A DNA stretch of 55,504 bases, from the NCBI GenBank assembly GCA_030428385.1, contig JAUIDY010000028.1:1-55504 (forward strand), written 5' to 3'. A program made the translations under genes and the position numbers. The stretch comes from Rhodothermia bacterium (lineage in GTDB: Bacteria; Bacteroidota; Rhodothermia; Rhodothermales; JAAAOL01). A model generated the notes under the pieces. The model was not told the origin of the DNA. It made no database searches and saw only the letters and a program-made list of their open reading frames with translations. How positions within the stretch are numbered: the first letter of the stretch is position 1; every line of letters begins with the position of its first letter. Below, in pieces: positions 1 through 55,504 of this stretch.

Positions 1-38
1 CCGCGGTGACGACCAGCATAGAGTCTGCGTAGGAGGAT

Positions 39-1601
39 TTACGGCACCGGGTAGCCGTACGATGCGCCGAGACCAAGCGGAATCCCGAGGGCCCAGTAGA
101 GCAGCAAAAACACCGACCATACTACCAGAAACGCCACGCTGTACGGGATCATGAGCGACGTGAGCGTCCCGATGCCCGTGCCTTTTACATACCGCTGGCA
201 GTACACCACCACGAGTGGAAAATACGGCATCAGCGGCGTAATAATGTTGGACGATGAGTCGCCGACGCGGTAGGCGGCCTGCGTGAGGTCGGGCGAAATG
301 CCAACTTGCATCAGCACAGGCACAAAGATCGGGGCAAGCAGCGCCCACTTGGCACTCGCCGAGCCAACGAACAGGTTCACGAAGGCGGTTAAGAAAATGA
401 TGCCGACGATCATGACGCCTCCCGGCAGCGCCATCGCCTTCAGGGCCGCCGCTCCCTTCACCGCCAGCAACGCACCAATGTTAGACGTGCCAAACGCATA
501 AACAAACAGGGAGCAGAAAAAGGCCATCACCACATAATAGCCCATCCCCTGCATCGCCTTGGTCATGGCATCCACCATGTCTTTCGACGAGCTAAAAACG
601 CCTGCGACGTATCCGTAAACCACACCCGGCAGCAAAAACAACAGGAAGATCAGCGGCACAATGGACTGCATTATCGGGGCGGCGAACGAATTGAGCGAGC
701 CGTTGGCATCGCGGAAGGGTGAGTCCTCGGGAAGTAACGTCAGCGTCAACACCACAAGCCCCAGAACAAGAACGGCGGAAGCCCACCAGAACGCCTTGCG
801 CTCTTTGGGATCGATGGTATCCATCTCCGGCGCTTCTTCCGCGTCGTCGTCTACGGGTGTCGTCGTCCCCAGCCGGGGCTCGATGATGCGGTCGGTGATA
901 AACCAGCCAAGCGCAATGATAAGCACGCTCGAAATGGACGTAAAGAAGTAGTTGTTGAGTGGATTGACCAAGATGTCCGGAGCCACAATCTGCGCCGCCG
1001 GTTGCGTAAACCCTTGCAACAGCGGGTCGAGGGCCGACGGCACCGGGTTGGCGCTGAATCCGCCTGACACGCCCGCAAACGCCGCCGCAATCCCGGCCAG
1101 CGGATGCCGCCCCGCCGCGTAGAAAATGATGCCGCCAAGGGGAATCACGAGCACATAGCCCGCATCAATGGCACTGTGGCTGATCAGCCCAACGAACACC
1201 ACCACCGGCGTCAGCAGCTTCGTTGAGGTCTTGGCGATGAGCAACTTGATGCTCGTGTTGAAATACCCCGCCTCGTCGGCCACGCCCACACCTAGCATCG
1301 CCACCAGCACCACACCCAACGGGGCAAAGCTGGTAAAAATCGTCACCATCTGCGACATAAACGTCGCCAGCGCCGTGCCCGTGAGCAGGTTGATGACCTG
1401 GATGGGCTCGCCCGTTCGCGGGTCGATGTCGGTAAAGGCCACGCCAGAGAGCAGCGCCGAGAGGATCCAGACGATAAAGAGGGAGATGAGGAACAGCATC
1501 GCCGGATCGGGCAGCTTGTTCCCAATCGTCTCAATCCCGCCCAGCATTCGGTTTACTAGGCTGGGCTTCGCAGATTGCACTTCGGCGGGAGTCGATTCCA
1601 T
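39..1601 (-). CDS. AbgT-family transporter
   Basis: An inner-membrane carrier of the AbgT family, whose members import p-aminobenzoyl-glutamate or export sulfonamide-like antimetabolites; the substrate here cannot be read from sequence. The protein is almost entirely hydrophobic, with about a dozen membrane segments and the family's Gly/Ser/Pro-rich re-entrant stretches (SHSAIDAGYVLVIPLGG and GVSGGFSANPVPSALDP in the first half; FVGSASAKWALLAPIFVPVL and GDSSSNIITPLMPYFPLV in the second). I chose the ATG at 1601 (MESTPAEV) because the extra 21 residues from an upstream start at 1664 are Arg-rich and unlike the family. From 1601 it is 520 residues, normal for AbgT. It lies downstream of a receiver-domain gene on the same strand with a short gap. 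Family call is firm, substrate unknown. Confidence 0.93.
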   Translation of the reverse strand: MESTPAEVQSAKPSLVNRMLGGIETIGNKLPDPAMLFLISLFIVWILSALLSGVAFTDIDPRTGEPIQVINLLTGTALATFMSQMVTIFTSFAPLGVVLVAMLGVGVADEAGYFNTSIKLLIAKTSTKLLTPVVVFVGLISHSAIDAGYVLVIPLGGIIFYAAGRHPLAGIAAAFAGVSGGFSANPVPSALDPLLQGFTQPAAQIVAPDILVNPLNNYFFTSISSVLIIALGWFITDRIIEPRLGTTTPVDDDAEEAPEMDTIDPKERKAFWWASAVLVLGLVVLTLTLLPEDSPFRDANGSLNSFAAPIMQSIVPLIFLLFLLPGVVYGYVAGVFSSSKDMVDAMTKAMQGMGYYVVMAFFCSLFVYAFGTSNIGALLAVKGAAALKAMALPGGVMIVGIIFLTAFVNLFVGSASAKWALLAPIFVPVLMQVGISPDLTQAAYRVGDSSSNIITPLMPYFPLVVVYCQRYVKGTGIGTLTSLMIPYSVAFLVVWSVFLLLYWALGIPLGLGASYGYPVP

Positions 1602-1672
1602 AGCGTTTGGGGTTTGATGGGCGAACCGGGTGAGGAAGCTACGGAATCCACGGCGATGGAGCAACGGCCAGA

Positions 1673-2023
1673 TCAGGCAGCCAGCACCGCTTGCACGGCG
1701 GCGCGGACGGTGCGGCCGTTGAAGGGTTTTTCCAACAACGCGCCTTCGGGAACGGGGCCGGGCTCCCCCGAAACAAACAGGATGGGTACAGCAGCAAATG
1801 TGGGATCGGCCCGCAATACCGCATGCAAAGCCCGGCCGTCCATCCTCGGCATCGCCAAATCGACAATGATCAGGGCGAGCCCCTCGGGCACGGCAGCCCG
1901 CGCCACCGCCAACGCTTCAACGCCATCGGCGGCTTCATGAACATGCGCCGTGACGGGCCCCAGGCACCGGCGCAGATAAGCCCGGATGCCGGTGTCATCA
2001 TCTACGACTAGAATGACCGGCAT
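1673..2023 (-). CDS. stand-alone response regulator receiver domain
   Basis: A single CheY-like receiver domain with no output domain, so it should act by protein-protein contact or as a phosphorelay intermediate. Numbered from a longer possible start at 2080, it shows the acidic cluster D27-D29 (LVVDDD), phospho-acceptor D74 (IIVDLAMPRMDG), the conserved Ser in VSGEPG and K118 in EKPF. The ATG at 2023 (MPVILVVDDD) is preferred because receivers normally begin a few residues before the acidic cluster; the upstream 19 residues are Ser/Pro-rich. No kinase is adjacent. The nearest histidine kinase is the broken hybrid regulator that begins about 1.2 kb away. The gene is followed closely by the AbgT transporter on the same strand, so co-transcription is possible. 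Confidence 0.9.
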   Translation of the reverse strand: MPVILVVDDDTGIRAYLRRCLGPVTAHVHEAADGVEALAVARAAVPEGLALIIVDLAMPRMDGRALHAVLRADPTFAAVPILFVSGEPGPVPEGALLEKPFNGRTVRAAVQAVLAA

Positions 2024-2139
2024 CCGGGAACGCAATGATGGAGCAAAAGAAAAAGAAGGAGCAGAAAGGGTTGCGGGCATAACCGTAGGACCAAGCTAGG
2101 TGCAGGAGCAAGGGGACAATGTTGGGGCTGGACAGACTC

Positions 2140-2571
2140 TTATTGCAGCATGAAGTCGAAGGCACTGCGGAACCGGGTCGATACCGTTTCGCCGGCGTCA
2201 TCCATGTGGGGCTGGAACCGTGCGGCGCGCAAGACCCGCAGCACCTCTTCCTCACAGCCGTAGCCGGGACCGCTTAAAATCTGAACATCCCGCGCCTGCC
2301 CGCGCTTGTTGACGGTGTACTCCACATAGACGCGGCCTTCGATCTGAAATTTCTCGGCCCGCACGGGATAGATAATCTGAGGCAGGGGCTTGCGCAGTTC
2401 CGGGAACCCCTGTTGGATGCCCAGCGCATCGCTTCCTTCGACCGCTTCCGCGTCAGCGTCGGGCATGGGAGGGAACGCCTGCGCAACCGTCACGGTCTGG
2501 GCCAACGACGGAACGGCAGCCACAAAAAATAGAACCAGAAGGGAGGCGAAAAAAAGGGCTAAACGTTGCAT
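2140..2571 (-). CDS. TonB C-terminal domain protein, periplasmic
   Basis: A small exported protein: a classic signal peptide (MQRLALFFASLLVLFFVAAVPSLAQ, about 25 residues) is followed by an acidic linker and a TonB C-terminal fold from about residue 66 to the end. Family marks are IIYPVRAEKFQIEGRVYVEY, a VNKRGQARDVQILSG strand pair, and EEEVLRVLRAARFQPHMDD. Real TonB proteins are anchored by an N-terminal membrane helix and carry a Pro-rich span; here there is a cleavable signal and no Pro-rich region. The protein is therefore likely a free TonB-C-domain protein of the type common in Bacteroidota rather than an energy transducer. No ExbB/ExbD or TonB-dependent receptor lies nearby. It is the first gene after a 650-bp gene-free stretch. 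Confidence 0.88.
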   Translation of the reverse strand: MQRLALFFASLLVLFFVAAVPSLAQTVTVAQAFPPMPDADAEAVEGSDALGIQQGFPELRKPLPQIIYPVRAEKFQIEGRVYVEYTVNKRGQARDVQILSGPGYGCEEEVLRVLRAARFQPHMDDAGETVSTRFRSAFDFMLQ

Positions 2572-3218
2572 GGGACTTGGGACGTTTGGTTGGATAAATA
2601 CAGCAATTTGCCGGGTGATGGCGGGGGTTGTGCTTCCCCGCTGCCTGCTGATCTGACGATACAGCCCCTCCGCTTTTTAGCGGTAACACCAGCGTCTCAT
2701 CCTGTGTCCTGAGCGTCTCAACGTGCTGAAACGCCGCCATCAACAACCAAACAAGTCATTTGAAAACAAATGCTTATTCCTATTTGATTAATTTCTTTCT
2801 TCTTAAAGGATTTTCCTACTTGTACCTCATCACTCGACCAAGATGCTCTTTTCTTGCAAGGCTTCCGAGCGTGTCCGAAAGACCCCAACACGACATAAAA
2901 GCAAAAGACGCGCGCGCTCGTCATCATTTAGCTAAATCCAAACGTGGGAGCTCTCTCCTCGCGGCGCTCGTCGAGATGACAACTGGGGGGTGGTTTTTAT
3001 CAATGCTCCCTCACAGGACATACGTTGGCTCCCCTTCGTCATCGCGAGGAGCCACAGGCGACGTGGCGATCTCACCCCGTTTGTCGTGCTCATTCCTATC
3101 GGGGGGAGATCACCACCACTCCTTCGGAGTTTCGTGATGACGATGAAAGGGCGGGGGGCGCACGTCCTCATGCTCCAAAAACACCGTAGGGGATTCGTTG
3201 CCTATGCGTCGAAAGCGT
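2572..3218. other. gene-free stretch, AT-rich patch and repeats
   Basis: No credible gene. The part from about 2740 to 2830 is markedly AT-rich against GC-rich surroundings and contains a perfect inverted repeat CATTTG-aaaa-CAAATG at 2757-2772, which could be an operator or promoter region for the minus-strand TonB-domain gene. The part from 2947 to 3141 is a repeat cluster, listed separately. Confidence 0.6.
2947..3141. repeat. dispersed repeat cluster bounded by GAGATGAC / GTCATC
   Basis: Three related units: one ending TCGAGATGAC at 2980, one starting GTCATCGCGAGGAGCC at 3038 and ending GGCGATCTC near 3073, and one starting GAGATCACC near 3106 and ending TCGTGATGAC at 3141. The ends are mutually inverted. 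The same GTCATCTCGA/TCGAGATGAC ends delimit the element at 47957-48044, so this is a dispersed non-coding family. Small open frames across it are not genes. Confidence 0.65.
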
Positions 3219-5195
3219 TTAAGCAGTGGGATCCAACTCGGCGACGAAGGCCATGGGGGTTTTGTCATACGCTTCCCGGAACCGCTTGCTGAAATGCGAC
3301 ACGCTTTTGAACCCCACGCTGTAGGCCACCTCACTGATGGTACCCGCCCGTGCCTGCAGGCGGTGCGCCGCTTCGGCAAGGCGCATCTGCCAGATCAAGT
3401 CCATCGGCGATTGGTCAATCAGCCCTTTGAAGCGGCGGTAGAGCGACGCCCGGCTTTGCCCCAACGCAGCGGCAAGTTCCTGCACGCCAAAGCCTTCGTC
3501 TGCAAGGTGGGTTGTAATTACGGCATGTACTTCTTCCAAGAAGGCTTCATCGGCAGAAGAGACCGGGGCCGTCGTTGGAAAGGCAAACGGAGCGGCTTCC
3601 TGTGCGTAGCGGCTGCGCAACTGGCGGCGGAGCGCGATCAGGTTTTCGATGCGGACTTCCAACTCCCGCACATGAAACGGCTTCGTCATGTAGGCGTCGG
3701 CTCCCGTTTCCAGCCCGGAGAGCTTGCTATCCATCGACGCCTTGGCGGTGAGCAAAATCACGGGGATAAAGTCCAGTTCGGGGTGCGTCTTGATGGCATG
3801 GCAGAGGGCAAAGCCGTCCATTTCGGGCATCATCACATCGCTGACGATGAGGTCGGGAATCACCTCCACCGCCACGGCCAACGCTTCCTGTCCATTCGCT
3901 GCCTCCACCACGCGGTACTGCTTTTCCAAATGACGCTGCACATAGGCGCGGACCTGCGGGTTGTCGTCAACCACCAGCACCGTCGTGGCGTCTTCGCCCG
4001 GTGCAGCGTTGGCAACTACAGCGACGTCCCCTCGCTCTTGTACCGGTTCATCCGAGAGTACCACTTCACCGATCAGGCTCGCCTCAGCAAGCGGCCTCGG
4101 ACGTTGTGCAAAGGTTGACGGTGGCGCTGATTGGAGTTCCTCTCCAGAATAATACGCCGTGCCCACCGGCAAGCGTATCGTAAACGTGGCTCCTTCGCCC
4201 GGGGTGCTGGCTACCTCAATGGTGCCATGGTGGAGCGTCACCAACTCATGCACCAGCGCCAATCCAATCCCCGTCCCCGACTGCTGGCGGGTGGACGAGT
4301 CATCGGCCTGGTAAAAACGTTCGAACAGATGCGGCAGGTGGGTTGGATCGATGCCGGGGCCAGTATCCTGAACCACGATTGCTAGCCAGCCCTCCTCCCC
4401 GGCCTCACCATCGGGAAAGAGACGCACGGCGATGTGTTGCCCCTGTGGCGTAAACTTGAAGGCATTGCCAAGCAAATTGCCCATGACCTTTTCCATCTGG
4501 TCGACATCGAAATACGCCACCACCGTTTCCTCCGGAACGGTCACCTCAAAATCGATGTGTTTGTGGGCCGCCATCGACATGAAGCGTTGTGTGATGCCCT
4601 CGATAAAAGCGGCCACATCCACTGGTTTTGCATGCAGCGTCAGGCGGCCTGCCTCCAGCCGGGCAATGTCGAGCAGTTGATTCACCAGAAGCAGCAACCG
4701 CTGGCTGTTCTCTACCGCCAGGCTGACCAGTTCTTCGGCCTCGGGGTCCAACGCGCCGTAGTCGCCTTCCAGCATGTCTTCGAGCGGGCCTACGATCAGC
4801 GTCAGCGGGGTGCGAAACTCATGGCTGACGTTGGCAAAAAAGCGGGTCTTTGCGCGATCCAGCGACTTAAGTTCAGCCTGCGCGGCTTGCAGTTGTGCAT
4901 GGGTCTCGCGGAGTTCGGTGTGGGCTTCTTGCAACACCTGGTGGGCCCGTTCGCGCTCTTTTTGAAGCAACCGCCGCCGCTGCACCCGGTCGATGGCCCC
5001 AATTCCGATGAGGGCAAACAGCCCATAGCAGACATAGGCCCAGGTCGTACGCCACCAGGGCGGGCGCACCGTCACCCGTACCGATGCGCCGTCTTCATTC
5101 CACACGCCATCGCTGTTGGCGGCCCTCACCCGAAAGATAAAGTTGCCCGGCGGCAGGTTGGTATACGTCGCCTCGCGGAGCGTCCCTACCTCGCG
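3219..5195 (-). CDS. hybrid two-component regulator, C-terminal half (kinase-receiver-AraC), downstream of in-frame TGA
   Basis: The output half of a hybrid two-component system (HTCS). Reading on from the TGA at 5196-5198 in the same frame gives the end of the Y_Y_Y domain, one membrane span (TWAYVCYGLFALIGIGAI), a coiled linker, then the kinase. Numbered from the GTG at 5129, H103 (NVSHEFRTPLT) is the phosphorylated His; N218/N222, DTGPGI and GTGIGLALV form the ATPase site; a receiver has D388/D389, phospho-acceptor D431 and K483; an AraC-type helix-turn-helix pair occupies about 530-630. The piece has no credible start of its own: the GTG at 5129 is simply the Val of FRVRAANSDG. As sequenced, DNA binding and kinase are uncoupled from the sensor. 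It is a pseudogene half unless the stop is read through or is a base error. Confidence 0.88.
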   Translation of the reverse strand, partial: REVGTLREATYTNLPPGNFIFRVRAANSDGVWNEDGASVRVTVRPPWWRTTWAYVCYGLFALIGIGAIDRVQRRRLLQKERERAHQVLQEAHTELRETHAQLQAAQAELKSLDRAKTRFFANVSHEFRTPLTLIVGPLEDMLEGDYGALDPEAEELVSLAVENSQRLLLLVNQLLDIARLEAGRLTLHAKPVDVAAFIEGITQRFMSMAAHKHIDFEVTVPEETVVAYFDVDQMEKVMGNLLGNAFKFTPQGQHIAVRLFPDGEAGEEGWLAIVVQDTGPGIDPTHLPHLFERFYQADDSSTRQQSGTGIGLALVHELVTLHHGTIEVASTPGEGATFTIRLPVGTAYYSGEELQSAPPSTFAQRPRPLAEASLIGEVVLSDEPVQERGDVAVVANAAPGEDATTVLVVDDNPQVRAYVQRHLEKQYRVVEAANGQEALAVAVEVIPDLIVSDVMMPEMDGFALCHAIKTHPELDFIPVILLTAKASMDSKLSGLETGADAYMTKPFHVRELEVRIENLIALRRQLRSRYAQEAAPFAFPTTAPVSSADEAFLEEVHAVITTHLADEGFGVQELAAALGQSRASLYRRFKGLIDQSPMDLIWQMRLAEAAHRLQARAGTISEVAYSVGFKSVSHFSKRFREAYDKTPMAFVAELDPTA

Positions 5196-5198
5196 TCA
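5196..5198 (-). other. in-frame TGA replacing a conserved Trp codon
   Basis: On the minus strand the codons read GAA GAC GCC TGA CGC GAG, that is LEGYEDA-stop-REVG. Frame is conserved across the stop: the kinase half continues 22 codons later in the same register. Y_Y_Y domains have an almost invariant Trp at exactly this place (pattern LxGxxxxW, then YTNLPPG). One C-to-T change at plus-strand position 5196 turns TGG into TGA. Confidence 0.9.
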
Positions 5199-7595
5199 GG
5201 CGTCTTCGTACCCTTCGAGGATGTACTGGTACTGGTTATGCGTGGGATCGGCAAAATGAAGCCCCACATATTCGAACGTCACATCGTTTTCGTCATGACG
5301 CAGCGTCAACTGTTCGGTTTTTGAAAGCCGCTCCTGAAGGGGCGAATCGCCGCCAACGGAGACCGGTTCATTGTAGAGCCGCAGGCGGGTCAGGCTCACC
5401 TCTGGAGGATGGGGATTGTCGTACAGGGCATCGGGGGAAAACGCATTGATGCCGCCGGGGCCTCCAAAAAACATCTCGCCGCTATGGCGGCTTTGATGAT
5501 AGGCCCACGAGTTAAACGCCAGCCCCTGGATGCCGTCGTCGGTGTTATAGTTGGTAAACGTTTCCGTGGTGGGGTCGAAGCGGGAGAGACCCTTGTCGGT
5601 GCTCATCCACACCCGTCCCTGGGCATCACACAGCAACCCTTGCACCCCGTTGTCGGGCAAGTCGCTGTTTTGCACGGTGAAATGTGTGAAGGTCTCCGTG
5701 TCCTTTTGTAAGCGCCTGAGCCCGCCGCTGTAGGCAGCCACCCAGAGCCACTCGGGGTGCTGGGTGGTTTCGCAGATTCCGAAGATCATGGAACTGGAAA
5801 GGCTGCCCGATTCGTCGGGATTGGGGCGGTAGTTGCGCGTCGTCTCCGTGGCGGGATCAAAGCGATAGAGCCCGCCCCGTGTGGTGCCGATCCATAGCAG
5901 CCCGGCCTGATCCTCGTAGATACTGTTTACATACCCATGATCGCTCTCAAACGGGAACCGCGAAAAGCGCCCCTGCGCCCGGTCCTCCATGCGGCTGAGG
6001 CCGAAGTTGCGCGTGCCTACCCAGAGCGACCCCGCCCGGTCCTCATACAGGCTAATGACCCGCCCCGGCGGCAAGCTTTCGGGGTCCTCGGGGTCGTGCT
6101 GAAAATGAATAAAATACCCTGGTCGTTCAGGGTCCATCCGACTCAGGGTGTTCTCGCCGCCTCCGGTCCATACGGCCCCTTGTTCATCAACCAGTACGGG
6201 AAACCCGTTGCGAAGGCTATGCGGATCGTTGGGATCGGGCTGAAAAAACTGGTACGTGTCGTTCTGGCGATCCAGGCGATGCAGTGTCCGTGTTTCTTCA
6301 TTTCCGGAGGTAACCCATAAGGCCCCATCCGGCGCGTCCGAAATACTCCAGGTGAAACTGTCGCGCAGGCTGTTCGGGTCACCCAGCCGCGCATAGATAT
6401 GCTCAAACGACCGGGACGCCCGGTCGACCCGGTCGAGAGTGCCGTCCATGCTTGCAATCCATAGAATGCCCTGCCGGTCGATGTACACGGTGGACACCTC
6501 GTTGCTACTCAGGCTGTGGGGGTCGAAGAGATCCTGCTGAAAAGCCACAGAAGTCCCTGATGCGGGATCGATCCAGAAGAGTCCGTCCTGATGGGTCCCT
6601 ACCCACAGCCCGCCCTCCGCATCGCTGGTGATGTCCCACACGATATCGGCATTAAACGGGATGCCGTTGTTGTCCCAACTCACCGCCGGGAGCAGGTCCC
6701 TCACGTCGCGGGGATCGTTGCGGTAATTGATGAAGGTGTTCGTCTCCGGTGCAAAACGATAAACGCCCCCCCGTTCCGTCCCCACCCACAACCTACCGGC
6801 GGCGTCCTCGTGGAGCGCCCACACCACATTCACGAAGGTATCGGCATCGTCGCGTTCGAACGTAGGCGCTTCGGGAAAAAGCAGCAGGGTGGAAAACGTT
6901 TCGGTGGTGGGATCAAAGCGGTTCACGCCCCACGAGCCCACCCACAACGTGCCGTGCTGGTCCGCCAGCAGGCTTCGAATCCAGTTGTGCGTTCGGCTTG
7001 ACGCATCGAGGTAGTACCGCGTAAAGGTTTCGGTGGCGGGATCGAAGCGGTTCAGGCCGTGGCGGGTCCCCACCCAAAGCGATCCGGCCCCATCCTCCAC
7101 GATGACATGAATGCTGTCGTTGCTGATGGTCGTGGGGTCGGCAGGATCATGCTGAAAGCGGGTGAAAGTCTCGGCCTCCCGGTCGAAACGGTTCAGGCCG
7201 CCTCCTTGTGTCCCCACCCACAGGGTCCCGGCGCGGTCCTCAAACAGGGCCCGGATCTGGTTTTTACCCAGGCTGGTGGTATCGTCGGGAGCATGGATAT
7301 ACTGCTGGTGGGTGTAGCCGTCAAACTTGAACAGCCCGGTGCCGCGTTGCCCCAGCCACAGGAACCCTTCATGATCCTGCAGGATGGCCGTTGTTTGATT
7401 AAAAGGATGGGTGGCCAGGTGTTCGAACTGCAGGCGTGAAGGCGGGGGCGTGGATTCGAGTGAAGGGGACGGCTGGGCATGCACCACCACCGCCATGAGC
7501 ATGCTTAGAACAATGCCGGGACCAAGGCCGCCTCCCCACCAGGACACCGAGCGACACCCCTTTGCCCATATAACGATGCGGCCTCCCTGTTTCAT
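5196..7595 (-). CDS. hybrid two-component regulator, N-terminal sensory half (Reg_prop propeller)
   Basis: The periplasmic sensor part of an HTCS regulator. After a signal/anchor segment (hydrophobic stretch up to AVVVHAQ) come many two-component-propeller repeats of the form LWVGTxxGLNRFDPATETFT, giving two seven-bladed propellers over about 700 residues, then the start of a Y_Y_Y domain that stops at LEGYEDA. Such propellers bind oligosaccharides in characterised Bacteroides HTCS proteins. The ATG at 7595 (MKQGGRIV) is preferred to the one at 7628. Together with the downstream half the full gene would run 7595 to 3219, about 1458 codons, normal for the family. No SusC/SusD genes flank it; the closest polysaccharide genes are the GH10 xylanase and esterase 2 kb upstream, so a xylan-related signal is only a guess. 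Confidence 0.88.
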   Translation of the reverse strand: MKQGGRIVIWAKGCRSVSWWGGGLGPGIVLSMLMAVVVHAQPSPSLESTPPPSRLQFEHLATHPFNQTTAILQDHEGFLWLGQRGTGLFKFDGYTHQQYIHAPDDTTSLGKNQIRALFEDRAGTLWVGTQGGGLNRFDREAETFTRFQHDPADPTTISNDSIHVIVEDGAGSLWVGTRHGLNRFDPATETFTRYYLDASSRTHNWIRSLLADQHGTLWVGSWGVNRFDPTTETFSTLLLFPEAPTFERDDADTFVNVVWALHEDAAGRLWVGTERGGVYRFAPETNTFINYRNDPRDVRDLLPAVSWDNNGIPFNADIVWDITSDAEGGLWVGTHQDGLFWIDPASGTSVAFQQDLFDPHSLSSNEVSTVYIDRQGILWIASMDGTLDRVDRASRSFEHIYARLGDPNSLRDSFTWSISDAPDGALWVTSGNEETRTLHRLDRQNDTYQFFQPDPNDPHSLRNGFPVLVDEQGAVWTGGGENTLSRMDPERPGYFIHFQHDPEDPESLPPGRVISLYEDRAGSLWVGTRNFGLSRMEDRAQGRFSRFPFESDHGYVNSIYEDQAGLLWIGTTRGGLYRFDPATETTRNYRPNPDESGSLSSSMIFGICETTQHPEWLWVAAYSGGLRRLQKDTETFTHFTVQNSDLPDNGVQGLLCDAQGRVWMSTDKGLSRFDPTTETFTNYNTDDGIQGLAFNSWAYHQSRHSGEMFFGGPGGINAFSPDALYDNPHPPEVSLTRLRLYNEPVSVGGDSPLQERLSKTEQLTLRHDENDVTFEYVGLHFADPTHNQYQYILEGYEDA

Positions 7596-7765
7596 CGTAC
7601 ACCCGCGTACATCGAATAGCACCGACACCCAATCATCCCATGTCGTTGTCTCCAGAAGAGCATGCCAGACTCTTTGCTTCTAGGGGTTGCAGGCCGCGAA
7701 TTTAGGCATACTCGAAACTACGCTCGGGAGGTCCACCCACAGCCTGCCCACACTCTGAATGCAGT

Positions 7766-8142
7766 TTATCCTGCCATGACCCAGGCGGCACTCGCCATGG
7801 CTATCACCATCATGAGGACCATCCCGGCACACCCGCTCCCGCCCACCTTCATGCCTTGTTCTTCCATGAGGGCATCAACGCGCTCTTTCGCTTCTCGCAG
7901 CCCCAACCCGGTCTCTGCGCGCAGTTGCTTGATGGCCTCAATCTTTTTCCCCGACCGCGCCAGGTCTTGCACGGCTTTTGAAATCGGGGTGCGACGCCCG
8001 TCGTCGATTCGATCATCAGGCGTTCGACTTGCTCCTTCGCTTCTTGCAGGCTAACGCCCGTCGTCTCGCGCAGCAGCTTGATGGCCTCCAGCTTCTTGCC
8101 CTGCTGGATAAGTTCGGCGATGCGTTGTGGATTGTCGCTCAT
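7766..8142 (-). pseudogene. frameshifted protein with two L7/L12 C-domain-like modules
   Basis: Two overlapping frames together make one protein. The first (ATG at 8142) reads MSDNPQRIAELIQQGKKLEA and continues to AKEQVERLMIESTTG, then becomes Arg/Lys/Trp noise. The second frame, open from about 7998 and ending at 7766, carries VQDLARSGKKIEAIKQLR, then GLREAKERVDALMEEQG and a C-terminal membrane span (MVLMMVIAMASAAWVMAG). The two modules are plainly homologous (GKK-EAIK-LR-TG-L-EAK-V), matching the ribosomal L7/L12 C-terminal fold found in small non-ribosomal proteins. The switch falls between about 7980 and 8000 near GTCGCACCCCGATTTC; one missing base there restores a protein of about 125 residues. 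The second frame has only a GTG start inside the module, so a separate gene is less likely. Mutation and sequencing error cannot be told apart. Confidence 0.72.
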
Positions 8143-8160
8143 AGCGCCCGTGGTGGCTGT

Positions 8161-8673
8161 TTATGATTCTGTCGTCCCGCCAAACGCTGCATGATAGGTG
8201 ACGATGCCCGTTGCTTCCGGTGTCCCAAACGCGAGCGTCTGAAAATAGGCGGGCGGAACACCTTTTAGTATACATTCTGGCCGGTGAATAAACCCGAAGC
8301 GTCCATAATATTCCGGCTCGCCGAGTACCACGCAGCCTGCCGCTCCCCGTGTTCGTAACCGCGACAGTCCTTCCCTGATCAATGCCTGCCCGATGCCCTC
8401 CCTTTGCTGCGGCGGAATGACGGATACCGGGCCGAGGCCATACCAATCGGATGCGCCATCCGAGATTTGCACGGGTGAAAACGCCACATGCCCCACGACT
8501 TGGCCCGCCTGTTCGGCCACCAGCGAAACCACAAGCGCCCCACTTTTTCGCAACGCCGCAACGATGTGGTGCTCGGTGTGGTCGCTATACGGGGCCTCGC
8601 GAAACGCCCATTCTGTCACGGCTGCGATGGCGGATTCATCGCCAGGCTGTTCGGGGCGGATGAGCCACGTCAT
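8161..8673 (-). CDS. GNAT-family N-acetyltransferase
   Basis: A 170-residue GCN5-related acetyltransferase of the YhbS-like group, transferring acetyl from acetyl-CoA to an unknown amine. The N-terminal WLIRPEQPGDESAIAAV is the usual first strand and helix; VVGHVAFSPVQI is strand 4, GLGPVSVIPPQQREGIGQAL holds the acetyl-CoA pyrophosphate-binding loop (Q/R-x-x-G-x-G/A), and VVLGEPEYYGRFGF is the characteristic late segment of the subfamily. It sits 18 bp beyond the start of the frameshifted L7/L12-like gene on the same strand, so the two may be co-transcribed. Substrate cannot be predicted. Confidence 0.92.
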   Translation of the reverse strand: MTWLIRPEQPGDESAIAAVTEWAFREAPYSDHTEHHIVAALRKSGALVVSLVAEQAGQVVGHVAFSPVQISDGASDWYGLGPVSVIPPQQREGIGQALIREGLSRLRTRGAAGCVVLGEPEYYGRFGFIHRPECILKGVPPAYFQTLAFGTPEATGIVTYHAAFGGTTES

Positions 8674-8721
8674 GAAAGCATCGTTTCTTGTTTGGGATTG
8701 GCCTGATGCCCCACCTCCCTA

Positions 8722-9315
8722 TCAGCTGAAATAGTGACCATAACAGGTCGGGCAATAGGTATGGCTGGTTTGGGCGGGGATCTGCGCCACCCACGCCGGA
8801 ACCCAATCCCACCGGTGAACAATCTGCTGATGAGACACCCGGCGGCAGTACACACATTGATGAAGCCATCCCTTGGCGTCACGGTACACCTGTTCATGGG
8901 GCCTCTCTGCGGGACGGTTGTGCGGTTCCTCTACCAGAAGGGCATTAACAACCAGCAGCCCGCCTTGCTTCAAAGGATAGACAATCTGACGAAACCGACG
9001 GTACCGATCGGGGCTGCTACACTCATACTCATGCTCCCAGCGTTTTCCCGAATCCTGGCAGCGCCGGTACGCCGCTTCGTAATAGGAGCGCAGGACTGGC
9101 GCAAACGCATCAAGAATACTGACTCCGAGTTTCCATCGGGTGGCAAGGGCTGGTTCGCCGCCATTTGACGTCGCAAAACGATACCAGGCCGGATTGACAT
9201 AGGCCAGCCTCAGGTCGGGCCAAAGCCCGTAGATGACCCCCTTATGCTCCTCCAGATCAGCAAGGTCATAACCCTGCAATAACGTCGTAAAATCTACAAC
9301 TGACCGTCTCTTCAT
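8722..9315 (-). CDS. PAS-like sensor protein with C-terminal CxxC pair
   Basis: A soluble protein of about 197 residues from the ATG at 9315 (MKRRSVVDFTTLLQGYDLAD); an alternative start at 9411 adds 32 residues with no recognisable feature. The first two thirds look like a PAS domain: GVIYGLWPDLRLAYVNPAWY matches the usual start of a PAS core, followed by WEHEYECSSPDRYRRFRQIV and the late strand YPLKQGGLLVVNALL. The last 55 residues carry CVYCRRV and HTYCPTCYGHYF around RWDWVPAWV, a four-cysteine arrangement that could bind zinc. There is no kinase or DNA-binding domain, so it may be a signalling partner. I know of similar hypothetical proteins but no assigned function. Confidence 0.75.
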   Translation of the reverse strand: MKRRSVVDFTTLLQGYDLADLEEHKGVIYGLWPDLRLAYVNPAWYRFATSNGGEPALATRWKLGVSILDAFAPVLRSYYEAAYRRCQDSGKRWEHEYECSSPDRYRRFRQIVYPLKQGGLLVVNALLVEEPHNRPAERPHEQVYRDAKGWLHQCVYCRRVSHQQIVHRWDWVPAWVAQIPAQTSHTYCPTCYGHYFS

Positions 9316-9465
9316 GAACCGAAACCCTGTTGCCCCAAGGCCCAAGACGTGGACACCAACCGGGTTGGATAAATACCCTTTCCTATTATCCTCGAACACT
9401 CCGTAGAACAAGCAAAATCAATTCCAGAACTCCCCGTGCCTCTGAGGACGTCTTTTCATTGGTCT

Positions 9466-10638
9466 TTACTCCAAGGACGCAGGCACGCGCAGCACGGCAT
9501 CGACGGCAGGTTTGGGCTGCCGGTCGCGGGTGAACAGCAGTGGGTAGTTGGTGCGGTTGGGCACGGGGTAGCCATTCTTCCACGACATGCCATCGTGTAC
9601 ACCCCACAGCGTCACCCGGTCGATTTTGTCGCGTTTGCGGTAGAAGATCTCAAAAATCTCGGCATAGCGGTCGGCGAGGGCTTGCTCCATGTCGGCGGGG
9701 AGGCCGTCGGCGTAGGGGTCGAGGAATTCCTTAAACTCCTCCAACTGAAACTGCGGATGGCCCATCGCCTGCCCGATAATCTGGCCTTCCTTGGTGAGCG
9801 GCAGCACGTCCACGTCCAGTTCGGTAATCATCACCTTCACGCCCAGCGTGGCGAACGAGTCGATGGCGGCTTCGATGTATTCGTTTTTGGGGTAGTTAAG
9901 CCCCCAGTGACCCTGGATGCCCACGCCATCGATGCGAACGCCTTCAGCCTGCAACATCCGCACGAGCCGCATAATACCGTCGCGCTTGGCGGGCCGCCAC
10001 GCGTTGAAGTCGTTGTAATACAGTTCCGCGTTGGGCGCATACTCGCTGGCAAACCGGAAGGCTTCCTTGACCAGCAAGTCGCCATCGCCCACGCCGTTGA
10101 CCCACGTCGTCGGGCGGTACGAACCGTCGTTGTCGATAACTTCGTTGACCACGTCCCACGCATGGATGCGTCCAGCATAACGCCCCGCCACCGTCTCGAT
10201 GTGGCTACGCATCCGCTCGATCTGGGCGGTGGGGGTGTTGGGGTTGCCGTTGGCGTCCTGGAAAAACCACGCGGGCGTCTGGTTATGCCACACCAGCGTG
10301 TGCCCGATGATAAACAGGTCGTGCGCCTCGCCAAAATCCACGAAGGCGTCGGCAGGGCCGTAGTTATAAACACCCGGCTCCGGGTTGATCGGCCCGGCCT
10401 TCAGGACGTTCTCGGAAGTGATGGTGTTGAAGTGTTCGAGCACGACGGCCTGCGTCGCCGAATCGGCCCCGGTGACGATGCCGCCATTTACGGCGGTTCC
10501 GATCATAAAAGCGCCGTCATACGCAGCCTTAAGCGTTGAGGCAGCAGGCGGAGCGGTGGGGGCGGGAGTGTCGGTGGCCGAAGGCGTACAGCCCACAAGA
10601 AAAACAAGGAGCGCGACAAGGACGGAGGCGGTTTTCAT
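9466..10638 (-). CDS. GH10 endo-1,4-beta-xylanase, lipoprotein
   Basis: A retaining endo-xylanase of glycoside hydrolase family 10 that cuts the beta-1,4-xylose backbone of xylan. From the ATG at 10638 it has a lipoprotein signal (MKTASVLVALLVFLVGC, lipid Cys about 17), a Thr/Ala/Pro linker, and one GH10 barrel. The barrel shows SENVLKAGPINPEPGVYNY, HTLVWHNQTPAWFF, the acid/base E166 in WDVVNEVIDN, YYNDFN, GIQGHWGL and the nucleophile E273 in ITELDVDV, then TLWGVHDGMSW near the C-terminus. A start at 10728 is open but would bury the lipoprotein signal. It follows a secreted esterase on the same strand after 123 bp, so the two probably serve xylan breakdown together, with the xylanase held on the cell envelope. 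Confidence 0.95.
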   Translation of the reverse strand: MKTASVLVALLVFLVGCTPSATDTPAPTAPPAASTLKAAYDGAFMIGTAVNGGIVTGADSATQAVVLEHFNTITSENVLKAGPINPEPGVYNYGPADAFVDFGEAHDLFIIGHTLVWHNQTPAWFFQDANGNPNTPTAQIERMRSHIETVAGRYAGRIHAWDVVNEVIDNDGSYRPTTWVNGVGDGDLLVKEAFRFASEYAPNAELYYNDFNAWRPAKRDGIMRLVRMLQAEGVRIDGVGIQGHWGLNYPKNEYIEAAIDSFATLGVKVMITELDVDVLPLTKEGQIIGQAMGHPQFQLEEFKEFLDPYADGLPADMEQALADRYAEIFEIFYRKRDKIDRVTLWGVHDGMSWKNGYPVPNRTNYPLLFTRDRQPKPAVDAVLRVPASLE

Positions 10639-10761
10639 AGGGGTGAGGCGGGGCGGGTGGGTGGATGGATGCCGAGCGCCCCGCAAAATAGCCGCCCGTG
10701 TTGCGAAAGTCCACCACCAACAAAGCAAGCGGTCGTCAGATTACTTGTACCCGGAGCCTTT

Positions 10762-11670
10762 TCAGTCGCCTGTTTCCACCGTCCGGCGCAGCCAGTTTTC
10801 GGCGAGCCCCTTCCACCCATGCGAAGCCGACTCCTCGGACAAGGCGTATCCGTGCCCGCCCTGTTCAAACACATGCAGTTCAGCCGCCACACCGTTCGCC
10901 TTGAGGGCGGTGTAGAGGTTGATGCTGTTAAACGGGTGCACCACCGCGTCATCGCTGGAGTGGATGAGGAAGGTTGGCGGGGTGTCGGCGGTCACACGTA
11001 GGTGGTTGGAGAAGCGTCCTTTCTGCGCGTCCGTGGCTTCCTCGCCCAGTAGGCCCCGCTGCGAGCCGCCGTGGGTGTAGTCATCCTGCATCGTGACCAC
11101 GGGATACACCAGCACCATAAAGTCGGGGCGGTTGCTTTGGTCGAGGTGGTCGCCTTTGCCGCTGGAGAAATCCTGTGCGAAGTGCGTGCCGATGGTGGAG
11201 GACAGATGCCCGCCTGCCGAGAAGCCTAAAATCCCAACCTTGTTGGGGTCGATGTTCCATGCCTCGGCGCGGCTGCGCATCAGCCGGAGCGCCTGCTGGG
11301 CGTCTTGAATCGGCACGGCGTGATGCCCGTTGGGCAGGCGGTATTTTAAGACGCCCGCCGTAAAGCCTTGCCCCGCCAGCCACTCGGCGATGGCGGCCCC
11401 CTCGTGGTTCTGGCACACGACCGAGTAGCCTCCGCCCGGCACCACCAACACCGCCGCGCCCAGCGCCGCCGCCGCGTCCGGCTGATACACGGTCAGCGTC
11501 GGCTCGGTGATGTTGCCGACGCAAAAGTCGCCCGTTTCGGGGCCGGTGAGTTCGTTGGAGTCCGGCGGCCCGTCCGGCCACAAGGCGATGGTTTCCTGAG
11601 CAACCGCGTATGGGCTATTGATCGCCCATAGCACCATTCCAACCAACACGGCGAGGCGTAATGATTTCAT
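10762..11670 (-). CDS. secreted alpha/beta-hydrolase esterase, acetyl-xylan-esterase-like
   Basis: An exported alpha/beta hydrolase of 302 residues. The signal peptide is MKSLRLAVLV to AVAQ (about 25 residues). The oxyanion loop is VVPGGGYSVV, the nucleophile elbow GFSAGGH has S151, the acid is D240 or D241 (HSSDDAVV), and H273 (GGHGYAL) completes the triad. This layout fits the BD-FAE-like and acetyl-xylan esterase groups, which strip acetyl or feruloyl groups from xylan side positions. The GH10 xylanase immediately downstream supports that role but does not prove it. A TATAAT hexamer lies about 55 bp upstream of the start. A general carboxylesterase is the main alternative. Confidence 0.88.
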   Translation of the reverse strand: MKSLRLAVLVGMVLWAINSPYAVAQETIALWPDGPPDSNELTGPETGDFCVGNITEPTLTVYQPDAAAALGAAVLVVPGGGYSVVCQNHEGAAIAEWLAGQGFTAGVLKYRLPNGHHAVPIQDAQQALRLMRSRAEAWNIDPNKVGILGFSAGGHLSSTIGTHFAQDFSSGKGDHLDQSNRPDFMVLVYPVVTMQDDYTHGGSQRGLLGEEATDAQKGRFSNHLRVTADTPPTFLIHSSDDAVVHPFNSINLYTALKANGVAAELHVFEQGGHGYALSEESASHGWKGLAENWLRRTVETGD

Positions 11671-11724
11671 GTTTCAGTTAATGCTTTCGGTTTTCAGCGA
11701 TCAGGGAATTGTGCCTGAATCAAG

Positions 11725-11730
11725 ATTATA
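11725..11730 (-). promoter_or_regulatory. possible -10 element upstream of esterase
   Basis: Minus strand reads TATAAT in an AT-rich intergenic patch, 55 bp before the esterase ATG. No good -35 box is found at the usual spacing. It also reads TAATCTTG, one mismatch from the Bacteroidota -7 box TAnnTTTG. Confidence 0.35.
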
Positions 11731-11781
11731 AACCAATTAAGCTGGTCGAGCCATTCATTTAAACAATGATAAGAGCAAAAC

Positions 11782-12201
11782 TCAATTGTTTGTCATTAAT
11801 CGAGATTCTGCAAGTTCAGACACAAGTTCTTTGTTTGGCTTCTGAGAATTGTAATGCTCCTTCCCATGCCAAGAATCTGTGTTCAACCAGTTAGTGTGCT
11901 TCCCAACAAGTTCGACAAGCTTATCATGTTCGACCAAGTACCATTCACCTTGGAGAGGAAACGCTATGTAGAGCCCTTTTCCAAGATACTTTTTAGCGAT
12001 AGCAACTCGGGACTTTAGCTGCACCCGAAGAGTCTCCTCTCCATCCTTGTGATAAGCAAGGAAATCAGCACCTTGCCAGTCATCAGCAAGTTTGATGCAA
12101 TTGAATCCAAAGTCAGCCAGTAATCCAGCAACTTTTTGAAAGTTGTAAATCTCTTTCTGCTTGGAGTTAAGCTCTGAGTACTTGATGCGTTGTAACTTCA
12201 T
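11782..12201 (-). CDS. PD-(D/E)XK-like hypothetical protein, AT-rich, probably acquired
   Basis: A 139-residue hypothetical protein of a type seen scattered across unrelated bacteria. The N-terminal half (SELNSKQKEIYNFQKVAGLL, then GFNCIKLADDWQGADF) leads into a core with D46 in GADFLA and Q61-L-K63 in RVQLKSR. The spacing D-x14-QxK resembles the active site of PD-(D/E)XK nucleases with Gln in place of the acidic residue; LYIAFPLQGEWYLVEHDKL would be the following strands. Base composition is visibly AT-richer than every neighbour, with codons such as TTT, AAA and AAT frequent, which points to horizontal transfer. It sits alone between the esterase and pepF with no methylase, toxin or integrase next to it. 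Nuclease activity is inference only. Confidence 0.72.
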   Translation of the reverse strand: MKLQRIKYSELNSKQKEIYNFQKVAGLLADFGFNCIKLADDWQGADFLAYHKDGEETLRVQLKSRVAIAKKYLGKGLYIAFPLQGEWYLVEHDKLVELVGKHTNWLNTDSWHGKEHYNSQKPNKELVSELAESRLMTNN

Positions 12202-12239
12202 CGTTGTCTTGGTTTAATTCATTACTCACTCTTCATCCA

Positions 12240-14012
12240 TCACCCTGCCAGCGCTTCGGCCTCCACAATCAGCGCCTCAATCGCGTCGAGCCCCTGGTGC
12301 CAGAAACTCAGGTCGGTGAGGTCGATGCCGAGGTGGCCGACGAGGACGTGGGGCCAGTCGGAGCCGCCTGCGGCTAACAGCCCGAGGTATTTGTCGGGGA
12401 AGCCCGCGCCTTCTTCGAGGTATTTGGCGTAGAGCGCCAGCACCAGCAGTTCGCCGAACGCATAGGCATACACGTAGCCCGGCGTGTGCAAGAAGTGCGG
12501 GATGTAGCTCCACCAGTGGCGGTAGTGGTCGCCCAGGGTCACGCTGCCCTGAAACATGGCAGTCTGCGTCTCCAGCCAGAAGTCGCCAAACTGGTCGGCG
12601 GTGAGTTCGCCCTGCTCGCGGCGGGCCGTGTGAATGCGGTGCTCGAAACGGTTCATCGCCACCTGCCGGAAGACGGTCGCGATGGTGTCGTCGATTTTGC
12701 CAACCAGCATCGCCAGCTTGTTCTGCGGGTCGTCTTCGGCGCGCATCAGCCGCTGGAAGACCAGCATCTCGCCAAAGACGGAGGCCGTCTCGGCGGTGGT
12801 GAGCGGCGTGCCCGACTGCAAGACGCCCTGCTCCCGCGCGAGGTACTGGTGGACGCCGTGGCCCAGTTCATGCGCCAGCGTCTGCACATCGCGGATCTTG
12901 CCGGTGTAGTTCATCAGCACGTAGGGGTGTGCACTCGGCACGGCGCTGTGGCTAAACGCGCCGCCGCGCTTGCCCGGACGCAGCGCCGCATCAATCCACC
13001 GCTTCTCGAAAAAGTGCCCGGCGATGGTGCCCATGTCGGGGTGGAAATCACCGTACGCATCCAGCACGAGGTCGCGGGCGTCGTCCCAGTCGTAGCGCGT
13101 GTCCGCCTCGCCGACGGGGGCGTAGCGATCGTAGTCGTACATATCATCGTAGCCCAGCAACTGCCGCTTGAGGGTGTAGAACCGCGCCACGAGGTCGTAG
13201 CGGCTCGTCACCGCGCCGATGAGCGCCTCCACCGTTTCGTCCTCGACTTCGTTGGCGTGGTTGCGGCTGGCGATCCAGTGCGGGTACGACCGCAGCCGGT
13301 CCGTCGCGGCTTTGTCAGCGAGCAGCGTGTTGAACACATACGTCAGCGTGCGCTGCTGTCCCTCCAACCCTTCAGTGAACGCCAGCGCGGCGCTGCGGCG
13401 CAGGTCGCGGTCCGGTTCGTAGAGCTTCGAGAGGACCTGCTGCTGCGTCAGCATCTCATCCCCGAGCGTAAAACGCATCGAGCCGATGGTTTCGTCGAAG
13501 TAACGGTTCCACGCGCCCCGTCCGGTGATATTTTTTTCGGCGACGACTTTTTCCTCCGGCTCGGTGAGCACGTGGTCTTTTTGCAGCCGCTGCACCTCAA
13601 GATGGTGCTTCCACCCTGCCAGGGTTTCATCAGCCAGCAGTTCCTCAGCGCGCTCGTCGGCCAGCGCCACCCATTCCAGTTCGAAAAACAACAGCTTCTG
13701 GTTCGTCTGGGTATAGGCCTCGCGCACCTGCTGCAACAGCGCCCCGGCAGACGGCGCGTTGGTGTCGGTGGACCAGTTGAGATACGCGTAGGTGTAGGCT
13801 TTCCCAAGGCTGTCGGCGAGTTCTTCGTAGCGTATCAGGGCTTCGGCGAGGCCGTGGGCGTCCAGGTCGGCGACGCGCCCGTGGTAGGCTTCATAAAACG
13901 CTGTTGCTTTCTGGTCGGCAATGGCGAGATCACCCGTGAGCGCGCCTTCGGAGGGATACAGGTCGGTCAGGTTCCAGGTGATGTTTTCGGCTCCGGTGAG
14001 GGTTGTTTCCAT
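12240..14012 (-). CDS. pepF: oligoendopeptidase F, M3 family
   Basis: A cytosolic zinc metallopeptidase of family M3B that cleaves oligopeptides. From the ATG at 14012 (METTLTGAENITWNLTDLYP) it is 590 residues, typical for PepF. The zinc-binding motif is HELGH at 381-385 (QTLAHELGHGVHQYLA), and the third ligand lies in TTAETASVFGEMLVFQ about 28 residues later. The helical N-terminal domain contains LGKAYTYAYLNWSTDTNAP, a usual PepF segment, and the C-terminus has HWWSYIPHFLHTPGYVYAYAF. A start at 14084 adds 24 residues of Arg/Pro-rich sequence with no family match. It diverges from the YtxJ/TlpA redox pair across about 140 bp. Confidence 0.95.
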   Translation of the reverse strand: METTLTGAENITWNLTDLYPSEGALTGDLAIADQKATAFYEAYHGRVADLDAHGLAEALIRYEELADSLGKAYTYAYLNWSTDTNAPSAGALLQQVREAYTQTNQKLLFFELEWVALADERAEELLADETLAGWKHHLEVQRLQKDHVLTEPEEKVVAEKNITGRGAWNRYFDETIGSMRFTLGDEMLTQQQVLSKLYEPDRDLRRSAALAFTEGLEGQQRTLTYVFNTLLADKAATDRLRSYPHWIASRNHANEVEDETVEALIGAVTSRYDLVARFYTLKRQLLGYDDMYDYDRYAPVGEADTRYDWDDARDLVLDAYGDFHPDMGTIAGHFFEKRWIDAALRPGKRGGAFSHSAVPSAHPYVLMNYTGKIRDVQTLAHELGHGVHQYLAREQGVLQSGTPLTTAETASVFGEMLVFQRLMRAEDDPQNKLAMLVGKIDDTIATVFRQVAMNRFEHRIHTARREQGELTADQFGDFWLETQTAMFQGSVTLGDHYRHWWSYIPHFLHTPGYVYAYAFGELLVLALYAKYLEEGAGFPDKYLGLLAAGGSDWPHVLVGHLGIDLTDLSFWHQGLDAIEALIVEAEALAG

Positions 14013-14154
14013 AGATGGTGTATGTAGCTTGTCTGCGTATTCAGGACGAGAAGATCGGGGTAACGGCTTCGCACATCGGCGCACAAAGCAAACGGCAGGG
14101 TGAAACAGCCACCGCCTTCTTTTGTTGTCTCGCCAACCCTATTTGCGTGATTGT

Positions 14155-14511
14155 ATGGCCGAACCCAACCTTTTTCACTCCCTCGATTCGCTGGACGACC
14201 TAGAAGCTGCGCTTTCGCATTCAGAACAGGAGCCGGTGCTCGTCTACAAACACAGCCGGACGTGCTTCACCAGTTACCGCGCCCGACAAGAAATGCTAAC
14301 CATGAATGAGCCTGGCGACCCGCCGATCTACGAGGTGGTGGTACAGCAAGCCCGCCGTGTCTCGAATGAGGTGGCACAGCGCCTCGGCGTCCGCCACCAG
14401 TCGCCGCAGTTGATCCTCGTGCACCACCGCCAACCGCTGTTCGACACGTCGCATAGCTGGATCAAAGCCGAGCGCATCCGTCGCCAGTTGACGGAGGACC
14501 CGTCTGAATGA
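14155..14511 (+). CDS. ytxJ: bacillithiol-system redox protein YtxJ (monothiol bacilliredoxin type)
   Basis: A small thioredoxin-fold protein of the YtxJ/BrxC family, which removes bacillithiol from S-bacillithiolated proteins in organisms that make that thiol. The first helix and strand (SLDDLEAALSHSEQEPVLVY) lead to KHSRTCFTSYRA with the single conserved Cys, and the C-terminal half has the cis-Pro region HQSPQLILVHHRQPLF. The ATG at 14155 (MAEPNLFHSL) is chosen; a start at 14122 adds 11 unrelated residues. The length of 118 residues fits the family. Its stop overlaps the start of the TlpA gene by four bases, so the pair is almost certainly one transcript. It implies that this organism makes bacillithiol, though no bsh gene lies in the window. 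Confidence 0.87.
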   Translation: MAEPNLFHSLDSLDDLEAALSHSEQEPVLVYKHSRTCFTSYRARQEMLTMNEPGDPPIYEVVVQQARRVSNEVAQRLGVRHQSPQLILVHHRQPLFDTSHSWIKAERIRRQLTEDPSE

Positions 14512-15098
14512 ATCGCTGGTGCCTGACGCTCGCTTTTGTATTTGCAGCCTGTCAACAACCCGACACGGTCACCCCTGCAACGCCACCCGACACAACCACG
14601 GCAGCCACCATCGACTCGGCGGCGTTTATGCAGGCTCTGCCCCACCTTGCAGAAGGTGCCAACCTGTCGCTCCCGTTTCCCGCGCCCGACTTCGCCCTTT
14701 CAACGCTTGACGGCGACACGCTGCGCATGGCCGACCTGCACGGCGACTGGGTGTTGCTGAACTTCTGGGCCACGTGGTGCGCCCCGTGCCTGGTCGAGAT
14801 CCCCGACCTTGCCGCATTACACACCGACCTAAACCCGCATGGCTTCCACGTCGTGGGCGTATCGTTGGATGAGGAAGGCTTCGGCGTCGTAGAACCGTTT
14901 GCACAAAAGCTGGAAATCTCTTATCCGCTCGTGGTGGACAACGGCACGATGGCCGCGGCCTACGGCGGCATTTACAGCCTGCCCACCACCTTTCTGATCG
15001 ACGCCGACGGGCAGGTGATTAACCGGTTCGTCGGCCTGTTTCCCAGCGCCGAGATGCACGCCCCGCTGCGCGACATGCTGGGCTTATCTGTTGAGTGA
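14508..15098 (+). CDS. TlpA-family thioredoxin-like lipoprotein
   Basis: A periplasm-facing thiol-disulfide oxidoreductase of the TlpA/ResA group. The N-terminus (MNRWCLTLAFVFAAC) is a lipoprotein signal with Cys at about 15, followed by a Thr/Pro linker. The thioredoxin domain starts at FPAPDFALSTLDGDTLRM; the active site is FWATWCAPC, and the cis-Pro loop is YSLPTTFLID, with GVSLDEEGF between them. The family reduces apocytochrome c or other envelope disulfides. It overlaps the YtxJ gene by ATGA, coupling a cytosolic and an envelope thiol enzyme in one operon. A GA-rich tract follows the stop codon directly, and no terminator hairpin is seen. Confidence 0.93.
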   Translation: MNRWCLTLAFVFAACQQPDTVTPATPPDTTTAATIDSAAFMQALPHLAEGANLSLPFPAPDFALSTLDGDTLRMADLHGDWVLLNFWATWCAPCLVEIPDLAALHTDLNPHGFHVVGVSLDEEGFGVVEPFAQKLEISYPLVVDNGTMAAAYGGIYSLPTTFLIDADGQVINRFVGLFPSAEMHAPLRDMLGLSVE

Positions 15099-15140
15099 GG
15101 GAAGGGGAATGGGGTTAGAGGGAGGAGGAAGAAAGGGGGC
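15099..15140 (+). repeat. GA-rich tract after a stop codon
   Basis: Purine-rich simple sequence (GGGAAGGGGAATGGGG, then GAGGGAGGAGGAAGAAAGG) directly after the TlpA stop. Similar tracts follow the ABC permease (34978-35060) and sprA (46254-46290). Confidence 0.5.
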
Positions 15141-15210
15141 CATGGAAACGACACCAGCGACGTGCGGTGGCGCGAGCCTGCCCATACTGCCAATCTGATC
15201 GACCTGCCCC

Positions 15211-15630
15211 CTATTCTCCTTCGCCGCGTTCGGCTTCGAGGTTGATCAGGTAGTCTTCGATGCTGCTAACCAGGACGTGTTGTTCCTCGTCGATCTCTAC
15301 GGTCTCGATGTCGCCGGTGCGCACCATTTTTTTGATGCGGTTGCGGTCGATCATCTTGAGGATGCGGCGGGCTTCGCGGCGGGTGACGTGCCCGTTGCGA
15401 TAATCGACGGCGAAGGCGCGGATTTCCTCCACCTTGTCTTTGCGCAGGGAGATGACCCGCACTTCTTCATTGTCGTCGGTCAGGCTCCACCGCAGCGTCC
15501 CATCAATCAGGTGACGGTCCACCCAGCGCACCAGCGTCTGTTGCGAGATTTGCAGTTCCTCGGATAAAAGCTCAAGGGCAAACTCTTCACGTTCAACCGG
15601 TTGGGTTTTGGTGGCTCCAAAGACGCGCAT
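15211..15630 (-). CDS. tandem winged-helix DNA-binding-like protein
   Basis: A 139-residue highly charged cytosolic protein. Two helix-turn-helix-like modules can be seen. The first is SEELQISQQTLVRWVDRHLI with a following wing (GTLRWSLTDDNEEVRVISL). The second is VTRREARRILKMIDRNRIKK, then TGDIETVEIDEEQHVLVSSI, which resembles excisionase/MerR-type modules in which a short helix pair is followed by a wing and a last helix (EDYLINLEAE). It is therefore probably a small DNA-binding regulator or nucleoid-type protein. It is not linked by strand or spacing to a clear target; the neighbours are the TlpA operon (convergent) and the big T9SS cargo (same strand, 95 bp away, upstream). Function unknown. 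Confidence 0.7.
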   Translation of the reverse strand: MRVFGATKTQPVEREEFALELLSEELQISQQTLVRWVDRHLIDGTLRWSLTDDNEEVRVISLRKDKVEEIRAFAVDYRNGHVTRREARRILKMIDRNRIKKMVRTGDIETVEIDEEQHVLVSSIEDYLINLEAERGEGE

Positions 15631-15725
15631 ACAACAGGATCACTAATCAAGGAAAAGAAAAGAACAAATTTTATAGTCGAATTCTCCTCTTTCGTTCCAC
15701 ACAGGACGCGCGACGGCATAAAACG

Positions 15726-18700
15726 CTAGTGCATCAGCACCATTTGGCGGGTGGCTACCCCCTGGCCTGCCTGAAGCCGGTAAAAGTATACCCCGCTGGC
15801 CACTGCGACCCCGGCATCGTTCTGCCCATTCCACTCCACGGTATACGGCCCGGCTTCAACCTCCCGGTTCAGGAGTTGGCGCACCGGTTGACCAAGCGCG
15901 TTGTAGATGGTGAGTTCGACCGGCCCGGCCTCTGCCAACGAGAAGGGAATGGTGACCACACGACGTGCCGGGTTGGGGTAGCTGCGTCCCAGCGCAAAGG
16001 ATGGCGGTAGCTCCTCCTGCTTGTCACCGGAAAGAACCTGTTTATTCCCAGAGGCAGCCATGCACCCGGGCGTTGCGGGAAAGCAGGCAATGTGTCCTTC
16101 CACATATTGCCGAATCAAGGTCGCGTCTGCCTGCGTGACTTTTCCATCGCCATCCACATCGGCGGCGGCACGGGCCGCCGCACTGGAAAGATTCATGTTC
16201 AGCGTCGTTCGGGTCACCAGCGCGGCATCCGTGTAGGTCACGGCTAGGTCAAAATCCACATCGCCATAGCGAGGCACCACCTCCACCTCGGAGGCCTCGG
16301 CAGCGCCAGCCAGGGCTCCGGCATTGAGCACCAGCGCCTGGATACCTACCGGCGACACCCCCAGTTGCGTATTCCCGCGGAATCCAAGGTTTAGCAGCAC
16401 GCCTTCTGGCGAGGAGGAAGACGAGACTGCCAGGTGTCCCTCTACCTGAATCCGTCCCGGAGCCAGCAACACCCCGGTCGCTGTTTCACTTCGCGAGTCA
16501 TTCGTCTCTACCCCTACAAACGTCAACAAGGCGGGGTCGTAGTGTATTTCGAAGGCATACGACGTGACCTCTTTCAGGGCAGGGCTGACCACACGAAGGG
16601 GCACCGTAACTACGTCGTTGGGATTCACCCTGCCTGGTTGGACCAGCAGGAGGGTTTCATCCACCACCCGCACCACAAGGGGCAGGTAGTCACCGGGGAC
16701 ATCCTCATCCAGGGTCACCTCCAACCCTACGTCATAGGTGCCGGGCAACAACCCGTCAGGGTTAAATTGCAGGTGAATATCTGCGGCCTCGCCTGGTATC
16801 AGCGTGCCCTCTTGCACATCTACTGTCAGCACCTCCGTGGGCGCGGAAATCGACACCTCATCAATCTGCGCATAAAAATCGGTGGGGGCACGTTCCAGGC
16901 TAAAGTAGCGCCACCGCAGCCGAAAGCGGTCGCCCGCCTCCAGTTGGTTCACCAAGGGTATTTCAACCTGCACACCGGGTCCGGCAAAGGTATCGCCAAG
17001 GTCTTCGGCCCAGCGACGCACCGTACTCCACGTGACCCCATTATCGACGCTGAGGTCTAGGTTCAAAAACGCCCGGTTGGTGGCGGCGGTGATAAAGTTC
17101 GCCCGGAAGCGGAGGTTCAGATTCGCTGAGAACGCTGTTAGAAGGGGCGTGCGCAAGGTGGCGTCGAAGGGGGTGTTGGGGGCCGCGTGGCTACTAATCA
17201 TAGCAGCCTCTCCAGTACCCCCTGTGTAATTGGCATATCCCTGGGAAAAAGCACTATGACGCCGCCACCGCACCCCACTCCCCGCATGGTCTACCACAGA
17301 CCACGACGCCGGAATGCCCGCGTTGAAGTCTTCTTCCAGCAATGGCCCCATCACCCCGGCATCGAGCGTTCGGGTGTCGGGCGTAACCGTAAATGAAGTC
17401 GTGCGAGGACCGGTGTTGCGAAGGGTGACCGTTTGCTCTTGGGTATACCCCACCGCCGCATACAACTTCAGGGCATCGGGCTGCAGGTCGACCGTAGGTG
17501 GTGGGATTCCTTCGCCGCGCAACAGCACCGTCAGCACGGGATCGACCGGATCATTGCTTTCAATACGCAAGGTCTCGGCTACAGGCCCCACCACCAAGGG
17601 CTTAAACCAGAGGGGCACCACCCGCGCCGCGCCCGGTGGAATGGTGAGTGCTTCGACGGGCAAATCGCCCACCCCAAAAACAAAGGAATTAACGCGCAGC
17701 GCCACCTCCAGCACGTCGAATCCGGTGTTCTGGATAATCAGTTGCTCGGTGACCGAGGCCCCGATGGCCACCGAGCCGAATTGCTGCTCGGTTTGCCGGA
17801 GCGTGATGCGAGGGCTGCTTCGGACGGTGAAGGTAACCGGCACCGTAGCAGTGGGCCGCCCGGCTTGGTCAAAGGCCGCCACCTCCACCGCTGTCTCGTA
17901 GGTCCCGGCAAGCAAGTTACCCGCATCGAACGTCACCGGGACCTGCTGGCTTTCGCCGGGGCCGATGCGCCCGGTATGCACGTCGGGTGTCAGGAAGGAG
18001 CCACTGGGCAAGGCCAGGTATCCCAGGTGCGTGCCAGCAGGAAACATCGACACCACCGTGGTGGCGGCGGTGGCGGGGTCAACCACCCGAAACGCGCCTT
18101 GCTGCCCGTCGGGCTGATAGGACGCCAGGTACAGCATTCCTGTGGCAGGGTCGTAATCCAAACCCTGGTCTCCGTTTGCATCAAAACCAATGGGGCCAAT
18201 GGCCACAACTTCGCCCGTGGTTTTATTAATCCGCAGCAGTTCATCTCTTTTGATGTCCAGCCCCACCATTTGCCCCATCGGATCAATCGCCAACGCCACC
18301 ACCGCCCGATCTCCGCCTCCAATCCCCCCTACTGCCGTTGCCTCACCAGTTGCCGGATCGACCGTATAAAGCGTGGAAATGTGGTTGTCATAAACGGTGC
18401 ATCCATACAACGACCCGTCGGTAGGATCGGCCGCCAACCCGGTCCAAACTTCACCGTTGTCGGCGGGCTGGGACGGGCCAACCACGGCACGCTGCCCGGT
18501 GGCGACATCTACCACCTGGAGTTGCGGTGGAGAAGAGGTGCGTTCGGGATGGGTGATGATGTAGAAGCGGGTGTCATCGCCATACAAAAAGTCACCGGCA
18601 AAACTCGGTGGCGACAGGGCCACAGGCTCCACGGTCTCGGCGTGGTCAAGCGCAAACCGCATAAACCGGGTGGGTTCGAGCAGGTTGGTGCTATAGGCCA

Positions 18701-19952
18701 CCAGCGCAGTTGCGTCTGTTCGCCGGGCCCGGGTGGCTGTGCCGCGGTCCTCTCGCTCGCGGGGAAGAAGCGGAGAAACGGCCCGGTTGCCCCGCACCTG
18801 CACCTGAAACGTTTGTGCCTGCACTGGGTCGTCATTAAAAAGGGTGAACGTGGTCGTCCCTTGCTGCCTGCGGACCAGCGAGAGGGCCAACGCACCGGGT
18901 TCGATCCGAAAAGGGAAGCCCCCCTGATTAACCGTAAGCTGGAGGGGCCATGCCACGACGGGCTGCGTGGGGCTCGACGTAGCCACGCGCAACGTATCAT
19001 GATACACCCCGGGAAGCACCCGCCGTGCATCCACGTGCAAGGTCACGGCTTGGGTCTGGGCGGGCTCCAGCCACCCAACGGACGGCTGCGCGGTGACATA
19101 TTCCGGCACGGGATCCCAACTGACAATGAGCGAATCGGTAAGAAAGGGCGTCTTGTCCGCCAGGGTGACCCCTTGCTGCCGAAAGTCATCTTGCAAGCCC
19201 ACCGTCCCCACCATCAGTTCCTCCGCAACGTCGCGGTAATAAAACCGAATGCGCCCGTCTTTGTAGAGGTGCACCTGAAAAACAAAAGTCCCACTCAGGG
19301 GCGTTGTGCCGGGCGGAAAAATGGTCGCTTCCAGTTCATACTGCACCACCAGGCGCTCGTGCGTGGCGTCGTGGTAGGTATACACCAGGCGGTTGTCGGG
19401 ATTAAACCGGTGCCACAGCGGCGCGATAAGGGCAGGCGGCGCCACGATGCTCGGTAACGAGGTGGGCACGTTAAACTGCCCCGACGTCCCGAACGTTAAA
19501 AATCCGTGCGGACTGATCCCGATGTTCTGGTACGTGACGCCGTAATAGAGAAACGGAAACGGGAGTACCTGCACCGCCACATCGTCACCGGGCACTGAGA
19601 CGGGCGTCCCCCGGTCGGCAATGTCGACCCAGACAAATGGCTCCGCCATTTCCCGACTATCGGTCCAGCTATAACCACTTCCGAGGGGACCTACGCCTTC
19701 TTGTGCCCCCCCCATTCCACGGATGCCAAACGCCACCCCTTCGGTCCCCGTGTTGGTCAGCGCAAGGGTTTGCGTGGCTTCGTCGCCTGCGACCAGCGCC
19801 ACTTGAAGAACGGGCGGTGTCACCTCCAGCGGGGTCCCCGTTTGCCCCTGCGTGGTGGGCACCCACATGACAGCGCTGCTTACCAACAGGCATAGAACGA
19901 CGCTCCATCGACGCAGTGATGTGCGACACGGTGCCTTTACCAAGAGCAGCAT
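15726..19952 (-). CDS. large T9SS cargo protein with cohesin-like and dockerin-like modules
   Basis: A secreted multidomain protein of 1408 residues from the ATG at 19952 (MLLLVKAPCRTSLRRWSVVL; signal ends near TTQGQ); a start at 20099 is open but buries the signal. Domains, numbered from 20099: an N-terminal beta region with YGVTYQNIGISPHGFLTFG; a propeller-like stretch around 510-720 (TLYTVDPATGEATAVGG repeats); choice-of-anchor-D/ASPM-like Ig domain near 770-880 (QQFGSVAIGASVTEQ); a jelly-roll near 930-1090 (LEEDFNAGIPASWSVVDHAG); a cohesin-like module about 1150-1270 (VTSYAFEIHYDPALLTFVGV); a dockerin-like pair about 1279-1345 (DVDFDLAVTYTDA and DVDGDGKVTQADATLI); and a type A sorting tail from about 1367 (SYPNPARR) to the end (QMVLMH). 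It should be exported by Sec and T9SS and bound or released at the surface. Its ligand is unknown. Confidence 0.9.
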   Translation of the reverse strand: MLLLVKAPCRTSLRRWSVVLCLLVSSAVMWVPTTQGQTGTPLEVTPPVLQVALVAGDEATQTLALTNTGTEGVAFGIRGMGGAQEGVGPLGSGYSWTDSREMAEPFVWVDIADRGTPVSVPGDDVAVQVLPFPFLYYGVTYQNIGISPHGFLTFGTSGQFNVPTSLPSIVAPPALIAPLWHRFNPDNRLVYTYHDATHERLVVQYELEATIFPPGTTPLSGTFVFQVHLYKDGRIRFYYRDVAEELMVGTVGLQDDFRQQGVTLADKTPFLTDSLIVSWDPVPEYVTAQPSVGWLEPAQTQAVTLHVDARRVLPGVYHDTLRVATSSPTQPVVAWPLQLTVNQGGFPFRIEPGALALSLVRRQQGTTTFTLFNDDPVQAQTFQVQVRGNRAVSPLLPREREDRGTATRARRTDATALVAYSTNLLEPTRFMRFALDHAETVEPVALSPPSFAGDFLYGDDTRFYIITHPERTSSPPQLQVVDVATGQRAVVGPSQPADNGEVWTGLAADPTDGSLYGCTVYDNHISTLYTVDPATGEATAVGGIGGGDRAVVALAIDPMGQMVGLDIKRDELLRINKTTGEVVAIGPIGFDANGDQGLDYDPATGMLYLASYQPDGQQGAFRVVDPATAATTVVSMFPAGTHLGYLALPSGSFLTPDVHTGRIGPGESQQVPVTFDAGNLLAGTYETAVEVAAFDQAGRPTATVPVTFTVRSSPRITLRQTEQQFGSVAIGASVTEQLIIQNTGFDVLEVALRVNSFVFGVGDLPVEALTIPPGAARVVPLWFKPLVVGPVAETLRIESNDPVDPVLTVLLRGEGIPPPTVDLQPDALKLYAAVGYTQEQTVTLRNTGPRTTSFTVTPDTRTLDAGVMGPLLEEDFNAGIPASWSVVDHAGSGVRWRRHSAFSQGYANYTGGTGEAAMISSHAAPNTPFDATLRTPLLTAFSANLNLRFRANFITAATNRAFLNLDLSVDNGVTWSTVRRWAEDLGDTFAGPGVQVEIPLVNQLEAGDRFRLRWRYFSLERAPTDFYAQIDEVSISAPTEVLTVDVQEGTLIPGEAADIHLQFNPDGLLPGTYDVGLEVTLDEDVPGDYLPLVVRVVDETLLLVQPGRVNPNDVVTVPLRVVSPALKEVTSYAFEIHYDPALLTFVGVETNDSRSETATGVLLAPGRIQVEGHLAVSSSSSPEGVLLNLGFRGNTQLGVSPVGIQALVLNAGALAGAAEASEVEVVPRYGDVDFDLAVTYTDAALVTRTTLNMNLSSAAARAAADVDGDGKVTQADATLIRQYVEGHIACFPATPGCMAASGNKQVLSGDKQEELPPSFALGRSYPNPARRVVTIPFSLAEAGPVELTIYNALGQPVRQLLNREVEAGPYTVEWNGQNDAGVAVASGVYFYRLQAGQGVATRQMVLMH

Positions 19953-20415
19953 ACCTTCTATACTAAACAAGCTATCGGGGGGCTTCAAGAGGCGGTCGCT
20001 GGAACCCCAATCAGGTAGCAGAGATCCCACCAGAGCAATACGTTCAAAAATAGAAAAAGACAGGATGACAGGGAATCCACCTGCGCCGTCGTGCGCCAAT
20101 CCGGGTACCCATTGAGAGGAGGTTATTCAAGGCTGCACCCTTGCCTTCCGCCTCCCTTCATGAACAGCCCAAGGCTACCGCAGCGTTTTGTTCTTGGCTC
20201 CTATCTCTGTGCATTAAAACCATACCGTTGGGCGTGTGCTTATTGCGTGTTCGCCCTTCCTGCCTCAAGAACCCCTGTTCTTTTGCGCCGTATGAACTGC
20301 CAACTTATACCGACGGGTATACCAACTCACAACATCCACCTTGCAGGGTAAAACCATGGCCCCTAGGTTGCGATGTTATCTATGCTTAGCCGTTAGGTTT
20401 CATCCGCACTCTTTT
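19953..20415. other. divergent intergenic region
   Basis: About 460 bp between the minus-strand T9SS cargo and the plus-strand DPP IV gene. It must hold both promoters. I see no clear promoter boxes, hairpins or repeats; short open frames here lack any family feature. Confidence 0.5.
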
Positions 20416-22773
20416 ATGATGTACCGACTCCACAACGCCCTGCTGTTTGGGCTTCTTTTCGTCCTGCTTCTTGGTCCTCTTCCCGCTGCTGCCCAATCGG
20501 CTGCGCCGAAGGCCCAACTCACCCTCGAAGACATTCACGCCAATGGAACGTTCGCCTCGCGCGGCTTCCAGGGCGGTCGCTGGGCCACCGAGGGGCCCGT
20601 GGTCTATTTCGTTCAGCCCGACCAGGCCCAGAACGCGACCCACCTCGTCAGCTACAACCTCGAAAGTGGCACCCAAAGCACGCTTATCGATGGAGCCGCC
20701 CTGTATGCCGCTGACGTGGGACGGCTGATCCGCATCGAGAACTACCAGTACAGCAATGCCGGTGACAAGGTGCTGATTTATACCGACTCGGAACGGGTAT
20801 GGCGGCTCAACACAAAGGGCTACTACTATGTGTACGACCAGAACGCCGAGACGCTGACGCCCATTGCCGACCGTGAGGCTGGCTTTCAGATGTTCGCCAA
20901 GTTCAGCCCAGACGGCCAGCATGTTGCCTTCGTGCGCGACCGCAACTTGTTTCTGGTGAATCTGGATACAATGGAAGAGACGGCCCTCACCACCAACGGT
21001 GCAACGGGAGGCCTCATCAATGGCACGTCGGACTGGGTGTATGAGGAAGAATTTGGACTGCGCGACGGCTGGAGTTGGAGCCCCGACAGCCGCCACCTCG
21101 CCTTCTTCCAGCTTGACGAAACGAACACGCGCGAGTTCGCCATGACCGATCTGCGCGGCTTCTACCCCGAATACGAACGCTTCCGCTATCCCAAAGCGGG
21201 CGAGACCAACAGCGAGATCCGCGTCGGCGTCATCGACATCACCTCCGAAAGCCGCGTCCCGCTGTTCTTCGACACGCAAACATGGAACGCAGGCGGTGAG
21301 GAATTTGAATACATCCCGCAGATGGGCTGGACGCCTGAGATCGATGGGACGCCTTATGTGTGGATGTTCCGCATGAACCGCGACCAGAATGACCTCGACG
21401 TGCTCTACGGCAACCCCGCCACGGGCGACCTGATGACGGTACTGGAAGAAACCGAAGACACATGGATTGAGGTGGAGACGGGCTTCAGCGACCTCGACGT
21501 GGGCCAGTTAACCTACCTCGAAGATGGCGAACATTTTGCTTGGATCAGCGAACGCGACGGCTACCGGCACCTGTACCTGTACAAAAACGATGGCGACTTC
21601 GTGCGGCAGCTCACGCACGGCGACTGGGACGTGACCGATTTCCACGGCATCGACGAGCAGCGCGGCGAGTTGTACTTCACCGCCGCCAAAGAGACCCCGC
21701 TGGAGCGCCACCTGTACCGCGCCCCGTTCAACAACAGCAGTGCCACAGACACCCCGATGACGCTCGAAAAAATTACCGAGCAGGCGGGATGGCACGGCAT
21801 CAACATGTCAGGCGACCTGAGTTACTACATCGACTCCTACTCCAGCGCCACCTCGCCCCCCGTCGTCTCGCTGTACAAAGCCGACGGCTCGTTTGTGAAG
21901 CTGCTTGAAAACAACGAGCGCTTGCACAACACCCTGGCCGAGTATGACCTCCCGGCCCCTGAGTTCTTCGAAGTCCCGGGCGCGGATGGCACCATGCTCA
22001 ATGCGTGGATGATCAAACCGGCTGACTTCGATCCGAACGAGCAGTACCCGATGCTGATGTATGTGTATGGTGGCCCTGGCTCACAGACGGTGCGCAACCA
22101 GTGGGGCGGCACCAACTACCTGTGGCACCAGTACCTCGCGCAGGAAGAAGGCGTGATTGTGGTAAGCGTGGACAACCGGGGCACCGGCGCACGCGGCAAG
22201 GCCTTCAAAAGTGCGCAATACAAGCAGATGGGCGTGCTAGAAGCCCAGGACCAGATTGCCGCCGCCCAGCACCTCGGCGGGATGGACTTTGTAGACGCAG
22301 GCCGCATCGGCATCTGGGGATGGAGCTACGGCGGCTTTATGACCCTCAACAGCTTGATGCAAGGCGACGGACCGCAGACGTTCAAGGCGGGCGTATCGGT
22401 GGCTCCGGTGACGCACTGGAAGCTCTACGACACGATCTACACCGAGCGTTACATGTCCACGCCGCAAAACAACCCCGAGGGCTATGAAGCGGGCTCGCCG
22501 CTCAACTACGCGGACCGGCTCCAGGATCATCAGAAACTGCTGATGGTGCATGGCGACTTCGACGACAACGTGCACTTCCAGAACGCTGTGCAGATGGCCG
22601 ACGCCCTGCAAGCTAAAAACAAGCAGTTCGAGTTTATGATGTACCCGGGCCGCAACCACGGCATCTACGGCGGCAAGACCCGCATCCACCTGTATTCGCT
22701 GATGACCAACTTCGTCACCGAACACCTGCGGTATCAACCCGAACCGGTCAACGTGGAGCAGGCCTCGCACTAA
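20416..22773 (+). CDS. S9 family prolyl peptidase, dipeptidyl-peptidase IV type
   Basis: An exported serine peptidase that removes Xaa-Pro or Xaa-Ala dipeptides. The start is the ATG at 20416 or the one at 20419, giving a signal peptide (MYRLHNALLFGLLFVLLLG to AAAQ); the upstream ATG at 20341 would bury it. The N-terminal propeller contains the DPP IV double-Glu site in SDWVYEEEFGLRDG, which binds the substrate's free amino end. The catalytic domain has S637 in GWSYGGF, D716 in HGDFDDNVHF and H748 in GRNHGIYGG. The 785-residue length fits DPP IV. In peptide-feeding Bacteroidota this enzyme acts in the periplasm; the M28 peptidase 4 kb on would be a functional partner. A strong terminator follows at 22827-22863. 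Confidence 0.96.
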   Translation: MMYRLHNALLFGLLFVLLLGPLPAAAQSAAPKAQLTLEDIHANGTFASRGFQGGRWATEGPVVYFVQPDQAQNATHLVSYNLESGTQSTLIDGAALYAADVGRLIRIENYQYSNAGDKVLIYTDSERVWRLNTKGYYYVYDQNAETLTPIADREAGFQMFAKFSPDGQHVAFVRDRNLFLVNLDTMEETALTTNGATGGLINGTSDWVYEEEFGLRDGWSWSPDSRHLAFFQLDETNTREFAMTDLRGFYPEYERFRYPKAGETNSEIRVGVIDITSESRVPLFFDTQTWNAGGEEFEYIPQMGWTPEIDGTPYVWMFRMNRDQNDLDVLYGNPATGDLMTVLEETEDTWIEVETGFSDLDVGQLTYLEDGEHFAWISERDGYRHLYLYKNDGDFVRQLTHGDWDVTDFHGIDEQRGELYFTAAKETPLERHLYRAPFNNSSATDTPMTLEKITEQAGWHGINMSGDLSYYIDSYSSATSPPVVSLYKADGSFVKLLENNERLHNTLAEYDLPAPEFFEVPGADGTMLNAWMIKPADFDPNEQYPMLMYVYGGPGSQTVRNQWGGTNYLWHQYLAQEEGVIVVSVDNRGTGARGKAFKSAQYKQMGVLEAQDQIAAAQHLGGMDFVDAGRIGIWGWSYGGFMTLNSLMQGDGPQTFKAGVSVAPVTHWKLYDTIYTERYMSTPQNNPEGYEAGSPLNYADRLQDHQKLLMVHGDFDDNVHFQNAVQMADALQAKNKQFEFMMYPGRNHGIYGGKTRIHLYSLMTNFVTEHLRYQPEPVNVEQASH

Positions 22774-22826
22774 CGGCTAGGCTTCGTAAATTGCTCACGC
22801 TTCCCGACGCAGGAAACTGCTATATT

Positions 22827-22863
22827 GGGGCGGCTCTGGATACACCGGGGTCGTCCCTTTTTT
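22827..22863 (+). terminator. Rho-independent terminator after DPP IV gene
   Basis: Stem GGGGCGGCTCTGG pairs with CCGGGGTCGTCCC (several G-U pairs, loop ATACA) and is followed by TTTTTT. It lies 54 bp after the peptidase stop codon. Confidence 0.7.
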
Positions 22864-22869
22864 GTTGTC

Positions 22870-23095
22870 ATTTGCAGTTACACCTGCGTCATTGGTGGTC
22901 AGTAGCAGGCTACACCTGCGTCAGTGGTGGCTTCGCCACGTCAGGAGCGGACTGCGTCCGCGTCATTCATCAACCCGAACACTGGTCGCAAAAATGACAG
23001 CCCCGCAGGGGTTAAATGACGCATCCGAAGGATGCTAGTGACCACCCATGACGCCCAAAGGGCCAACGACGCATCCGAAGGATGCCAATGACCTG
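22870..23095. repeat. string of short hairpin repeats upstream of pyrC
   Basis: A run of small palindromic units with a 3-4 base loop, separated by TGAC/CATT spacers: GTGGC-ttc-GCCAC, CCCC-gca-GGGG, GCATCC-gaa-GGATGC twice (18-bp identical copies at 23018-23035 and 23068-23085), and others. The array ends about 12 bp before the dihydroorotase ATG. A related pair lies at 35123-35190. It is not CRISPR: unit lengths and spacers are irregular. Confidence 0.7.
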
Positions 23096-23106
23096 ATAGC
23101 CTCACC

Positions 23107-24399
23107 ATGCCCCAAACGCCCGACCTGCTCCTCCACGGCGGCACCTTGCTTGACCCGGAAACCGGCACTACCCGCCGCGCCGATGTGCTGATCCAGAACG
23201 GCACCATCACCCAGATCGCCGAAACGATTGACCGCGACGACGTGCCGCGCTACGACTGCACCGACAAGATGCTGTCGCCGGGGTGGATGGACATGCACGT
23301 GCACCTGCGCGAGCCGGGCTACGAGTACAAGGAAACCATTGCGACGGGCTGCAAGGCCGCGGCGTTTGGCGGGTTTACGGCGGTGGCCTGTATGCCCAAC
23401 ACCGATCCACCCATCCACACCCGCGACGTGGTGGAGTTTATCATCGAACGGGCCGCCAAGTTGCCGGTGGATGTCTATCCGATTGCATGTGTCTCGAAGC
23501 AGCGGGCGGGCAAGGAGCTTACCGAGATGGGCGACCTCGTGGACGGCGGCGCGGTGGCGTTCAGCGACGACGGCTCGCCGGTGCAAAGTGCCGGGCTGAT
23601 GCGGCGGGCGCTCGAATACGCGTCGATGCTAGACCGGCCCATCATCAACCACATGGAGGAACTGACGCTGGGCACCAAGGGCCACATGAACGAAGGCGAC
23701 GTGTCGACGCGCCTCGGCATGACGCCCGTTCCGGCGCTGTCGGAAGAACTGATGATTGCCCGCGACTTGCTGCTGGCCGAGTTTACGGGCGGGCACCTGC
23801 ATGTGGCCCATATCTCCACCGCCAAAGCTGTGCAACTCGTCCGCGAAGCCAAGGCCAACGGCATCCCCGTCACCACCGAGGTCTGCACGCACCACTTCAC
23901 CCTCACCGACGAAGCCGTGGAACACACCGCTTTTTCGACAGACACGAAGATGCATCCGCCTCTCCGCACCGCCGCCGATGTGGCTGCCATGAAAGAAGGG
24001 CTCCGCGACGGCACCATCGACGCCATCTGCACCGACCATGCGCCGCACGCCTCGTTCGAGAAAGAGGTCGAGTTTATCGCCGCGCCATTTGGCATCCTCG
24101 GTCTGGAAACCGCGTGGGGTCTTACCGGACGCGAACTCATCGAGCCCGGCGTGCTGGATGTGGCCGAAGCCGTGCACAAACTCACGGTCGCGCCGCGCCA
24201 GATCCTGCGGCTTCCCGTCCCGAAAATCAAAAAAGGAACGCCCGCCAACCTCACCATCTTCGACGCCACCACCGCGTGGACGTTTGAGTCCCGGCACATC
24301 CAGTCCAAAAGCCGCAACACTCCGTTCGTCGGCGACCAGATGATCGGACGCGCCTGGGCGGTTTACAACAAAGGACAGTTCGTGAAGAACGACGGATAG
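23107..24399 (+). CDS. pyrC: dihydroorotase
   Basis: Third enzyme of de novo pyrimidine synthesis, cyclising N-carbamoyl-aspartate to dihydroorotate in the cytosol. It is an amidohydrolase of the dihydroorotase multifunctional-complex type, 430 residues. Metal-site marks are H64 and H66 in GWMDMHVHLREPG, which also carries the substrate-binding Arg, then ACMPNTDPP, NHMEEL, HVAHISTAKAV and CTDHAPHA. The C-terminal composite domain holds PANLTIFDATTAWTF. The start ATG at 23107 follows a repeat array within about a dozen bases, so the ribosome-binding region partly consists of repeat DNA. No other pyr gene is adjacent. An SGNH-hydrolase gene converges on it with a 16-bp gap. Confidence 0.95.
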   Translation: MPQTPDLLLHGGTLLDPETGTTRRADVLIQNGTITQIAETIDRDDVPRYDCTDKMLSPGWMDMHVHLREPGYEYKETIATGCKAAAFGGFTAVACMPNTDPPIHTRDVVEFIIERAAKLPVDVYPIACVSKQRAGKELTEMGDLVDGGAVAFSDDGSPVQSAGLMRRALEYASMLDRPIINHMEELTLGTKGHMNEGDVSTRLGMTPVPALSEELMIARDLLLAEFTGGHLHVAHISTAKAVQLVREAKANGIPVTTEVCTHHFTLTDEAVEHTAFSTDTKMHPPLRTAADVAAMKEGLRDGTIDAICTDHAPHASFEKEVEFIAAPFGILGLETAWGLTGRELIEPGVLDVAEAVHKLTVAPRQILRLPVPKIKKGTPANLTIFDATTAWTFESRHIQSKSRNTPFVGDQMIGRAWAVYNKGQFVKNDG

Positions 24400-24415
24400 A
24401 CTTGCTTGCTTCGCT

Positions 24416-25645
24416 TCACTTGCCCGAAAAAACCTCCCTCCACACCACCTCTGCCGCAACTGCTATCCCATCCGCGTTCCAGTGCGTATCGTCGCGCCAG
24501 AAGGTATGTTTTCCTTCGGCCAGGAGGCTATCGGAGGCGGCGATGAGCGATGGAGTCAGGTCGGTAGCAGGAATGCTAAGACGATTGCTTGCGGTTTTTA
24601 GCAGTTCCCATTGAAAATGCGGCAGAGAGTCGAGCGCTACCCCTGCGTCATTGTCCAGCAAATGGTGATAGACGCGGTATTTGGCAGGAATGAAGAAGAT
24701 ATGGGCGATGTCGGGCTGAAGGGGCCGCAGGTGGCCTTCAATTTCGGTCGCCATGTGGGCCAATAGGGAGTCGCGCCGGACCACCTGCATGCTACCCGTC
24801 AGAAATGCCATGGGACCCGCTGCCCCCTGCAAAACCGCTACCCGCTCGCGCTGCGGCTGTCTACGTGCGACTTTTAAGCGCTGCTGCATCAAAAAGAAGT
24901 AGCGATACATCCTAAAACCGTGAAAGCGTTTGGCAAACTGCTCGTACCGCGTTCCCTGTTCATCTGGCGACACGGCATGGCTACCGGGAAACAGGTCTCC
25001 TTTCCAAAAGTCGTTGCCTTCAAAAATAAACAGGATAAACCGAGCATCCGCGTCTACCTCTTGCTTAAACGCCCGCATCCGCGCCACATAGTCCACAATT
25101 TTGCCCGGATAGCCCAGGTTGTAGACATCCTCTCCATAGGTCACATAAAGCTGCTCAGTGAGAAGGTCAGGCTGTGTGATTCCCGTGCCAGCCACAAATG
25201 AATCGCCCACAAAAACAAAGGGCTGCCCCTGGTAACTCCGTTCATTGCGGAAGCCGTGGTTGTCTGTGTGAAACGCGACCACCCGGGGCTCAGCGGGGAT
25301 GTCTTCGCGGGTAGAAAGGGCCCGCAAATCACCGTGTGGCTGCGGCATGGTTACGTCAACCCCTGCGGCATAGGCATTGTCGCCCGCATATTTCTCATCG
25401 GGGCGATAATACACCGAATCCTGCAACCCCGTAACCCGCAATCCCCCTGCCACCAGCAGCGTAGCCACGCCCAGCGAAAGACTCACCAAAACAACGTGCC
25501 GTGGGTCGATAAAGAGAAAGAAGACCGCAAGCCCCCCTAAAAGCACCGCAAAAACGGGAAACGACAGGGCGAAAAACATCAACACCAGACTCACTCCCGC
25601 CACGCACACAAGGACAACGCCGACTTGGGTAGCCACTTTTTTCAT
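24416..25645 (-). CDS. membrane-anchored SGNH-fold hydrolase, AlgJ/AlgX-like
   Basis: From the ATG at 25645 (MKKVATQVG) the protein has two or three N-terminal membrane spans (VVLVCVAGVSLVLMFFALSF, then VLLGGLAVFFLFI and LVSLSLGVATLLVAGGL) followed by a periplasmic SGNH/GDSL hydrolase domain. The Ser block is FVGDSFVAGTG; the Gly/Asn positions fall in NLGYPGKIVDY and FEGNDFWKG; the final catalytic pair is in RDDTHWNADG. This plan resembles AlgJ/AlgX and related proteins that acetylate or deacetylate exported polysaccharides, but there is no polysaccharide cluster next to it. The gene ends 17 bp from the convergent pyrC and starts about 46 bp after a metallophosphoesterase gene on the same strand. 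Substrate unknown. Confidence 0.83.
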   Translation of the reverse strand: MKKVATQVGVVLVCVAGVSLVLMFFALSFPVFAVLLGGLAVFFLFIDPRHVVLVSLSLGVATLLVAGGLRVTGLQDSVYYRPDEKYAGDNAYAAGVDVTMPQPHGDLRALSTREDIPAEPRVVAFHTDNHGFRNERSYQGQPFVFVGDSFVAGTGITQPDLLTEQLYVTYGEDVYNLGYPGKIVDYVARMRAFKQEVDADARFILFIFEGNDFWKGDLFPGSHAVSPDEQGTRYEQFAKRFHGFRMYRYFFLMQQRLKVARRQPQRERVAVLQGAAGPMAFLTGSMQVVRRDSLLAHMATEIEGHLRPLQPDIAHIFFIPAKYRVYHHLLDNDAGVALDSLPHFQWELLKTASNRLSIPATDLTPSLIAASDSLLAEGKHTFWRDDTHWNADGIAVAAEVVWREVFSGK

Positions 25646-25691
25646 GCCCGCGTCCTGCTTAAACCATGCCCGCACGCCCTACCCATGAAAC

Positions 25692-26399
25692 TTACGTCCC
25701 CGCCACCAGCCGCTTCGCCAGTTGGCGCGGGAGGCCAGAGGCAAGAATTTTCCCGGCGGTGCGCTGGACATCGTATTTGACCCGCACCAGCCGATACTCG
25801 AACGTCTCGGTGTCGAAAAAGCCCACGCAGGCGCGGGGGTCGTTGTCGCGGGGTTGCCCCACGCTGCCGACGTTGATCAGGTAGCGGTTGCCCCGCTCCA
25901 CCCGTGTCGTGCCGATGCGCTCGCCCATCACAGCCGGCACATGCGAGTGCCCGATGAAGCACACGGGCGTCGTGAAGTGGTTAAACTGGTTGCGGGCCAC
26001 CATAAAGGATTCGAGCCGCAGCCACATTTCCGGGCGCTCGGGAGCGGCATGAACGAAGGTGCAGCCGTGGGCTTCGAGCACCAGCGGCAAGGTAGCCAGA
26101 TAGTCGAGGTGCTCGGCGCTGAGTTGCTGGCGGTTGTGCCGCACCGCCTTTTTCGCCGCGCGCGGAAACCACGACGACGTCTCCGGTTCTTCGTAGGCCA
26201 CGGCCACGTCATGATTGCCCTGCACCACCCCTGCACACCGAGCCCGCACCAACTCCACACATTCCACCGCATCCGATCCATATCCCACAATATCACCCAG
26301 GCAATACACTTCATCGACCCGCGCCGCATCGATGGCCGCAAAGGCAACGCGCAACGCCTCGTAGTTGGAATGGATATCGGAAATAATGGCTAGCTTCAC
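25692..26399 (-). CDS. metallophosphoesterase, YfcE/DUF-type
   Basis: A calcineurin-like phosphoesterase of about 235 residues that would hydrolyse a phosphodiester or phosphomonoester with two metal ions. The metal-binding motifs are in order: D-x-H in IISDIHSNYEAL, GD in YCLGDIVGYG, GNHD in VVQGNHDVAV, and later FVHAAPERP and FIGHSHVP. The GTG at 26399 (VKLAIISDIHSN) is chosen because the family begins directly with this strand; the ATG at 26420 adds MLNPTAY. It lies upstream of the SGNH hydrolase gene on the same strand and may share its transcript. Substrate is not predictable; bacterial homologues include cyclic nucleotide phosphodiesterases. Confidence 0.92.
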   Translation of the reverse strand: MKLAIISDIHSNYEALRVAFAAIDAARVDEVYCLGDIVGYGSDAVECVELVRARCAGVVQGNHDVAVAYEEPETSSWFPRAAKKAVRHNRQQLSAEHLDYLATLPLVLEAHGCTFVHAAPERPEMWLRLESFMVARNQFNHFTTPVCFIGHSHVPAVMGERIGTTRVERGNRYLINVGSVGQPRDNDPRACVGFFDTETFEYRLVRVKYDVQRTAGKILASGLPRQLAKRLVAGT

Positions 26400-26496
26400 G
26401 TACGCGGTGGGGTTTAGCAAGAAAGCGCCCTAGTATACACAACACATCGTTCATTCGGCTCTGAAATTAAGACGAAGGGTGGATTATTGGGCAGGT

Positions 26497-26540
26497 GGCT
26501 GTCGGCGTTCGGCTGTCGGCTATCGGCTGTCGGCGCTATC
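26497..26540. repeat. GGCTGTCGGC tandem repeat
   Basis: Three tandem units of 14-16 bp, each starting GGCTGTCGGC and ending TTC or ATC. A degenerate array with the same core is at 51547-51597. It lies in the 314-bp gap between the divergent metallophosphoesterase and M28 peptidase genes, which also has a pyrimidine-rich tract (26571-26645). Confidence 0.75.
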
Positions 26541-26570
26541 GTGTCATCCATGACCTGCTGACCTGCGACC

Positions 26571-26645
26571 AATCCTTCCCTCCCCCACTCCCACACTCAC
26601 CCTTTTCCCTACGCTTCCCCCTAATCCCTTCCCCCATCCCTCAAA
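26571..26645 (-). repeat. pyrimidine-rich tract (GA-rich on minus strand)
   Basis: Runs such as TTCCCTCCCCCACTCCCACA and CCCTTCCCCCATCCC. On the minus strand it resembles the GA-rich tracts after the TlpA, ABC-permease and sprA stop codons, but here it lies between two gene starts. Confidence 0.45.
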
Positions 26646-26713
26646 GAAACCTGTTTCTACGCCAAGGGTCCAAGCACGCTGTTTCTGCCAATCCCTAACC
26701 ACCGCCTCGATAC

Positions 26714-28129
26714 GTGCGTCTTTTCTTTCGCCTCGTTTTCCTCTTCGTATGCATCGGGCTGACCGGATTCTTCCAGGCCCAGGCCCAACCCACCACCCAG
26801 GAAGTCAGTGCCCTGCTCGAAGCCTACCGCGCCGATGCGAACCGCCTCATTGAAACGGCTACCGCGGACAGTGCCAGCTACGAGCGCCTGGCTTATATGT
26901 GCGACACGTTTGGCCCTCGCTTGAGTGGCAGTGCCAACCTGGAAAACGCCATCGACTGGATCCTCGCTGAGATGGAGCGAGACGGCCTCGCCAATGTGCG
27001 CGGCGAGCCGGTGATGGTGCCGCACTGGGTCCGGGGCGACGAATCGCTGACGCTGCTGGAACCCTATGAAGGCGACCTGCACATCCTGGGGCTGGGCGGC
27101 AGCATAGGTACACCGCCCGAAGGCATTACAGGCGAAGTGTTTGTGGTAGGCTCCTTCGACGAGTTGGAGGAAAAAAAGGCACAGGCAGAAGGCAAAATTG
27201 TGCTGTTTAATGTGCCATTTACCAACTACGGACAGACGGTGCAATACCGCGTGCTGGGGGCCATCCGCGCCGCGCAAGCCGGAGCCATCGCCAGCCTGAT
27301 TCGGTCGGTCGGACCGTTTTCGTTGTATACGCCCCACACGGGCGTGATGCGCTATGACCAGCAGGTGCCGCAGATCCCGCACGCCGCCCTCACCCTTGAA
27401 GACGCGGAGATGCTGCAACGCATGCAAGACCGGGGACAAACCCCTGTGGTGCGCCTGTACATGGAAGCCGAAACGCTACCGGATGCACCCTCGCGCAATG
27501 TGGTGGCGGAAATCGTCGGCTCCGAGTTTCCCGAAGAAGTGGTGGTCCTCGGCGGGCACATCGACTCGTGGGACGTGGGACAGGGGGCCGTGGATGACGG
27601 CGGCGGCAGTGTGGCAGCGTGGGAAGCGGTGCGCATCATCAAAGAACTGGGGTTGCAGCCCCGCCGCACGATCCGTGTGGTGCTGTGGACCAACGAAGAA
27701 AACGGCCTGAACGGGGCCACGGCCTACCGCGATGCCCACATCGACCAGGTCTCGAACCACGTGCTGGCAATGGAGTCGGACAGCGGCGTGTTTAAGCCCA
27801 GCGGCTTCGGCTTCACCGGCACCCACGACGCCTATGGCATCATGCAGCAGATCGGTTCGCTGCTCGACCCCATTGAGGCAGGTACCATCACGCGCGGCGG
27901 CGGCGGGGCCGACATCTCGCCGCTGATGCGCCTCGGCGTGCCCGTTATGGGCCTTTCGGTGGAGCCGAGCACGTATTTCTGGTACCACCACACCAACGCC
28001 GACACCATCGACAAAGTGGACCCGCACGAAATGAACCTGTGCGTCGCCACGATGGCCGTCATGGCCTACGTCGTCGCCGACATGCCCATCGACCTGCCCC
28101 GCGCACGCACGGACCAAGGCTCGAACTAG
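26714..28129 (+). CDS. M28 family zinc aminopeptidase, exported
   Basis: A secreted metallopeptidase of 471 residues. The GTG at 26714 gives a signal peptide (MRLFFRLVFLFVCIGLTGFF to AQAQ). A protease-associated insert lies at about 140-240 and the M28 core at 260-460. Its co-catalytic zinc site is recognisable: H282-x-D284 (LGGHIDSWD), D294 in GAVDDGGG, E328-E329 (TNEENG), D356 in ESDSG and H426 in YHHTNADTID. Family members are aminopeptidases or carboxypeptidases acting on peptides in the periplasm or at the surface, complementing the DPP IV-type enzyme upstream. A clear terminator hairpin with a T-run follows at 28245-28267. Confidence 0.94.
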   Translation: MRLFFRLVFLFVCIGLTGFFQAQAQPTTQEVSALLEAYRADANRLIETATADSASYERLAYMCDTFGPRLSGSANLENAIDWILAEMERDGLANVRGEPVMVPHWVRGDESLTLLEPYEGDLHILGLGGSIGTPPEGITGEVFVVGSFDELEEKKAQAEGKIVLFNVPFTNYGQTVQYRVLGAIRAAQAGAIASLIRSVGPFSLYTPHTGVMRYDQQVPQIPHAALTLEDAEMLQRMQDRGQTPVVRLYMEAETLPDAPSRNVVAEIVGSEFPEEVVVLGGHIDSWDVGQGAVDDGGGSVAAWEAVRIIKELGLQPRRTIRVVLWTNEENGLNGATAYRDAHIDQVSNHVLAMESDSGVFKPSGFGFTGTHDAYGIMQQIGSLLDPIEAGTITRGGGGADISPLMRLGVPVMGLSVEPSTYFWYHHTNADTIDKVDPHEMNLCVATMAVMAYVVADMPIDLPRARTDQGSN

Positions 28130-28208
28130 CGCGCGCCTTCAATCCCTCCCTCGAGGGAGGTGACGCGTCAGGGCCGGAGGGTGTATACGCTTGATTTACA
28201 TCCCCAGT

Positions 28209-28239
28209 CGCGGAGCCTGTCCTGAGCGAAGCCGAAGGG
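28209..28239. repeat. dispersed intergenic repeat, GAGCGAAGCCGAAGG type
   Basis: GGAGCCTGTCCTGAGC followed by GAAGCCGAAGGG. I recognise this as a short intergenic word met in many bacterial genomes. It sits between the M28 peptidase stop and its terminator. Confidence 0.5.
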
Positions 28240-28244
28240 CGAAA

Positions 28245-28267
28245 GCCCCCTCATGGGGGCGGTTTTT
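28245..28267 (+). terminator. Rho-independent terminator after M28 peptidase
   Basis: Perfect stem GCCCCC-tcat-GGGGGC followed by GGTTTTT. The opposite strand has only a short T-run (CTTTCG), so it mainly terminates the plus-strand gene. Confidence 0.75.
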
Positions 28268-28283
28268 CGCGCTCCTCTGATTC

Positions 28284-29342
28284 CTACCCCTTCACCCGGT
28301 TCAGTGCCATCGCCCGGAGCATCCAGTTGGGCAAGGACTGACCCATGGGCTTGCCGCGCAGGTTGAGGTACCAGCCGATCTTTTTGAGCACGGGCACGCG
28401 GTGCGTCTCCACAAACTCGATGAGCGTACCATCGGGGTCTTCGATATAGCTGAACCGCCCGGCGGCCTCGCCCATGTCGAACGAGTTGGCGCTATCGACG
28501 GTGAAGAGAAACCCGGCGTCTTCGCACGCGGCTTTTAGCGCGTCCATGCCCTGGATATCGAAGCACAGGTGGATGAACCCGATGTCACCCCAGAAGCGAT
28601 TTTCAAACAGCCGAACGGGCGTGCGGTCCAGCGCCTGCACCAATTCAAGCTGACTCGGCCCGAGCAGGTTGGCAAACGGCCCCTGAAACGGCTTGGAGCG
28701 CCCCAGCAACACGCGGCGATATACTTCGTCGCCCCCTGGCAGGTCGGCAAAATCCGCAAACGTGTCGGTTTCGTCGTAGATCACCGTGTCGTAGCCGAGA
28801 ATGTCGCTGTACAGCCGCCGCGCCTGCGTGATGCTTGACACGCCAATCATGCAACCACTCGGACCATTGGTCGCATGACTGCCTTTGGTGAACTGGTGTG
28901 TGCTGGGCACCACATCAAACGTCAGCCCCAGCGGATCGCGGATGTAAAAGTGCGGCTGCCCGGCGGGATCACGAAGCACCTGCACCGACACATCGAGCCC
29001 CGCCTGCAAGAACCGCTGGTGCACGGCCTCTACGTCGGCACAGCCGATCCGTACGATGGCAATGCCCAAATCACCGATGTGCATCGGCGCGGGGGAGGGC
29101 TCTGGCGTGCGGCTGGTGTACTGCCACACCTCAAACCCGCCGCCCCCTTGCATATTGAGCGCCAGCGTGGCGGTACGGCGCTGTACCTCGCCGCCCGTGT
29201 AGGGCGTCATCAGCGGGGCCTCGGCGGCGTCCTGAAAAATCGGCACGTCCATCCCAAACTGCCGCCGGTACCACGCCCATGCCCGGTCTACATCCGGCAC
29301 TCCGACGCCCACCTGTTGAATCCCTCCGATGAGATAGGTCAT
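28284..29342 (-). CDS. two-domain VOC (glyoxalase/dioxygenase fold) protein
   Basis: A 352-residue cytosolic protein made of two vicinal-oxygen-chelate domains. The first starts at GGIQQVGVGVPDVDRAWAWY and ends near DPLGLTFDVVPS; the second runs from about residue 160 (GCMIGVSSITQARRLYSDIL) to IEDPDGTLIEFVETH near 320. Candidate metal ligands are the His of FIHLCFDIQG and the Glu of LIEFVETH. A 30-residue tail follows. The tandem arrangement resembles extradiol dioxygenases and 4-hydroxyphenylpyruvate dioxygenase, but sequence alone does not give the substrate. It lies upstream of nothing obvious and is separated from the FAAL-fusion gene (same strand, upstream) by 227 bp holding repeats. Confidence 0.85.
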   Translation of the reverse strand: MTYLIGGIQQVGVGVPDVDRAWAWYRRQFGMDVPIFQDAAEAPLMTPYTGGEVQRRTATLALNMQGGGGFEVWQYTSRTPEPSPAPMHIGDLGIAIVRIGCADVEAVHQRFLQAGLDVSVQVLRDPAGQPHFYIRDPLGLTFDVVPSTHQFTKGSHATNGPSGCMIGVSSITQARRLYSDILGYDTVIYDETDTFADFADLPGGDEVYRRVLLGRSKPFQGPFANLLGPSQLELVQALDRTPVRLFENRFWGDIGFIHLCFDIQGMDALKAACEDAGFLFTVDSANSFDMGEAAGRFSYIEDPDGTLIEFVETHRVPVLKKIGWYLNLRGKPMGQSLPNWMLRAMALNRVKG

Positions 29343-29380
29343 GTATGATCGTTGGAAATCTGTTTCAAAGTCTTGATACG

Positions 29381-29404
29381 TGAAACGTGATGCGTAAAAC
29401 GTGA
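29381..29404 (-). repeat. short, internally deleted copy of the 49-bp repeat
   Basis: TGAAACGTGA-tg-CGTAAAACGTGA: the two ends of the 49-bp repeat (found complete at 29503-29551) in opposite orientation, with the 27-bp middle reduced to 2 bp. Confidence 0.6.
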
Positions 29405-29502
29405 ACTTGGATTGAACGAAGACGCTTGTTCTTCAAGAATGCACTACTCCCGTTCGGAGAATTCCATAGCTGTACAAAACCGCAACGCTGGTACCAGCAC
29501 CC

Positions 29503-29551
29503 TCACGTTTTACGTTTACTTCGTCAGTCGCTTCGCTCGTGTCACGTTTCA
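29503..29551 (+). repeat. 49-bp dispersed repeat, copy 1
   Basis: Starts TCACGTTTTACGTTTACTTC and ends GTGTCACGTTTCA. Identical over 49 bp to 53073-53121. It lies 18 bp downstream of the FAAL-fusion stop codon (minus strand). Confidence 0.9.
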
Positions 29552-29569
29552 CAACCCACGTTTCACTCC

Positions 29570-32500
29570 TCACGCCCCTTTGGCCACCGTCGCCGCTACG
29601 CCGGAGCGGTCGCTCAGGTTGAGGCGGTCGCGGAGGGTTTGGAAGGCTTCGATGGTGCGGTCCACGTCGTCGTCGGTGTGGGCAGCGGTGGAGGTGAGGC
29701 GGAAGAGCATCACGCCGCGCGGCACGACGGGGTAGGTGACGGCAGAGGCAAAGATGCCGAGTTCTTCGCGCAGCATGCGGATGGCCTTCAGCACCGTCTG
29801 CTCGTCATCGGCGGGGAGGTACACGGGCGTAATCGGCGAGGCGGTGTTGCCAATGTTGAAGCCGAGGTCTTTGAGTTCGGTCTGCAACCGCCGGGCGATG
29901 TGCCACACCTGCTCGCGACGTTCCGGCTCGGCCTCAATCACGTCGAGCGCCGCACGGACCGCCTCGATGTATATCATCGGGAGGCTCTTGGCGAAGATGT
30001 TGGTGCGGGCGTTGTAGCGCACGTAGTCGATCACCCGCTCGTCGCCCGCGGTCACGCCGCCGATGGCCGCGAACGACTTGGCGAAGGTACCGAAATACAG
30101 ATCCAGCCGGTCTTGCACGCCCTGATGCTCGGCGGTGCCTGCGCCCGTCGGCCCCATCACGCCAAAGCCGTGGGCGTCGTCGACGAAGAGCCGTGCGCCG
30201 TATTTTTCCTTGAGGGCACAGATCTCCGGCAGCGGCGCGAGGTCGCCCGTCATGCCAAAGACACCTTCCGTCACCACAAGAATGCCGCCTTTGGTGCGTT
30301 TGCGGGCGGCTTGCAGTTGGCTTTCGAGACTTTCGAGGTCGTTGTGGCGGAAGACGCGGAACGGCTTGCCTGCTGCCGCCACCATCGCGCCATCAACGAT
30401 ACAGGCGTGCGAGAGACTGTCGATGATAACCGTGTCGTTGCCTTCGACGAGCGAGGCGATGGTGCCCATCACGCCCATGTAGCCGAAGTTCCACACCACC
30501 GACGCCTCTTTCTGGAGATACCGCGCCAGTTCGCGTTCGAGTTCGAAGTGCCGCTCGGTGGTGCCGGTCATCAGCCGCGAGCCCATCGGCGACCACGGGC
30601 CATGCTGTTCCAATGCCTTCCGCGCCTGCGACTGGATGCGTTCGTCGTGCGCGAGGCCGAGGTAGTTGTTGATGGACCAGACGATCACGTCGTGCCCCTG
30701 AAACTGCATGTGCGGCCCCACTGGCCCCGTCAGTTCGGGCTGGGTGAAGTAGCGGTCTTTTTGCAGCCGGTATTTACCGAAGTAGCCGCCATCGGTGTCG
30801 CACTTGTCAAACAGGTCGCCGCCTTCCACGTCTTCCTCCAGTTCGGCCTGATGCCCCGTCGCCAATTTCTGCGCGAGTTGGCCGATGGTGAGTTCGTTCA
30901 GCGCCTCGTCGGTCGGGACCATCACGCCCAGTTCCGACTCGATGGCGAGTTTAAGTTCGACGACATCGAGCGAGTCGAGCCCCAGCACCCCGAGCGCATC
31001 GTCGAGGCTGACGCGCGAGACCGGTAGTTTGAGCGAACGCGCCACCAGATACCGCAGGTGCTCGGCGATGTGGATCTGCCGGTCGATGGGCGAGAGCGTG
31101 TGCAGGTCTACCTGATCGATGGATGCCGTGTCGATGGTTTCCGATTCGACATTCGCAGAAAGCACGTCGCGGGCGACTTCATGCAGCTTGCCCGACAGCA
31201 GTCCCACGCGGCACGCCTTGCGCCGGATTTTGCCGCTGGACGTTTTGGGCAGGCTGCCCGTCTTCAGCAGCGCCACCGTGTGCACCTGCAGTTCGTGTTT
31301 CTCCGAAACGGCTCGCCGGATCGCGGCGATGATGCCGTCGGCGTCGAGGTCGCGCAGGGCGCTGCGTTTGACTTCATGCACCACGCCGAGCCGCTCTTCG
31401 CCGTCAACTTCAATGGCAAACGCCGCGCCCGCCTTGGGCACCAGCGCTGGGTGCGCCTCCGAAACGGTCGTCTCAATGTCTTGCGGGTAATGGTTGCGTC
31501 CGCGAATGATGATGAGATCCTTGAGGCGCCCGGTGACAAACAGCGCGTTGTCTTTGATGAAGCCGAGGTCGCCTGTGCGCAGCGCTGTCAGCGAAGGCGT
31601 TTCGGTGGAGGCCGCTGCGAAGGTGCGGGCGGTTTCTTCCGGATGTTTCCAGTAGCCCTGCGCCACGCTCTTACCCGAGATCCAGATCTCACCGACGCGC
31701 CCGGTGGGGCACGGCTCATGTGTATCCGGATCAACAATTTGCAGCTTCATGCCATCCCACGTCTGCCCGGCACTCACCAGCGCCCGCACCTCGCCACCGT
31801 TGGCCGGCAGCACGCGGTGTTTGGTCAGCGCCTCAGCATCCACCAGATCAATACGCGGCGCGTCGGGCTTGGGAATACCGGCAACGAATAGCGTCGCCTC
31901 GGCGAGGCCATAGCATGGCACGAACGATTCGCGGCGGAAGCCGTAAGGCGCAAAAGCGTTGGTGAAAGCATCCAGCGTTTCGGCCCGAACGGGCTCGGCG
32001 CCATTAAACGCCACGTCCCATGATGATAGGTCGAGTCCTTCGCATTGCTCCGGCGTAATCTTGCGGGCGCACAGCGCATAGGCGAAGTCGGGCCCACCGC
32101 TAATGGTGGCGCGGTGCTCCGAGATGGCTTTTAACCACCGCACCGGCTTCTGCAAAAACGCTACGGGGGCCATCAGCACACACGGCATCCCGGCATAAAG
32201 CGGCTGCAACACCGTCCCGATCAGGCCCATGTCGTGATACATCGGCAGCCAGCCCAGCACCTTGGCGTCGGCGTGTGTCTGGAACGCCGACTGAATGAGC
32301 GACTCGTTGTGCAGCAGGTTGGCATGGCTTACCATGACGCCCTTCGGCGTGCCGGTCGAGCCCGAGGTGTATTGCAAAAACGCCAGCGTCTCGCCGTCAA
32401 TGGCGGGCGACTGCCACGCGTCAGCGTGGGCCACGTTGAGCGTATCGGTGGGAATCTGATGCAACACACCCAGTTCGGCATGTTCGGCGAAATGCCGCTC

Positions 32501-32896
32501 CATCATGTCGAGGATGGGCTGCGTTGAAAGCACGACGGTGGCCTGCGCGTCGGCCACAATGCTGTCGACCCGCTCCAACGAGCGGTTGCGGCGGGGCGGA
32601 TAGGCGGGCACGGCGATGACGCCTGCATACAGGCATCCGAAAAACGCCGCGATGTAGTCGAGTCCCGATGGATAGAGGAGTAACGCCCGGTGCCCGGCAA
32701 CACCCCGGTCTTGCAGGTGGGCCGCAATGGCACGCGCTTTTTGGTCAAGTTGGGCATAGGTAAAGGTGTCCCCTTCTACTTCCCCATCAATCAAAAACGT
32801 GTACGCGAGGCGGTCGGGTTGTTGGGTAGCACGGAAGCGGAGCAGATCGACCAACGTCGCATGAGATGCCTCAGGCATGGAGTCTGGTGTGCGCAT
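29570..32896 (-). CDS. FAAL-ACP-AONS fusion (acyl-AMP ligase, acyl carrier, PLP alpha-oxoamine synthase)
   Basis: One 1108-residue chain with three catalytic parts. Residues about 1-575 are a fatty acyl-AMP ligase: VPAYPPRRNRS, LQYTSGSTGTPKG near 170, GWLPMYHDMGLIG and VTGRLKDLIIIRGRNHYPQD. Residues about 600-680 are an acyl carrier domain with the phosphopantetheine site S642 in GVLGLDSLDVVEL. Residues about 700-1100 are an alpha-oxoamine synthase (serine palmitoyltransferase/KAPA synthase family): NNYLGLAHD, MGSRLMTGTT, FVDDAHGFGVMG and PLP-binding K940 in FGTFAKSFAAIGG. The plain reading is that a fatty acid is adenylated, loaded on the carrier and condensed with an amino acid, losing CO2 to give a long-chain 2-amino-3-ketone. 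That would start sphingolipid- or sulfonolipid-like synthesis. Which amino acid is used cannot be read. Confidence 0.92.
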   Translation of the reverse strand: MRTPDSMPEASHATLVDLLRFRATQQPDRLAYTFLIDGEVEGDTFTYAQLDQKARAIAAHLQDRGVAGHRALLLYPSGLDYIAAFFGCLYAGVIAVPAYPPRRNRSLERVDSIVADAQATVVLSTQPILDMMERHFAEHAELGVLHQIPTDTLNVAHADAWQSPAIDGETLAFLQYTSGSTGTPKGVMVSHANLLHNESLIQSAFQTHADAKVLGWLPMYHDMGLIGTVLQPLYAGMPCVLMAPVAFLQKPVRWLKAISEHRATISGGPDFAYALCARKITPEQCEGLDLSSWDVAFNGAEPVRAETLDAFTNAFAPYGFRRESFVPCYGLAEATLFVAGIPKPDAPRIDLVDAEALTKHRVLPANGGEVRALVSAGQTWDGMKLQIVDPDTHEPCPTGRVGEIWISGKSVAQGYWKHPEETARTFAAASTETPSLTALRTGDLGFIKDNALFVTGRLKDLIIIRGRNHYPQDIETTVSEAHPALVPKAGAAFAIEVDGEERLGVVHEVKRSALRDLDADGIIAAIRRAVSEKHELQVHTVALLKTGSLPKTSSGKIRRKACRVGLLSGKLHEVARDVLSANVESETIDTASIDQVDLHTLSPIDRQIHIAEHLRYLVARSLKLPVSRVSLDDALGVLGLDSLDVVELKLAIESELGVMVPTDEALNELTIGQLAQKLATGHQAELEEDVEGGDLFDKCDTDGGYFGKYRLQKDRYFTQPELTGPVGPHMQFQGHDVIVWSINNYLGLAHDERIQSQARKALEQHGPWSPMGSRLMTGTTERHFELERELARYLQKEASVVWNFGYMGVMGTIASLVEGNDTVIIDSLSHACIVDGAMVAAAGKPFRVFRHNDLESLESQLQAARKRTKGGILVVTEGVFGMTGDLAPLPEICALKEKYGARLFVDDAHGFGVMGPTGAGTAEHQGVQDRLDLYFGTFAKSFAAIGGVTAGDERVIDYVRYNARTNIFAKSLPMIYIEAVRAALDVIEAEPERREQVWHIARRLQTELKDLGFNIGNTASPITPVYLPADDEQTVLKAIRMLREELGIFASAVTYPVVPRGVMLFRLTSTAAHTDDDVDRTIEAFQTLRDRLNLSDRSGVAATVAKGA

Positions 32897-33340
32897 GGAG
32901 AACGCGTTTGATTAAACAGGAAGCCTTTTTATGGTGGGGAACCGTCAAAACGCGCAGCTACGTACCCGTTTTGTCGCGGCCCTAAAATAGATAGCCCAAC
33001 GCTCTCTGGAAAGTACAACCTAGGGGCGACGGTTGCGAATCCGCTAAAAAATGGAAATTGCAACGCCCTGCAGCCTTGTGCGTTAGGGGCTGCCGTTCGT
33101 GTTTCGTTCACCATATGCTCCCACAACCTCACAATATCCGTTGGCATTGTTGTTAAACGTTCTTTTGGCTTGATCCAAAAGAACCAAAAGATCAAGGCTG
33201 CACCAAAATCGGCTGACGCTGCGCTGGTCGCTCCCTTCGCTCCGCGTCCGAGACCCCGATTTTGCTAAGGCCAGCTATTGGTATCAGCCTCTCTCTTGTT
33301 TTCCTAGTACAGAAGCCTTAAACCATTCACCTGAATCACT
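32897..33340. other. intergenic region with dispersed element
   Basis: Divergent promoter region of the FAAL fusion (minus) and the ABC permease (plus). The first 250 bp show nothing recognisable; the rest holds the element at 33157-33270. Confidence 0.5.
33157..33270 (+). repeat. dispersed element with CCAAAAG arms, copy 1
   Basis: Starts ACGTTCTTTTGGCTTGATCC, has the local palindrome CTTTTGGCTTGATCCAAAAG, continues GCACCAAAATCGGCTGACGC and ends CCGATTTTGCTAAGG. The reverse complement of both ends occurs at 51617-51800, where the middle is about 70 bp longer. Confidence 0.8.
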
Positions 33341-35008
33341 ATGCTTTCTCGCCGTGCGGCCTGGTTGCTGTTGGTGCCCGTCTTGCTGGTGCTGGTCGGG
33401 TATGTGCTGTTTCCGAGCCTGCAAACGTTTGTGTTGGGCATCGGGGGGGGCGACTGGGGCGATCTGTTTGCCTCGCCACGCGCCGTGAATGCGCGGGCGC
33501 TGACGAATTCGGTACTGGTGTCGCTGTACACGGTGGTGGGAGCCGGAATTCTGGGCACCTCGCTGGCGTATTGCCTGTTTCGGTTCGACCTGCCGCTACG
33601 ACGGGTGATGATGGCACTGGCGGCATTCCCGCTGGCGCTGCCGCCGCTCGTGGGCGTGCTGGCGTTTGCCTTTCTCTATGGCGAGAGCGGCATCCTGCCC
33701 CGTGGCCTGCAAATGCTGCTTGGCCTTGACGATGTGCCGTTTTCGTTTCGCGGCCTCGGGGCGGTGTGGCTGGTGCATGTCTACTCGCTCTATGTCTACT
33801 TCTACCTGTTCGTCCTCGCGGCACTTCGCGGCGTAGACCGCAGCCTGCTCGAAGCATCCGCCGACCTCGGGGCGTCGGGGTGGACGACGTTTCGGCGAGT
33901 GGTGCTGCCGCTGCTGCGCCCGGCACTCATCAGCGCGGCGCTGCTAGTGTTTATGGTGTCGATGGCGTCGTTTACGGCCCCGCTCCTCTTCGCCGACACC
34001 GAGCCGTTCCTCACGGTGCAGATCTTCAACTACAAGCGCAACGGCAACCTCGCGCTGTCGGCGGCGGTGTCTACGCTGCTCACCGTCATCTGCCTCGTCT
34101 TCCTGATTCTGATCGAGTGGGGCAACCGCAAGCAGGGCGGCGGCGCGGCAAAAGGCGCTTCGGCTCCGCCCCTGCCCGTGCAAAAAGGCTGGCAACGCGC
34201 CCTCGCGGGCTTTGGCGTGGTGAGCCTGCTGGTGTTTCTGGTGCTGCCCATCGCTACAGTGCTGCTGATTTCGTTTGCGCAAGAGGGAAGCTGGACAACG
34301 CAGATCATGCCGAGCCGGTACACCTTTGGCAACTACGCGGCCCTCCTCAGCGACCCCGACGTGTTCGCGCCCATCGCCAACAGCCTGCGCATGGCGGGAC
34401 TGGCAACGGTGGCGAACGTGATCTTCGGCGTGGCGGCGGCGCTCGTCATCGTCAAAACGAAACTCCCCGGACGCGGCTTGGTGCGGCTGCTGGCCGTGCT
34501 GCCGTTTGCCATCCCCGGCACCGTCATCGCCGTCAACCTGATTGTTACGTTCAACGAGCCCAGCGCGTGGTCGGGCGGACAGATTCTCGTCGGCACGTTC
34601 TGGATCTTGCCGTTGGCGTATTTTGTGCGGCACATCCCCTTCGTTGTGCGTGCCACGATGGCCTCGCTGGAGCGCTACGACGACCGCCTCACCGAAGCCT
34701 CCGCTGACCTCGGCGCACCGTACCGCGTCACGTTTCGCCGCATCGTGCTCCCGCTCATCATGCCCGGCATCGTAGCGGGGACGCTGCTCACGTTTGTCAC
34801 CGCCCTCGGCGAGTTTGTGTCCTCCATCCTGCTCTACGTCTACAGCAACCGCCCCATCAGCGTCGAGATCTGGTCACAACTCTCCCGCGAGTTTAACTTC
34901 GGCGAAGCAGCGGCCTACAGCGTCTTTTTGATGATTTTGATAATGGCGTCGGCGCTCGTCGTGCGGCGGCTGGGCGTTGAGGGAAGTGGGAAGAGGTTGG
35001 GGGGATGA
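33341..35008 (+). CDS. ABC transporter permease, iron(III) FbpB type
   Basis: A 555-residue inner-membrane permease made of two fused BPD-type halves, as in the FbpB/SfuB ferric-iron importers. Each half has about six spans and an EAA loop that docks to the ATPase: EASADLGASGWTTFRRVVLP near residue 174 and EASADLGAPYRVTFRRIVLP near residue 453. A hydrophilic joint (NRKQGGGAAKGASAPPLPVQ) separates the halves. The periplasmic binding protein and ATPase expected beside it are both absent here, so the permease must work with parts encoded elsewhere. Ferric iron is the family's usual cargo, but putrescine or thiamine-type importers share this fold. A GA-rich tract overlaps its last codons and 3-prime end. 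Confidence 0.9.
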   Translation: MLSRRAAWLLLVPVLLVLVGYVLFPSLQTFVLGIGGGDWGDLFASPRAVNARALTNSVLVSLYTVVGAGILGTSLAYCLFRFDLPLRRVMMALAAFPLALPPLVGVLAFAFLYGESGILPRGLQMLLGLDDVPFSFRGLGAVWLVHVYSLYVYFYLFVLAALRGVDRSLLEASADLGASGWTTFRRVVLPLLRPALISAALLVFMVSMASFTAPLLFADTEPFLTVQIFNYKRNGNLALSAAVSTLLTVICLVFLILIEWGNRKQGGGAAKGASAPPLPVQKGWQRALAGFGVVSLLVFLVLPIATVLLISFAQEGSWTTQIMPSRYTFGNYAALLSDPDVFAPIANSLRMAGLATVANVIFGVAAALVIVKTKLPGRGLVRLLAVLPFAIPGTVIAVNLIVTFNEPSAWSGGQILVGTFWILPLAYFVRHIPFVVRATMASLERYDDRLTEASADLGAPYRVTFRRIVLPLIMPGIVAGTLLTFVTALGEFVSSILLYVYSNRPISVEIWSQLSREFNFGEAAAYSVFLMILIMASALVVRRLGVEGSGKRLGG

Positions 35009-35060
35009 GGGTTTGGGAGTGGGAGAGGTTGGGAGTATGAGGGTGTGGATGAAAGGGAAA
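34978..35060 (+). repeat. GA-rich heptamer-like tract after ABC permease
   Basis: Units near TTGGGAG, TGGGAGAGG and TGAGGGTG recur irregularly. The tract starts within the last permease codons, whose product ends EGSGKRLGG. Confidence 0.55.
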
Positions 35061-35122
35061 ATTGTCGCAGGTCTGTCAAGTCAGCGGTCACAGGTCGTTG
35101 GAATCAGGCGACATAGCCAATC

Positions 35123-35190
35123 CATGACACGGACGAAGTCCGTAAATGACAACCCTTAACACAGGCGGAGCCTGTACCTGACGCGCAGCA
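35123..35190. repeat. two short hairpin repeats
   Basis: GGAC-gaa-GTCC followed by GTAAATGAC, and ACAGGC-gga-GCCTGT followed by ACCTGACGC. Same design (3-base purine loop, TGAC spacer) as the array before pyrC at 22870-23095. Confidence 0.6.
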
Positions 35191-35304
35191 AGTGATCCGA
35201 TCAATTTAGCCGAGGCTTTGCACGAAATTCGCCAGAGGCATCGTATCTTGGTGAATTCGGATTGACTGCATAGTTTTGCGTTTTGCTGGCCTAGCTTTTT
35301 ACCC

Positions 35305-36480
35305 ATGAAGATAACCGTGATCGGGGCCGGGGCAATGGGCTCCGCTGTTACCCTCGACTTGCTCGACCGCGAAGAAGTCACCCGCGTGCAGGTCTGCGAT
35401 GCCCGTGCCAAGTCGCTCCAGGAACTACACGAAATCGTCCAGAACCCGCGCCTGGGCTCGTTTCAGGTGGATGCCCGCGACCCCGGCGTGCTCGAACCCA
35501 TCATCGCCGGAAGCGACTGCGTGGTGGGCTGTACGGTCCCGCAGCTTTATCCCACAATCGCCACGCTGTGCCTCAAGCTCGGCATCGGCTACTGCGACCT
35601 CGGCAGCACCGAAACGGTGGTCAACAAGCTGCTGTCGCTGAACGAAGAAGCCCAGAAAAAGGCAGTGTGGATCATCCCGAACGCCGGACTGGCACCGGGC
35701 CTCGTCAACATCCTCTGCGTGCACGGCATCGCCCAGTTCGACGACGTGGCCTCTGCCCACATCCGCGTCGGCGACGTGCCGTTGCATCCTCAGCCTCCGT
35801 TTAACTTCCGCATCGCGTGGTCGGCCGACAAGCTCATCGACGACTACACGCAGCCGGTGTACTTCATTGAAAACGGTGCCCTCAGCGAGACTTCGGCGCT
35901 GGACCATGTGGAGCAGTTGTGCTTCCCGGAGCCGTTCGGCGCGATGGAGGCGTTCAGCACCGCCGGAGCCCTGTCCACGCTGGCACACAACCTGGCCGGG
36001 CGCATCAACTTCCTAGACCACAAAACCATCCGCTGGCCGGGACACGCCGCGCAGATGCAGTTTCTGCTCGAACTGGGCTTCGGTGAGCCACGCAGCATCG
36101 ACGTGCGCACACACCTGACGTACCGCGACATCCTTGTGCGCCGCATGCGCCAGCGCCTCGGCGGCCACTTCGTCGACGCCGTGCTGATGCGGGTGCTGCT
36201 GCACGGCACCGTCGACGGGCAGGCGCGCACGCTGGTCTACGAGATGGTAGAAACCTACGACGACGCCCGCGACCTGACCGCCATCAAGCGTTGCACCAGC
36301 ATCCCTGCCGCCAGTGTCGCTGTCCTCATCGCCAGCAAGCAACTCCCCGGCGGCGGCGCGGCCCCGCCTGAGTCCGTCGTCTCGAACGACCTGTTCATCG
36401 CCACCATGATCGAGCGCGGCCTGCACATCAAAACAGCGTGGCACGACGGGCATGTAGGCATCGGCGCGGGGGAGTGCTAA
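35305..36480 (+). CDS. saccharopine dehydrogenase-like oxidoreductase
   Basis: A 391-residue NAD(P)-dependent enzyme of the saccharopine dehydrogenase/lysine 6-dehydrogenase group. The dinucleotide-binding loop is GAGAMGSAVTLDLL at the very N-terminus (MKITVIGAGAMGS), with VCDARAKS as the strand end that selects the cofactor. VGCTVPQLYPTIATLC and GIGYCDLGST follow, then the catalytic-domain signature IIPNAGLAPGLVNILCVHG. The family works on lysine, saccharopine or carboxynorspermidine; which of these applies is not decided by the sequence. The stop is 3 bp from the end of the convergent SDR gene, with no room for a terminator between them. Confidence 0.9.
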   Translation: MKITVIGAGAMGSAVTLDLLDREEVTRVQVCDARAKSLQELHEIVQNPRLGSFQVDARDPGVLEPIIAGSDCVVGCTVPQLYPTIATLCLKLGIGYCDLGSTETVVNKLLSLNEEAQKKAVWIIPNAGLAPGLVNILCVHGIAQFDDVASAHIRVGDVPLHPQPPFNFRIAWSADKLIDDYTQPVYFIENGALSETSALDHVEQLCFPEPFGAMEAFSTAGALSTLAHNLAGRINFLDHKTIRWPGHAAQMQFLLELGFGEPRSIDVRTHLTYRDILVRRMRQRLGGHFVDAVLMRVLLHGTVDGQARTLVYEMVETYDDARDLTAIKRCTSIPAASVAVLIASKQLPGGGAAPPESVVSNDLFIATMIERGLHIKTAWHDGHVGIGAGEC

Positions 36481-36483
36481 AGA

Positions 36484-37155
36484 CTACCGCATTGTCCCAT
36501 ACGCCCGGATCGTTGCGCCGTTGACGGCAGCGCCCAACTCACTGCACAGCGTTTGGGTGAGCGCCACCAGATCGTCGGCGGGGACGCCTTTGTCGGACGT
36601 GTCGCCGAAGAGAATCATCGACGGCGCGAGGATGTGGGCCGTGATGCCTGCGTCGGCGTATTCCTCGGTGACGGCCTCGGCGAGGCGGAGCACCCCGGCT
36701 TTGGACGCGGAATAGGCGGCCTGCTGGCTGCGCCCTCGGTCCACGCCCTGACCCGCGCCAATCAGCACGATGCGTCCGCCGCCGTCTTGCATGTGGCGCA
36801 CGGCCTCGCGGGTGCACAAAAACGCCGAGGTCAGGTTGATAGTCATCACCTTCTGCCAGTCGGCGAGCGTGGTTTCCAGCAGCGGGCGTCCGTCCCACAT
36901 GCCCACCGTATGCACCAGCGCGTCCACCCGCCCCACCTGCGCCGCGATCTGCGCAAACGCGTCGGCGACGGCGGCTTCATCGGAGAGGTCGGCGAGGAAT
37001 GGTTGCACGCGGTCATGCACGGGAATGCCCCGGTCGGAGCGGTTGACGGCGGCGACCGTCGCCCCGGCTTCGATGAAGCCATGAACCAGCCGTTGTCCCA
37101 GCCGCCCTCCGGCGCCAGTGATGACGATATTTTTTCCTTCAAACATGGTGCTCAT
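36484..37155 (-). CDS. short-chain dehydrogenase/reductase (SDR)
   Basis: A classical SDR of about 223 residues: Rossmann loop TGAGGRLGQRL, NRSDRG at the cofactor-selecting strand end, HTVGMWDGRP, NLTSAFLCTREAV, the Ser-bearing strand RIVLIGAGQG and the catalytic YSASK in QAAYSASKAGVLRLAEAVTE. The usual catalytic Ser position holds Gly/Ala (LIGAGQG), so activity may be altered. The ATG at 37155 or 37146 (MFEGKNIVITG) is right; the open frame continues upstream to 37356 only because it reads through an intergenic repeat that yields an Arg/Glu-rich peptide. Substrate unknown. Confidence 0.9.
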   Translation of the reverse strand: MSTMFEGKNIVITGAGGRLGQRLVHGFIEAGATVAAVNRSDRGIPVHDRVQPFLADLSDEAAVADAFAQIAAQVGRVDALVHTVGMWDGRPLLETTLADWQKVMTINLTSAFLCTREAVRHMQDGGGRIVLIGAGQGVDRGRSQQAAYSASKAGVLRLAEAVTEEYADAGITAHILAPSMILFGDTSDKGVPADDLVALTQTLCSELGAAVNGATIRAYGTMR

Positions 37156-37220
37156 CATTGATTCAGGTTGAAGTGTAGTAAAAGCGAACTTGGTAGTACA
37201 AGGAATACGCATTCTACTGC

Positions 37221-37326
37221 GTTCCCTCTCCCTTGATGGGAGAGGGTCAGGGTGAGGGTGAAAAACAGACAACTTTTCCAACGTCTCCCCCTCACGCTGT
37301 CTCTCTCCCGCGAGGGGAGAGAGGAC
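37221..37326. repeat. CCTCTCCC/GGGAGAGG intergenic repeat
   Basis: CCCTCTCCCTTGATGGGAGA with GGGTGAGGGTG, then an inverted partner CCCCCTCACGCTGTCTCTCT ending CGAGGGGAGAG. I recognise this as a very common intergenic repeat type whose translation gives PLPSRERE-like peptides. Confidence 0.7.
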
Positions 37327-37375
37327 GTGTACAGATGCGTCATGGCGAAATACCAACCGACAGCTTAAGCCCCGT

Positions 37376-37849
37376 TCATTCCCCCGACGACGTATGATCG
37401 TGCACGACTTTCCAGCCTGCGTCGGTTTTGCGAAACAGGAGTGTGTAGAGGCCCCACGGTTCGTCGGCGGCGCGCTGGAGCCGCCACTCGCCGAAGACGA
37501 GCGCCCACGGCGGGCTGAGCAGTTGCACGTCGCGGATGTCGAAGACCAGCGTGCCCATGGCGTCGCGGTCCGGGTATCCGGTTACGTACGCGTCGAGCGT
37601 GGTTTGCCAGCCACGCCGCTCGTTGCCACCCGAAGCGAACCGGAGCGTGTCCGACTTCGCATACCCAGCCATGAAGCCTGGGAGGTCGCCGCGGTTCCAG
37701 GCGTCCACCTGCGCCGCCATCACCGCCCGGATCGCCGATTCTTCGTGCGCAGCGTCGGTAAACGCGGGCTGCGTGCTGCCGCATCCGAGCGTACTAAAAA
37801 CCAGCATCCCAATGCCGAGGATTTGTGCCCAAACTAGCCGGATTGCCAT
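37376..37849 (-). CDS. SnoaL/NTF2-like lipoprotein
   Basis: From the ATG at 37849 (MAIRLVWAQILGIGMLVFST) this is a lipoprotein with lipid Cys in STLGCGS, followed by a single NTF2-like domain of about 125 residues. Marks are EESAIRAVMAAQVDAWNRGD, a typical first helix, LPGFMAGYAKSDTLRF, and the last strands DAGWKVVHDHTS. This is the SnoaL/DUF4440 group, whose members are enzymes or small-ligand binders with no shared reaction. A longer frame up to 37942 adds 31 residues ahead of the signal and is rejected. It diverges from sprA across a 382-bp region. Confidence 0.88.
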   Translation of the reverse strand: MAIRLVWAQILGIGMLVFSTLGCGSTQPAFTDAAHEESAIRAVMAAQVDAWNRGDLPGFMAGYAKSDTLRFASGGNERRGWQTTLDAYVTGYPDRDAMGTLVFDIRDVQLLSPPWALVFGEWRLQRAADEPWGLYTLLFRKTDAGWKVVHDHTSSGE

Positions 37850-38231
37850 GATTTTAAGGTTTAATAAAAGCTTCGCGGTTGGTGAACAAAACCCACGGGC
37901 TTGTGTACCAGCGTCCCTTCGACGAACACAGGGTGGGGCCACCGCAAGGGTGTCCCTTTATTTTGCTCTTGAAGCGGAGCGCGCGGCGCAGTACCGTACA
38001 AGGAGAAGGTACAATTAATTCGGCTCCCTTTCGACGCCATCCATCAGATCGGTTAACGAAAACAAGATTCGCGTATCGGCACCTCTCGCTACCAATCCGT
38101 TTCAAGGCGCTTTGCTGACCAAACCCACGGCGTACCGTGCGTTGACCAACCCCAGCCCCGTCGCCTGATGCGTGCCCCAACCCCCGTGTAGTACAGAATA
38201 TCCCGTGCGATCCCGCCACGCTCCGAGCCGT
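37850..38231. other. divergent region upstream of sprA
   Basis: Should hold the promoters of the NTF2-like lipoprotein (minus) and sprA (plus). I see no clear promoter boxes, hairpin with T-run or known repeat in it. Composition is less GC-rich than the flanking genes between about 37960 and 38070. Confidence 0.45.
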
Positions 38232-41200
38232 ATGTTTGATCCGGTGCGTTCCCACGCTACCCGCCCCCTCCATACCCTGTTGCTGCTGTTCAGCGGGGCG
38301 CTGCTGCTAGCGCTCGTGCTGATCAACAGCGCCGCCCGTGGCAGCCATCCCACCCCCGGCCTGATTCAGCGCTATATTGCTCCCAGCGACACCGACAGCG
38401 TCGCCGTGGACCCCGACGATGCCCTGCTCCTCCAGGGACCGCCCCCCAGCGCCCCCACACCCGCCGATGTGCTGGCCACCATCGCCGACACGACGCAGGC
38501 CGACTCGCTACTGTCCGACTCCACCCTCGCTGACACGCTGGCCGCCGACACCACCTGGCGCGCCCGCTACTACCTGCGCACGCGCCGCGACCGCCCTGCG
38601 GCCTCGCTCTTCCCCCGCCAGCGTTCGCCTTTTTCGACCGAGTTGGGTCCCTACTGGCAACACCGGCTGACACAAGATTCGACGGGCGCGTTTGTGGCCC
38701 GCGAGCAGGTGGGCGATGAAGACGTGCGGGTTCCGGTGCGGGTGGATGCCGACACCTATGCCGAGGAGCGCATGCGGGTGGGCGTCCGGCGCAACTGGGA
38801 ATCGCTCATTGCCCAGCAGGCCCAACTGCGCGAGCAGCAGCGCCAGCGCGGCGCGGGCCTCGGCGTGAACATCGCTGTGCCGGGCGGGCGGCAAACCGCA
38901 TTCTCCACCATCTTCGGCGAGCCGACGGTGGACCTGCGCGTCACCGGGCAGGCCGACATCCGCGCAGGCTTCGACTACCGCAAGAGCGACCAGCAGGCCC
39001 TCCTCACCGGCAACGCCAGCCAGGTGGACCCCGACTTTAAACAGGACCTCCGCCTCGGCGTCACCGGGCGCATCGGTGACAAGATGCGCGTGGACGTGAA
39101 CTGGGACACCAACCGCGACTTCGACTACCAGAACCAGCTCAAGCTGCAATACACCGGCTACGACGACGAAATCCTGCAAAATGTGGAGGCGGGCAACGTG
39201 TTTCTCAACACGCCCTCTACCCTGATCCGTGGCGGGCAGAGCCTGTTTGGCATCAAGAGCGAGTTTAAGGTGGGTGGCGTGCGCCTGACGACCGTGGCGA
39301 GTACGCAGAAAGGGCAGTCGAGCAGCCTCTCGCTGGACGGCGGAGCCGAAGCCACCGAGTTCGAGAAACGCCCCACGCAGTACGACCGCCGCAAACACTT
39401 CTTCCTGGGCTACTACTTCCGCAACCGCTGGGAAGACGCCCACCTGACCAACCTCGAAAACATCACCCTGTTCGACGGCTTCAACCGCGTCGCCGAGGTG
39501 GAGGTGTGGAAGCTGGTCAACAACACCGGGACCGAAGGCAACGAAAACGAGCGGCAGGTCATCGCGATGGTGGACCTCGGCGAGCCCCCCGAACTGCTGG
39601 AACAGGCCGACAGCTTCACGCTCCCGCGCCTACCCAGTAACACCATCGACCAGTACTCCGACGCCGACATCGACCAGATCCTGGTGCCCAACGCGGGCGA
39701 CTTCAAAAACTTCCTCGAAGGCGGCAGCCTGCCCGTCCCGCTGACCGGCTCCGACTACCAGCAAAGCTCCTTCCGCAAGCTGCAACGCGGCGTGGATTAT
39801 GACCTGGACGAACGCCTCGGCTACATTACGCTGCGCCACACGCTGAACGAAAGCGAGGCGCTGGCCGTGGCGTACCGCATCGAAACCGACGCGGGCATCT
39901 TCACGGTGGGCGACCTGAACCTGACCGGGGGCGGCAACAACAGCCAGACCAGCGACCGGCTCGTCCTGAAGCTCCTCCGCCCGACGAACCTGCCGCAGCC
40001 GACGGAGAATTTTAACCCGGCAGCGTGGTACCTCGAACTGCGCAACATCTACCAGCTTTCGTCGAGCCTGAAGCCCACGGACCTCGAAGTCCGCATCGAA
40101 TACCAGCCGCCGGGCCAGCGGTCGACGGAAAAAGTCGCCGACATCAGCGGGCAGCAAACCCTGCTTCAGGCCCTCGGCCTTGACCTTGCCAACGAGCAGG
40201 GAGCGCCCAGCCCGGACGACCAGATCGACCAGTTCTTCATCGACTTCAGCAACGGCTTCCTCATCTTTCCCTACCTCGAACCGTTTGGCAGCCGCATCCG
40301 CGAACTGGTGGGCGATAACCAGGAGCGCATCGACCAGTATGTGTACGACGAGGTGTATACACAGAAGGTGAGCAACGCCGAACTCGTCAAGGAATTGGAT
40401 GTGTACCGCATCACCGGCTCGTTTAAGGGCGCGGTGGCCGATTTCTACGACCTGCGGGCCTATTCCGGCCTCGTGCCCGGCTCCGTGCGCGTCACCTCGG
40501 GCGGCACGCCGCTGGTGGAAGGCACCGACTTCGTGGTTAACTACGAAGGCGGCACACTTACCATCACCAACCCGTCGTACCTCACCTCCGGGCGCGACAT
40601 CGAGATTGAATACGAGCAGAACGCGCTCTTCCAACTCCAGACCAAAACGCTGCTCGGGGCCCGCCTCGATTATGAACTCGACGAACGCCTCGGCATGGGC
40701 GCGACGGTGATGCGCCTCAGCCAGCAGTCGGCTAGCGACAAGTTCCGCCTCGGCGAGGAGCCTATCGCCAACACCATCTGGGGCGTTGACGGCAAGCTGG
40801 ACCTGGAGCCGCGCTGGCTCACCCGCGTCGTGGATGCGCTGCCGCTGCTGCAAACCCGCGCGCCGAGTAGCCTCTCCATCACCGGCGAATTTGCGCAACT
40901 GCGGCCGGGCCACACCCAGACCACCGCCTTCGACCGCGCCCGCGACAACCTGCGTGACGCCGGGCGCGACTTCTCATCCGACGAACTAGGCGGGATCTCG
41001 TACATCGACGACTTCGAGGGCTTCGAGAACACCTACACGCTGATGCAGCCCGGCGCGTGGCGGCTCAGTGCACCACCGGCGTTCCTGCCCGTCGTGGACG
41101 GCGACCCGACCACCAACGGTGCCGACCGCGATTCGCTGCGGACCAACTGGCGTGGCACGATGGCGTGGTACAGCCTGAACCAGGGCAGCATCGAAACCCT

Positions 41201-44200
41201 CGACCAGCAGGGCGTCAATTTCACCTACGACCCGCTGCTCCGCCCCGACGAGGTCTTCCGCAACCGCCCGCCCGACGAGCAGGTGCGCACGCTCCAGACC
41301 CTCGACCTCTACTACACCCCTCACGAGCGCGGACCGTACAACTACAACACCCGCCTTGATGACTTCCTAGCAAGCCCGGAGCAATCGTGGGGCGGCATCA
41401 TCCAGCGGCTGCCGGAAAACTACAGCGACTTCAGCCTGCAAAACATCGAGTTTCTGGAGTTTGTCTTCCAGGTGGTGGACGACGACATCGACCCCGATGC
41501 CAAGCTGTATGTGGACCTCGGCGTGATCTCCGAAGAAATCATCCCCGATAACGCCCTGAACCAGGAAGACGGCCTCGCCTTTGGGGAACAGACGCCCCTA
41601 AACCAGACCGTGGACTGGGCGCGGCTGTCGACCACCAACCGCAACGACATCATCAACATCGACGAGGACTCGCGGCGGACGGAAGATGTGGGGCTCGACG
41701 GGTTTGCCTCGTACCCGAACAACGAGTTTGACCCTACCGTCACCGAGCAGAACCATTTTCAGGCGTACCTGAACGCGCTGCAAAACCAGAACCGCGCCCA
41801 GTTGACCGCCGAGCAGCAGCGCTTCCTCGACCGCGAAATCGCCAAGGCCCAGGCCGACCCGTCGGGCGACGACTTCCACTTCTTCGGCGACAACGAGTAC
41901 TTCTCCAACGGATCGTTTTATCCCAACGGCACCACCGTTCAGGACCGCCACACGCGGTACTTCCCGGGGATGGAGTTGAACACCATTGAGGCCCAGAGCC
42001 GGCTTGGGAGCGCCAACGATCGCCGGGGCAACTCGCGCACGCCCGACACCGAAGACCTCAACCTGAACATCTCCATCGACTCGAACAACCGCTACTTCGA
42101 GTACGCGCTGTCGTTGCACCCCGACTCCCTCCAGGACGACGCCCGCCCCGAAAACATCAACGACTTTGTGGTGGAGCAAATCAGCCAGACCGACGATGGC
42201 GCGTGGTACCTGGGTCGTATCCCCGTACAGCAGTTTTCCCAACAGATTGGCGGCGTCGAGGACTTTAGCCAGATCGAGTCCATCCGCCTCTGGACGATGG
42301 GCCACAGCAAACCCGTCACGCTGCGCTTTGCCTCGCTCGAACTCGTGGGGAGCCAGTGGCGCGCCTCGCAGGATGTGGCCGAGGAAGACCTTGGCCTCTC
42401 GCCCGGCCCCGACCCCATCGACCCGGACGACGACGAGCCGCCGATGGTGCCCGACGATGTCCGTCTGAGCGTCTCCAGCATCAACAACTTCGAAAGCACC
42501 ATTTACCGCGTGCCGCCGGGCGCCATCGTGAGCCAGATCCGTAGCGTAACCAGCGGCGAAGCCCGCAGCGCCCGCGAGCAAGCCCTCGTCCTCCGCGCCG
42601 AGAACCTGCGCCCCGGCCAGCAACGTGCCGTCTTCCGCACGTACCAGGGCCTCGACCTGCTCAAGTATTCCAACCTGCGCATGTTCACCCACTTCGACGG
42701 GGTGTTGGGTGACGGACGCAAGCTCGAAGAACTCGCGTCGCTGGAAGAAGCCCGCAGCAAGGCGCGGCTGTTTATCCGCCTCGGGGCCAACGAGGTAACC
42801 GACTATTACGAATACGAACAGCCCCTCACGCCCAGTTCACCACTTTCGGGCAACCCCGACTCGCTGTGGCAAGTCTTTGTCCAACCGGCAGGAGCGTCAA
42901 ATCCCATTGACCTCGGTTCGATGAACATCGAACTGGGCACGTTTAACCAGCTTAAGTTTTTCCGCGACGAAAACCTCGGCGAGTTGCCGCCCGACGTGGT
43001 GCTGTGGAGCAACGACCCCATCGCCGCCTCCAGCGGGCTCGACTCGCTCGTGCAGACGTTTGCCCCACCCGGCTCGCGGGTGGGGATCAAAGGCACGCCG
43101 TCGCTGGGGCGCGTGAATGCCATCGTCATCGGGATCCGCAACCCCGACGGCTCCGAGAGCATCCTCGAAGACGTGACGTTGTGGGTGAACGAACTCCGTG
43201 CGACGGGCTACGACGAGCGCAAAGGCTACGCCGCCCTCCTCAACGCCGACCTCGCCCTGGCCGACGTGGCGCGGATCAAGGCCAACTTCCGCACCCAGTC
43301 CGATGGCTTCGGCTCGCTGGCGAGTACGCTGGACGACCGCGACCAGCGCGACACGCAGGATTGGTCCGTTAACACCCAGTTCAGCCTGCACAAGTTTATC
43401 CCCGAGCGTTTCGGCTGGCAGATTCCCATTAGCTTCGAGGTGAAGTCGAGCACCACCACGCCCCGCTTCGATCCCAACCGGGGCGACGTGCGCGTGGAAG
43501 AACTGCTAACTGCCATCGATGCCTCGGACCTGGAACAGTCTGAGAAAGAGATCCGCAAGGACGAGATTGTTGAAGCCTCGCAGACCCACACCACGACCCG
43601 CTCGTTCACGGGGCGCGTGCAGAAACGCGGCTCCCGGTCTCGGCTGCTGCGCAACACCGTCGACGGCGTTTCCTTTAACTACTCGTACAGCGAAGCCAGC
43701 GGACGGACGCCGCGCCTGCACACCAACGACTCGTGGCGCTGGACCTCCACGCTGGGCTACCGGCTGGCGGTGCGGCGGCCCCGCACCGTGCGCCCCTTTG
43801 GCTTCCTCGGCGACGTGCCTGTGGTGGGCGTGCTCGGCGGCCTGCGATTTAACTACCTGCCGCAGTCGCTCAACTTCACCGCATCGGCCAACCGCCGCTA
43901 CTCCATCAGCCAGGAGCGCGTCGATCCGACCCGCCAGGGCAACAGCGGCCTGCCCGAACTCGTCGAGTTTGACCTGCGCGATACCCAGGCGTTTGGGCAC
44001 AACCGCCGGTTTACGATCCAGTACGAGCCGTTTAACTTCCTCAACCTCAGCTTCGACACCAACACCGACCAGAGCCTCGACGCGCTGGGCGTGGATACAC
44101 TATTTACTGTGATCCGCGTGGACAGCCTCGGAGTAGAGGACATCCTGTGGCTAGAAGATCCCAGCCGCGATCTTGACGACGCCTTCAGCGATGGACTGAT

Positions 44201-46253
44201 CAACGAAGACGCGGGTGAGCAAGGATTTCAGGTGGAACGCCTGAACGTGCTCTCGACGGGCTCTGTTGCCAGCGACCTGTTCTCCGGCGACACCTCGCCG
44301 CGCACCGAGCGCTACGAGAGCCGCCTCAATACCACCTTCCGGCCCAACCTGGAAAACATCGGCGCGCTCGACTGGATGACGTTGCAAGACGTGAGTTATA
44401 CCGCCATTTTCTCGTGGCGCAACGGTGCGCTGGGCAACAATACGGGGGCCACGGCAGGCACCAGCGTGGACCTGCGCACCGGCATCACCTTCCGTCCGGT
44501 CGAGTTCTGGCAAAAGTTTGGCTTCTACGAACGTATGGAAACCAAACAACGCGAAGAAGAATCCGCCAAACAGCAAGCGCGCCAGGCGCGACAACAAGAG
44601 CGCGCCGACCGCAAGCGGCAACGGGCCGAAGAACGCGAACAACGGCGTCAGCAAGAAGCCAACCAGGCCAGCGAGGAGGAAGCGCTGCAACGGAATACCG
44701 ACGATGAAGCGTTGGAGCCTGCACCCGATAACCAACCGGACGAAACGCCTTCCGAAGATCCAACGGAAGAAGCCCCAGCGGAAACCGATGGTGAAGCCGA
44801 AGAGGAGACAGAAGGGGAAGACACCGAAGCAGAGGAAGAAAGTGGTCCCAGCTTCCCCATCCCCCTTCCCAACCCGGTAAAAATAGCCCGACAGACATTT
44901 CTCGCATTTACCGGCATTCGCGACTTCTCCATCACCTACGCAAGCACCCGCAGCATCGACGCCACCAGTGTGGGGCGGCTGAATGATCAGAATGAGGCTG
45001 TCGTTAACTACAGCCTTTTTGATGCGCTTTTCCAGAATGAAGGGCCGTCGCTCGGCTACCGCTTTGGCTTCAACCAGGACATCGACAACCGCATCATCAC
45101 GGAGAATGTGCAGGTGAAAGACCTGCTGACCAATGGCCATCGGTTCCAGGCCCGTACGGCCATCAACCCCAGCCGCGCCCTGCGCGTGAGCCTGAACTGG
45201 ACGCTGGACTTTAACAACCGCGAGGATGTGACCTTCCGTAATGAGGACCTCGAAACGATTCGCACGGCGACCAGCAACGGCGACAACCGGGCGTCGGTGT
45301 GGGCCTTTGGTGCGAGTTATGAGCAACTCTTCGAGGAGCAGTTTCGCACGTTTGAACGCCTGCCCACCGGATCCAGTGAAGCCGGGGATGAGGTGGTCCT
45401 AACCGACGAGACCCTCACGGAAGACTTTCGCCAGGCCTACCTGCGCGGCTTCGGCCCCATCGATGGCAAAGGGTTAATCCCGTTCCCCATGCCCGGCTGG
45501 CAGATCACCTATTCGGGCATTGCCAACTGGCCCCTCTTCCGCACCATTGCCCAGAGCGCCTCGCTGCGGCATGGCTACAGCGCCGACTACAGCAACAGCT
45601 TCCGCTCTAACCTGGAGGCCGGACAGGAAGACGCGTTTGTGCTCGGCGGGCAATCCGTGGCCTATGTCCTACCCGACAACAGCATCGACGCGATCCGGCT
45701 CAACGAGCGGTATGCGCCCTTGCTGGGCCTCGATCTCAGCTTCAGGGGCAATATCCAGGCCTCGGTGGCGGTAAACAAGGGCAACACCTATTCCCTGAGT
45801 ACCACCACCGCCCAGATCCGCGAAGCCAAAACCAACGAAGTCACCCTGTCTACGTCCTACCAGCTCAACGGACTGACGCTGCCTTTCTTCGGCGGGAAAC
45901 GCCTGAACAACCAGATCGGCCTCAACCTTACCGCCTCGCTTGCCTCCAACGACGAGCGCACCCTGCTGCTACGCAACGCCCTCGATGCCGCCGCCTCCAA
46001 CGACCCCAACGTGATCGACGAAACCCCCGGTAACGCCGATGTCCCCACCGAGTTGGCGCGGTCAGACAACAACCAGGACGTCACCACCTCCACCTCGCGC
46101 TTGCTGCTCTCGCCCAAGATCTCCTACCGGTTCAGCAACCGCGTCTCCGCCGACTTCTTTATCCGGTACGAAAAGTTCAACGGCGACAGTCGCCTGCCGT
46201 CCAACACCTCCGTCAACGGCGGCTTCAACGTGCGCGTCAGCATCTCGAACTAA
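38232..46253 (+). CDS. sprA: SprA/Sov, giant outer-membrane translocon of the type IX secretion system
   Basis: SprA forms the very large beta-barrel through which T9SS cargos cross the outer membrane. From the ATG at 38232 (MFDPVRSHATRPLHTLLLLF) it is about 2673 residues; an ATG at 38172 adds 20 residues. After the signal come Asp/Thr-rich linker, LGVNIAVPGG, TVDLRVTGQADIRAGFDYRK, VTGRIGDKMRVDVNWDTNRD, and many amphipathic strand pairs through to the last strand GGFNVRVSISN. Paired SprA N-domain motifs recur (GVDYDLDERLGYITL; PGSVRVTSGGTPLVEGTDFV). An unusual insert of about 100 residues (2101-2203) is first Arg/Gln/Glu-rich, then strongly acidic. The two cargos in this window (15726-19952 and 48131-48985) carry matching type A sorting tails. 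Other T9SS genes are not in the window. Confidence 0.97.
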   Translation: MFDPVRSHATRPLHTLLLLFSGALLLALVLINSAARGSHPTPGLIQRYIAPSDTDSVAVDPDDALLLQGPPPSAPTPADVLATIADTTQADSLLSDSTLADTLAADTTWRARYYLRTRRDRPAASLFPRQRSPFSTELGPYWQHRLTQDSTGAFVAREQVGDEDVRVPVRVDADTYAEERMRVGVRRNWESLIAQQAQLREQQRQRGAGLGVNIAVPGGRQTAFSTIFGEPTVDLRVTGQADIRAGFDYRKSDQQALLTGNASQVDPDFKQDLRLGVTGRIGDKMRVDVNWDTNRDFDYQNQLKLQYTGYDDEILQNVEAGNVFLNTPSTLIRGGQSLFGIKSEFKVGGVRLTTVASTQKGQSSSLSLDGGAEATEFEKRPTQYDRRKHFFLGYYFRNRWEDAHLTNLENITLFDGFNRVAEVEVWKLVNNTGTEGNENERQVIAMVDLGEPPELLEQADSFTLPRLPSNTIDQYSDADIDQILVPNAGDFKNFLEGGSLPVPLTGSDYQQSSFRKLQRGVDYDLDERLGYITLRHTLNESEALAVAYRIETDAGIFTVGDLNLTGGGNNSQTSDRLVLKLLRPTNLPQPTENFNPAAWYLELRNIYQLSSSLKPTDLEVRIEYQPPGQRSTEKVADISGQQTLLQALGLDLANEQGAPSPDDQIDQFFIDFSNGFLIFPYLEPFGSRIRELVGDNQERIDQYVYDEVYTQKVSNAELVKELDVYRITGSFKGAVADFYDLRAYSGLVPGSVRVTSGGTPLVEGTDFVVNYEGGTLTITNPSYLTSGRDIEIEYEQNALFQLQTKTLLGARLDYELDERLGMGATVMRLSQQSASDKFRLGEEPIANTIWGVDGKLDLEPRWLTRVVDALPLLQTRAPSSLSITGEFAQLRPGHTQTTAFDRARDNLRDAGRDFSSDELGGISYIDDFEGFENTYTLMQPGAWRLSAPPAFLPVVDGDPTTNGADRDSLRTNWRGTMAWYSLNQGSIETLDQQGVNFTYDPLLRPDEVFRNRPPDEQVRTLQTLDLYYTPHERGPYNYNTRLDDFLASPEQSWGGIIQRLPENYSDFSLQNIEFLEFVFQVVDDDIDPDAKLYVDLGVISEEIIPDNALNQEDGLAFGEQTPLNQTVDWARLSTTNRNDIINIDEDSRRTEDVGLDGFASYPNNEFDPTVTEQNHFQAYLNALQNQNRAQLTAEQQRFLDREIAKAQADPSGDDFHFFGDNEYFSNGSFYPNGTTVQDRHTRYFPGMELNTIEAQSRLGSANDRRGNSRTPDTEDLNLNISIDSNNRYFEYALSLHPDSLQDDARPENINDFVVEQISQTDDGAWYLGRIPVQQFSQQIGGVEDFSQIESIRLWTMGHSKPVTLRFASLELVGSQWRASQDVAEEDLGLSPGPDPIDPDDDEPPMVPDDVRLSVSSINNFESTIYRVPPGAIVSQIRSVTSGEARSAREQALVLRAENLRPGQQRAVFRTYQGLDLLKYSNLRMFTHFDGVLGDGRKLEELASLEEARSKARLFIRLGANEVTDYYEYEQPLTPSSPLSGNPDSLWQVFVQPAGASNPIDLGSMNIELGTFNQLKFFRDENLGELPPDVVLWSNDPIAASSGLDSLVQTFAPPGSRVGIKGTPSLGRVNAIVIGIRNPDGSESILEDVTLWVNELRATGYDERKGYAALLNADLALADVARIKANFRTQSDGFGSLASTLDDRDQRDTQDWSVNTQFSLHKFIPERFGWQIPISFEVKSSTTTPRFDPNRGDVRVEELLTAIDASDLEQSEKEIRKDEIVEASQTHTTTRSFTGRVQKRGSRSRLLRNTVDGVSFNYSYSEASGRTPRLHTNDSWRWTSTLGYRLAVRRPRTVRPFGFLGDVPVVGVLGGLRFNYLPQSLNFTASANRRYSISQERVDPTRQGNSGLPELVEFDLRDTQAFGHNRRFTIQYEPFNFLNLSFDTNTDQSLDALGVDTLFTVIRVDSLGVEDILWLEDPSRDLDDAFSDGLINEDAGEQGFQVERLNVLSTGSVASDLFSGDTSPRTERYESRLNTTFRPNLENIGALDWMTLQDVSYTAIFSWRNGALGNNTGATAGTSVDLRTGITFRPVEFWQKFGFYERMETKQREEESAKQQARQARQQERADRKRQRAEEREQRRQQEANQASEEEALQRNTDDEALEPAPDNQPDETPSEDPTEEAPAETDGEAEEETEGEDTEAEEESGPSFPIPLPNPVKIARQTFLAFTGIRDFSITYASTRSIDATSVGRLNDQNEAVVNYSLFDALFQNEGPSLGYRFGFNQDIDNRIITENVQVKDLLTNGHRFQARTAINPSRALRVSLNWTLDFNNREDVTFRNEDLETIRTATSNGDNRASVWAFGASYEQLFEEQFRTFERLPTGSSEAGDEVVLTDETLTEDFRQAYLRGFGPIDGKGLIPFPMPGWQITYSGIANWPLFRTIAQSASLRHGYSADYSNSFRSNLEAGQEDAFVLGGQSVAYVLPDNSIDAIRLNERYAPLLGLDLSFRGNIQASVAVNKGNTYSLSTTTAQIREAKTNEVTLSTSYQLNGLTLPFFGGKRLNNQIGLNLTASLASNDERTLLLRNALDAAASNDPNVIDETPGNADVPTELARSDNNQDVTTSTSRLLLSPKISYRFSNRVSADFFIRYEKFNGDSRLPSNTSVNGGFNVRVSISN

Positions 46254-46290
46254 GAGATGAGGAACGGGGTTTGAGGAAGGAGACCTGTGA
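46254..46290 (+). repeat. GA-rich tract after sprA stop
   Basis: GAGATGAGGAACGGGG, then TTTGAGGAAGGAG, followed by GACCTGTGACCTGCTGACCT; the last words recur at 26550-26567. lipB starts 20 bp further on. Confidence 0.45.
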
Positions 46291-46310
46291 CCTGCTGACC
46301 TGAAGAACCC

Positions 46311-47075
46311 ATGGAACACGTCATCATCTGCCACTTGGGGCGCACGGCGTACGAGCCCGCCTGGGCCTTGCAGAAGCAACTTCAGGCACGGTTGATCGCG
46401 GATAAACGCAGCACCGCGCCGGTGGGACTACCGCACGTTATGCTGCTGGTGGAGCATCCGCCCGTCTACACGCTGGGCAAAAGCGGCGACGTGGCGCACC
46501 TGCTCGCCTCCGAGGCGACCCTAAAAGCGCGTGGTGCGACCTTTCACCGGATCGACCGGGGCGGCGACATCACTTACCACGGTCCGGGCCAGTTGGTGGG
46601 CTACCCGCTGCTGGACATCGACCGCTTTTTTACCGACATCCACCGCTACCTGCGCACACTCGAAGAAGTGATCATCCAGACCTGCGCCGACTACGACGTA
46701 CAGGGCCGCCGCGTGGAAGGGCGCACGGGCGTGTGGGTCGGCCCAGATGCCCACGGCCCCGAACGCAAGATCTGCGCCTTCGGCATCCGGTGCAGCCGCT
46801 GGGTAACCATGCACGGCTTCGCGTTTAACCTCAACACCCGCCTGGCCGATTTCGACGCCATTGTCCCGTGCGGCATCACCGACCGGGGCGTGACATCGCT
46901 GGCACAGGAACTTGGTCATCCCATCGACGAAGCGGCCGTCCGGACCCGCGTGCACCACCATTTTGCCTCGCAATTCAACGCGGAGGTGACGCCCCTGGCT
47001 GAAAACGACGCTCAGGACTTCATTGAACACGTTCTTCACACCCCCGATACCGATCTGTTGCCCTCTGCGCCTTAG
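46311..47075 (+). CDS. lipB: lipoyl(octanoyl) transferase
   Basis: Moves octanoate from acyl carrier protein to the lipoyl domains of 2-oxoacid dehydrogenases and GcvH, the first step of lipoate synthesis. The 254-residue protein shows [15 protein letters not shown], the family signature [17 protein letters not shown], the catalytic K153 in [20 protein letters not shown], and the thioester-forming C187 in [13 protein letters not shown]. The C-terminus extends about 25 residues past the core. It begins 57 bp after sprA on the same strand and is followed closely by a small acidic protein gene. LipA is not in the window. Confidence 0.96.
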
Positions 47076-47162
47076 CCGATGGAACCGTTCGCCGTTTGCG
47101 CGGTGCGAGAGAACGATCTGATCCACCCTGCTCCCTACCCTCCGCCACTGACCTTGCCTGCG

Positions 47163-47522
47163 ATGAACTCGTTTGACCTGACGCTTTTTGCTCGCCAACT
47201 CATTGCCGAAACGCTGTTCTATGACGAAGAGTTTGGGGCGCTGGGCAACCTGAGCCTCGTTGACCCCGACGCCAAGCGCGAACGCTTTATCGCCTCGTAT
47301 ATGCCCGATGACGGGGTGTTTGTTATCGAGGAAGCGACCGACTGGGAAGATCCACCCGCAGACGAAGATGACGAGATCGGCTATAGCCTCGCCGTGGACT
47401 CCAACGAGCATGGCACCTATGAAACGCCGGAAGAAGCCGCTGACGCGGTGCTTCAGCTTGCCCAGGAGCATGGCCTCTTCCCCAGCGTGACGCTGCTCTT
47501 CGAAGAGGACGAGTTGATTTAA
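47163..47522 (+). CDS. small acidic hypothetical protein
   Basis: A soluble 119-residue protein from the ATG at 47163 (MNSFDLTLFARQLIAETLFY). It is rich in Asp and Glu (DWEDPPADEDDEIG, LLFEEDELI), with helices at both ends and no signal or membrane segment. I do not recognise a family. A longer frame from 47079 adds 28 Pro-rich residues and is unlikely. It follows lipB by 87 bp on the same strand and faces the DUF423 gene with only 4 bp between stops. Confidence 0.72.
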   Translation: MNSFDLTLFARQLIAETLFYDEEFGALGNLSLVDPDAKRERFIASYMPDDGVFVIEEATDWEDPPADEDDEIGYSLAVDSNEHGTYETPEEAADAVLQLAQEHGLFPSVTLLFEEDELI

Positions 47523-47526
47523 CGGC

Positions 47527-47904
47527 TTAGCCGACGCCTTTCCACACGCGCCACGCAAGCAGCACCCAGCCAGTGATAAACGCGACGCCGCCCAGCGGCG
47601 TGATGGCACCGAGCCAGCCTGTGTCGGTGAGGACGAGCAGATACAGGCTGCCGGAGAAAAGCACAGTCCCCGCAACGAAGCACCACCCGGCCACCCGCAC
47701 CGTTGCATGTGGTCCTTCCGACGCAATCCAGCCGACAGCCAACAGCGCCAGCGCGTGGTACATCTGGTAGCGGGCCGCCGTCTCGAAGGTTTGCAAACGA
47801 TCCGCTGTGACCTGGCCTTCGAGCCCGTGGGCCCCAAACGCCCCCAGGGCCACCGCCAACCCTGCCGACACGGCACCGAGGAAAAGAAAAAGACGCGCCA
47901 TCAC
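47527..47904 (-). CDS. DUF423 membrane protein
   Basis: A 125-residue inner-membrane protein with four spans. It matches the YwdK/YgdD family: the N-terminal span ends in ALGAFGAHGLEG, followed by LQTFETAARYQMYHALALL, then FVAGTVLFSGSLYLLVLTD and ITPLGGVAFITGWVLLAW. The GAFGAHG and YQMYHALA motifs are the diagnostic parts. The role of the family is not established. It converges on the small acidic protein gene; upstream is a repeat element. Confidence 0.93.
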   Translation of the reverse strand: MMARLFLFLGAVSAGLAVALGAFGAHGLEGQVTADRLQTFETAARYQMYHALALLAVGWIASEGPHATVRVAGWCFVAGTVLFSGSLYLLVLTDTGWLGAITPLGGVAFITGWVLLAWRVWKGVG

Positions 47905-47956
47905 CGTTCTCCAGATTTTACATGGACAGCTTGGTACACAACAAAACGTTTTTTCT

Positions 47957-48044
47957 TGTCATCTCGACGACCATAGGGAGGAGAGATCTCCCCCGTTTGC
48001 GTTAATTCTAGCGTAGGAGAACTCTCACATGCGTTCGAGATGAC
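47957..48044. repeat. GTCATCTCGA-bounded inverted-repeat element
   Basis: 88 bp with perfect 10-bp terminal inverted repeats (GTCATCTCGA / TCGAGATGAC) and inner partners GGAGAGATCT / AGAACTCTC. Related to 2947-3141. It contains no coding sequence and resembles a small MITE or REP-type unit. Confidence 0.7.
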
Positions 48045-48130
48045 ACGTTTCCAGGTTGTGTCGTGTACAGAGCATGGACGTCAAGGTACGCGCTCCGTGA
48101 GTTTGGCAGGTGGAGAATCGGGGAATCTGC

Positions 48131-48985
48131 TCAGCGCACCACCAACAGCGAGCGCGTGGCGCGGGCAAAAGGTGTGCGGAGGGTATAAAAATACGTCCCG
48201 GCTGCCAGATCGCGGGTGTCGACTAAGAGTTGCTGTCTCCCAATTGGCTGTACCCCTGCGTCCACGGTCCAGACGATGCGCCCCTGCCCATCCGAAAGCA
48301 CCAGCGACACAAGTGCGGGCTGCTTGAGTTCATACGAAATGGTGGCCTGGATGGATGACGGATTGGGATACGCCGGGCGGAGCGTAAATACAGGCGTCAC
48401 GGTCTCCTCAAAACCCAGGCTCGGGTCGGGCTCGATGGTGCGCTGGGTGGTGTAAATCTGATCGCCGGAACTGGCGCCATTGCCGTTGGATGCGTTGCCT
48501 GCTGCGTAAATTGTCACGGGGCCGATGTTCTCTGCAGGCGGAATCCACCGGATCGTCCACTCGGCAATATCCACGTGAAAGGTACCGGGCGAACGGTGGG
48601 TAACGTAGAAGTTGGCCGGGCTGGCAAACCGCATGGTGTTGGTGTCGAGGAGTTCGAACTGCCCGGCGAAGGTATTCTCACTATTGCGCACGGTCGCCTG
48701 AAACCCGAAGCGGGTGGTGCCTTCCTGTGCCAGGCGGATGGTGAACTCCAGCGGCTGCCCCGGCGCATAACCGGTGGGAGCCTCGATGGACAGCACGCCT
48801 GGCCCCGTGTTCAGGTTGCTCATGCCGCCGGTGGCATCCGTGTGACAGGTACTCCCTGCCCCACACGTCGCATCGCCTGGTGCACCGGTGCGCGCCGGGA
48901 ATGCGCCCCCCCCATTCGTAAGCGCCATCATGGGATACAGCCATCCCGCCCCAACAAGCAACACCGCGAGCAACAACCGTTTCAT
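48131..48985 (-). CDS. T9SS cargo with choice-of-anchor-V domain
   Basis: A 284-residue exported protein. The signal peptide is MKRLLLAVLLVGAGWLYPMM to ALT; the body (about 20-190) is a Reelin-like/choice-of-anchor-V beta domain recognised by GGAFPARTGAPGDATC, CHTDATGG, a hydrophobic AEWTIRWIPP strand and VTIYAAGNASNGNG. In this family the N-terminal GAPG...C..CH element looks like a haem-binding CxxCH; here spacing is C-x5-CH (CGAGSTCH). The last 85 residues are a type A sorting tail starting at PAYPNPSS and ending LAAGTYFYTLRTP...SLLVVR. It should leave the cell through SprA. Purine-rich AAGGAGG lies only 2 bp before the ATG, an unusually tight spacing. Confidence 0.88.
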   Translation of the reverse strand: MKRLLLAVLLVGAGWLYPMMALTNGGGAFPARTGAPGDATCGAGSTCHTDATGGMSNLNTGPGVLSIEAPTGYAPGQPLEFTIRLAQEGTTRFGFQATVRNSENTFAGQFELLDTNTMRFASPANFYVTHRSPGTFHVDIAEWTIRWIPPAENIGPVTIYAAGNASNGNGASSGDQIYTTQRTIEPDPSLGFEETVTPVFTLRPAYPNPSSIQATISYELKQPALVSLVLSDGQGRIVWTVDAGVQPIGRQQLLVDTRDLAAGTYFYTLRTPFARATRSLLVVR

Positions 48986-49122
48986 ATCCTCCTTCGTTGA
49001 TCGTGCAATCCGTATTTCTTAAGACGCGTCCATCCCTGAAAGTCGTCACAAGGTCCCAAAAGAAAACGGACAAGATGCGGCAAGCTCCTGTCCGTTGTAT
49101 CGCACTTTTGTGACAAACCCTG

Positions 49123-49680
49123 CTAGCGGGTCTCTTCCTCCGGCCTCCGAATCTCGAACGTGACCGGGAAATCGTTGAGCTTGAGCGTATAGCTGCCCGG
49201 TCCGTACTGCCCATCCAGCATCAGATAAAACCGGTACGGTCGCCGTACGGCGGCGCAGACTTCGCCGCGTGGTTTCCGCATGGCCAGCACCACCGAAACA
49301 ATGTTGCCCGCCCGCTCCTGCGACACCTCGTGCAACATGGAGCACGCATCAGGGAAAGAGCCTTTGATCAACAACTCAACCGGCGTCTGCGGATTCGTCG
49401 GCGAGGTGGTTTCGTCAAACGGGGCCGGACGCACGTGCACGGTATCGAACAGCGCCGGGTAGTAAAAATAGACGTTCCCCGAATCGGCCGGTGTGACGGC
49501 AATGGTCTGGCGGCCCTCTGGGCCCTGCCCATCAAAGCGGTGCCCAAACTGCTCATCCGGCGGCACCTCATCGGGCGGACGCGCTGCAAAACAGCCCGTC
49601 AGCCCTACCAGCAGGCCAAGCACCAAAAGGCCTCGAAAACAGCGAACCTGGCGTCGAGCAGGTCGGGATGGTTGTATCAT
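49123..49680 (-). CDS. hypothetical lipoprotein
   Basis: A 185-residue protein with a basic N-terminus (MIQPSRPARRQVRCFRG) and a lipoprotein signal ending LVGLTGCFAA. After a Pro/Asp linker it has an all-beta-looking domain: TIAVTPADSGNVYFYYPALF, VELLIKGSFPDACSMLHEVS, then YRFYLMLDGQYGPGSYTLKL and a last strand DFPVTFEIR. Two Cys (in PDACSM and EVCAAV) could form a disulfide. I do not recognise a named family. It starts 19 bp after rsfS on the same strand and so is probably the last gene of that operon. Confidence 0.78.
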   Translation of the reverse strand: MIQPSRPARRQVRCFRGLLVLGLLVGLTGCFAARPPDEVPPDEQFGHRFDGQGPEGRQTIAVTPADSGNVYFYYPALFDTVHVRPAPFDETTSPTNPQTPVELLIKGSFPDACSMLHEVSQERAGNIVSVVLAMRKPRGEVCAAVRRPYRFYLMLDGQYGPGSYTLKLNDFPVTFEIRRPEEETR

Positions 49681-49699
49681 TGCTTTTCAGAAAATCGGA

Positions 49700-50155
49700 T
49701 CAGGCCGAGGCCGCTTTTAACAGTTCGACGACAGCCGCCGACCCGGCATCGTCAGGCACCTGTTCCGACGGTGCATCACCCCAGAGCCGCTCGAGGTCAT
49801 AAAAGGCCCGCTTCTCTCCATCGAAGACATGCACCACCAGGTCAACATAGTCGAGCAAGACCCACTGCCGATGCTCGCGTCCTTCAATGTGCCACGGCTT
49901 CTCCTGGCATTGCACCCGGATGCGCTCCTCGACGGCTTCCATAATTGCCTTCACTTGCAAATCCGAGTCGCCCGTACACACCACAAAATAATCAGCCACG
50001 CCGCTGATCTCGCGTAGATCCATCACCACGATGTCCCGCGCTTTTTTCTCAAGCGCGGCGTCGACCGCATGGGCAGCAAGTTCCTGGACGGGTGTGGGGG
50101 TGGTGCGTTGTTTTTTCTGAGGTTGCAGAGAGGCTACATCTTGGGTTGCAGGCAT
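49700..50155 (-). CDS. rsfS: ribosome silencing factor RsfS
   Basis: Binds ribosomal protein L14 and blocks joining of the subunits when nutrients are short. The 151-residue protein has a Gln/Thr/Pro-rich N-terminal extension of about 22 residues, then the DUF143 core: AVDAALEKKARDIVVMDLRE, GVADYFVVCTGDSDLQVKAI, the highly conserved EKPWHIEGREHRQWVLLDY and VDLVVHVFDGEKRAFYDLER. The C-terminal tail of about 20 residues is variable. It lies between a LytR_C gene upstream and a lipoprotein gene downstream on the same strand, an arrangement often met in this phylum for the first pair. Confidence 0.96.
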   Translation of the reverse strand: MPATQDVASLQPQKKQRTTPTPVQELAAHAVDAALEKKARDIVVMDLREISGVADYFVVCTGDSDLQVKAIMEAVEERIRVQCQEKPWHIEGREHRQWVLLDYVDLVVHVFDGEKRAFYDLERLWGDAPSEQVPDDAGSAAVVELLKAASA

Positions 50156-50195
50156 AGGCTTCGAATACGCATTCGGGGTAGGTTATTGAGAACAA

Positions 50196-50223
50196 CAAGT
50201 ATAGAGCGGGTACGCACAGCAAA
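50196..50223 (-). promoter_or_regulatory. possible promoter upstream of rsfS
   Basis: Minus strand reads TTTG, 16 bp, TATACTTG, close to the Bacteroidota pattern TTTG...TAnnTTTG (one mismatch, spacing slightly short). It ends 40 bp before the rsfS ATG. Confidence 0.35.
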
Positions 50224-50238
50224 GCCGTACGCTCCCGG

Positions 50239-50697
50239 TTACTCACGAAACGGGGGTAACGTTACATAATCGCGCCCGATAATGACGGACGCGTCGAGGT
50301 AATATTCGGGGCGAATCTCTTGGACCACCCGGTCTTCGGTTAGTCCAAGCGCCAGCGCCACTTTCTTCGCACTTTCCGGATCACCGACGCGGTCGATCAC
50401 GCGGGTGTGGACTTCGTCAAACGATGTGTGATCGCCCATTTCTACCACGTCGAAGCCCGCCTCGCGCAAAAACTGGGTCATTTCTCCCGCCAGCCCGTCT
50501 TCGCCACACCCATTGCGCACCTCGATCTGGATGATGTCGCCCACCAACCCGGCTGGGTTGGCTTCACGGGCCGGATCGGTGCGGGGCAGGAAGCTGCGGG
50601 TGGCCAACGCATAGAGCAATACCAGCACAACCAGCCCCAGCGCGACGAGCGCGACGTTCATCAGGGCGTTGGTCCAGCCGGATTGCGCTTTACTCAT
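50239..50697 (-). CDS. LytR C-terminal domain protein
   Basis: A 152-residue single-span envelope protein. The N-terminal membrane helix (ALMNVALVALGLVVLVLLYA) is followed by a LytR_C domain outside the cytoplasm: IQIEVRNGCGEDGLAGEMTQ, LREAGFDVVEMGDH, TRVIDRVGDPESAKKVALAL and the final ASVIIGRDY. Unlike LytR itself there is no LCP catalytic domain, so it is unlikely to attach polymers to the wall. In Bacteroidota and relatives it is usually encoded beside rsfS, as here (83-bp gap). Role unknown. Confidence 0.9.
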   Translation of the reverse strand: MSKAQSGWTNALMNVALVALGLVVLVLLYALATRSFLPRTDPAREANPAGLVGDIIQIEVRNGCGEDGLAGEMTQFLREAGFDVVEMGDHTSFDEVHTRVIDRVGDPESAKKVALALGLTEDRVVQEIRPEYYLDASVIIGRDYVTLPPFRE

Positions 50698-50730
50698 TCA
50701 GCCAGCGTTGGGTTACAGGGAGGTACCATG

Positions 50731-50768
50731 AAAAAGCGCGGCACCCCTTGTTGCAGGCGTGCCGCGCT
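50731..50768 (-). terminator. Rho-independent terminator
   Basis: Minus strand: 10-bp perfect stem AGCGCGGCAC / GTGCCGCGCT followed by TTTTT. It ends transcription of the Tyr/Gly-rich protein gene (stop at 50793) ahead of the LytR_C gene. Confidence 0.85.
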
Positions 50769-50792
50769 GAATATTATGGGGTGCTGATGCGA

Positions 50793-51356
50793 TTAGCGAA
50801 CATCTTTCCAGAACAGTCGGTCTGCGGAAGCACCGTAGCTATCGTAGCCGAAACGGTCATACCCAAACGGGCTGTAGCCGTAGCCATGATAGCCGTAGGG
50901 ACTCATGTACGAGCCGTACGGGCTTTGCTGCACCCGGATGTGGAACAACATGTTCTCCTTGGGGCGGTAGGCGATTTCCGCATTGCGCAGGAACAACCGT
51001 CCATTTTCGATGCCGCCTTCATCACCGAGTGCATTGCCCCCAAACGGCGAAAACGCAAAGCTCACATCGGCGCGGGCTGCGAGTTTGTCGCTAAACTGCC
51101 ATGCAAGGGTGTTCGTGTAAGCTCCCATTGAATAGCTGTTGCCGCCGCCAAAAGAGCCCATCGACATCTCGTAGGAATGGCTCATCTGAAAATGCGCCGG
51201 GCTAAACAACTTGTTCAGCGAAAAGGCCGCACCGCCCGTATCGTACAGTTGCGTCGGGGCTTTGGCGGTTTGCACATCGCCGCGCATCTGCGCCTGGGCA
51301 GGCGTCACGAAAGCGAGGCAGGCCACCAAACAAAGGAAAGCCAAAATCTTGCGCAT
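50793..51356 (-). CDS. exported hypothetical protein with Tyr/Gly-rich tail
   Basis: From the ATG at 51356 (MRKILAFLCLVACLAFVTPA, cleavage near AQAQ) this is a 187-residue secreted or outer-membrane-associated protein. The middle has alternating amphipathic strands (FQMSHSYEMSMGSFGGGNSY, NTLAWQFSDKLAARADVSFA, NAEIAYRPKENMLFHIRVQQ) like a small beta-barrel or envelope protein. The last 40 residues are low complexity: SPYGSYMSPYGYHGYGYSPF, then GYDRFGYDSYG, with about ten Tyr. It has its own near-perfect promoter and a strong terminator, so it is a single-gene unit likely to be well expressed. No family recognised. Confidence 0.82.
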   Translation of the reverse strand: MRKILAFLCLVACLAFVTPAQAQMRGDVQTAKAPTQLYDTGGAAFSLNKLFSPAHFQMSHSYEMSMGSFGGGNSYSMGAYTNTLAWQFSDKLAARADVSFAFSPFGGNALGDEGGIENGRLFLRNAEIAYRPKENMLFHIRVQQSPYGSYMSPYGYHGYGYSPFGYDRFGYDSYGASADRLFWKDVR

Positions 51357-51390
51357 GGCATTAAAATTTCGATTACAAAAGGGTAGAGGT

Positions 51391-51419
51391 AGTATAGAAC
51401 GGGGCGGTTCCTTTGTCAA
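51391..51419 (-). promoter_or_regulatory. near-consensus sigma-70 promoter
   Basis: Minus strand: TTGACA (51419-51414), a 17-bp spacer, then TATACT (51396-51391). The start codon follows 34 bp after the -10 box. This matches the E. coli consensus rather than the usual Bacteroidota boxes. Confidence 0.7.
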
Positions 51420-51546
51420 CTACCAGAAAAGGGAATAACCGGATGTTACAGGAATTGTTCTAGGCGAATCGCCGTGCCCCTTGGCATCATACGTGGAGCG
51501 CTTGTTACGAACAACGCATGAACCGAAACTGATATTGTGTTTAGGC

Positions 51547-51597
51547 TTTTAGCTGTCGGTTTTTGGCTGTCGGCTTTTAGCCATCAGCTATTGGCCA
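51547..51597. repeat. degenerate GGCTGTCGGC tandem repeat
   Basis: TTTTAGCTGTCGG, TTTTTGGCTGTCGGC, TTTTAGCCATCAGC, TATTGGCCATT: four decaying units with the same core as 26497-26540. Confidence 0.6.
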
Positions 51598-51616
51598 TTT
51601 GATGCTGAAAAACCGT

Positions 51617-51800
51617 GGCCTTAGCAAAATCGGCGTCTCGGACGCGAAGCGAAGGGAGCGAGAAGCGCAACTTCCTGTTTAAGCGCAGCGACAGCTGAGT
51701 GAGTTTGAAGTTGTGCCGCTCCCGTAGCGTAGCGTCAGCCGATTTTGGTGCAGCCTTGATCTTTTGGTCCTTTTGGATCAAGCCAAAAGGACGTTAGAAA
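51617..51800 (-). repeat. dispersed element with CCAAAAG arms, copy 2 (inverted, longer)
   Basis: Starts GGCCTTAGCAAAATCGG and ends GATCAAGCCAAAAGGACGTT, the reverse complement of the ends of 33157-33270. The centre is about 70 bp longer and contains AGCGCAGCGACAGC-like words. Its right end lies about 20 bp before the tsaD start and contains an ATG in frame with tsaD (51764). Confidence 0.8.
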
Positions 51801-51820
51801 ACAACCTAATACAGAAAACT

Positions 51821-52828
51821 GTGACCCCACCCCTCATTCTCGGTATCGAAACCTCGTGTGACGACACCGCTGCTGCTGTTGTGGTAGGCAGCGCATTGCA
51901 ATCAAGCGTCGTCTCCTCGCAGCACATCCACGCGGAATACGGCGGCGTGGTGCCCGAACTCGCCTCGCGGGACCACCAGCGGCTGATCGTGCCCGTGGTG
52001 CAACAAGCCCTCGCCGACGCCAACCTCCACCCGTCCGACCTGGACGCCGTCGCCGTGACCTACGGCCCAGGACTCGCCGGGGCGCTGCTCGTGGGGCTAA
52101 GTTTTGCCAAAGCCTATGCCTTCGGCCTTGATATCCCGCTTGTGGGCGTGAACCACCTCGAAGGACACATCTATTCGGTGTTCATCGAAGAGAATCCGCC
52201 TGCGTTTCCGTTTTTATGCCTCGTGGTGTCGGGCGGGCACACGCAGTTGGTGTTGGTAGAGGAAGGCTTTCGGCACCAGACGATGGGCACCACCCGCGAC
52301 GACGCGGCAGGCGAAGCCTTCGACAAGGTGGGCAAGTTGCTGGGCCTCGGCTACCCCGGCGGTCCCGCCATTGACCGGCTGGCAAAAGACGGCGACCCTA
52401 CGTTCCGAGACTTCCCGCGCACGCGCCTCGGGTACGACTTTTCGTTTAGCGGAATAAAAACGTCGGTGCTGTATTACCTCAACGCCATCCCCGACGACGA
52501 ACGCGCGGCGTTTCTGGAAACGCACCTCGCCGACGTGTGCGCCTCGTTTCAACAAGCCATCGTTGATGTGCTGATCAGCGCCATGCGGGAGGCACTCCGC
52601 GAGACAGGCGTGCGGCACCTCGCCATCGTGGGCGGCGTCTCGGCGAACAGTGCCTTGCGCGCGGCTGCTCAGCAACTGGCGACCGACGAGAACATTCATC
52701 TGCATATTCCGTCGCCCCGCTTTTCCGTGGACAACGCCGCCATGATCGCCGTCACCGCCCACCACAAGTTTGTCGCCGGACACACCAGTCCGCTGACCCT
52801 CACGGTACAGCCAAGCCTTTCGTTGTAG
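51821..52828 (+). CDS. tsaD: tRNA threonylcarbamoyladenosine synthase subunit TsaD
   Basis: Transfers the threonylcarbamoyl group to A37 of ANN-reading tRNAs, with TsaB and TsaE. The family begins ILGIETSCDDTAAAVV, so I choose the GTG at 51821 (reads V-T-P-P-LILGIETSCDD, 335 residues). An ATG at 51764 is in frame but lies inside a dispersed repeat and adds 19 unrelated residues. Metal and substrate marks: YGGVVPELASRDH, TYGPGLAGALLVG, the metal-binding H112 and H116 in VNHLEGHIYS, VSGGHTQLVLV, DDAAGEAFDKVGKLLGLGYP, FSFSGIKTSVL and GGVSANSALR. No strong Shine-Dalgarno precedes either start. TsaB/TsaE are not in the window. Confidence 0.96.
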   Translation: MTPPLILGIETSCDDTAAAVVVGSALQSSVVSSQHIHAEYGGVVPELASRDHQRLIVPVVQQALADANLHPSDLDAVAVTYGPGLAGALLVGLSFAKAYAFGLDIPLVGVNHLEGHIYSVFIEENPPAFPFLCLVVSGGHTQLVLVEEGFRHQTMGTTRDDAAGEAFDKVGKLLGLGYPGGPAIDRLAKDGDPTFRDFPRTRLGYDFSFSGIKTSVLYYLNAIPDDERAAFLETHLADVCASFQQAIVDVLISAMREALRETGVRHLAIVGGVSANSALRAAAQQLATDENIHLHIPSPRFSVDNAAMIAVTAHHKFVAGHTSPLTLTVQPSLSL

Positions 52829-52864
52829 GAATGGCACTGTATAGTTGGGTATGAGACCACCTGT

Positions 52865-52970
52865 CTCTCCCCCTCTTTACGCAGTAAGGAGGGGGTCGGG
52901 GGGAGGATCAAACCACAACGCATTAAAATTCGACCTCCCCTCGGTCCCCTCCTGCCTCCCAGGAGGGGAA
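52865..52970. repeat. pair of C-run/G-run hairpin repeats
   Basis: CTCCCCCTCTTTACGCAGTA with AGGAGGGGGTCGGGG, then CCCCTCCTGCCTCCCAGGAG with GGG. These are common intergenic words I recognise from other genomes. Neither is followed by a T-run on the plus strand. Confidence 0.6.
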
Positions 52971-53072
52971 GAAAAGGAAGGCGTAACGAGCGGACCTGTC
53001 AACAATACCACCCGACGCCCTCATTTTTAAACGGGAACGTGAGGGTGCACGGACAAGCGTTGGGAAACAAGT

Positions 53073-53121
53073 TCACGTTTTACGTTTACTTCGTCAGTCG
53101 CTTCGCTCGTGTCACGTTTCA
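53073..53121 (+). repeat. 49-bp dispersed repeat, copy 2
   Basis: Identical to 29503-29551 in the same orientation. It lies in the 430-bp gap between tsaD and the chorismate mutase gene; a spurious open frame crosses it. Confidence 0.9.
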
Positions 53122-53258
53122 AAACCCCGCTTTCGAGGCCACAATCACCCCTCACCGCCATTTCCTGCGCCCCGGTTGGAAACTTGCAGCCGCGAACGCC
53201 TTTCATTGGACGGACGAACCGTGTCCACCCTCGCTTTTAGCCATTTTAGCGGTTTTCC

Positions 53259-53609
53259 ATGTTTGTACAAACCCTGCGCGCCTCGCTGGACCATTTCGAG
53301 AACGCCGAGCCCACCATCCCCGAGGCCCCCTCGGTGGAAGACCTGGAGCCGTGGCGGGAGCGCATCGACGCCATCGACCGCACCATCGTGGAGTTGCTCA
53401 ACGAGCGCTCGCGCTGCGCCAACCGGATCGGGTTCATCAAGAAACAACTCGACCTGCCCGTCTATGCGCCCCGGCGCGAGGAAGAGGTCCTGGTTAATGT
53501 GCTGTCGGCCAACCGAGGGCCCCTGCCCGATACCTCCATCCGGCGGCTCTTCGAGCGCGTCATCGACGAAACCCGCAACCTCGAACGCGAGAAGTACCAA
53601 AACGAATAG
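53259..53609 (+). CDS. chorismate mutase, AroQ class
   Basis: Converts chorismate to prephenate, the entry to phenylalanine and tyrosine synthesis. The 116-residue all-helical protein carries an N-terminal stretch of about 30 residues and then the AroQ fold: EPWRERIDAIDRTIVELLNE, SRCANRIGFIKKQLDLPVYA, RREEEVLVNVLSA and RRLFERVIDETRNLEREKYQ. R35/R37-type Arg, the Lys of FIKKQ and the Arg of APRREEE are the usual active-site positions. It is a stand-alone mutase, not fused to DAHP synthase or prephenate dehydratase. The gene is followed by a membrane protein and mltG on the same strand with gaps of about 20 bp, so the three form a likely operon. Confidence 0.92.
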   Translation: MFVQTLRASLDHFENAEPTIPEAPSVEDLEPWRERIDAIDRTIVELLNERSRCANRIGFIKKQLDLPVYAPRREEEVLVNVLSANRGPLPDTSIRRLFERVIDETRNLEREKYQNE

Positions 53610-53632
53610 CGGTGATGATGCGGTAGTACGCT

Positions 53633-54040
53633 ATGCCTGTCCCTCAACATTTCACCAACTCTGACAACACCGGCGCGTCGATGAGTACCGGCGCGCTGCT
53701 GCGCACGGTGATCTGCACCGGGCTGTTGTTTATCATCGGGTTGCTAGCGGGTTTGCAGGTGATTGAAACCGTGATGGATACCCGGCTGGCGCATGTGGAA
53801 CTGCTCAACGCCGTCATTGCGGTCATGGCCTTCGCCTCCGGACTGGCGCTTTTTGCCAAGCCCCGCATCTTTGTTTTTGTGGCCCTGGCCGCCACCAGTC
53901 TGTTTCTGTGGGAAAACCTGTACGTGGCCTTCGTCCGGCCGAATGTCATGGCTCCGCTGCTTCTGTTCTCCATCGGAACAGCCCTGCTTACCCTGTTCCT
54001 ACTCCCCAGCGTCACCCGAATCTGGCTGTCTGCCGAATAA
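53633..54040 (+). CDS. four-span hypothetical membrane protein
   Basis: A 135-residue inner-membrane protein with four hydrophobic helices: TVICTGLLFIIGLLAGLQVI, LLNAVIAVMAFASGLALF, IFVFVALAATSLFLWENLYV and MAPLLLFSIGTALLTLFLL. The only polar features are short loops (ETVMDTRLAHVE; AFVRPN). A second possible start at 53681 (MSTGALLRTV) would drop 16 residues. No family recognised. It sits 23 bp after chorismate mutase and 21 bp before mltG on the same strand, so it may be co-expressed with the cell-wall enzyme. Confidence 0.75.
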   Translation: MPVPQHFTNSDNTGASMSTGALLRTVICTGLLFIIGLLAGLQVIETVMDTRLAHVELLNAVIAVMAFASGLALFAKPRIFVFVALAATSLFLWENLYVAFVRPNVMAPLLLFSIGTALLTLFLLPSVTRIWLSAE

Positions 54041-54061
54041 GAACACCGCCGCTTCCTCGTT

Positions 54062-55114
54062 ATGCTCAAAAGACTCCTGTACCTTTTCCTGTTTCTGATC
54101 ATGCTGGGCGGAATGGCGGCAGGAGCGGGCGCGTGGCTGATGTATACGCCCAACACGCCCAATTTTGAAGAAGGTCGCAGCGTTAAGATTCCCCGTGGGG
54201 CCAGCTTCGAACAGGCCACCGACTCGCTCGACGCAGCGGGTATCCTGCGCTCGCGGCAGTATTTCACCTGGGCGGCGAAAGCCACGGGCTGGGGCGACCA
54301 GATCAAGGCCGGGCACTACGTCATCGAAAGCGGATCCTCCAACTACGACCTGCTCTCGAAGCTGCGGCGCGGGCTGCAAGAACCCATCCGCCTCATCATT
54401 CCGCCCGGCTCGCGGCCCGAAGTGGTGGCGGCGGTGGTAGGACGTGACATGGGCGACTTTGAAAAGGATGACTTCCTTGCCGCGCTCGACGACCCAGCGC
54501 TGGCGGCGGAACTGGGCACCAACACCGCCCATGTGTTCAGCTACCTCCTGCCGGACACGTACAACTTCTATTGGCTTACCGATGAACGCACCGTCATTCG
54601 CCGCATCAAGGAGTATTTTGATGCCTACTGGACCGCTGAGCGCCAGCAAAAAGCGGAAGCACACGGCCTCAGCGTCGAAGACGTGCTTAACCTCGCTGCC
54701 ATCGTGGAGTGGGAGTCAGCGCATGAGCCGGAGCGGCCTCGTGTGGCGGGCGTGTACCTCAACCGCCTCAACACCCGTGGCTGGCGATTGGAAGCTGATC
54801 CGACGGTGCAATACGCTATCCTGGAGCGCGAAGGGCAGAAACGGCGGCTGTTCAACGTGGACTACCAGATCGTCCACCCCTACAACACCTATCTCATCGA
54901 CGGCCTGCCACCCGGCCCCGTCACCAACCCGTCGCGTTCTGCCATCGACGCCGTGCTTGATGCCGAGGAGCACAACTACATGTTCTTCGTCGCCAAAGGC
55001 GATGGCACCCACACCTTCAGCCGCACCCTCGGCGAGCATGTCCGCGCCGCCCGTGAGTTTCACCAGCTCATGCGCGAACGCCGCCGCCAGCAAGCCGCTG
55101 AAGCAGGCGAATAA
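54062..55114 (+). CDS. mltG: endolytic murein transglycosylase MltG
   Basis: Cuts nascent glycan strands and sets their length during peptidoglycan synthesis. The 350-residue protein has one N-terminal membrane anchor (LLYLFLFLIMLGGMAAGAGA), a LysM-like part (VKIPRGASFEQATDSLDAAG; IKAGHYVIESGSSNYDLLSK; RLIIPPGSRPEVVAAVV) and the YceG catalytic domain with FSYLLPDTYNFYW, the catalytic Glu in LNLAAIVEWESA, RVAGVYLNRLNTRGWRLEAD and PYNTYLIDGLPPGPVTNPSR. The C-terminal HTFSRTLGEHVRAARE is also typical. It is the last gene of the likely chorismate mutase operon; its stop codon overlaps the T-run of a terminator serving the opposite strand. Confidence 0.96.
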   Translation: MLKRLLYLFLFLIMLGGMAAGAGAWLMYTPNTPNFEEGRSVKIPRGASFEQATDSLDAAGILRSRQYFTWAAKATGWGDQIKAGHYVIESGSSNYDLLSKLRRGLQEPIRLIIPPGSRPEVVAAVVGRDMGDFEKDDFLAALDDPALAAELGTNTAHVFSYLLPDTYNFYWLTDERTVIRRIKEYFDAYWTAERQQKAEAHGLSVEDVLNLAAIVEWESAHEPERPRVAGVYLNRLNTRGWRLEADPTVQYAILEREGQKRRLFNVDYQIVHPYNTYLIDGLPPGPVTNPSRSAIDAVLDAEEHNYMFFVAKGDGTHTFSRTLGEHVRAAREFHQLMRERRRQQAAEAGE

Positions 55115-55146
55115 AAAAACGGGGCCTGTGGATCACACAAGCCCCG
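55113..55146 (-). terminator. Rho-independent terminator for the right-edge gene
   Basis: Minus strand: stem CGGGGCTTGTG / CCACAGGCCCCG (11 pairs with one G-U, loop TGAT) followed by seven T. It begins 17 bp after the stop of the beta-barrel gene. Confidence 0.85.
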
Positions 55147-55162
55147 CTTCTGAAAGCTACGC

Positions 55163-55504
55163 CTAGAAGTAAAACTTCATGCCCACTGAAATACGGTTGC
55201 GGACGATTTCTTCGTCGATCTGCAACTGCGGGTCGGACGGGCCGAGGCGGTTTTCGGGATAGACCAGGAACGTGTCGTCCTGCCGTTCCTGCATCCAGCC
55301 GAGGTCGAGTTGGAAGTTGGGGCTGAAGCGATAGCCAAACCCAGCGGAGAAAAAGGTACGGGCGCGGTCCAGTTCGGTGCCGCTGGAGGTGGTGCCCCGC
55401 GCCTGCTCGTCCAGCGGGTCGGGATAGTAAGCAAACCCGGCGCGAATCGCGAAGTCGTCGATGCGAAATTCGCCGCCTGCCCGCATATTAAGCACCGGCT
55501 GATA
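55163..55504 (-). CDS. outer-membrane beta-barrel protein, OmpP1/FadL-like, C-terminal part
   Basis: The C-terminal 113 residues of a gene that runs off the right edge; the frame is open to the last base (YQPVLNMRAGGEFRID). It shows alternating amphipathic strands: RAGGEFRIDDFAIRAGFAYY, ARTFFSAGFGYRFSPNFQLD, LDLGWMQERQDDTFLVYPEN, and a last strand RISVGMKFYF that ends in Phe, the usual signal for outer-membrane insertion. The PVLNMRAGGEFR and YYPDPLDEQ words resemble the end of OmpP1/FadL/TodX-type hydrophobic-substrate channels. The GTG at 55495 is only an internal Val. A strong terminator follows. Family call is moderate because the diagnostic N-terminus is missing. Confidence 0.78.
   Translation of the reverse strand, partial: YQPVLNMRAGGEFRIDDFAIRAGFAYYPDPLDEQARGTTSSGTELDRARTFFSAGFGYRFSPNFQLDLGWMQERQDDTFLVYPENRLGPSDPQLQIDEEIVRNRISVGMKFYF

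Follow-up and report, generated by a model that had tools for sequence, protein, structure and literature searches.

A single in-frame TGA at a conserved tryptophan codon of a hybrid two-component regulator gene in a Rhodothermia bacterium

A sugar-sensing regulator gene in a Rhodothermia bacterium carries one TGA inside an otherwise open frame, raising the question of whether this codon is a real mutation, an error in the assembly or a stop that the cell reads through. The gene occupies positions 3219-7595, on the minus strand, of the window, i.e. the whole stretch of 55,504 nucleotides analysed here (assembly GCA_030428385.1, contig JAUIDY010000028.1). Translation of the whole frame (7595-3219) gives 1458 codons ahead of the final stop, with a sole internal stop at codon 800 (TGA, 5198-5196) between the residues ...QYILEGYEDA and REVGTLREATYTNLPPG..., and with no further stop or frameshift. 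A preliminary description of this DNA had reported a single in-frame TGA with the altered base at 5196, and both the count and the position agree with what we find. Codon composition is similar on either side of the stop (GC3 0.727 and 0.713), and shuffling the window gives an expectation of 0.00 for the DNA motif of the site with TGA. The intact frame with its one TGA is confirmed, and exceeds chance.

The domains found on the two sides of the stop are those of a hybrid two-component regulator, as had been proposed, and the expected Pfam families are matched on both sides well over the cut-off. The upstream half (7595-5199, 799 aa) includes a signal-like N-terminus with a hydrophobic stretch at residues 20-42, Reg_prop propeller repeats (169.9 bits), and the beginning of a Y_Y_Y domain. 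The latter (PF07495; 5255-5067) reaches 63.6 bits when it is read through the stop, with 1 TGA inside. The downstream half (5195-3219, 658 aa) holds the remainder of Y_Y_Y, a membrane segment near residue 850, HisKA (PF00512; phospho-acceptor His codon at 4823), HATPase_c (PF02518), a receiver (PF00072), and an AraC-type HTH (PF12833). The gene thus has the propellers and Y_Y_Y of an HTCS sensor, the latter read across the TGA, and the complete HTCS output in one frame, but not one uninterrupted polypeptide. As such, the gene sequence belongs to the HTCS family and the product as read does not. Bacteroides-type HTCS (e.g. sensor domains 4a2l and 3v9f) likewise combine propellers, Y_Y_Y, kinase, receiver, and AraC-type HTH in one frame, and their Y_Y_Y has Trp at the position where this copy has the TGA. 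How HTCS output domains are kept inactive is treated in the available excerpt of PMC11253607, which does not deal with stops of this kind.

Codon 800 falls on a column of Y_Y_Y that had been called near-invariant for Trp, and translation, the Pfam match, alignments, and motif counts all place the TGA there. The genome contains 23 Y_Y_Y matches including this one, and all 21 of the 22 others that aligned have W at the column (L032, the match that did not align, was left out of the count). The 11 relatives fetched from the order, aligned as HTCS homologues as the preliminary description had suggested, likewise all have W (11/11); of the 59 relatives drawn besides the own genome, only G001 is from the same family and none from the same genus. 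The alignment with the nearest solved relatives, the propeller sensors 4a2l and 3v9f, runs through the stop, and both have W at codon 800. A scan of genome contigs yielded distant homologues only (best segments 25-41% identical), and here W stands at the column in 57 of the 81 rows aligned. Of the other 24 rows, 21 have by eye a W one or two places earlier, which we read as an alignment slip, and 3 have none. At the DNA level, 34 of the 114 genomes of the order contain the motif of the site with TGG, 65 times in all and 7 times in the target's own genome, while the version with TGA occurs once in the 114 genomes, i.e. at the target; the motif is strict, and these counts represent a subset of all such genes. 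A literature search on the Y_Y_Y tryptophan found nothing concerning this residue among the papers listed. In these sequences, the column is an essentially invariant Trp.

The explanation that we consider probable, with moderate confidence, is that one of about 20 paralogous regulators has been hit very recently by a real nonsense substitution, which probably inactivates it. An ordinary Bacteroidota-type HTCS gene would have taken a one-base change at the conserved Y_Y_Y Trp, arising in the assembled strain or population, and the interrupted gene would be a young pseudogene allele or a strain-level polymorphism. Because 413 of the 13,113 possible single-base changes in this gene create a stop, one such event requires no special cause, and the many paralogous HTCS genes in the genome make the loss of one plausible. 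In the closest relative found (G006), whose contig contains 297 of the residues upstream of the stop, identity is 66% over these and 64% over 654 downstream residues; on this comparison the two halves are equally conserved, which we count in favor of a recent mutation. The stop lies within a domain, at a conserved column, and the remainder of the gene is intact, as in a premature-stop allele. According to the available excerpt of PMC7918605, in-frame stops are widespread among bacterial genes and for the most part do not last, and the gene resembles the polymorphisms and young pseudogenes described there in its single nonsense change, in the frame kept on both sides, and in having no sign of long persistence. 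It differs from the stops in that excerpt in that only one allele is visible, so its frequency and the selection after the stop are not measurable. From what is directly observed (the stop, the intact flanking frame, the conserved Trp, the isolation in our sample, and no recoding machinery among those sought) we infer that the base is real, that the mutation is recent, and that function is lost. The locus also has a calibration value, as a dramatic-looking stop in a perfect frame is what a single mutation or a single error produces; it looks like an ordinary case, with no new decoding trick.

The main rival is that single error, i.e. a consensus or base-calling mistake by which one base of the assembly is wrong and the gene of the living organism is intact. 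We hold this to be possible, though clearly less probable than a mutation. An isolated error is expected to look like a lone substitution without other lesion, and the draft assembly is fragmented (245 contigs) and may contain consensus errors. However, the consensus gives no sign of being generally poor: an internal stop is found in 1 of the 23 Y_Y_Y matches of the genome, which is the target, and in 0 of 56 ABC_tran matches. Stops were also flagged in 2 of 97 HATPase_c matches, one being the normal end of its gene and the other a contig-edge fragment whose frame is apparently shifted. Among matches in the relatives, flags were raised in G038, G006 (contig C392), G030, and G036; those in G038 and G006 were rejected as premature stops, being normal gene ends.

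We also scanned for coding potential around stops in 35 stretches totalling 568,043 bases, or roughly 9% of a genome of 6.19 Mb, and partly picked around other HTCS genes, i.e. a nonrandom sample and no census. The scan covered 1125 same-frame stops flanked on either side by 60 or more open codons; 13 of them passed the coding filter, with the target near the top. For most of the other 12, a new Met lies within some 12 codons, and they resemble neighbouring genes. Two of these were checked with Pfam, by which neither looks like a split gene: one separates two EutN domains, and the other has a short-chain dehydrogenase followed by sequence without a family; the remaining 10 were assessed by eye alone. 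Apart from the target, no stop in the 568 kb sample was found inside a single known domain. The wider series of TGA codons at Trp positions that the preliminary description had suggested looking for does not appear, with no other clear case in these 568,043 bases, a result as compatible with a rare error as with a rare mutation. A neighbouring pair of EutN/CcmL shell-protein genes that share a frame (L134, 3760-4392; contig C101 of the same genome) is possibly a microcompartment locus.

A stop that is real could still be leaky. In that case, a near-cognate tRNA-Trp would decode the UGA at a few per cent and give a little full-length sensor, perhaps as an expression dimmer, which we regard as unlikely, i.e. 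possible but unsupported. The available excerpt of PMC7918605 reports that UGA is a leaky stop in E. coli and Salmonella, where it is infrequently decoded as Trp. Trp is exactly the residue needed at codon 800, and the genome has two different tRNA-Trp(CCA) genes. The base directly 3' of the TGA is C, and C following UGA is a leaky stop context. However, no second TGA occurs at the site in the 114 genomes of the order, no other gene of this kind was identified in the 568 kb sample, and the stretch of 133 bases around and beyond the stop has no better fold than its shuffled versions (z 0.53). The stop is therefore neither kept in relatives nor followed by a stimulating structure, one or the other of which programmed read-through would show. 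ARAGORN resolves 60 Rfam tRNA matches into 57 distinct tRNAs with 41 anticodons, none of which is UCA, CUA, or UUA (two further Rfam matches are, by eye, Phe and Lys), so that no suppressor anticodon is present among them. The genome encodes both release factors, which we take to be RF1 and RF2 from their motifs; the N-terminus of RF2 is truncated by a contig end (end of C233, L153), which hides its usual frameshift site. TGA terminates 50 of 169 long frames; the target is counted among them, and some shadow frames may be as well. With these frame ends, RF2 encoded, and no UCA-anticodon tRNA, we conclude that UGA functions as a stop in this genome.

The gene resembles the UGA decoding by tRNA-Trp with a 4-bp anticodon stem described in the available excerpt of PMC13092985 in having UGA at a Trp position, and differs in that both tRNA-Trp have 5-bp stems, RF2 is present, and the event is isolated. 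A suppressor tRNA, an unusual tRNA-Trp, and an RNA structure were all tested and rejected on these grounds, and read-through as a dedicated mechanism, which had been offered as one option, finds no counterpart among the components sought. It is more doubtful still that a naturally leaky TGA sets a low dose of this particular HTCS, with many soluble propeller fragments and a small number of full-length sensors that tune a polysaccharide response. The second, different tRNA-Trp(CCA) belongs to a cluster of 13 tRNA genes spanning about 1.6 kb of a 13 kb contig (L188; C151, 55-1602), which also includes second versions of several other tRNAs.

If the stop is a recent nonsense substitution, translation would terminate at residue 799 and leave a soluble propeller fragment that bears a signal but has no membrane anchor, no kinase, and no DNA-binding output. 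The preliminary description had held that the kinase and AraC output lose their sensor. This is to be corrected, as the downstream half has no start of its own and would be made only through read-through or a restart. Ahead of the phospho-acceptor His, restart codons are GTG or TTG only, with GTG from 5129 onward, and the first ATG (4775) lies past the His codon. Thus, the downstream kinase/AraC half is probably not made, and the regulator is most likely inactive. A split into two proteins, with an internal restart yielding a sensor-less kinase-regulator, is very improbable: the downstream frame is intact and the GTG codons precede both the membrane segment and the His, but these GTG and TTG codons lie inside the gene, where no separate start region was visible by eye, a start at 5129 would cut into Y_Y_Y, and no split homologue occurs among the 11 relatives and 21 paralogues aligned. 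Automatic annotation would nevertheless give two proteins where one interrupted gene stands.

Selenocysteine, or a general UGA-to-Trp code, for which only the UGA codon at a Trp column speaks, has a negligible probability and is refuted as far as a 97.65% complete draft permits, as SelA has no match in the genome, the Rfam tRNA-Sec match over the cut-off is tRNA-Leu(UAA) and the runner-up tRNA-Ser(UGA), and UGA ends many genes with RF1 and RF2 both present, i.e. neither loss of RF2, nor a UCA tRNA, nor a 4-bp-stem tRNA-Trp is found.

A family GH10 glycosyl hydrolase and an adjoining BD-FAE-type esterase (9469-11670, minus strand) lie some 2-4 kb upstream of the regulator gene, and the pair may link it to xylan.

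Follow-up and report, generated by a model that had tools for sequence, protein, structure and literature searches.

One gene of a Rhodothermia bacterium encodes a fatty acyl-AMP ligase (FAAL), an acyl carrier (ACP) domain, and an alpha-oxoamine synthase (AOS) in a single chain. With a probability of roughly two in three, this is a condensing enzyme of the cysteate-C-fatty acyltransferase (CFAT) type that loads its own acyl substrate and would catalyze the first committed step of sulfonolipid (capnine-type) synthesis. This reading is based on the observed domain order, the intact motifs, the clade of the condensing domain, a diagnostic lysine, and gene linkage. To our knowledge, the sulfonolipid pathway is only partly known. 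Sulfonolipids are outer-membrane lipids of Bacteroidota, one of which triggers rosette development in choanoflagellates (PMC3463246).

Architecture of the fusion protein

The open reading frame (positions 29570-32896 of the window, i.e., of the whole stretch of 55,504 nucleotides analyzed) lies on the minus strand, with its ATG at 32896 and its stop at 29570, and encodes 1108 amino acids without an internal stop. Pfam recognizes in it, in this order, AMP-binding (residues 22-416, 1e-73), AMP-dom_DIP2-like (460-564), PP-binding (614-676, 1.1e-10), and Aminotran_1_2 (736-1085, 9e-48), in agreement with the three-in-one FAAL, carrier, and AOS chain described in an earlier, sequence-only reading of this DNA. 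The same chain is encoded in genomes G179 (72% identity over the whole chain) and G250 (61%), the former being assembled as one contig. Since these and other genomes of the order carry it, the fusion is neither a chance frame nor an assembly chimera, and it is confirmed as a real, conserved protein.

The ligase domain extends over residues 12-572 (31181-32863, minus strand). Its best solved matches are FAALs (7r7e with 626 bits and 3kxw with 511 bits, then FadD23 and FadD32), and the FAAL NCBIfam models match it as well. ANL motifs and FAAL-type sequence are present, and the alignment with 7r7e, a FAAL loading domain, runs through residues 340-380, the site of the FAAL-specific insertion. By similarity, the N-terminal domain is, thus, predicted to be a FAAL rather than an acyl-CoA ligase.

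The three active-site motifs, previously reported as intact, are all found in the chain. The ATP-binding P-loop YTSGSTGTPKGV (residues 176-187; 32336-32371, minus strand) is conserved, save for one T/S exchange. The carrier domain (residues 614-676; 30869-31057, minus strand) contains S642 (30971-30973, minus strand), the phosphopantetheine attachment serine in G-(L/M)-D-S-L-D, which is invariant in the alignment, and the genome encodes a phosphopantetheinyl transferase (PPTase). In the condensing domain, K940 (30077-30079, minus strand) is the PLP Schiff-base lysine, aligned with K251 of SulA. The P-loop (with its one T/S exchange), S642, and K940 are all kept in the three full-length relatives that were first aligned.

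A survey of the order, as recommended by the sequence-only reading, was carried out with a profile built from the window protein and its counterparts in G179 and G250. It located the fusion in 8 of the 114 genomes (G000, G306, G309, G311, G314, G315, G250, and G179), which belong to four families (f1, f9, f11, and f51); in G306, the gene is split across two contigs. With eight genomes in four families, there is no support for a ‘species-specific’ step, as had tentatively been suggested for the envelope lipid. Only three of the 296 genomes in an even sample of the phylum have a full-length match, all from this order, and no relative was found in the viral contigs searched.

The condensing domain groups with cysteate acyltransferases

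The AOS domain (residues 694-1096; 29609-30817, minus strand) scores 418-419 bits with the CFAT structure 28eh and 371-373 bits with SulA (7u7h), versus 257-260 bits with the best serine palmitoyltransferase (SPT, 3a2b). A tree of 47 AOS sequences was built, including 25 stand-alone CFAT-type rows with both solved CFATs. The fusion clade is sister to these 25 rows, the joint clade being supported at 100/100, and a long branch separates it from SPT and KBL/BioF. As judged from sequence, the AOS domain, thus, belongs with the cysteate acyltransferase clade, apart from both of the other groups.

Residue-level features point the same way. K970 (29987-29989, minus strand) is equivalent to SulA K281, the lysine that separates cysteate acyltransferases from SPT (where an alanine is found), and it is kept in all seven fusions examined. 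N743, H830, D906, H909, K940, and R1066, corresponding to SulA N53, H140, D217, H220, K251, and R376, are conserved, and both the CFAT-only insertion PMG(A/S)R and the AKSLP motif are present. Compared with the known enzymes (SulA of Alistipes finegoldii, Alfi_1224, PDB 7u7h; and PDB 28eh), the fusion shares the AOS fold, the clade, the PLP lysine, the K281 equivalent, and the insertion, as well as an expected acyl-ACP donor and, in some genomes, VOC and SDR partners. It differs by having its own FAAL and ACP attached, and by four pocket residues (W768, S773, M807, and S1069) that are unlike those of the sampled CFATs. The capnine/sulfonolipid type, one of the suggestions of the earlier reading, is favored by the clade, by the diagnostic lysine, and by the position of the fusion in a gene group where a stand-alone CFAT is otherwise found.

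The host possesses a second AOS (G000:C222; L040:6771-8072, minus strand), which is of the SPT type, with 420 bits to 3a2b, 248 bits to 28eh, and an alanine at the SulA 281 position. The SPT and CFAT-type roles would, hence, be split between two enzymes. With this separate SPT, sphingolipids may also be made by the host.

The VOC partner and the gene neighborhood

The next gene downstream of the fusion, after a gap of 227 bp, encodes a double-VOC (glyoxalase fold) protein of 352 amino acids, as identified by Pfam (28284-29342, minus strand), and a putative metalloprotein. This gene was not mentioned in the earlier reading of the fusion. Among the 114 genomes of the order, a full-length VOC orthologue occurs in exactly the eight that carry the fusion, and it adjoins the fusion in 8/8 (in G179, an FA_hydroxylase gene lies between the two). 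In a phylum sample of 198 genomes, the VOC gene is present in 33, and each of the 31 among them that are devoid of the fusion possesses a stand-alone CFAT-type AOS, compared with a background of about 36% of genomes, these co-occurrence figures being uncorrected for shared ancestry. The VOC partner is, on these grounds, an apparently unreported candidate gene of the sulfonolipid pathway.

A first structural model of the VOC protein, built from 8 sequences, was set aside (pLDDT 49), while an AlphaFold2 model based on 30 sequences reached a pLDDT of 93. It has a double VOC fold, with Z scores of about 19-25 over 255-275 residues to a PcpA-type dioxygenase (4huz), Bacillus proteins (1zsw and 3oaj), maize glyoxalase I, and GLOD4, although identity to the glyoxalase I and PcpA types is only 10-17% and the VOC partner is distinguished by its genomic linkage to CFAT-type enzymes. 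Across the 30 sequences, the four residues Q10 (H once), E71, H258, and E309 show conservation, while the equivalent second site does not. Human glyoxalase I binds its metal through a Q/E/H/E set, and such a set in the VOC protein would suggest isomerase or epimerase activity more than that of a dioxygenase.

Short-chain dehydrogenase (SDR) genes complete the group in some genomes. SDR, CFAT, and VOC genes overlap as one operon in G064 and G158, whereas in G309 and G311 the fusion gene is followed by VOC and then by SDR; the linked SDRs of the two pairs share 44-51% identity. The fusion, thus, takes the place of the CFAT in a conserved gene group. Enzymes of the 3-ketocapnine reductase type have been described (PMC11211663), and the linked SDR is a natural candidate for this activity. 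The host orthologue (C105, 58% identity) is unlinked to the fusion, and the family is broad, being found in 39 of the 114 genomes. The SDR encoded in the window itself (36484-37356) was considered as the ketoreductase and rejected, as it has only 23-30% identity to the linked SDRs and the orthologue lies elsewhere (C105).

The TIGR03844-type cysteate synthase was also considered as a pathway marker. It is above the cut-off in 13 of the 114 genomes of the order, none of which has the fusion, and it is equally missing from the 16 CFAT genomes examined. Its absence is uninformative, since CFAT-carrying genomes lack it as well, and the marker was dropped. No gene was identified for an N-acyltransferase step of the fusion pathway.

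Elsewhere in the window, ABC permease and saccharopine-dehydrogenase-like genes (33341-36480, plus strand) are transcribed divergently from the fusion and keep their synteny in G179. A 2693-residue open reading frame with an SprA_N domain (type IX secretion/gliding channel) lies at 38172-46253 (plus strand), and a 1457-residue protein with dockerin, cohesin, and HYDIN-like Ig domains is encoded at 15726-20099 (minus strand).

Proposed pathway

The domains, their order, and their motifs support the self-loading route to an amino ketone put forward in the sequence-only reading; the catalytic steps, the amino acid, the acyl chain, and the role of the VOC protein are what we infer from them. The FAAL domain would adenylate a free long-chain fatty acid and hand the acyl group to the phosphopantetheine carried by S642. 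An amino acid, most likely L-cysteate, would form an external aldimine in the PLP domain at the C-terminus (K940), and condensation of this aldimine with the tethered acyl thioester would release CO2 and yield a long-chain 2-amino-3-ketone (3-ketocapnine, whose C16 form has a reported m/z of 362.2; PMC9304779). The ketone would then be reduced by a short-chain dehydrogenase, such as the one encoded beside the VOC gene in two fusion genomes (and unlinked in the host), and one of the pathway's intermediates would be the substrate of the VOC protein. SulA takes acyl-ACP and uses acyl-CoA poorly (SulA paper), and the attached ACP, hence, fits the CFAT-type AOS of the fusion.

More tentatively, with odds somewhat short of even, the fusion and the VOC gene may define an unreported sulfonolipid branch, in which a sulfonated amino ketone (or, given the pocket, a new amino-acid variant) is fed covalently by free fatty acids, and not by the acyl-ACP pool of the FAS. 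The double-VOC protein would then be an unrecognised metal-dependent pathway enzyme (e.g., an amino-ketone isomerase or epimerase), shared with bacteria that have a stand-alone CFAT. Under the favored reading, the one-chain, self-loading enzyme would be a compact source of 3-ketocapnine-type lipids, and the ligase-ACP-condensing enzyme logic of bacterial sphingolipid synthesis would also be built into the sulfonolipid branch. The linked VOC gene offers a concrete candidate for a missing step of the pathway.

Substrate pocket and alternative explanations

All seven fusions examined carry W768, S773, M807, and S or A at 1069, whereas position 768 is occupied by A, G, S, or F in the sampled CFATs, and 25/25 of them have A at 773, Q at 807, and P at 1069, the last three being residues common to the sampled CFATs that no source makes family-defining. 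S773 is the SPT residue, and M807 is as in the host SPT. According to the SulA paper, alanines enlarge the pocket of SulA for cysteate. In an alignment-based comparison of the amino-acid pocket, of which the earlier reading had recommended a structural version, the CFAT lysine and the catalytic residues are kept, and four positions are unlike the sampled CFATs. The pocket of the fusion may differ from that of CFATs, and because of these four positions its amino acid is one that we infer, not one that is established.

These same residues, together with the stem branch of the fusion clade (0.45 changes per column in the AOS tree), would fit an enzyme of CFAT ancestry and identical logic that has exchanged cysteate for a smaller or otherwise different substrate (glycine, alanine, serine, or another amino acid) and makes a different long-chain amino ketone. 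Such a switch is unlikely, though it deserves serious attention, as K970 and the other CFAT signatures are kept, stand-alone CFATs occur with these VOC and SDR genes too, and the host already has an SPT. That last point weighs as well on a fused SPT for sphingolipids, i.e., a one-chain version of a system known from Rhodobacteria, where a dedicated ligase, ACP, and SPT, as separate proteins, give 3-oxo-sphinganine (PMC9386255). While the FAAL-ACP-AOS proteins of other phyla do carry an SPT2-like AOS, the AOS of the fusion lies outside the SPT clade, carries a lysine where SPT has an alanine (SulA position 281), and remains under the SPT NCBIfam cut-offs (321 of 640 and 309 of 500), which makes this SPT-like alternative improbable; of the lipid types raised in the earlier reading, the sulfonolipid one is retained instead.

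A small secondary-metabolite synthase, whose product would be an amino ketone like those of lipopeptides or prodiginines and not a structural lipid, is suggested by the FAAL domain, which is nearest to PKS/NRPS loading domains, and by the A-CP-AOS layouts found in a survey of NRPS/PKS proteins (PMC3870968). This is quite improbable for a protein conserved in four families with a VOC neighbor, and with an SDR or FA hydroxylase in some, and neither the window nor the other loci inspected showed a PKS/NRPS gene beside the fusion. Finally, membership of the same superfamily (323.7 bits with the bioF model) would be compatible with a KAPA synthase (biotin) or a glycine C-acetyltransferase fused to a loader. 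The KAPA-type activity, which the sequence-only reading had named as evidence that would overturn it, is disfavored: the AOS is under the curated cut-offs (426.45 for bioF and 460 for glycine C-acetyltransferase) and outside the KBL/BioF clade, and no biotin gene is present among the classified neighbors in the window, so that the odds of this explanation are minute.

Related systems

The domain layout as such was known before and is not unique, contrary to what the earlier reading had implied. A-CP-AOS proteins were catalogued in 2013 in the NRPS/PKS survey, with no function assigned (PMC3870968, Table 2), and the A-CP-PLP2 (AOS) proteins A1ZVW4 (Microscilla marina) and A3ZWL3 (Blastopirellula marina), known from that listing, have the same domain order as the fusion. 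The AasR-AcpR-SPT trio of Caulobacter (CC_1165, CC_1163, and SPT; PMC9386255) resembles the fusion in that a dedicated ligase activates a free fatty acid for a dedicated ACP and an AOS, but it consists of separate proteins, with a serine/SPT-type AOS, and serves sphingolipids. In the open-access literature (subscription papers were mostly outside the scope), no description was found of a CFAT-type fusion or of a link between VOC proteins and sulfonolipids, both of which appear to be new. The Streptomyces griseoviridis protein B6VRQ8 is a more elaborate case, which resembles the prodiginine enzyme RedL and acts in pigment biosynthesis. Like the fusion, it couples acyl activation to a final AOS condensation, but its A-CP-KS-AT-AOS architecture (PMC3870968) includes PKS extension domains.

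A genome scan revealed FAAL-ACP-AOS proteins, or split versions of them, in Nostoc (L041), a Pseudanabaenales cyanobacterium (L042), Botrimarina (L043), a Nitrospirae MAG (L048), and a Gemmatimonadaceae MAG (L091), so that layouts with an SPT2-like AOS occur in four other phyla. The domain order is that of the fusion, but their AOS domains have about 30% identity to the one in the window, group with human SPTLC2 in an SPT2-related clade of their own, and do not have the CFAT lysine (K970). The layout, thus, exists with at least two AOS lineages, and since these fall in separate clades of the tree, the whole chain is unlikely to have arisen only once. In the FAAL tree, the Nitrospirae fusion adjoins the clade of the window protein (95/92) and the other fusions fall elsewhere, a placement compatible with either one or several origins of the FAAL-ACP part.

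An SDR-like gene lies near both cyanobacterial loci (L041 and L042). The Gemmatimonadaceae fusion with its SPT2-like AOS (L091:507-3896) is near a gene (L091:5526-6503) whose product resembles, at its N-terminus, the protein encoded beside the host SPT (L040:5613-6749); neither has a Pfam or NCBIfam match, and the former is possibly a sphingolipid N-acyltransferase. In the cyanobacterium Scytonema tolypothrichoides (L080:7965-15830), genes for a separate FAAL, a short carrier-sized open reading frame, a methyltransferase-like protein, an AOS, and an SDR stand in a row, as a putative amino-ketone lipid cluster.
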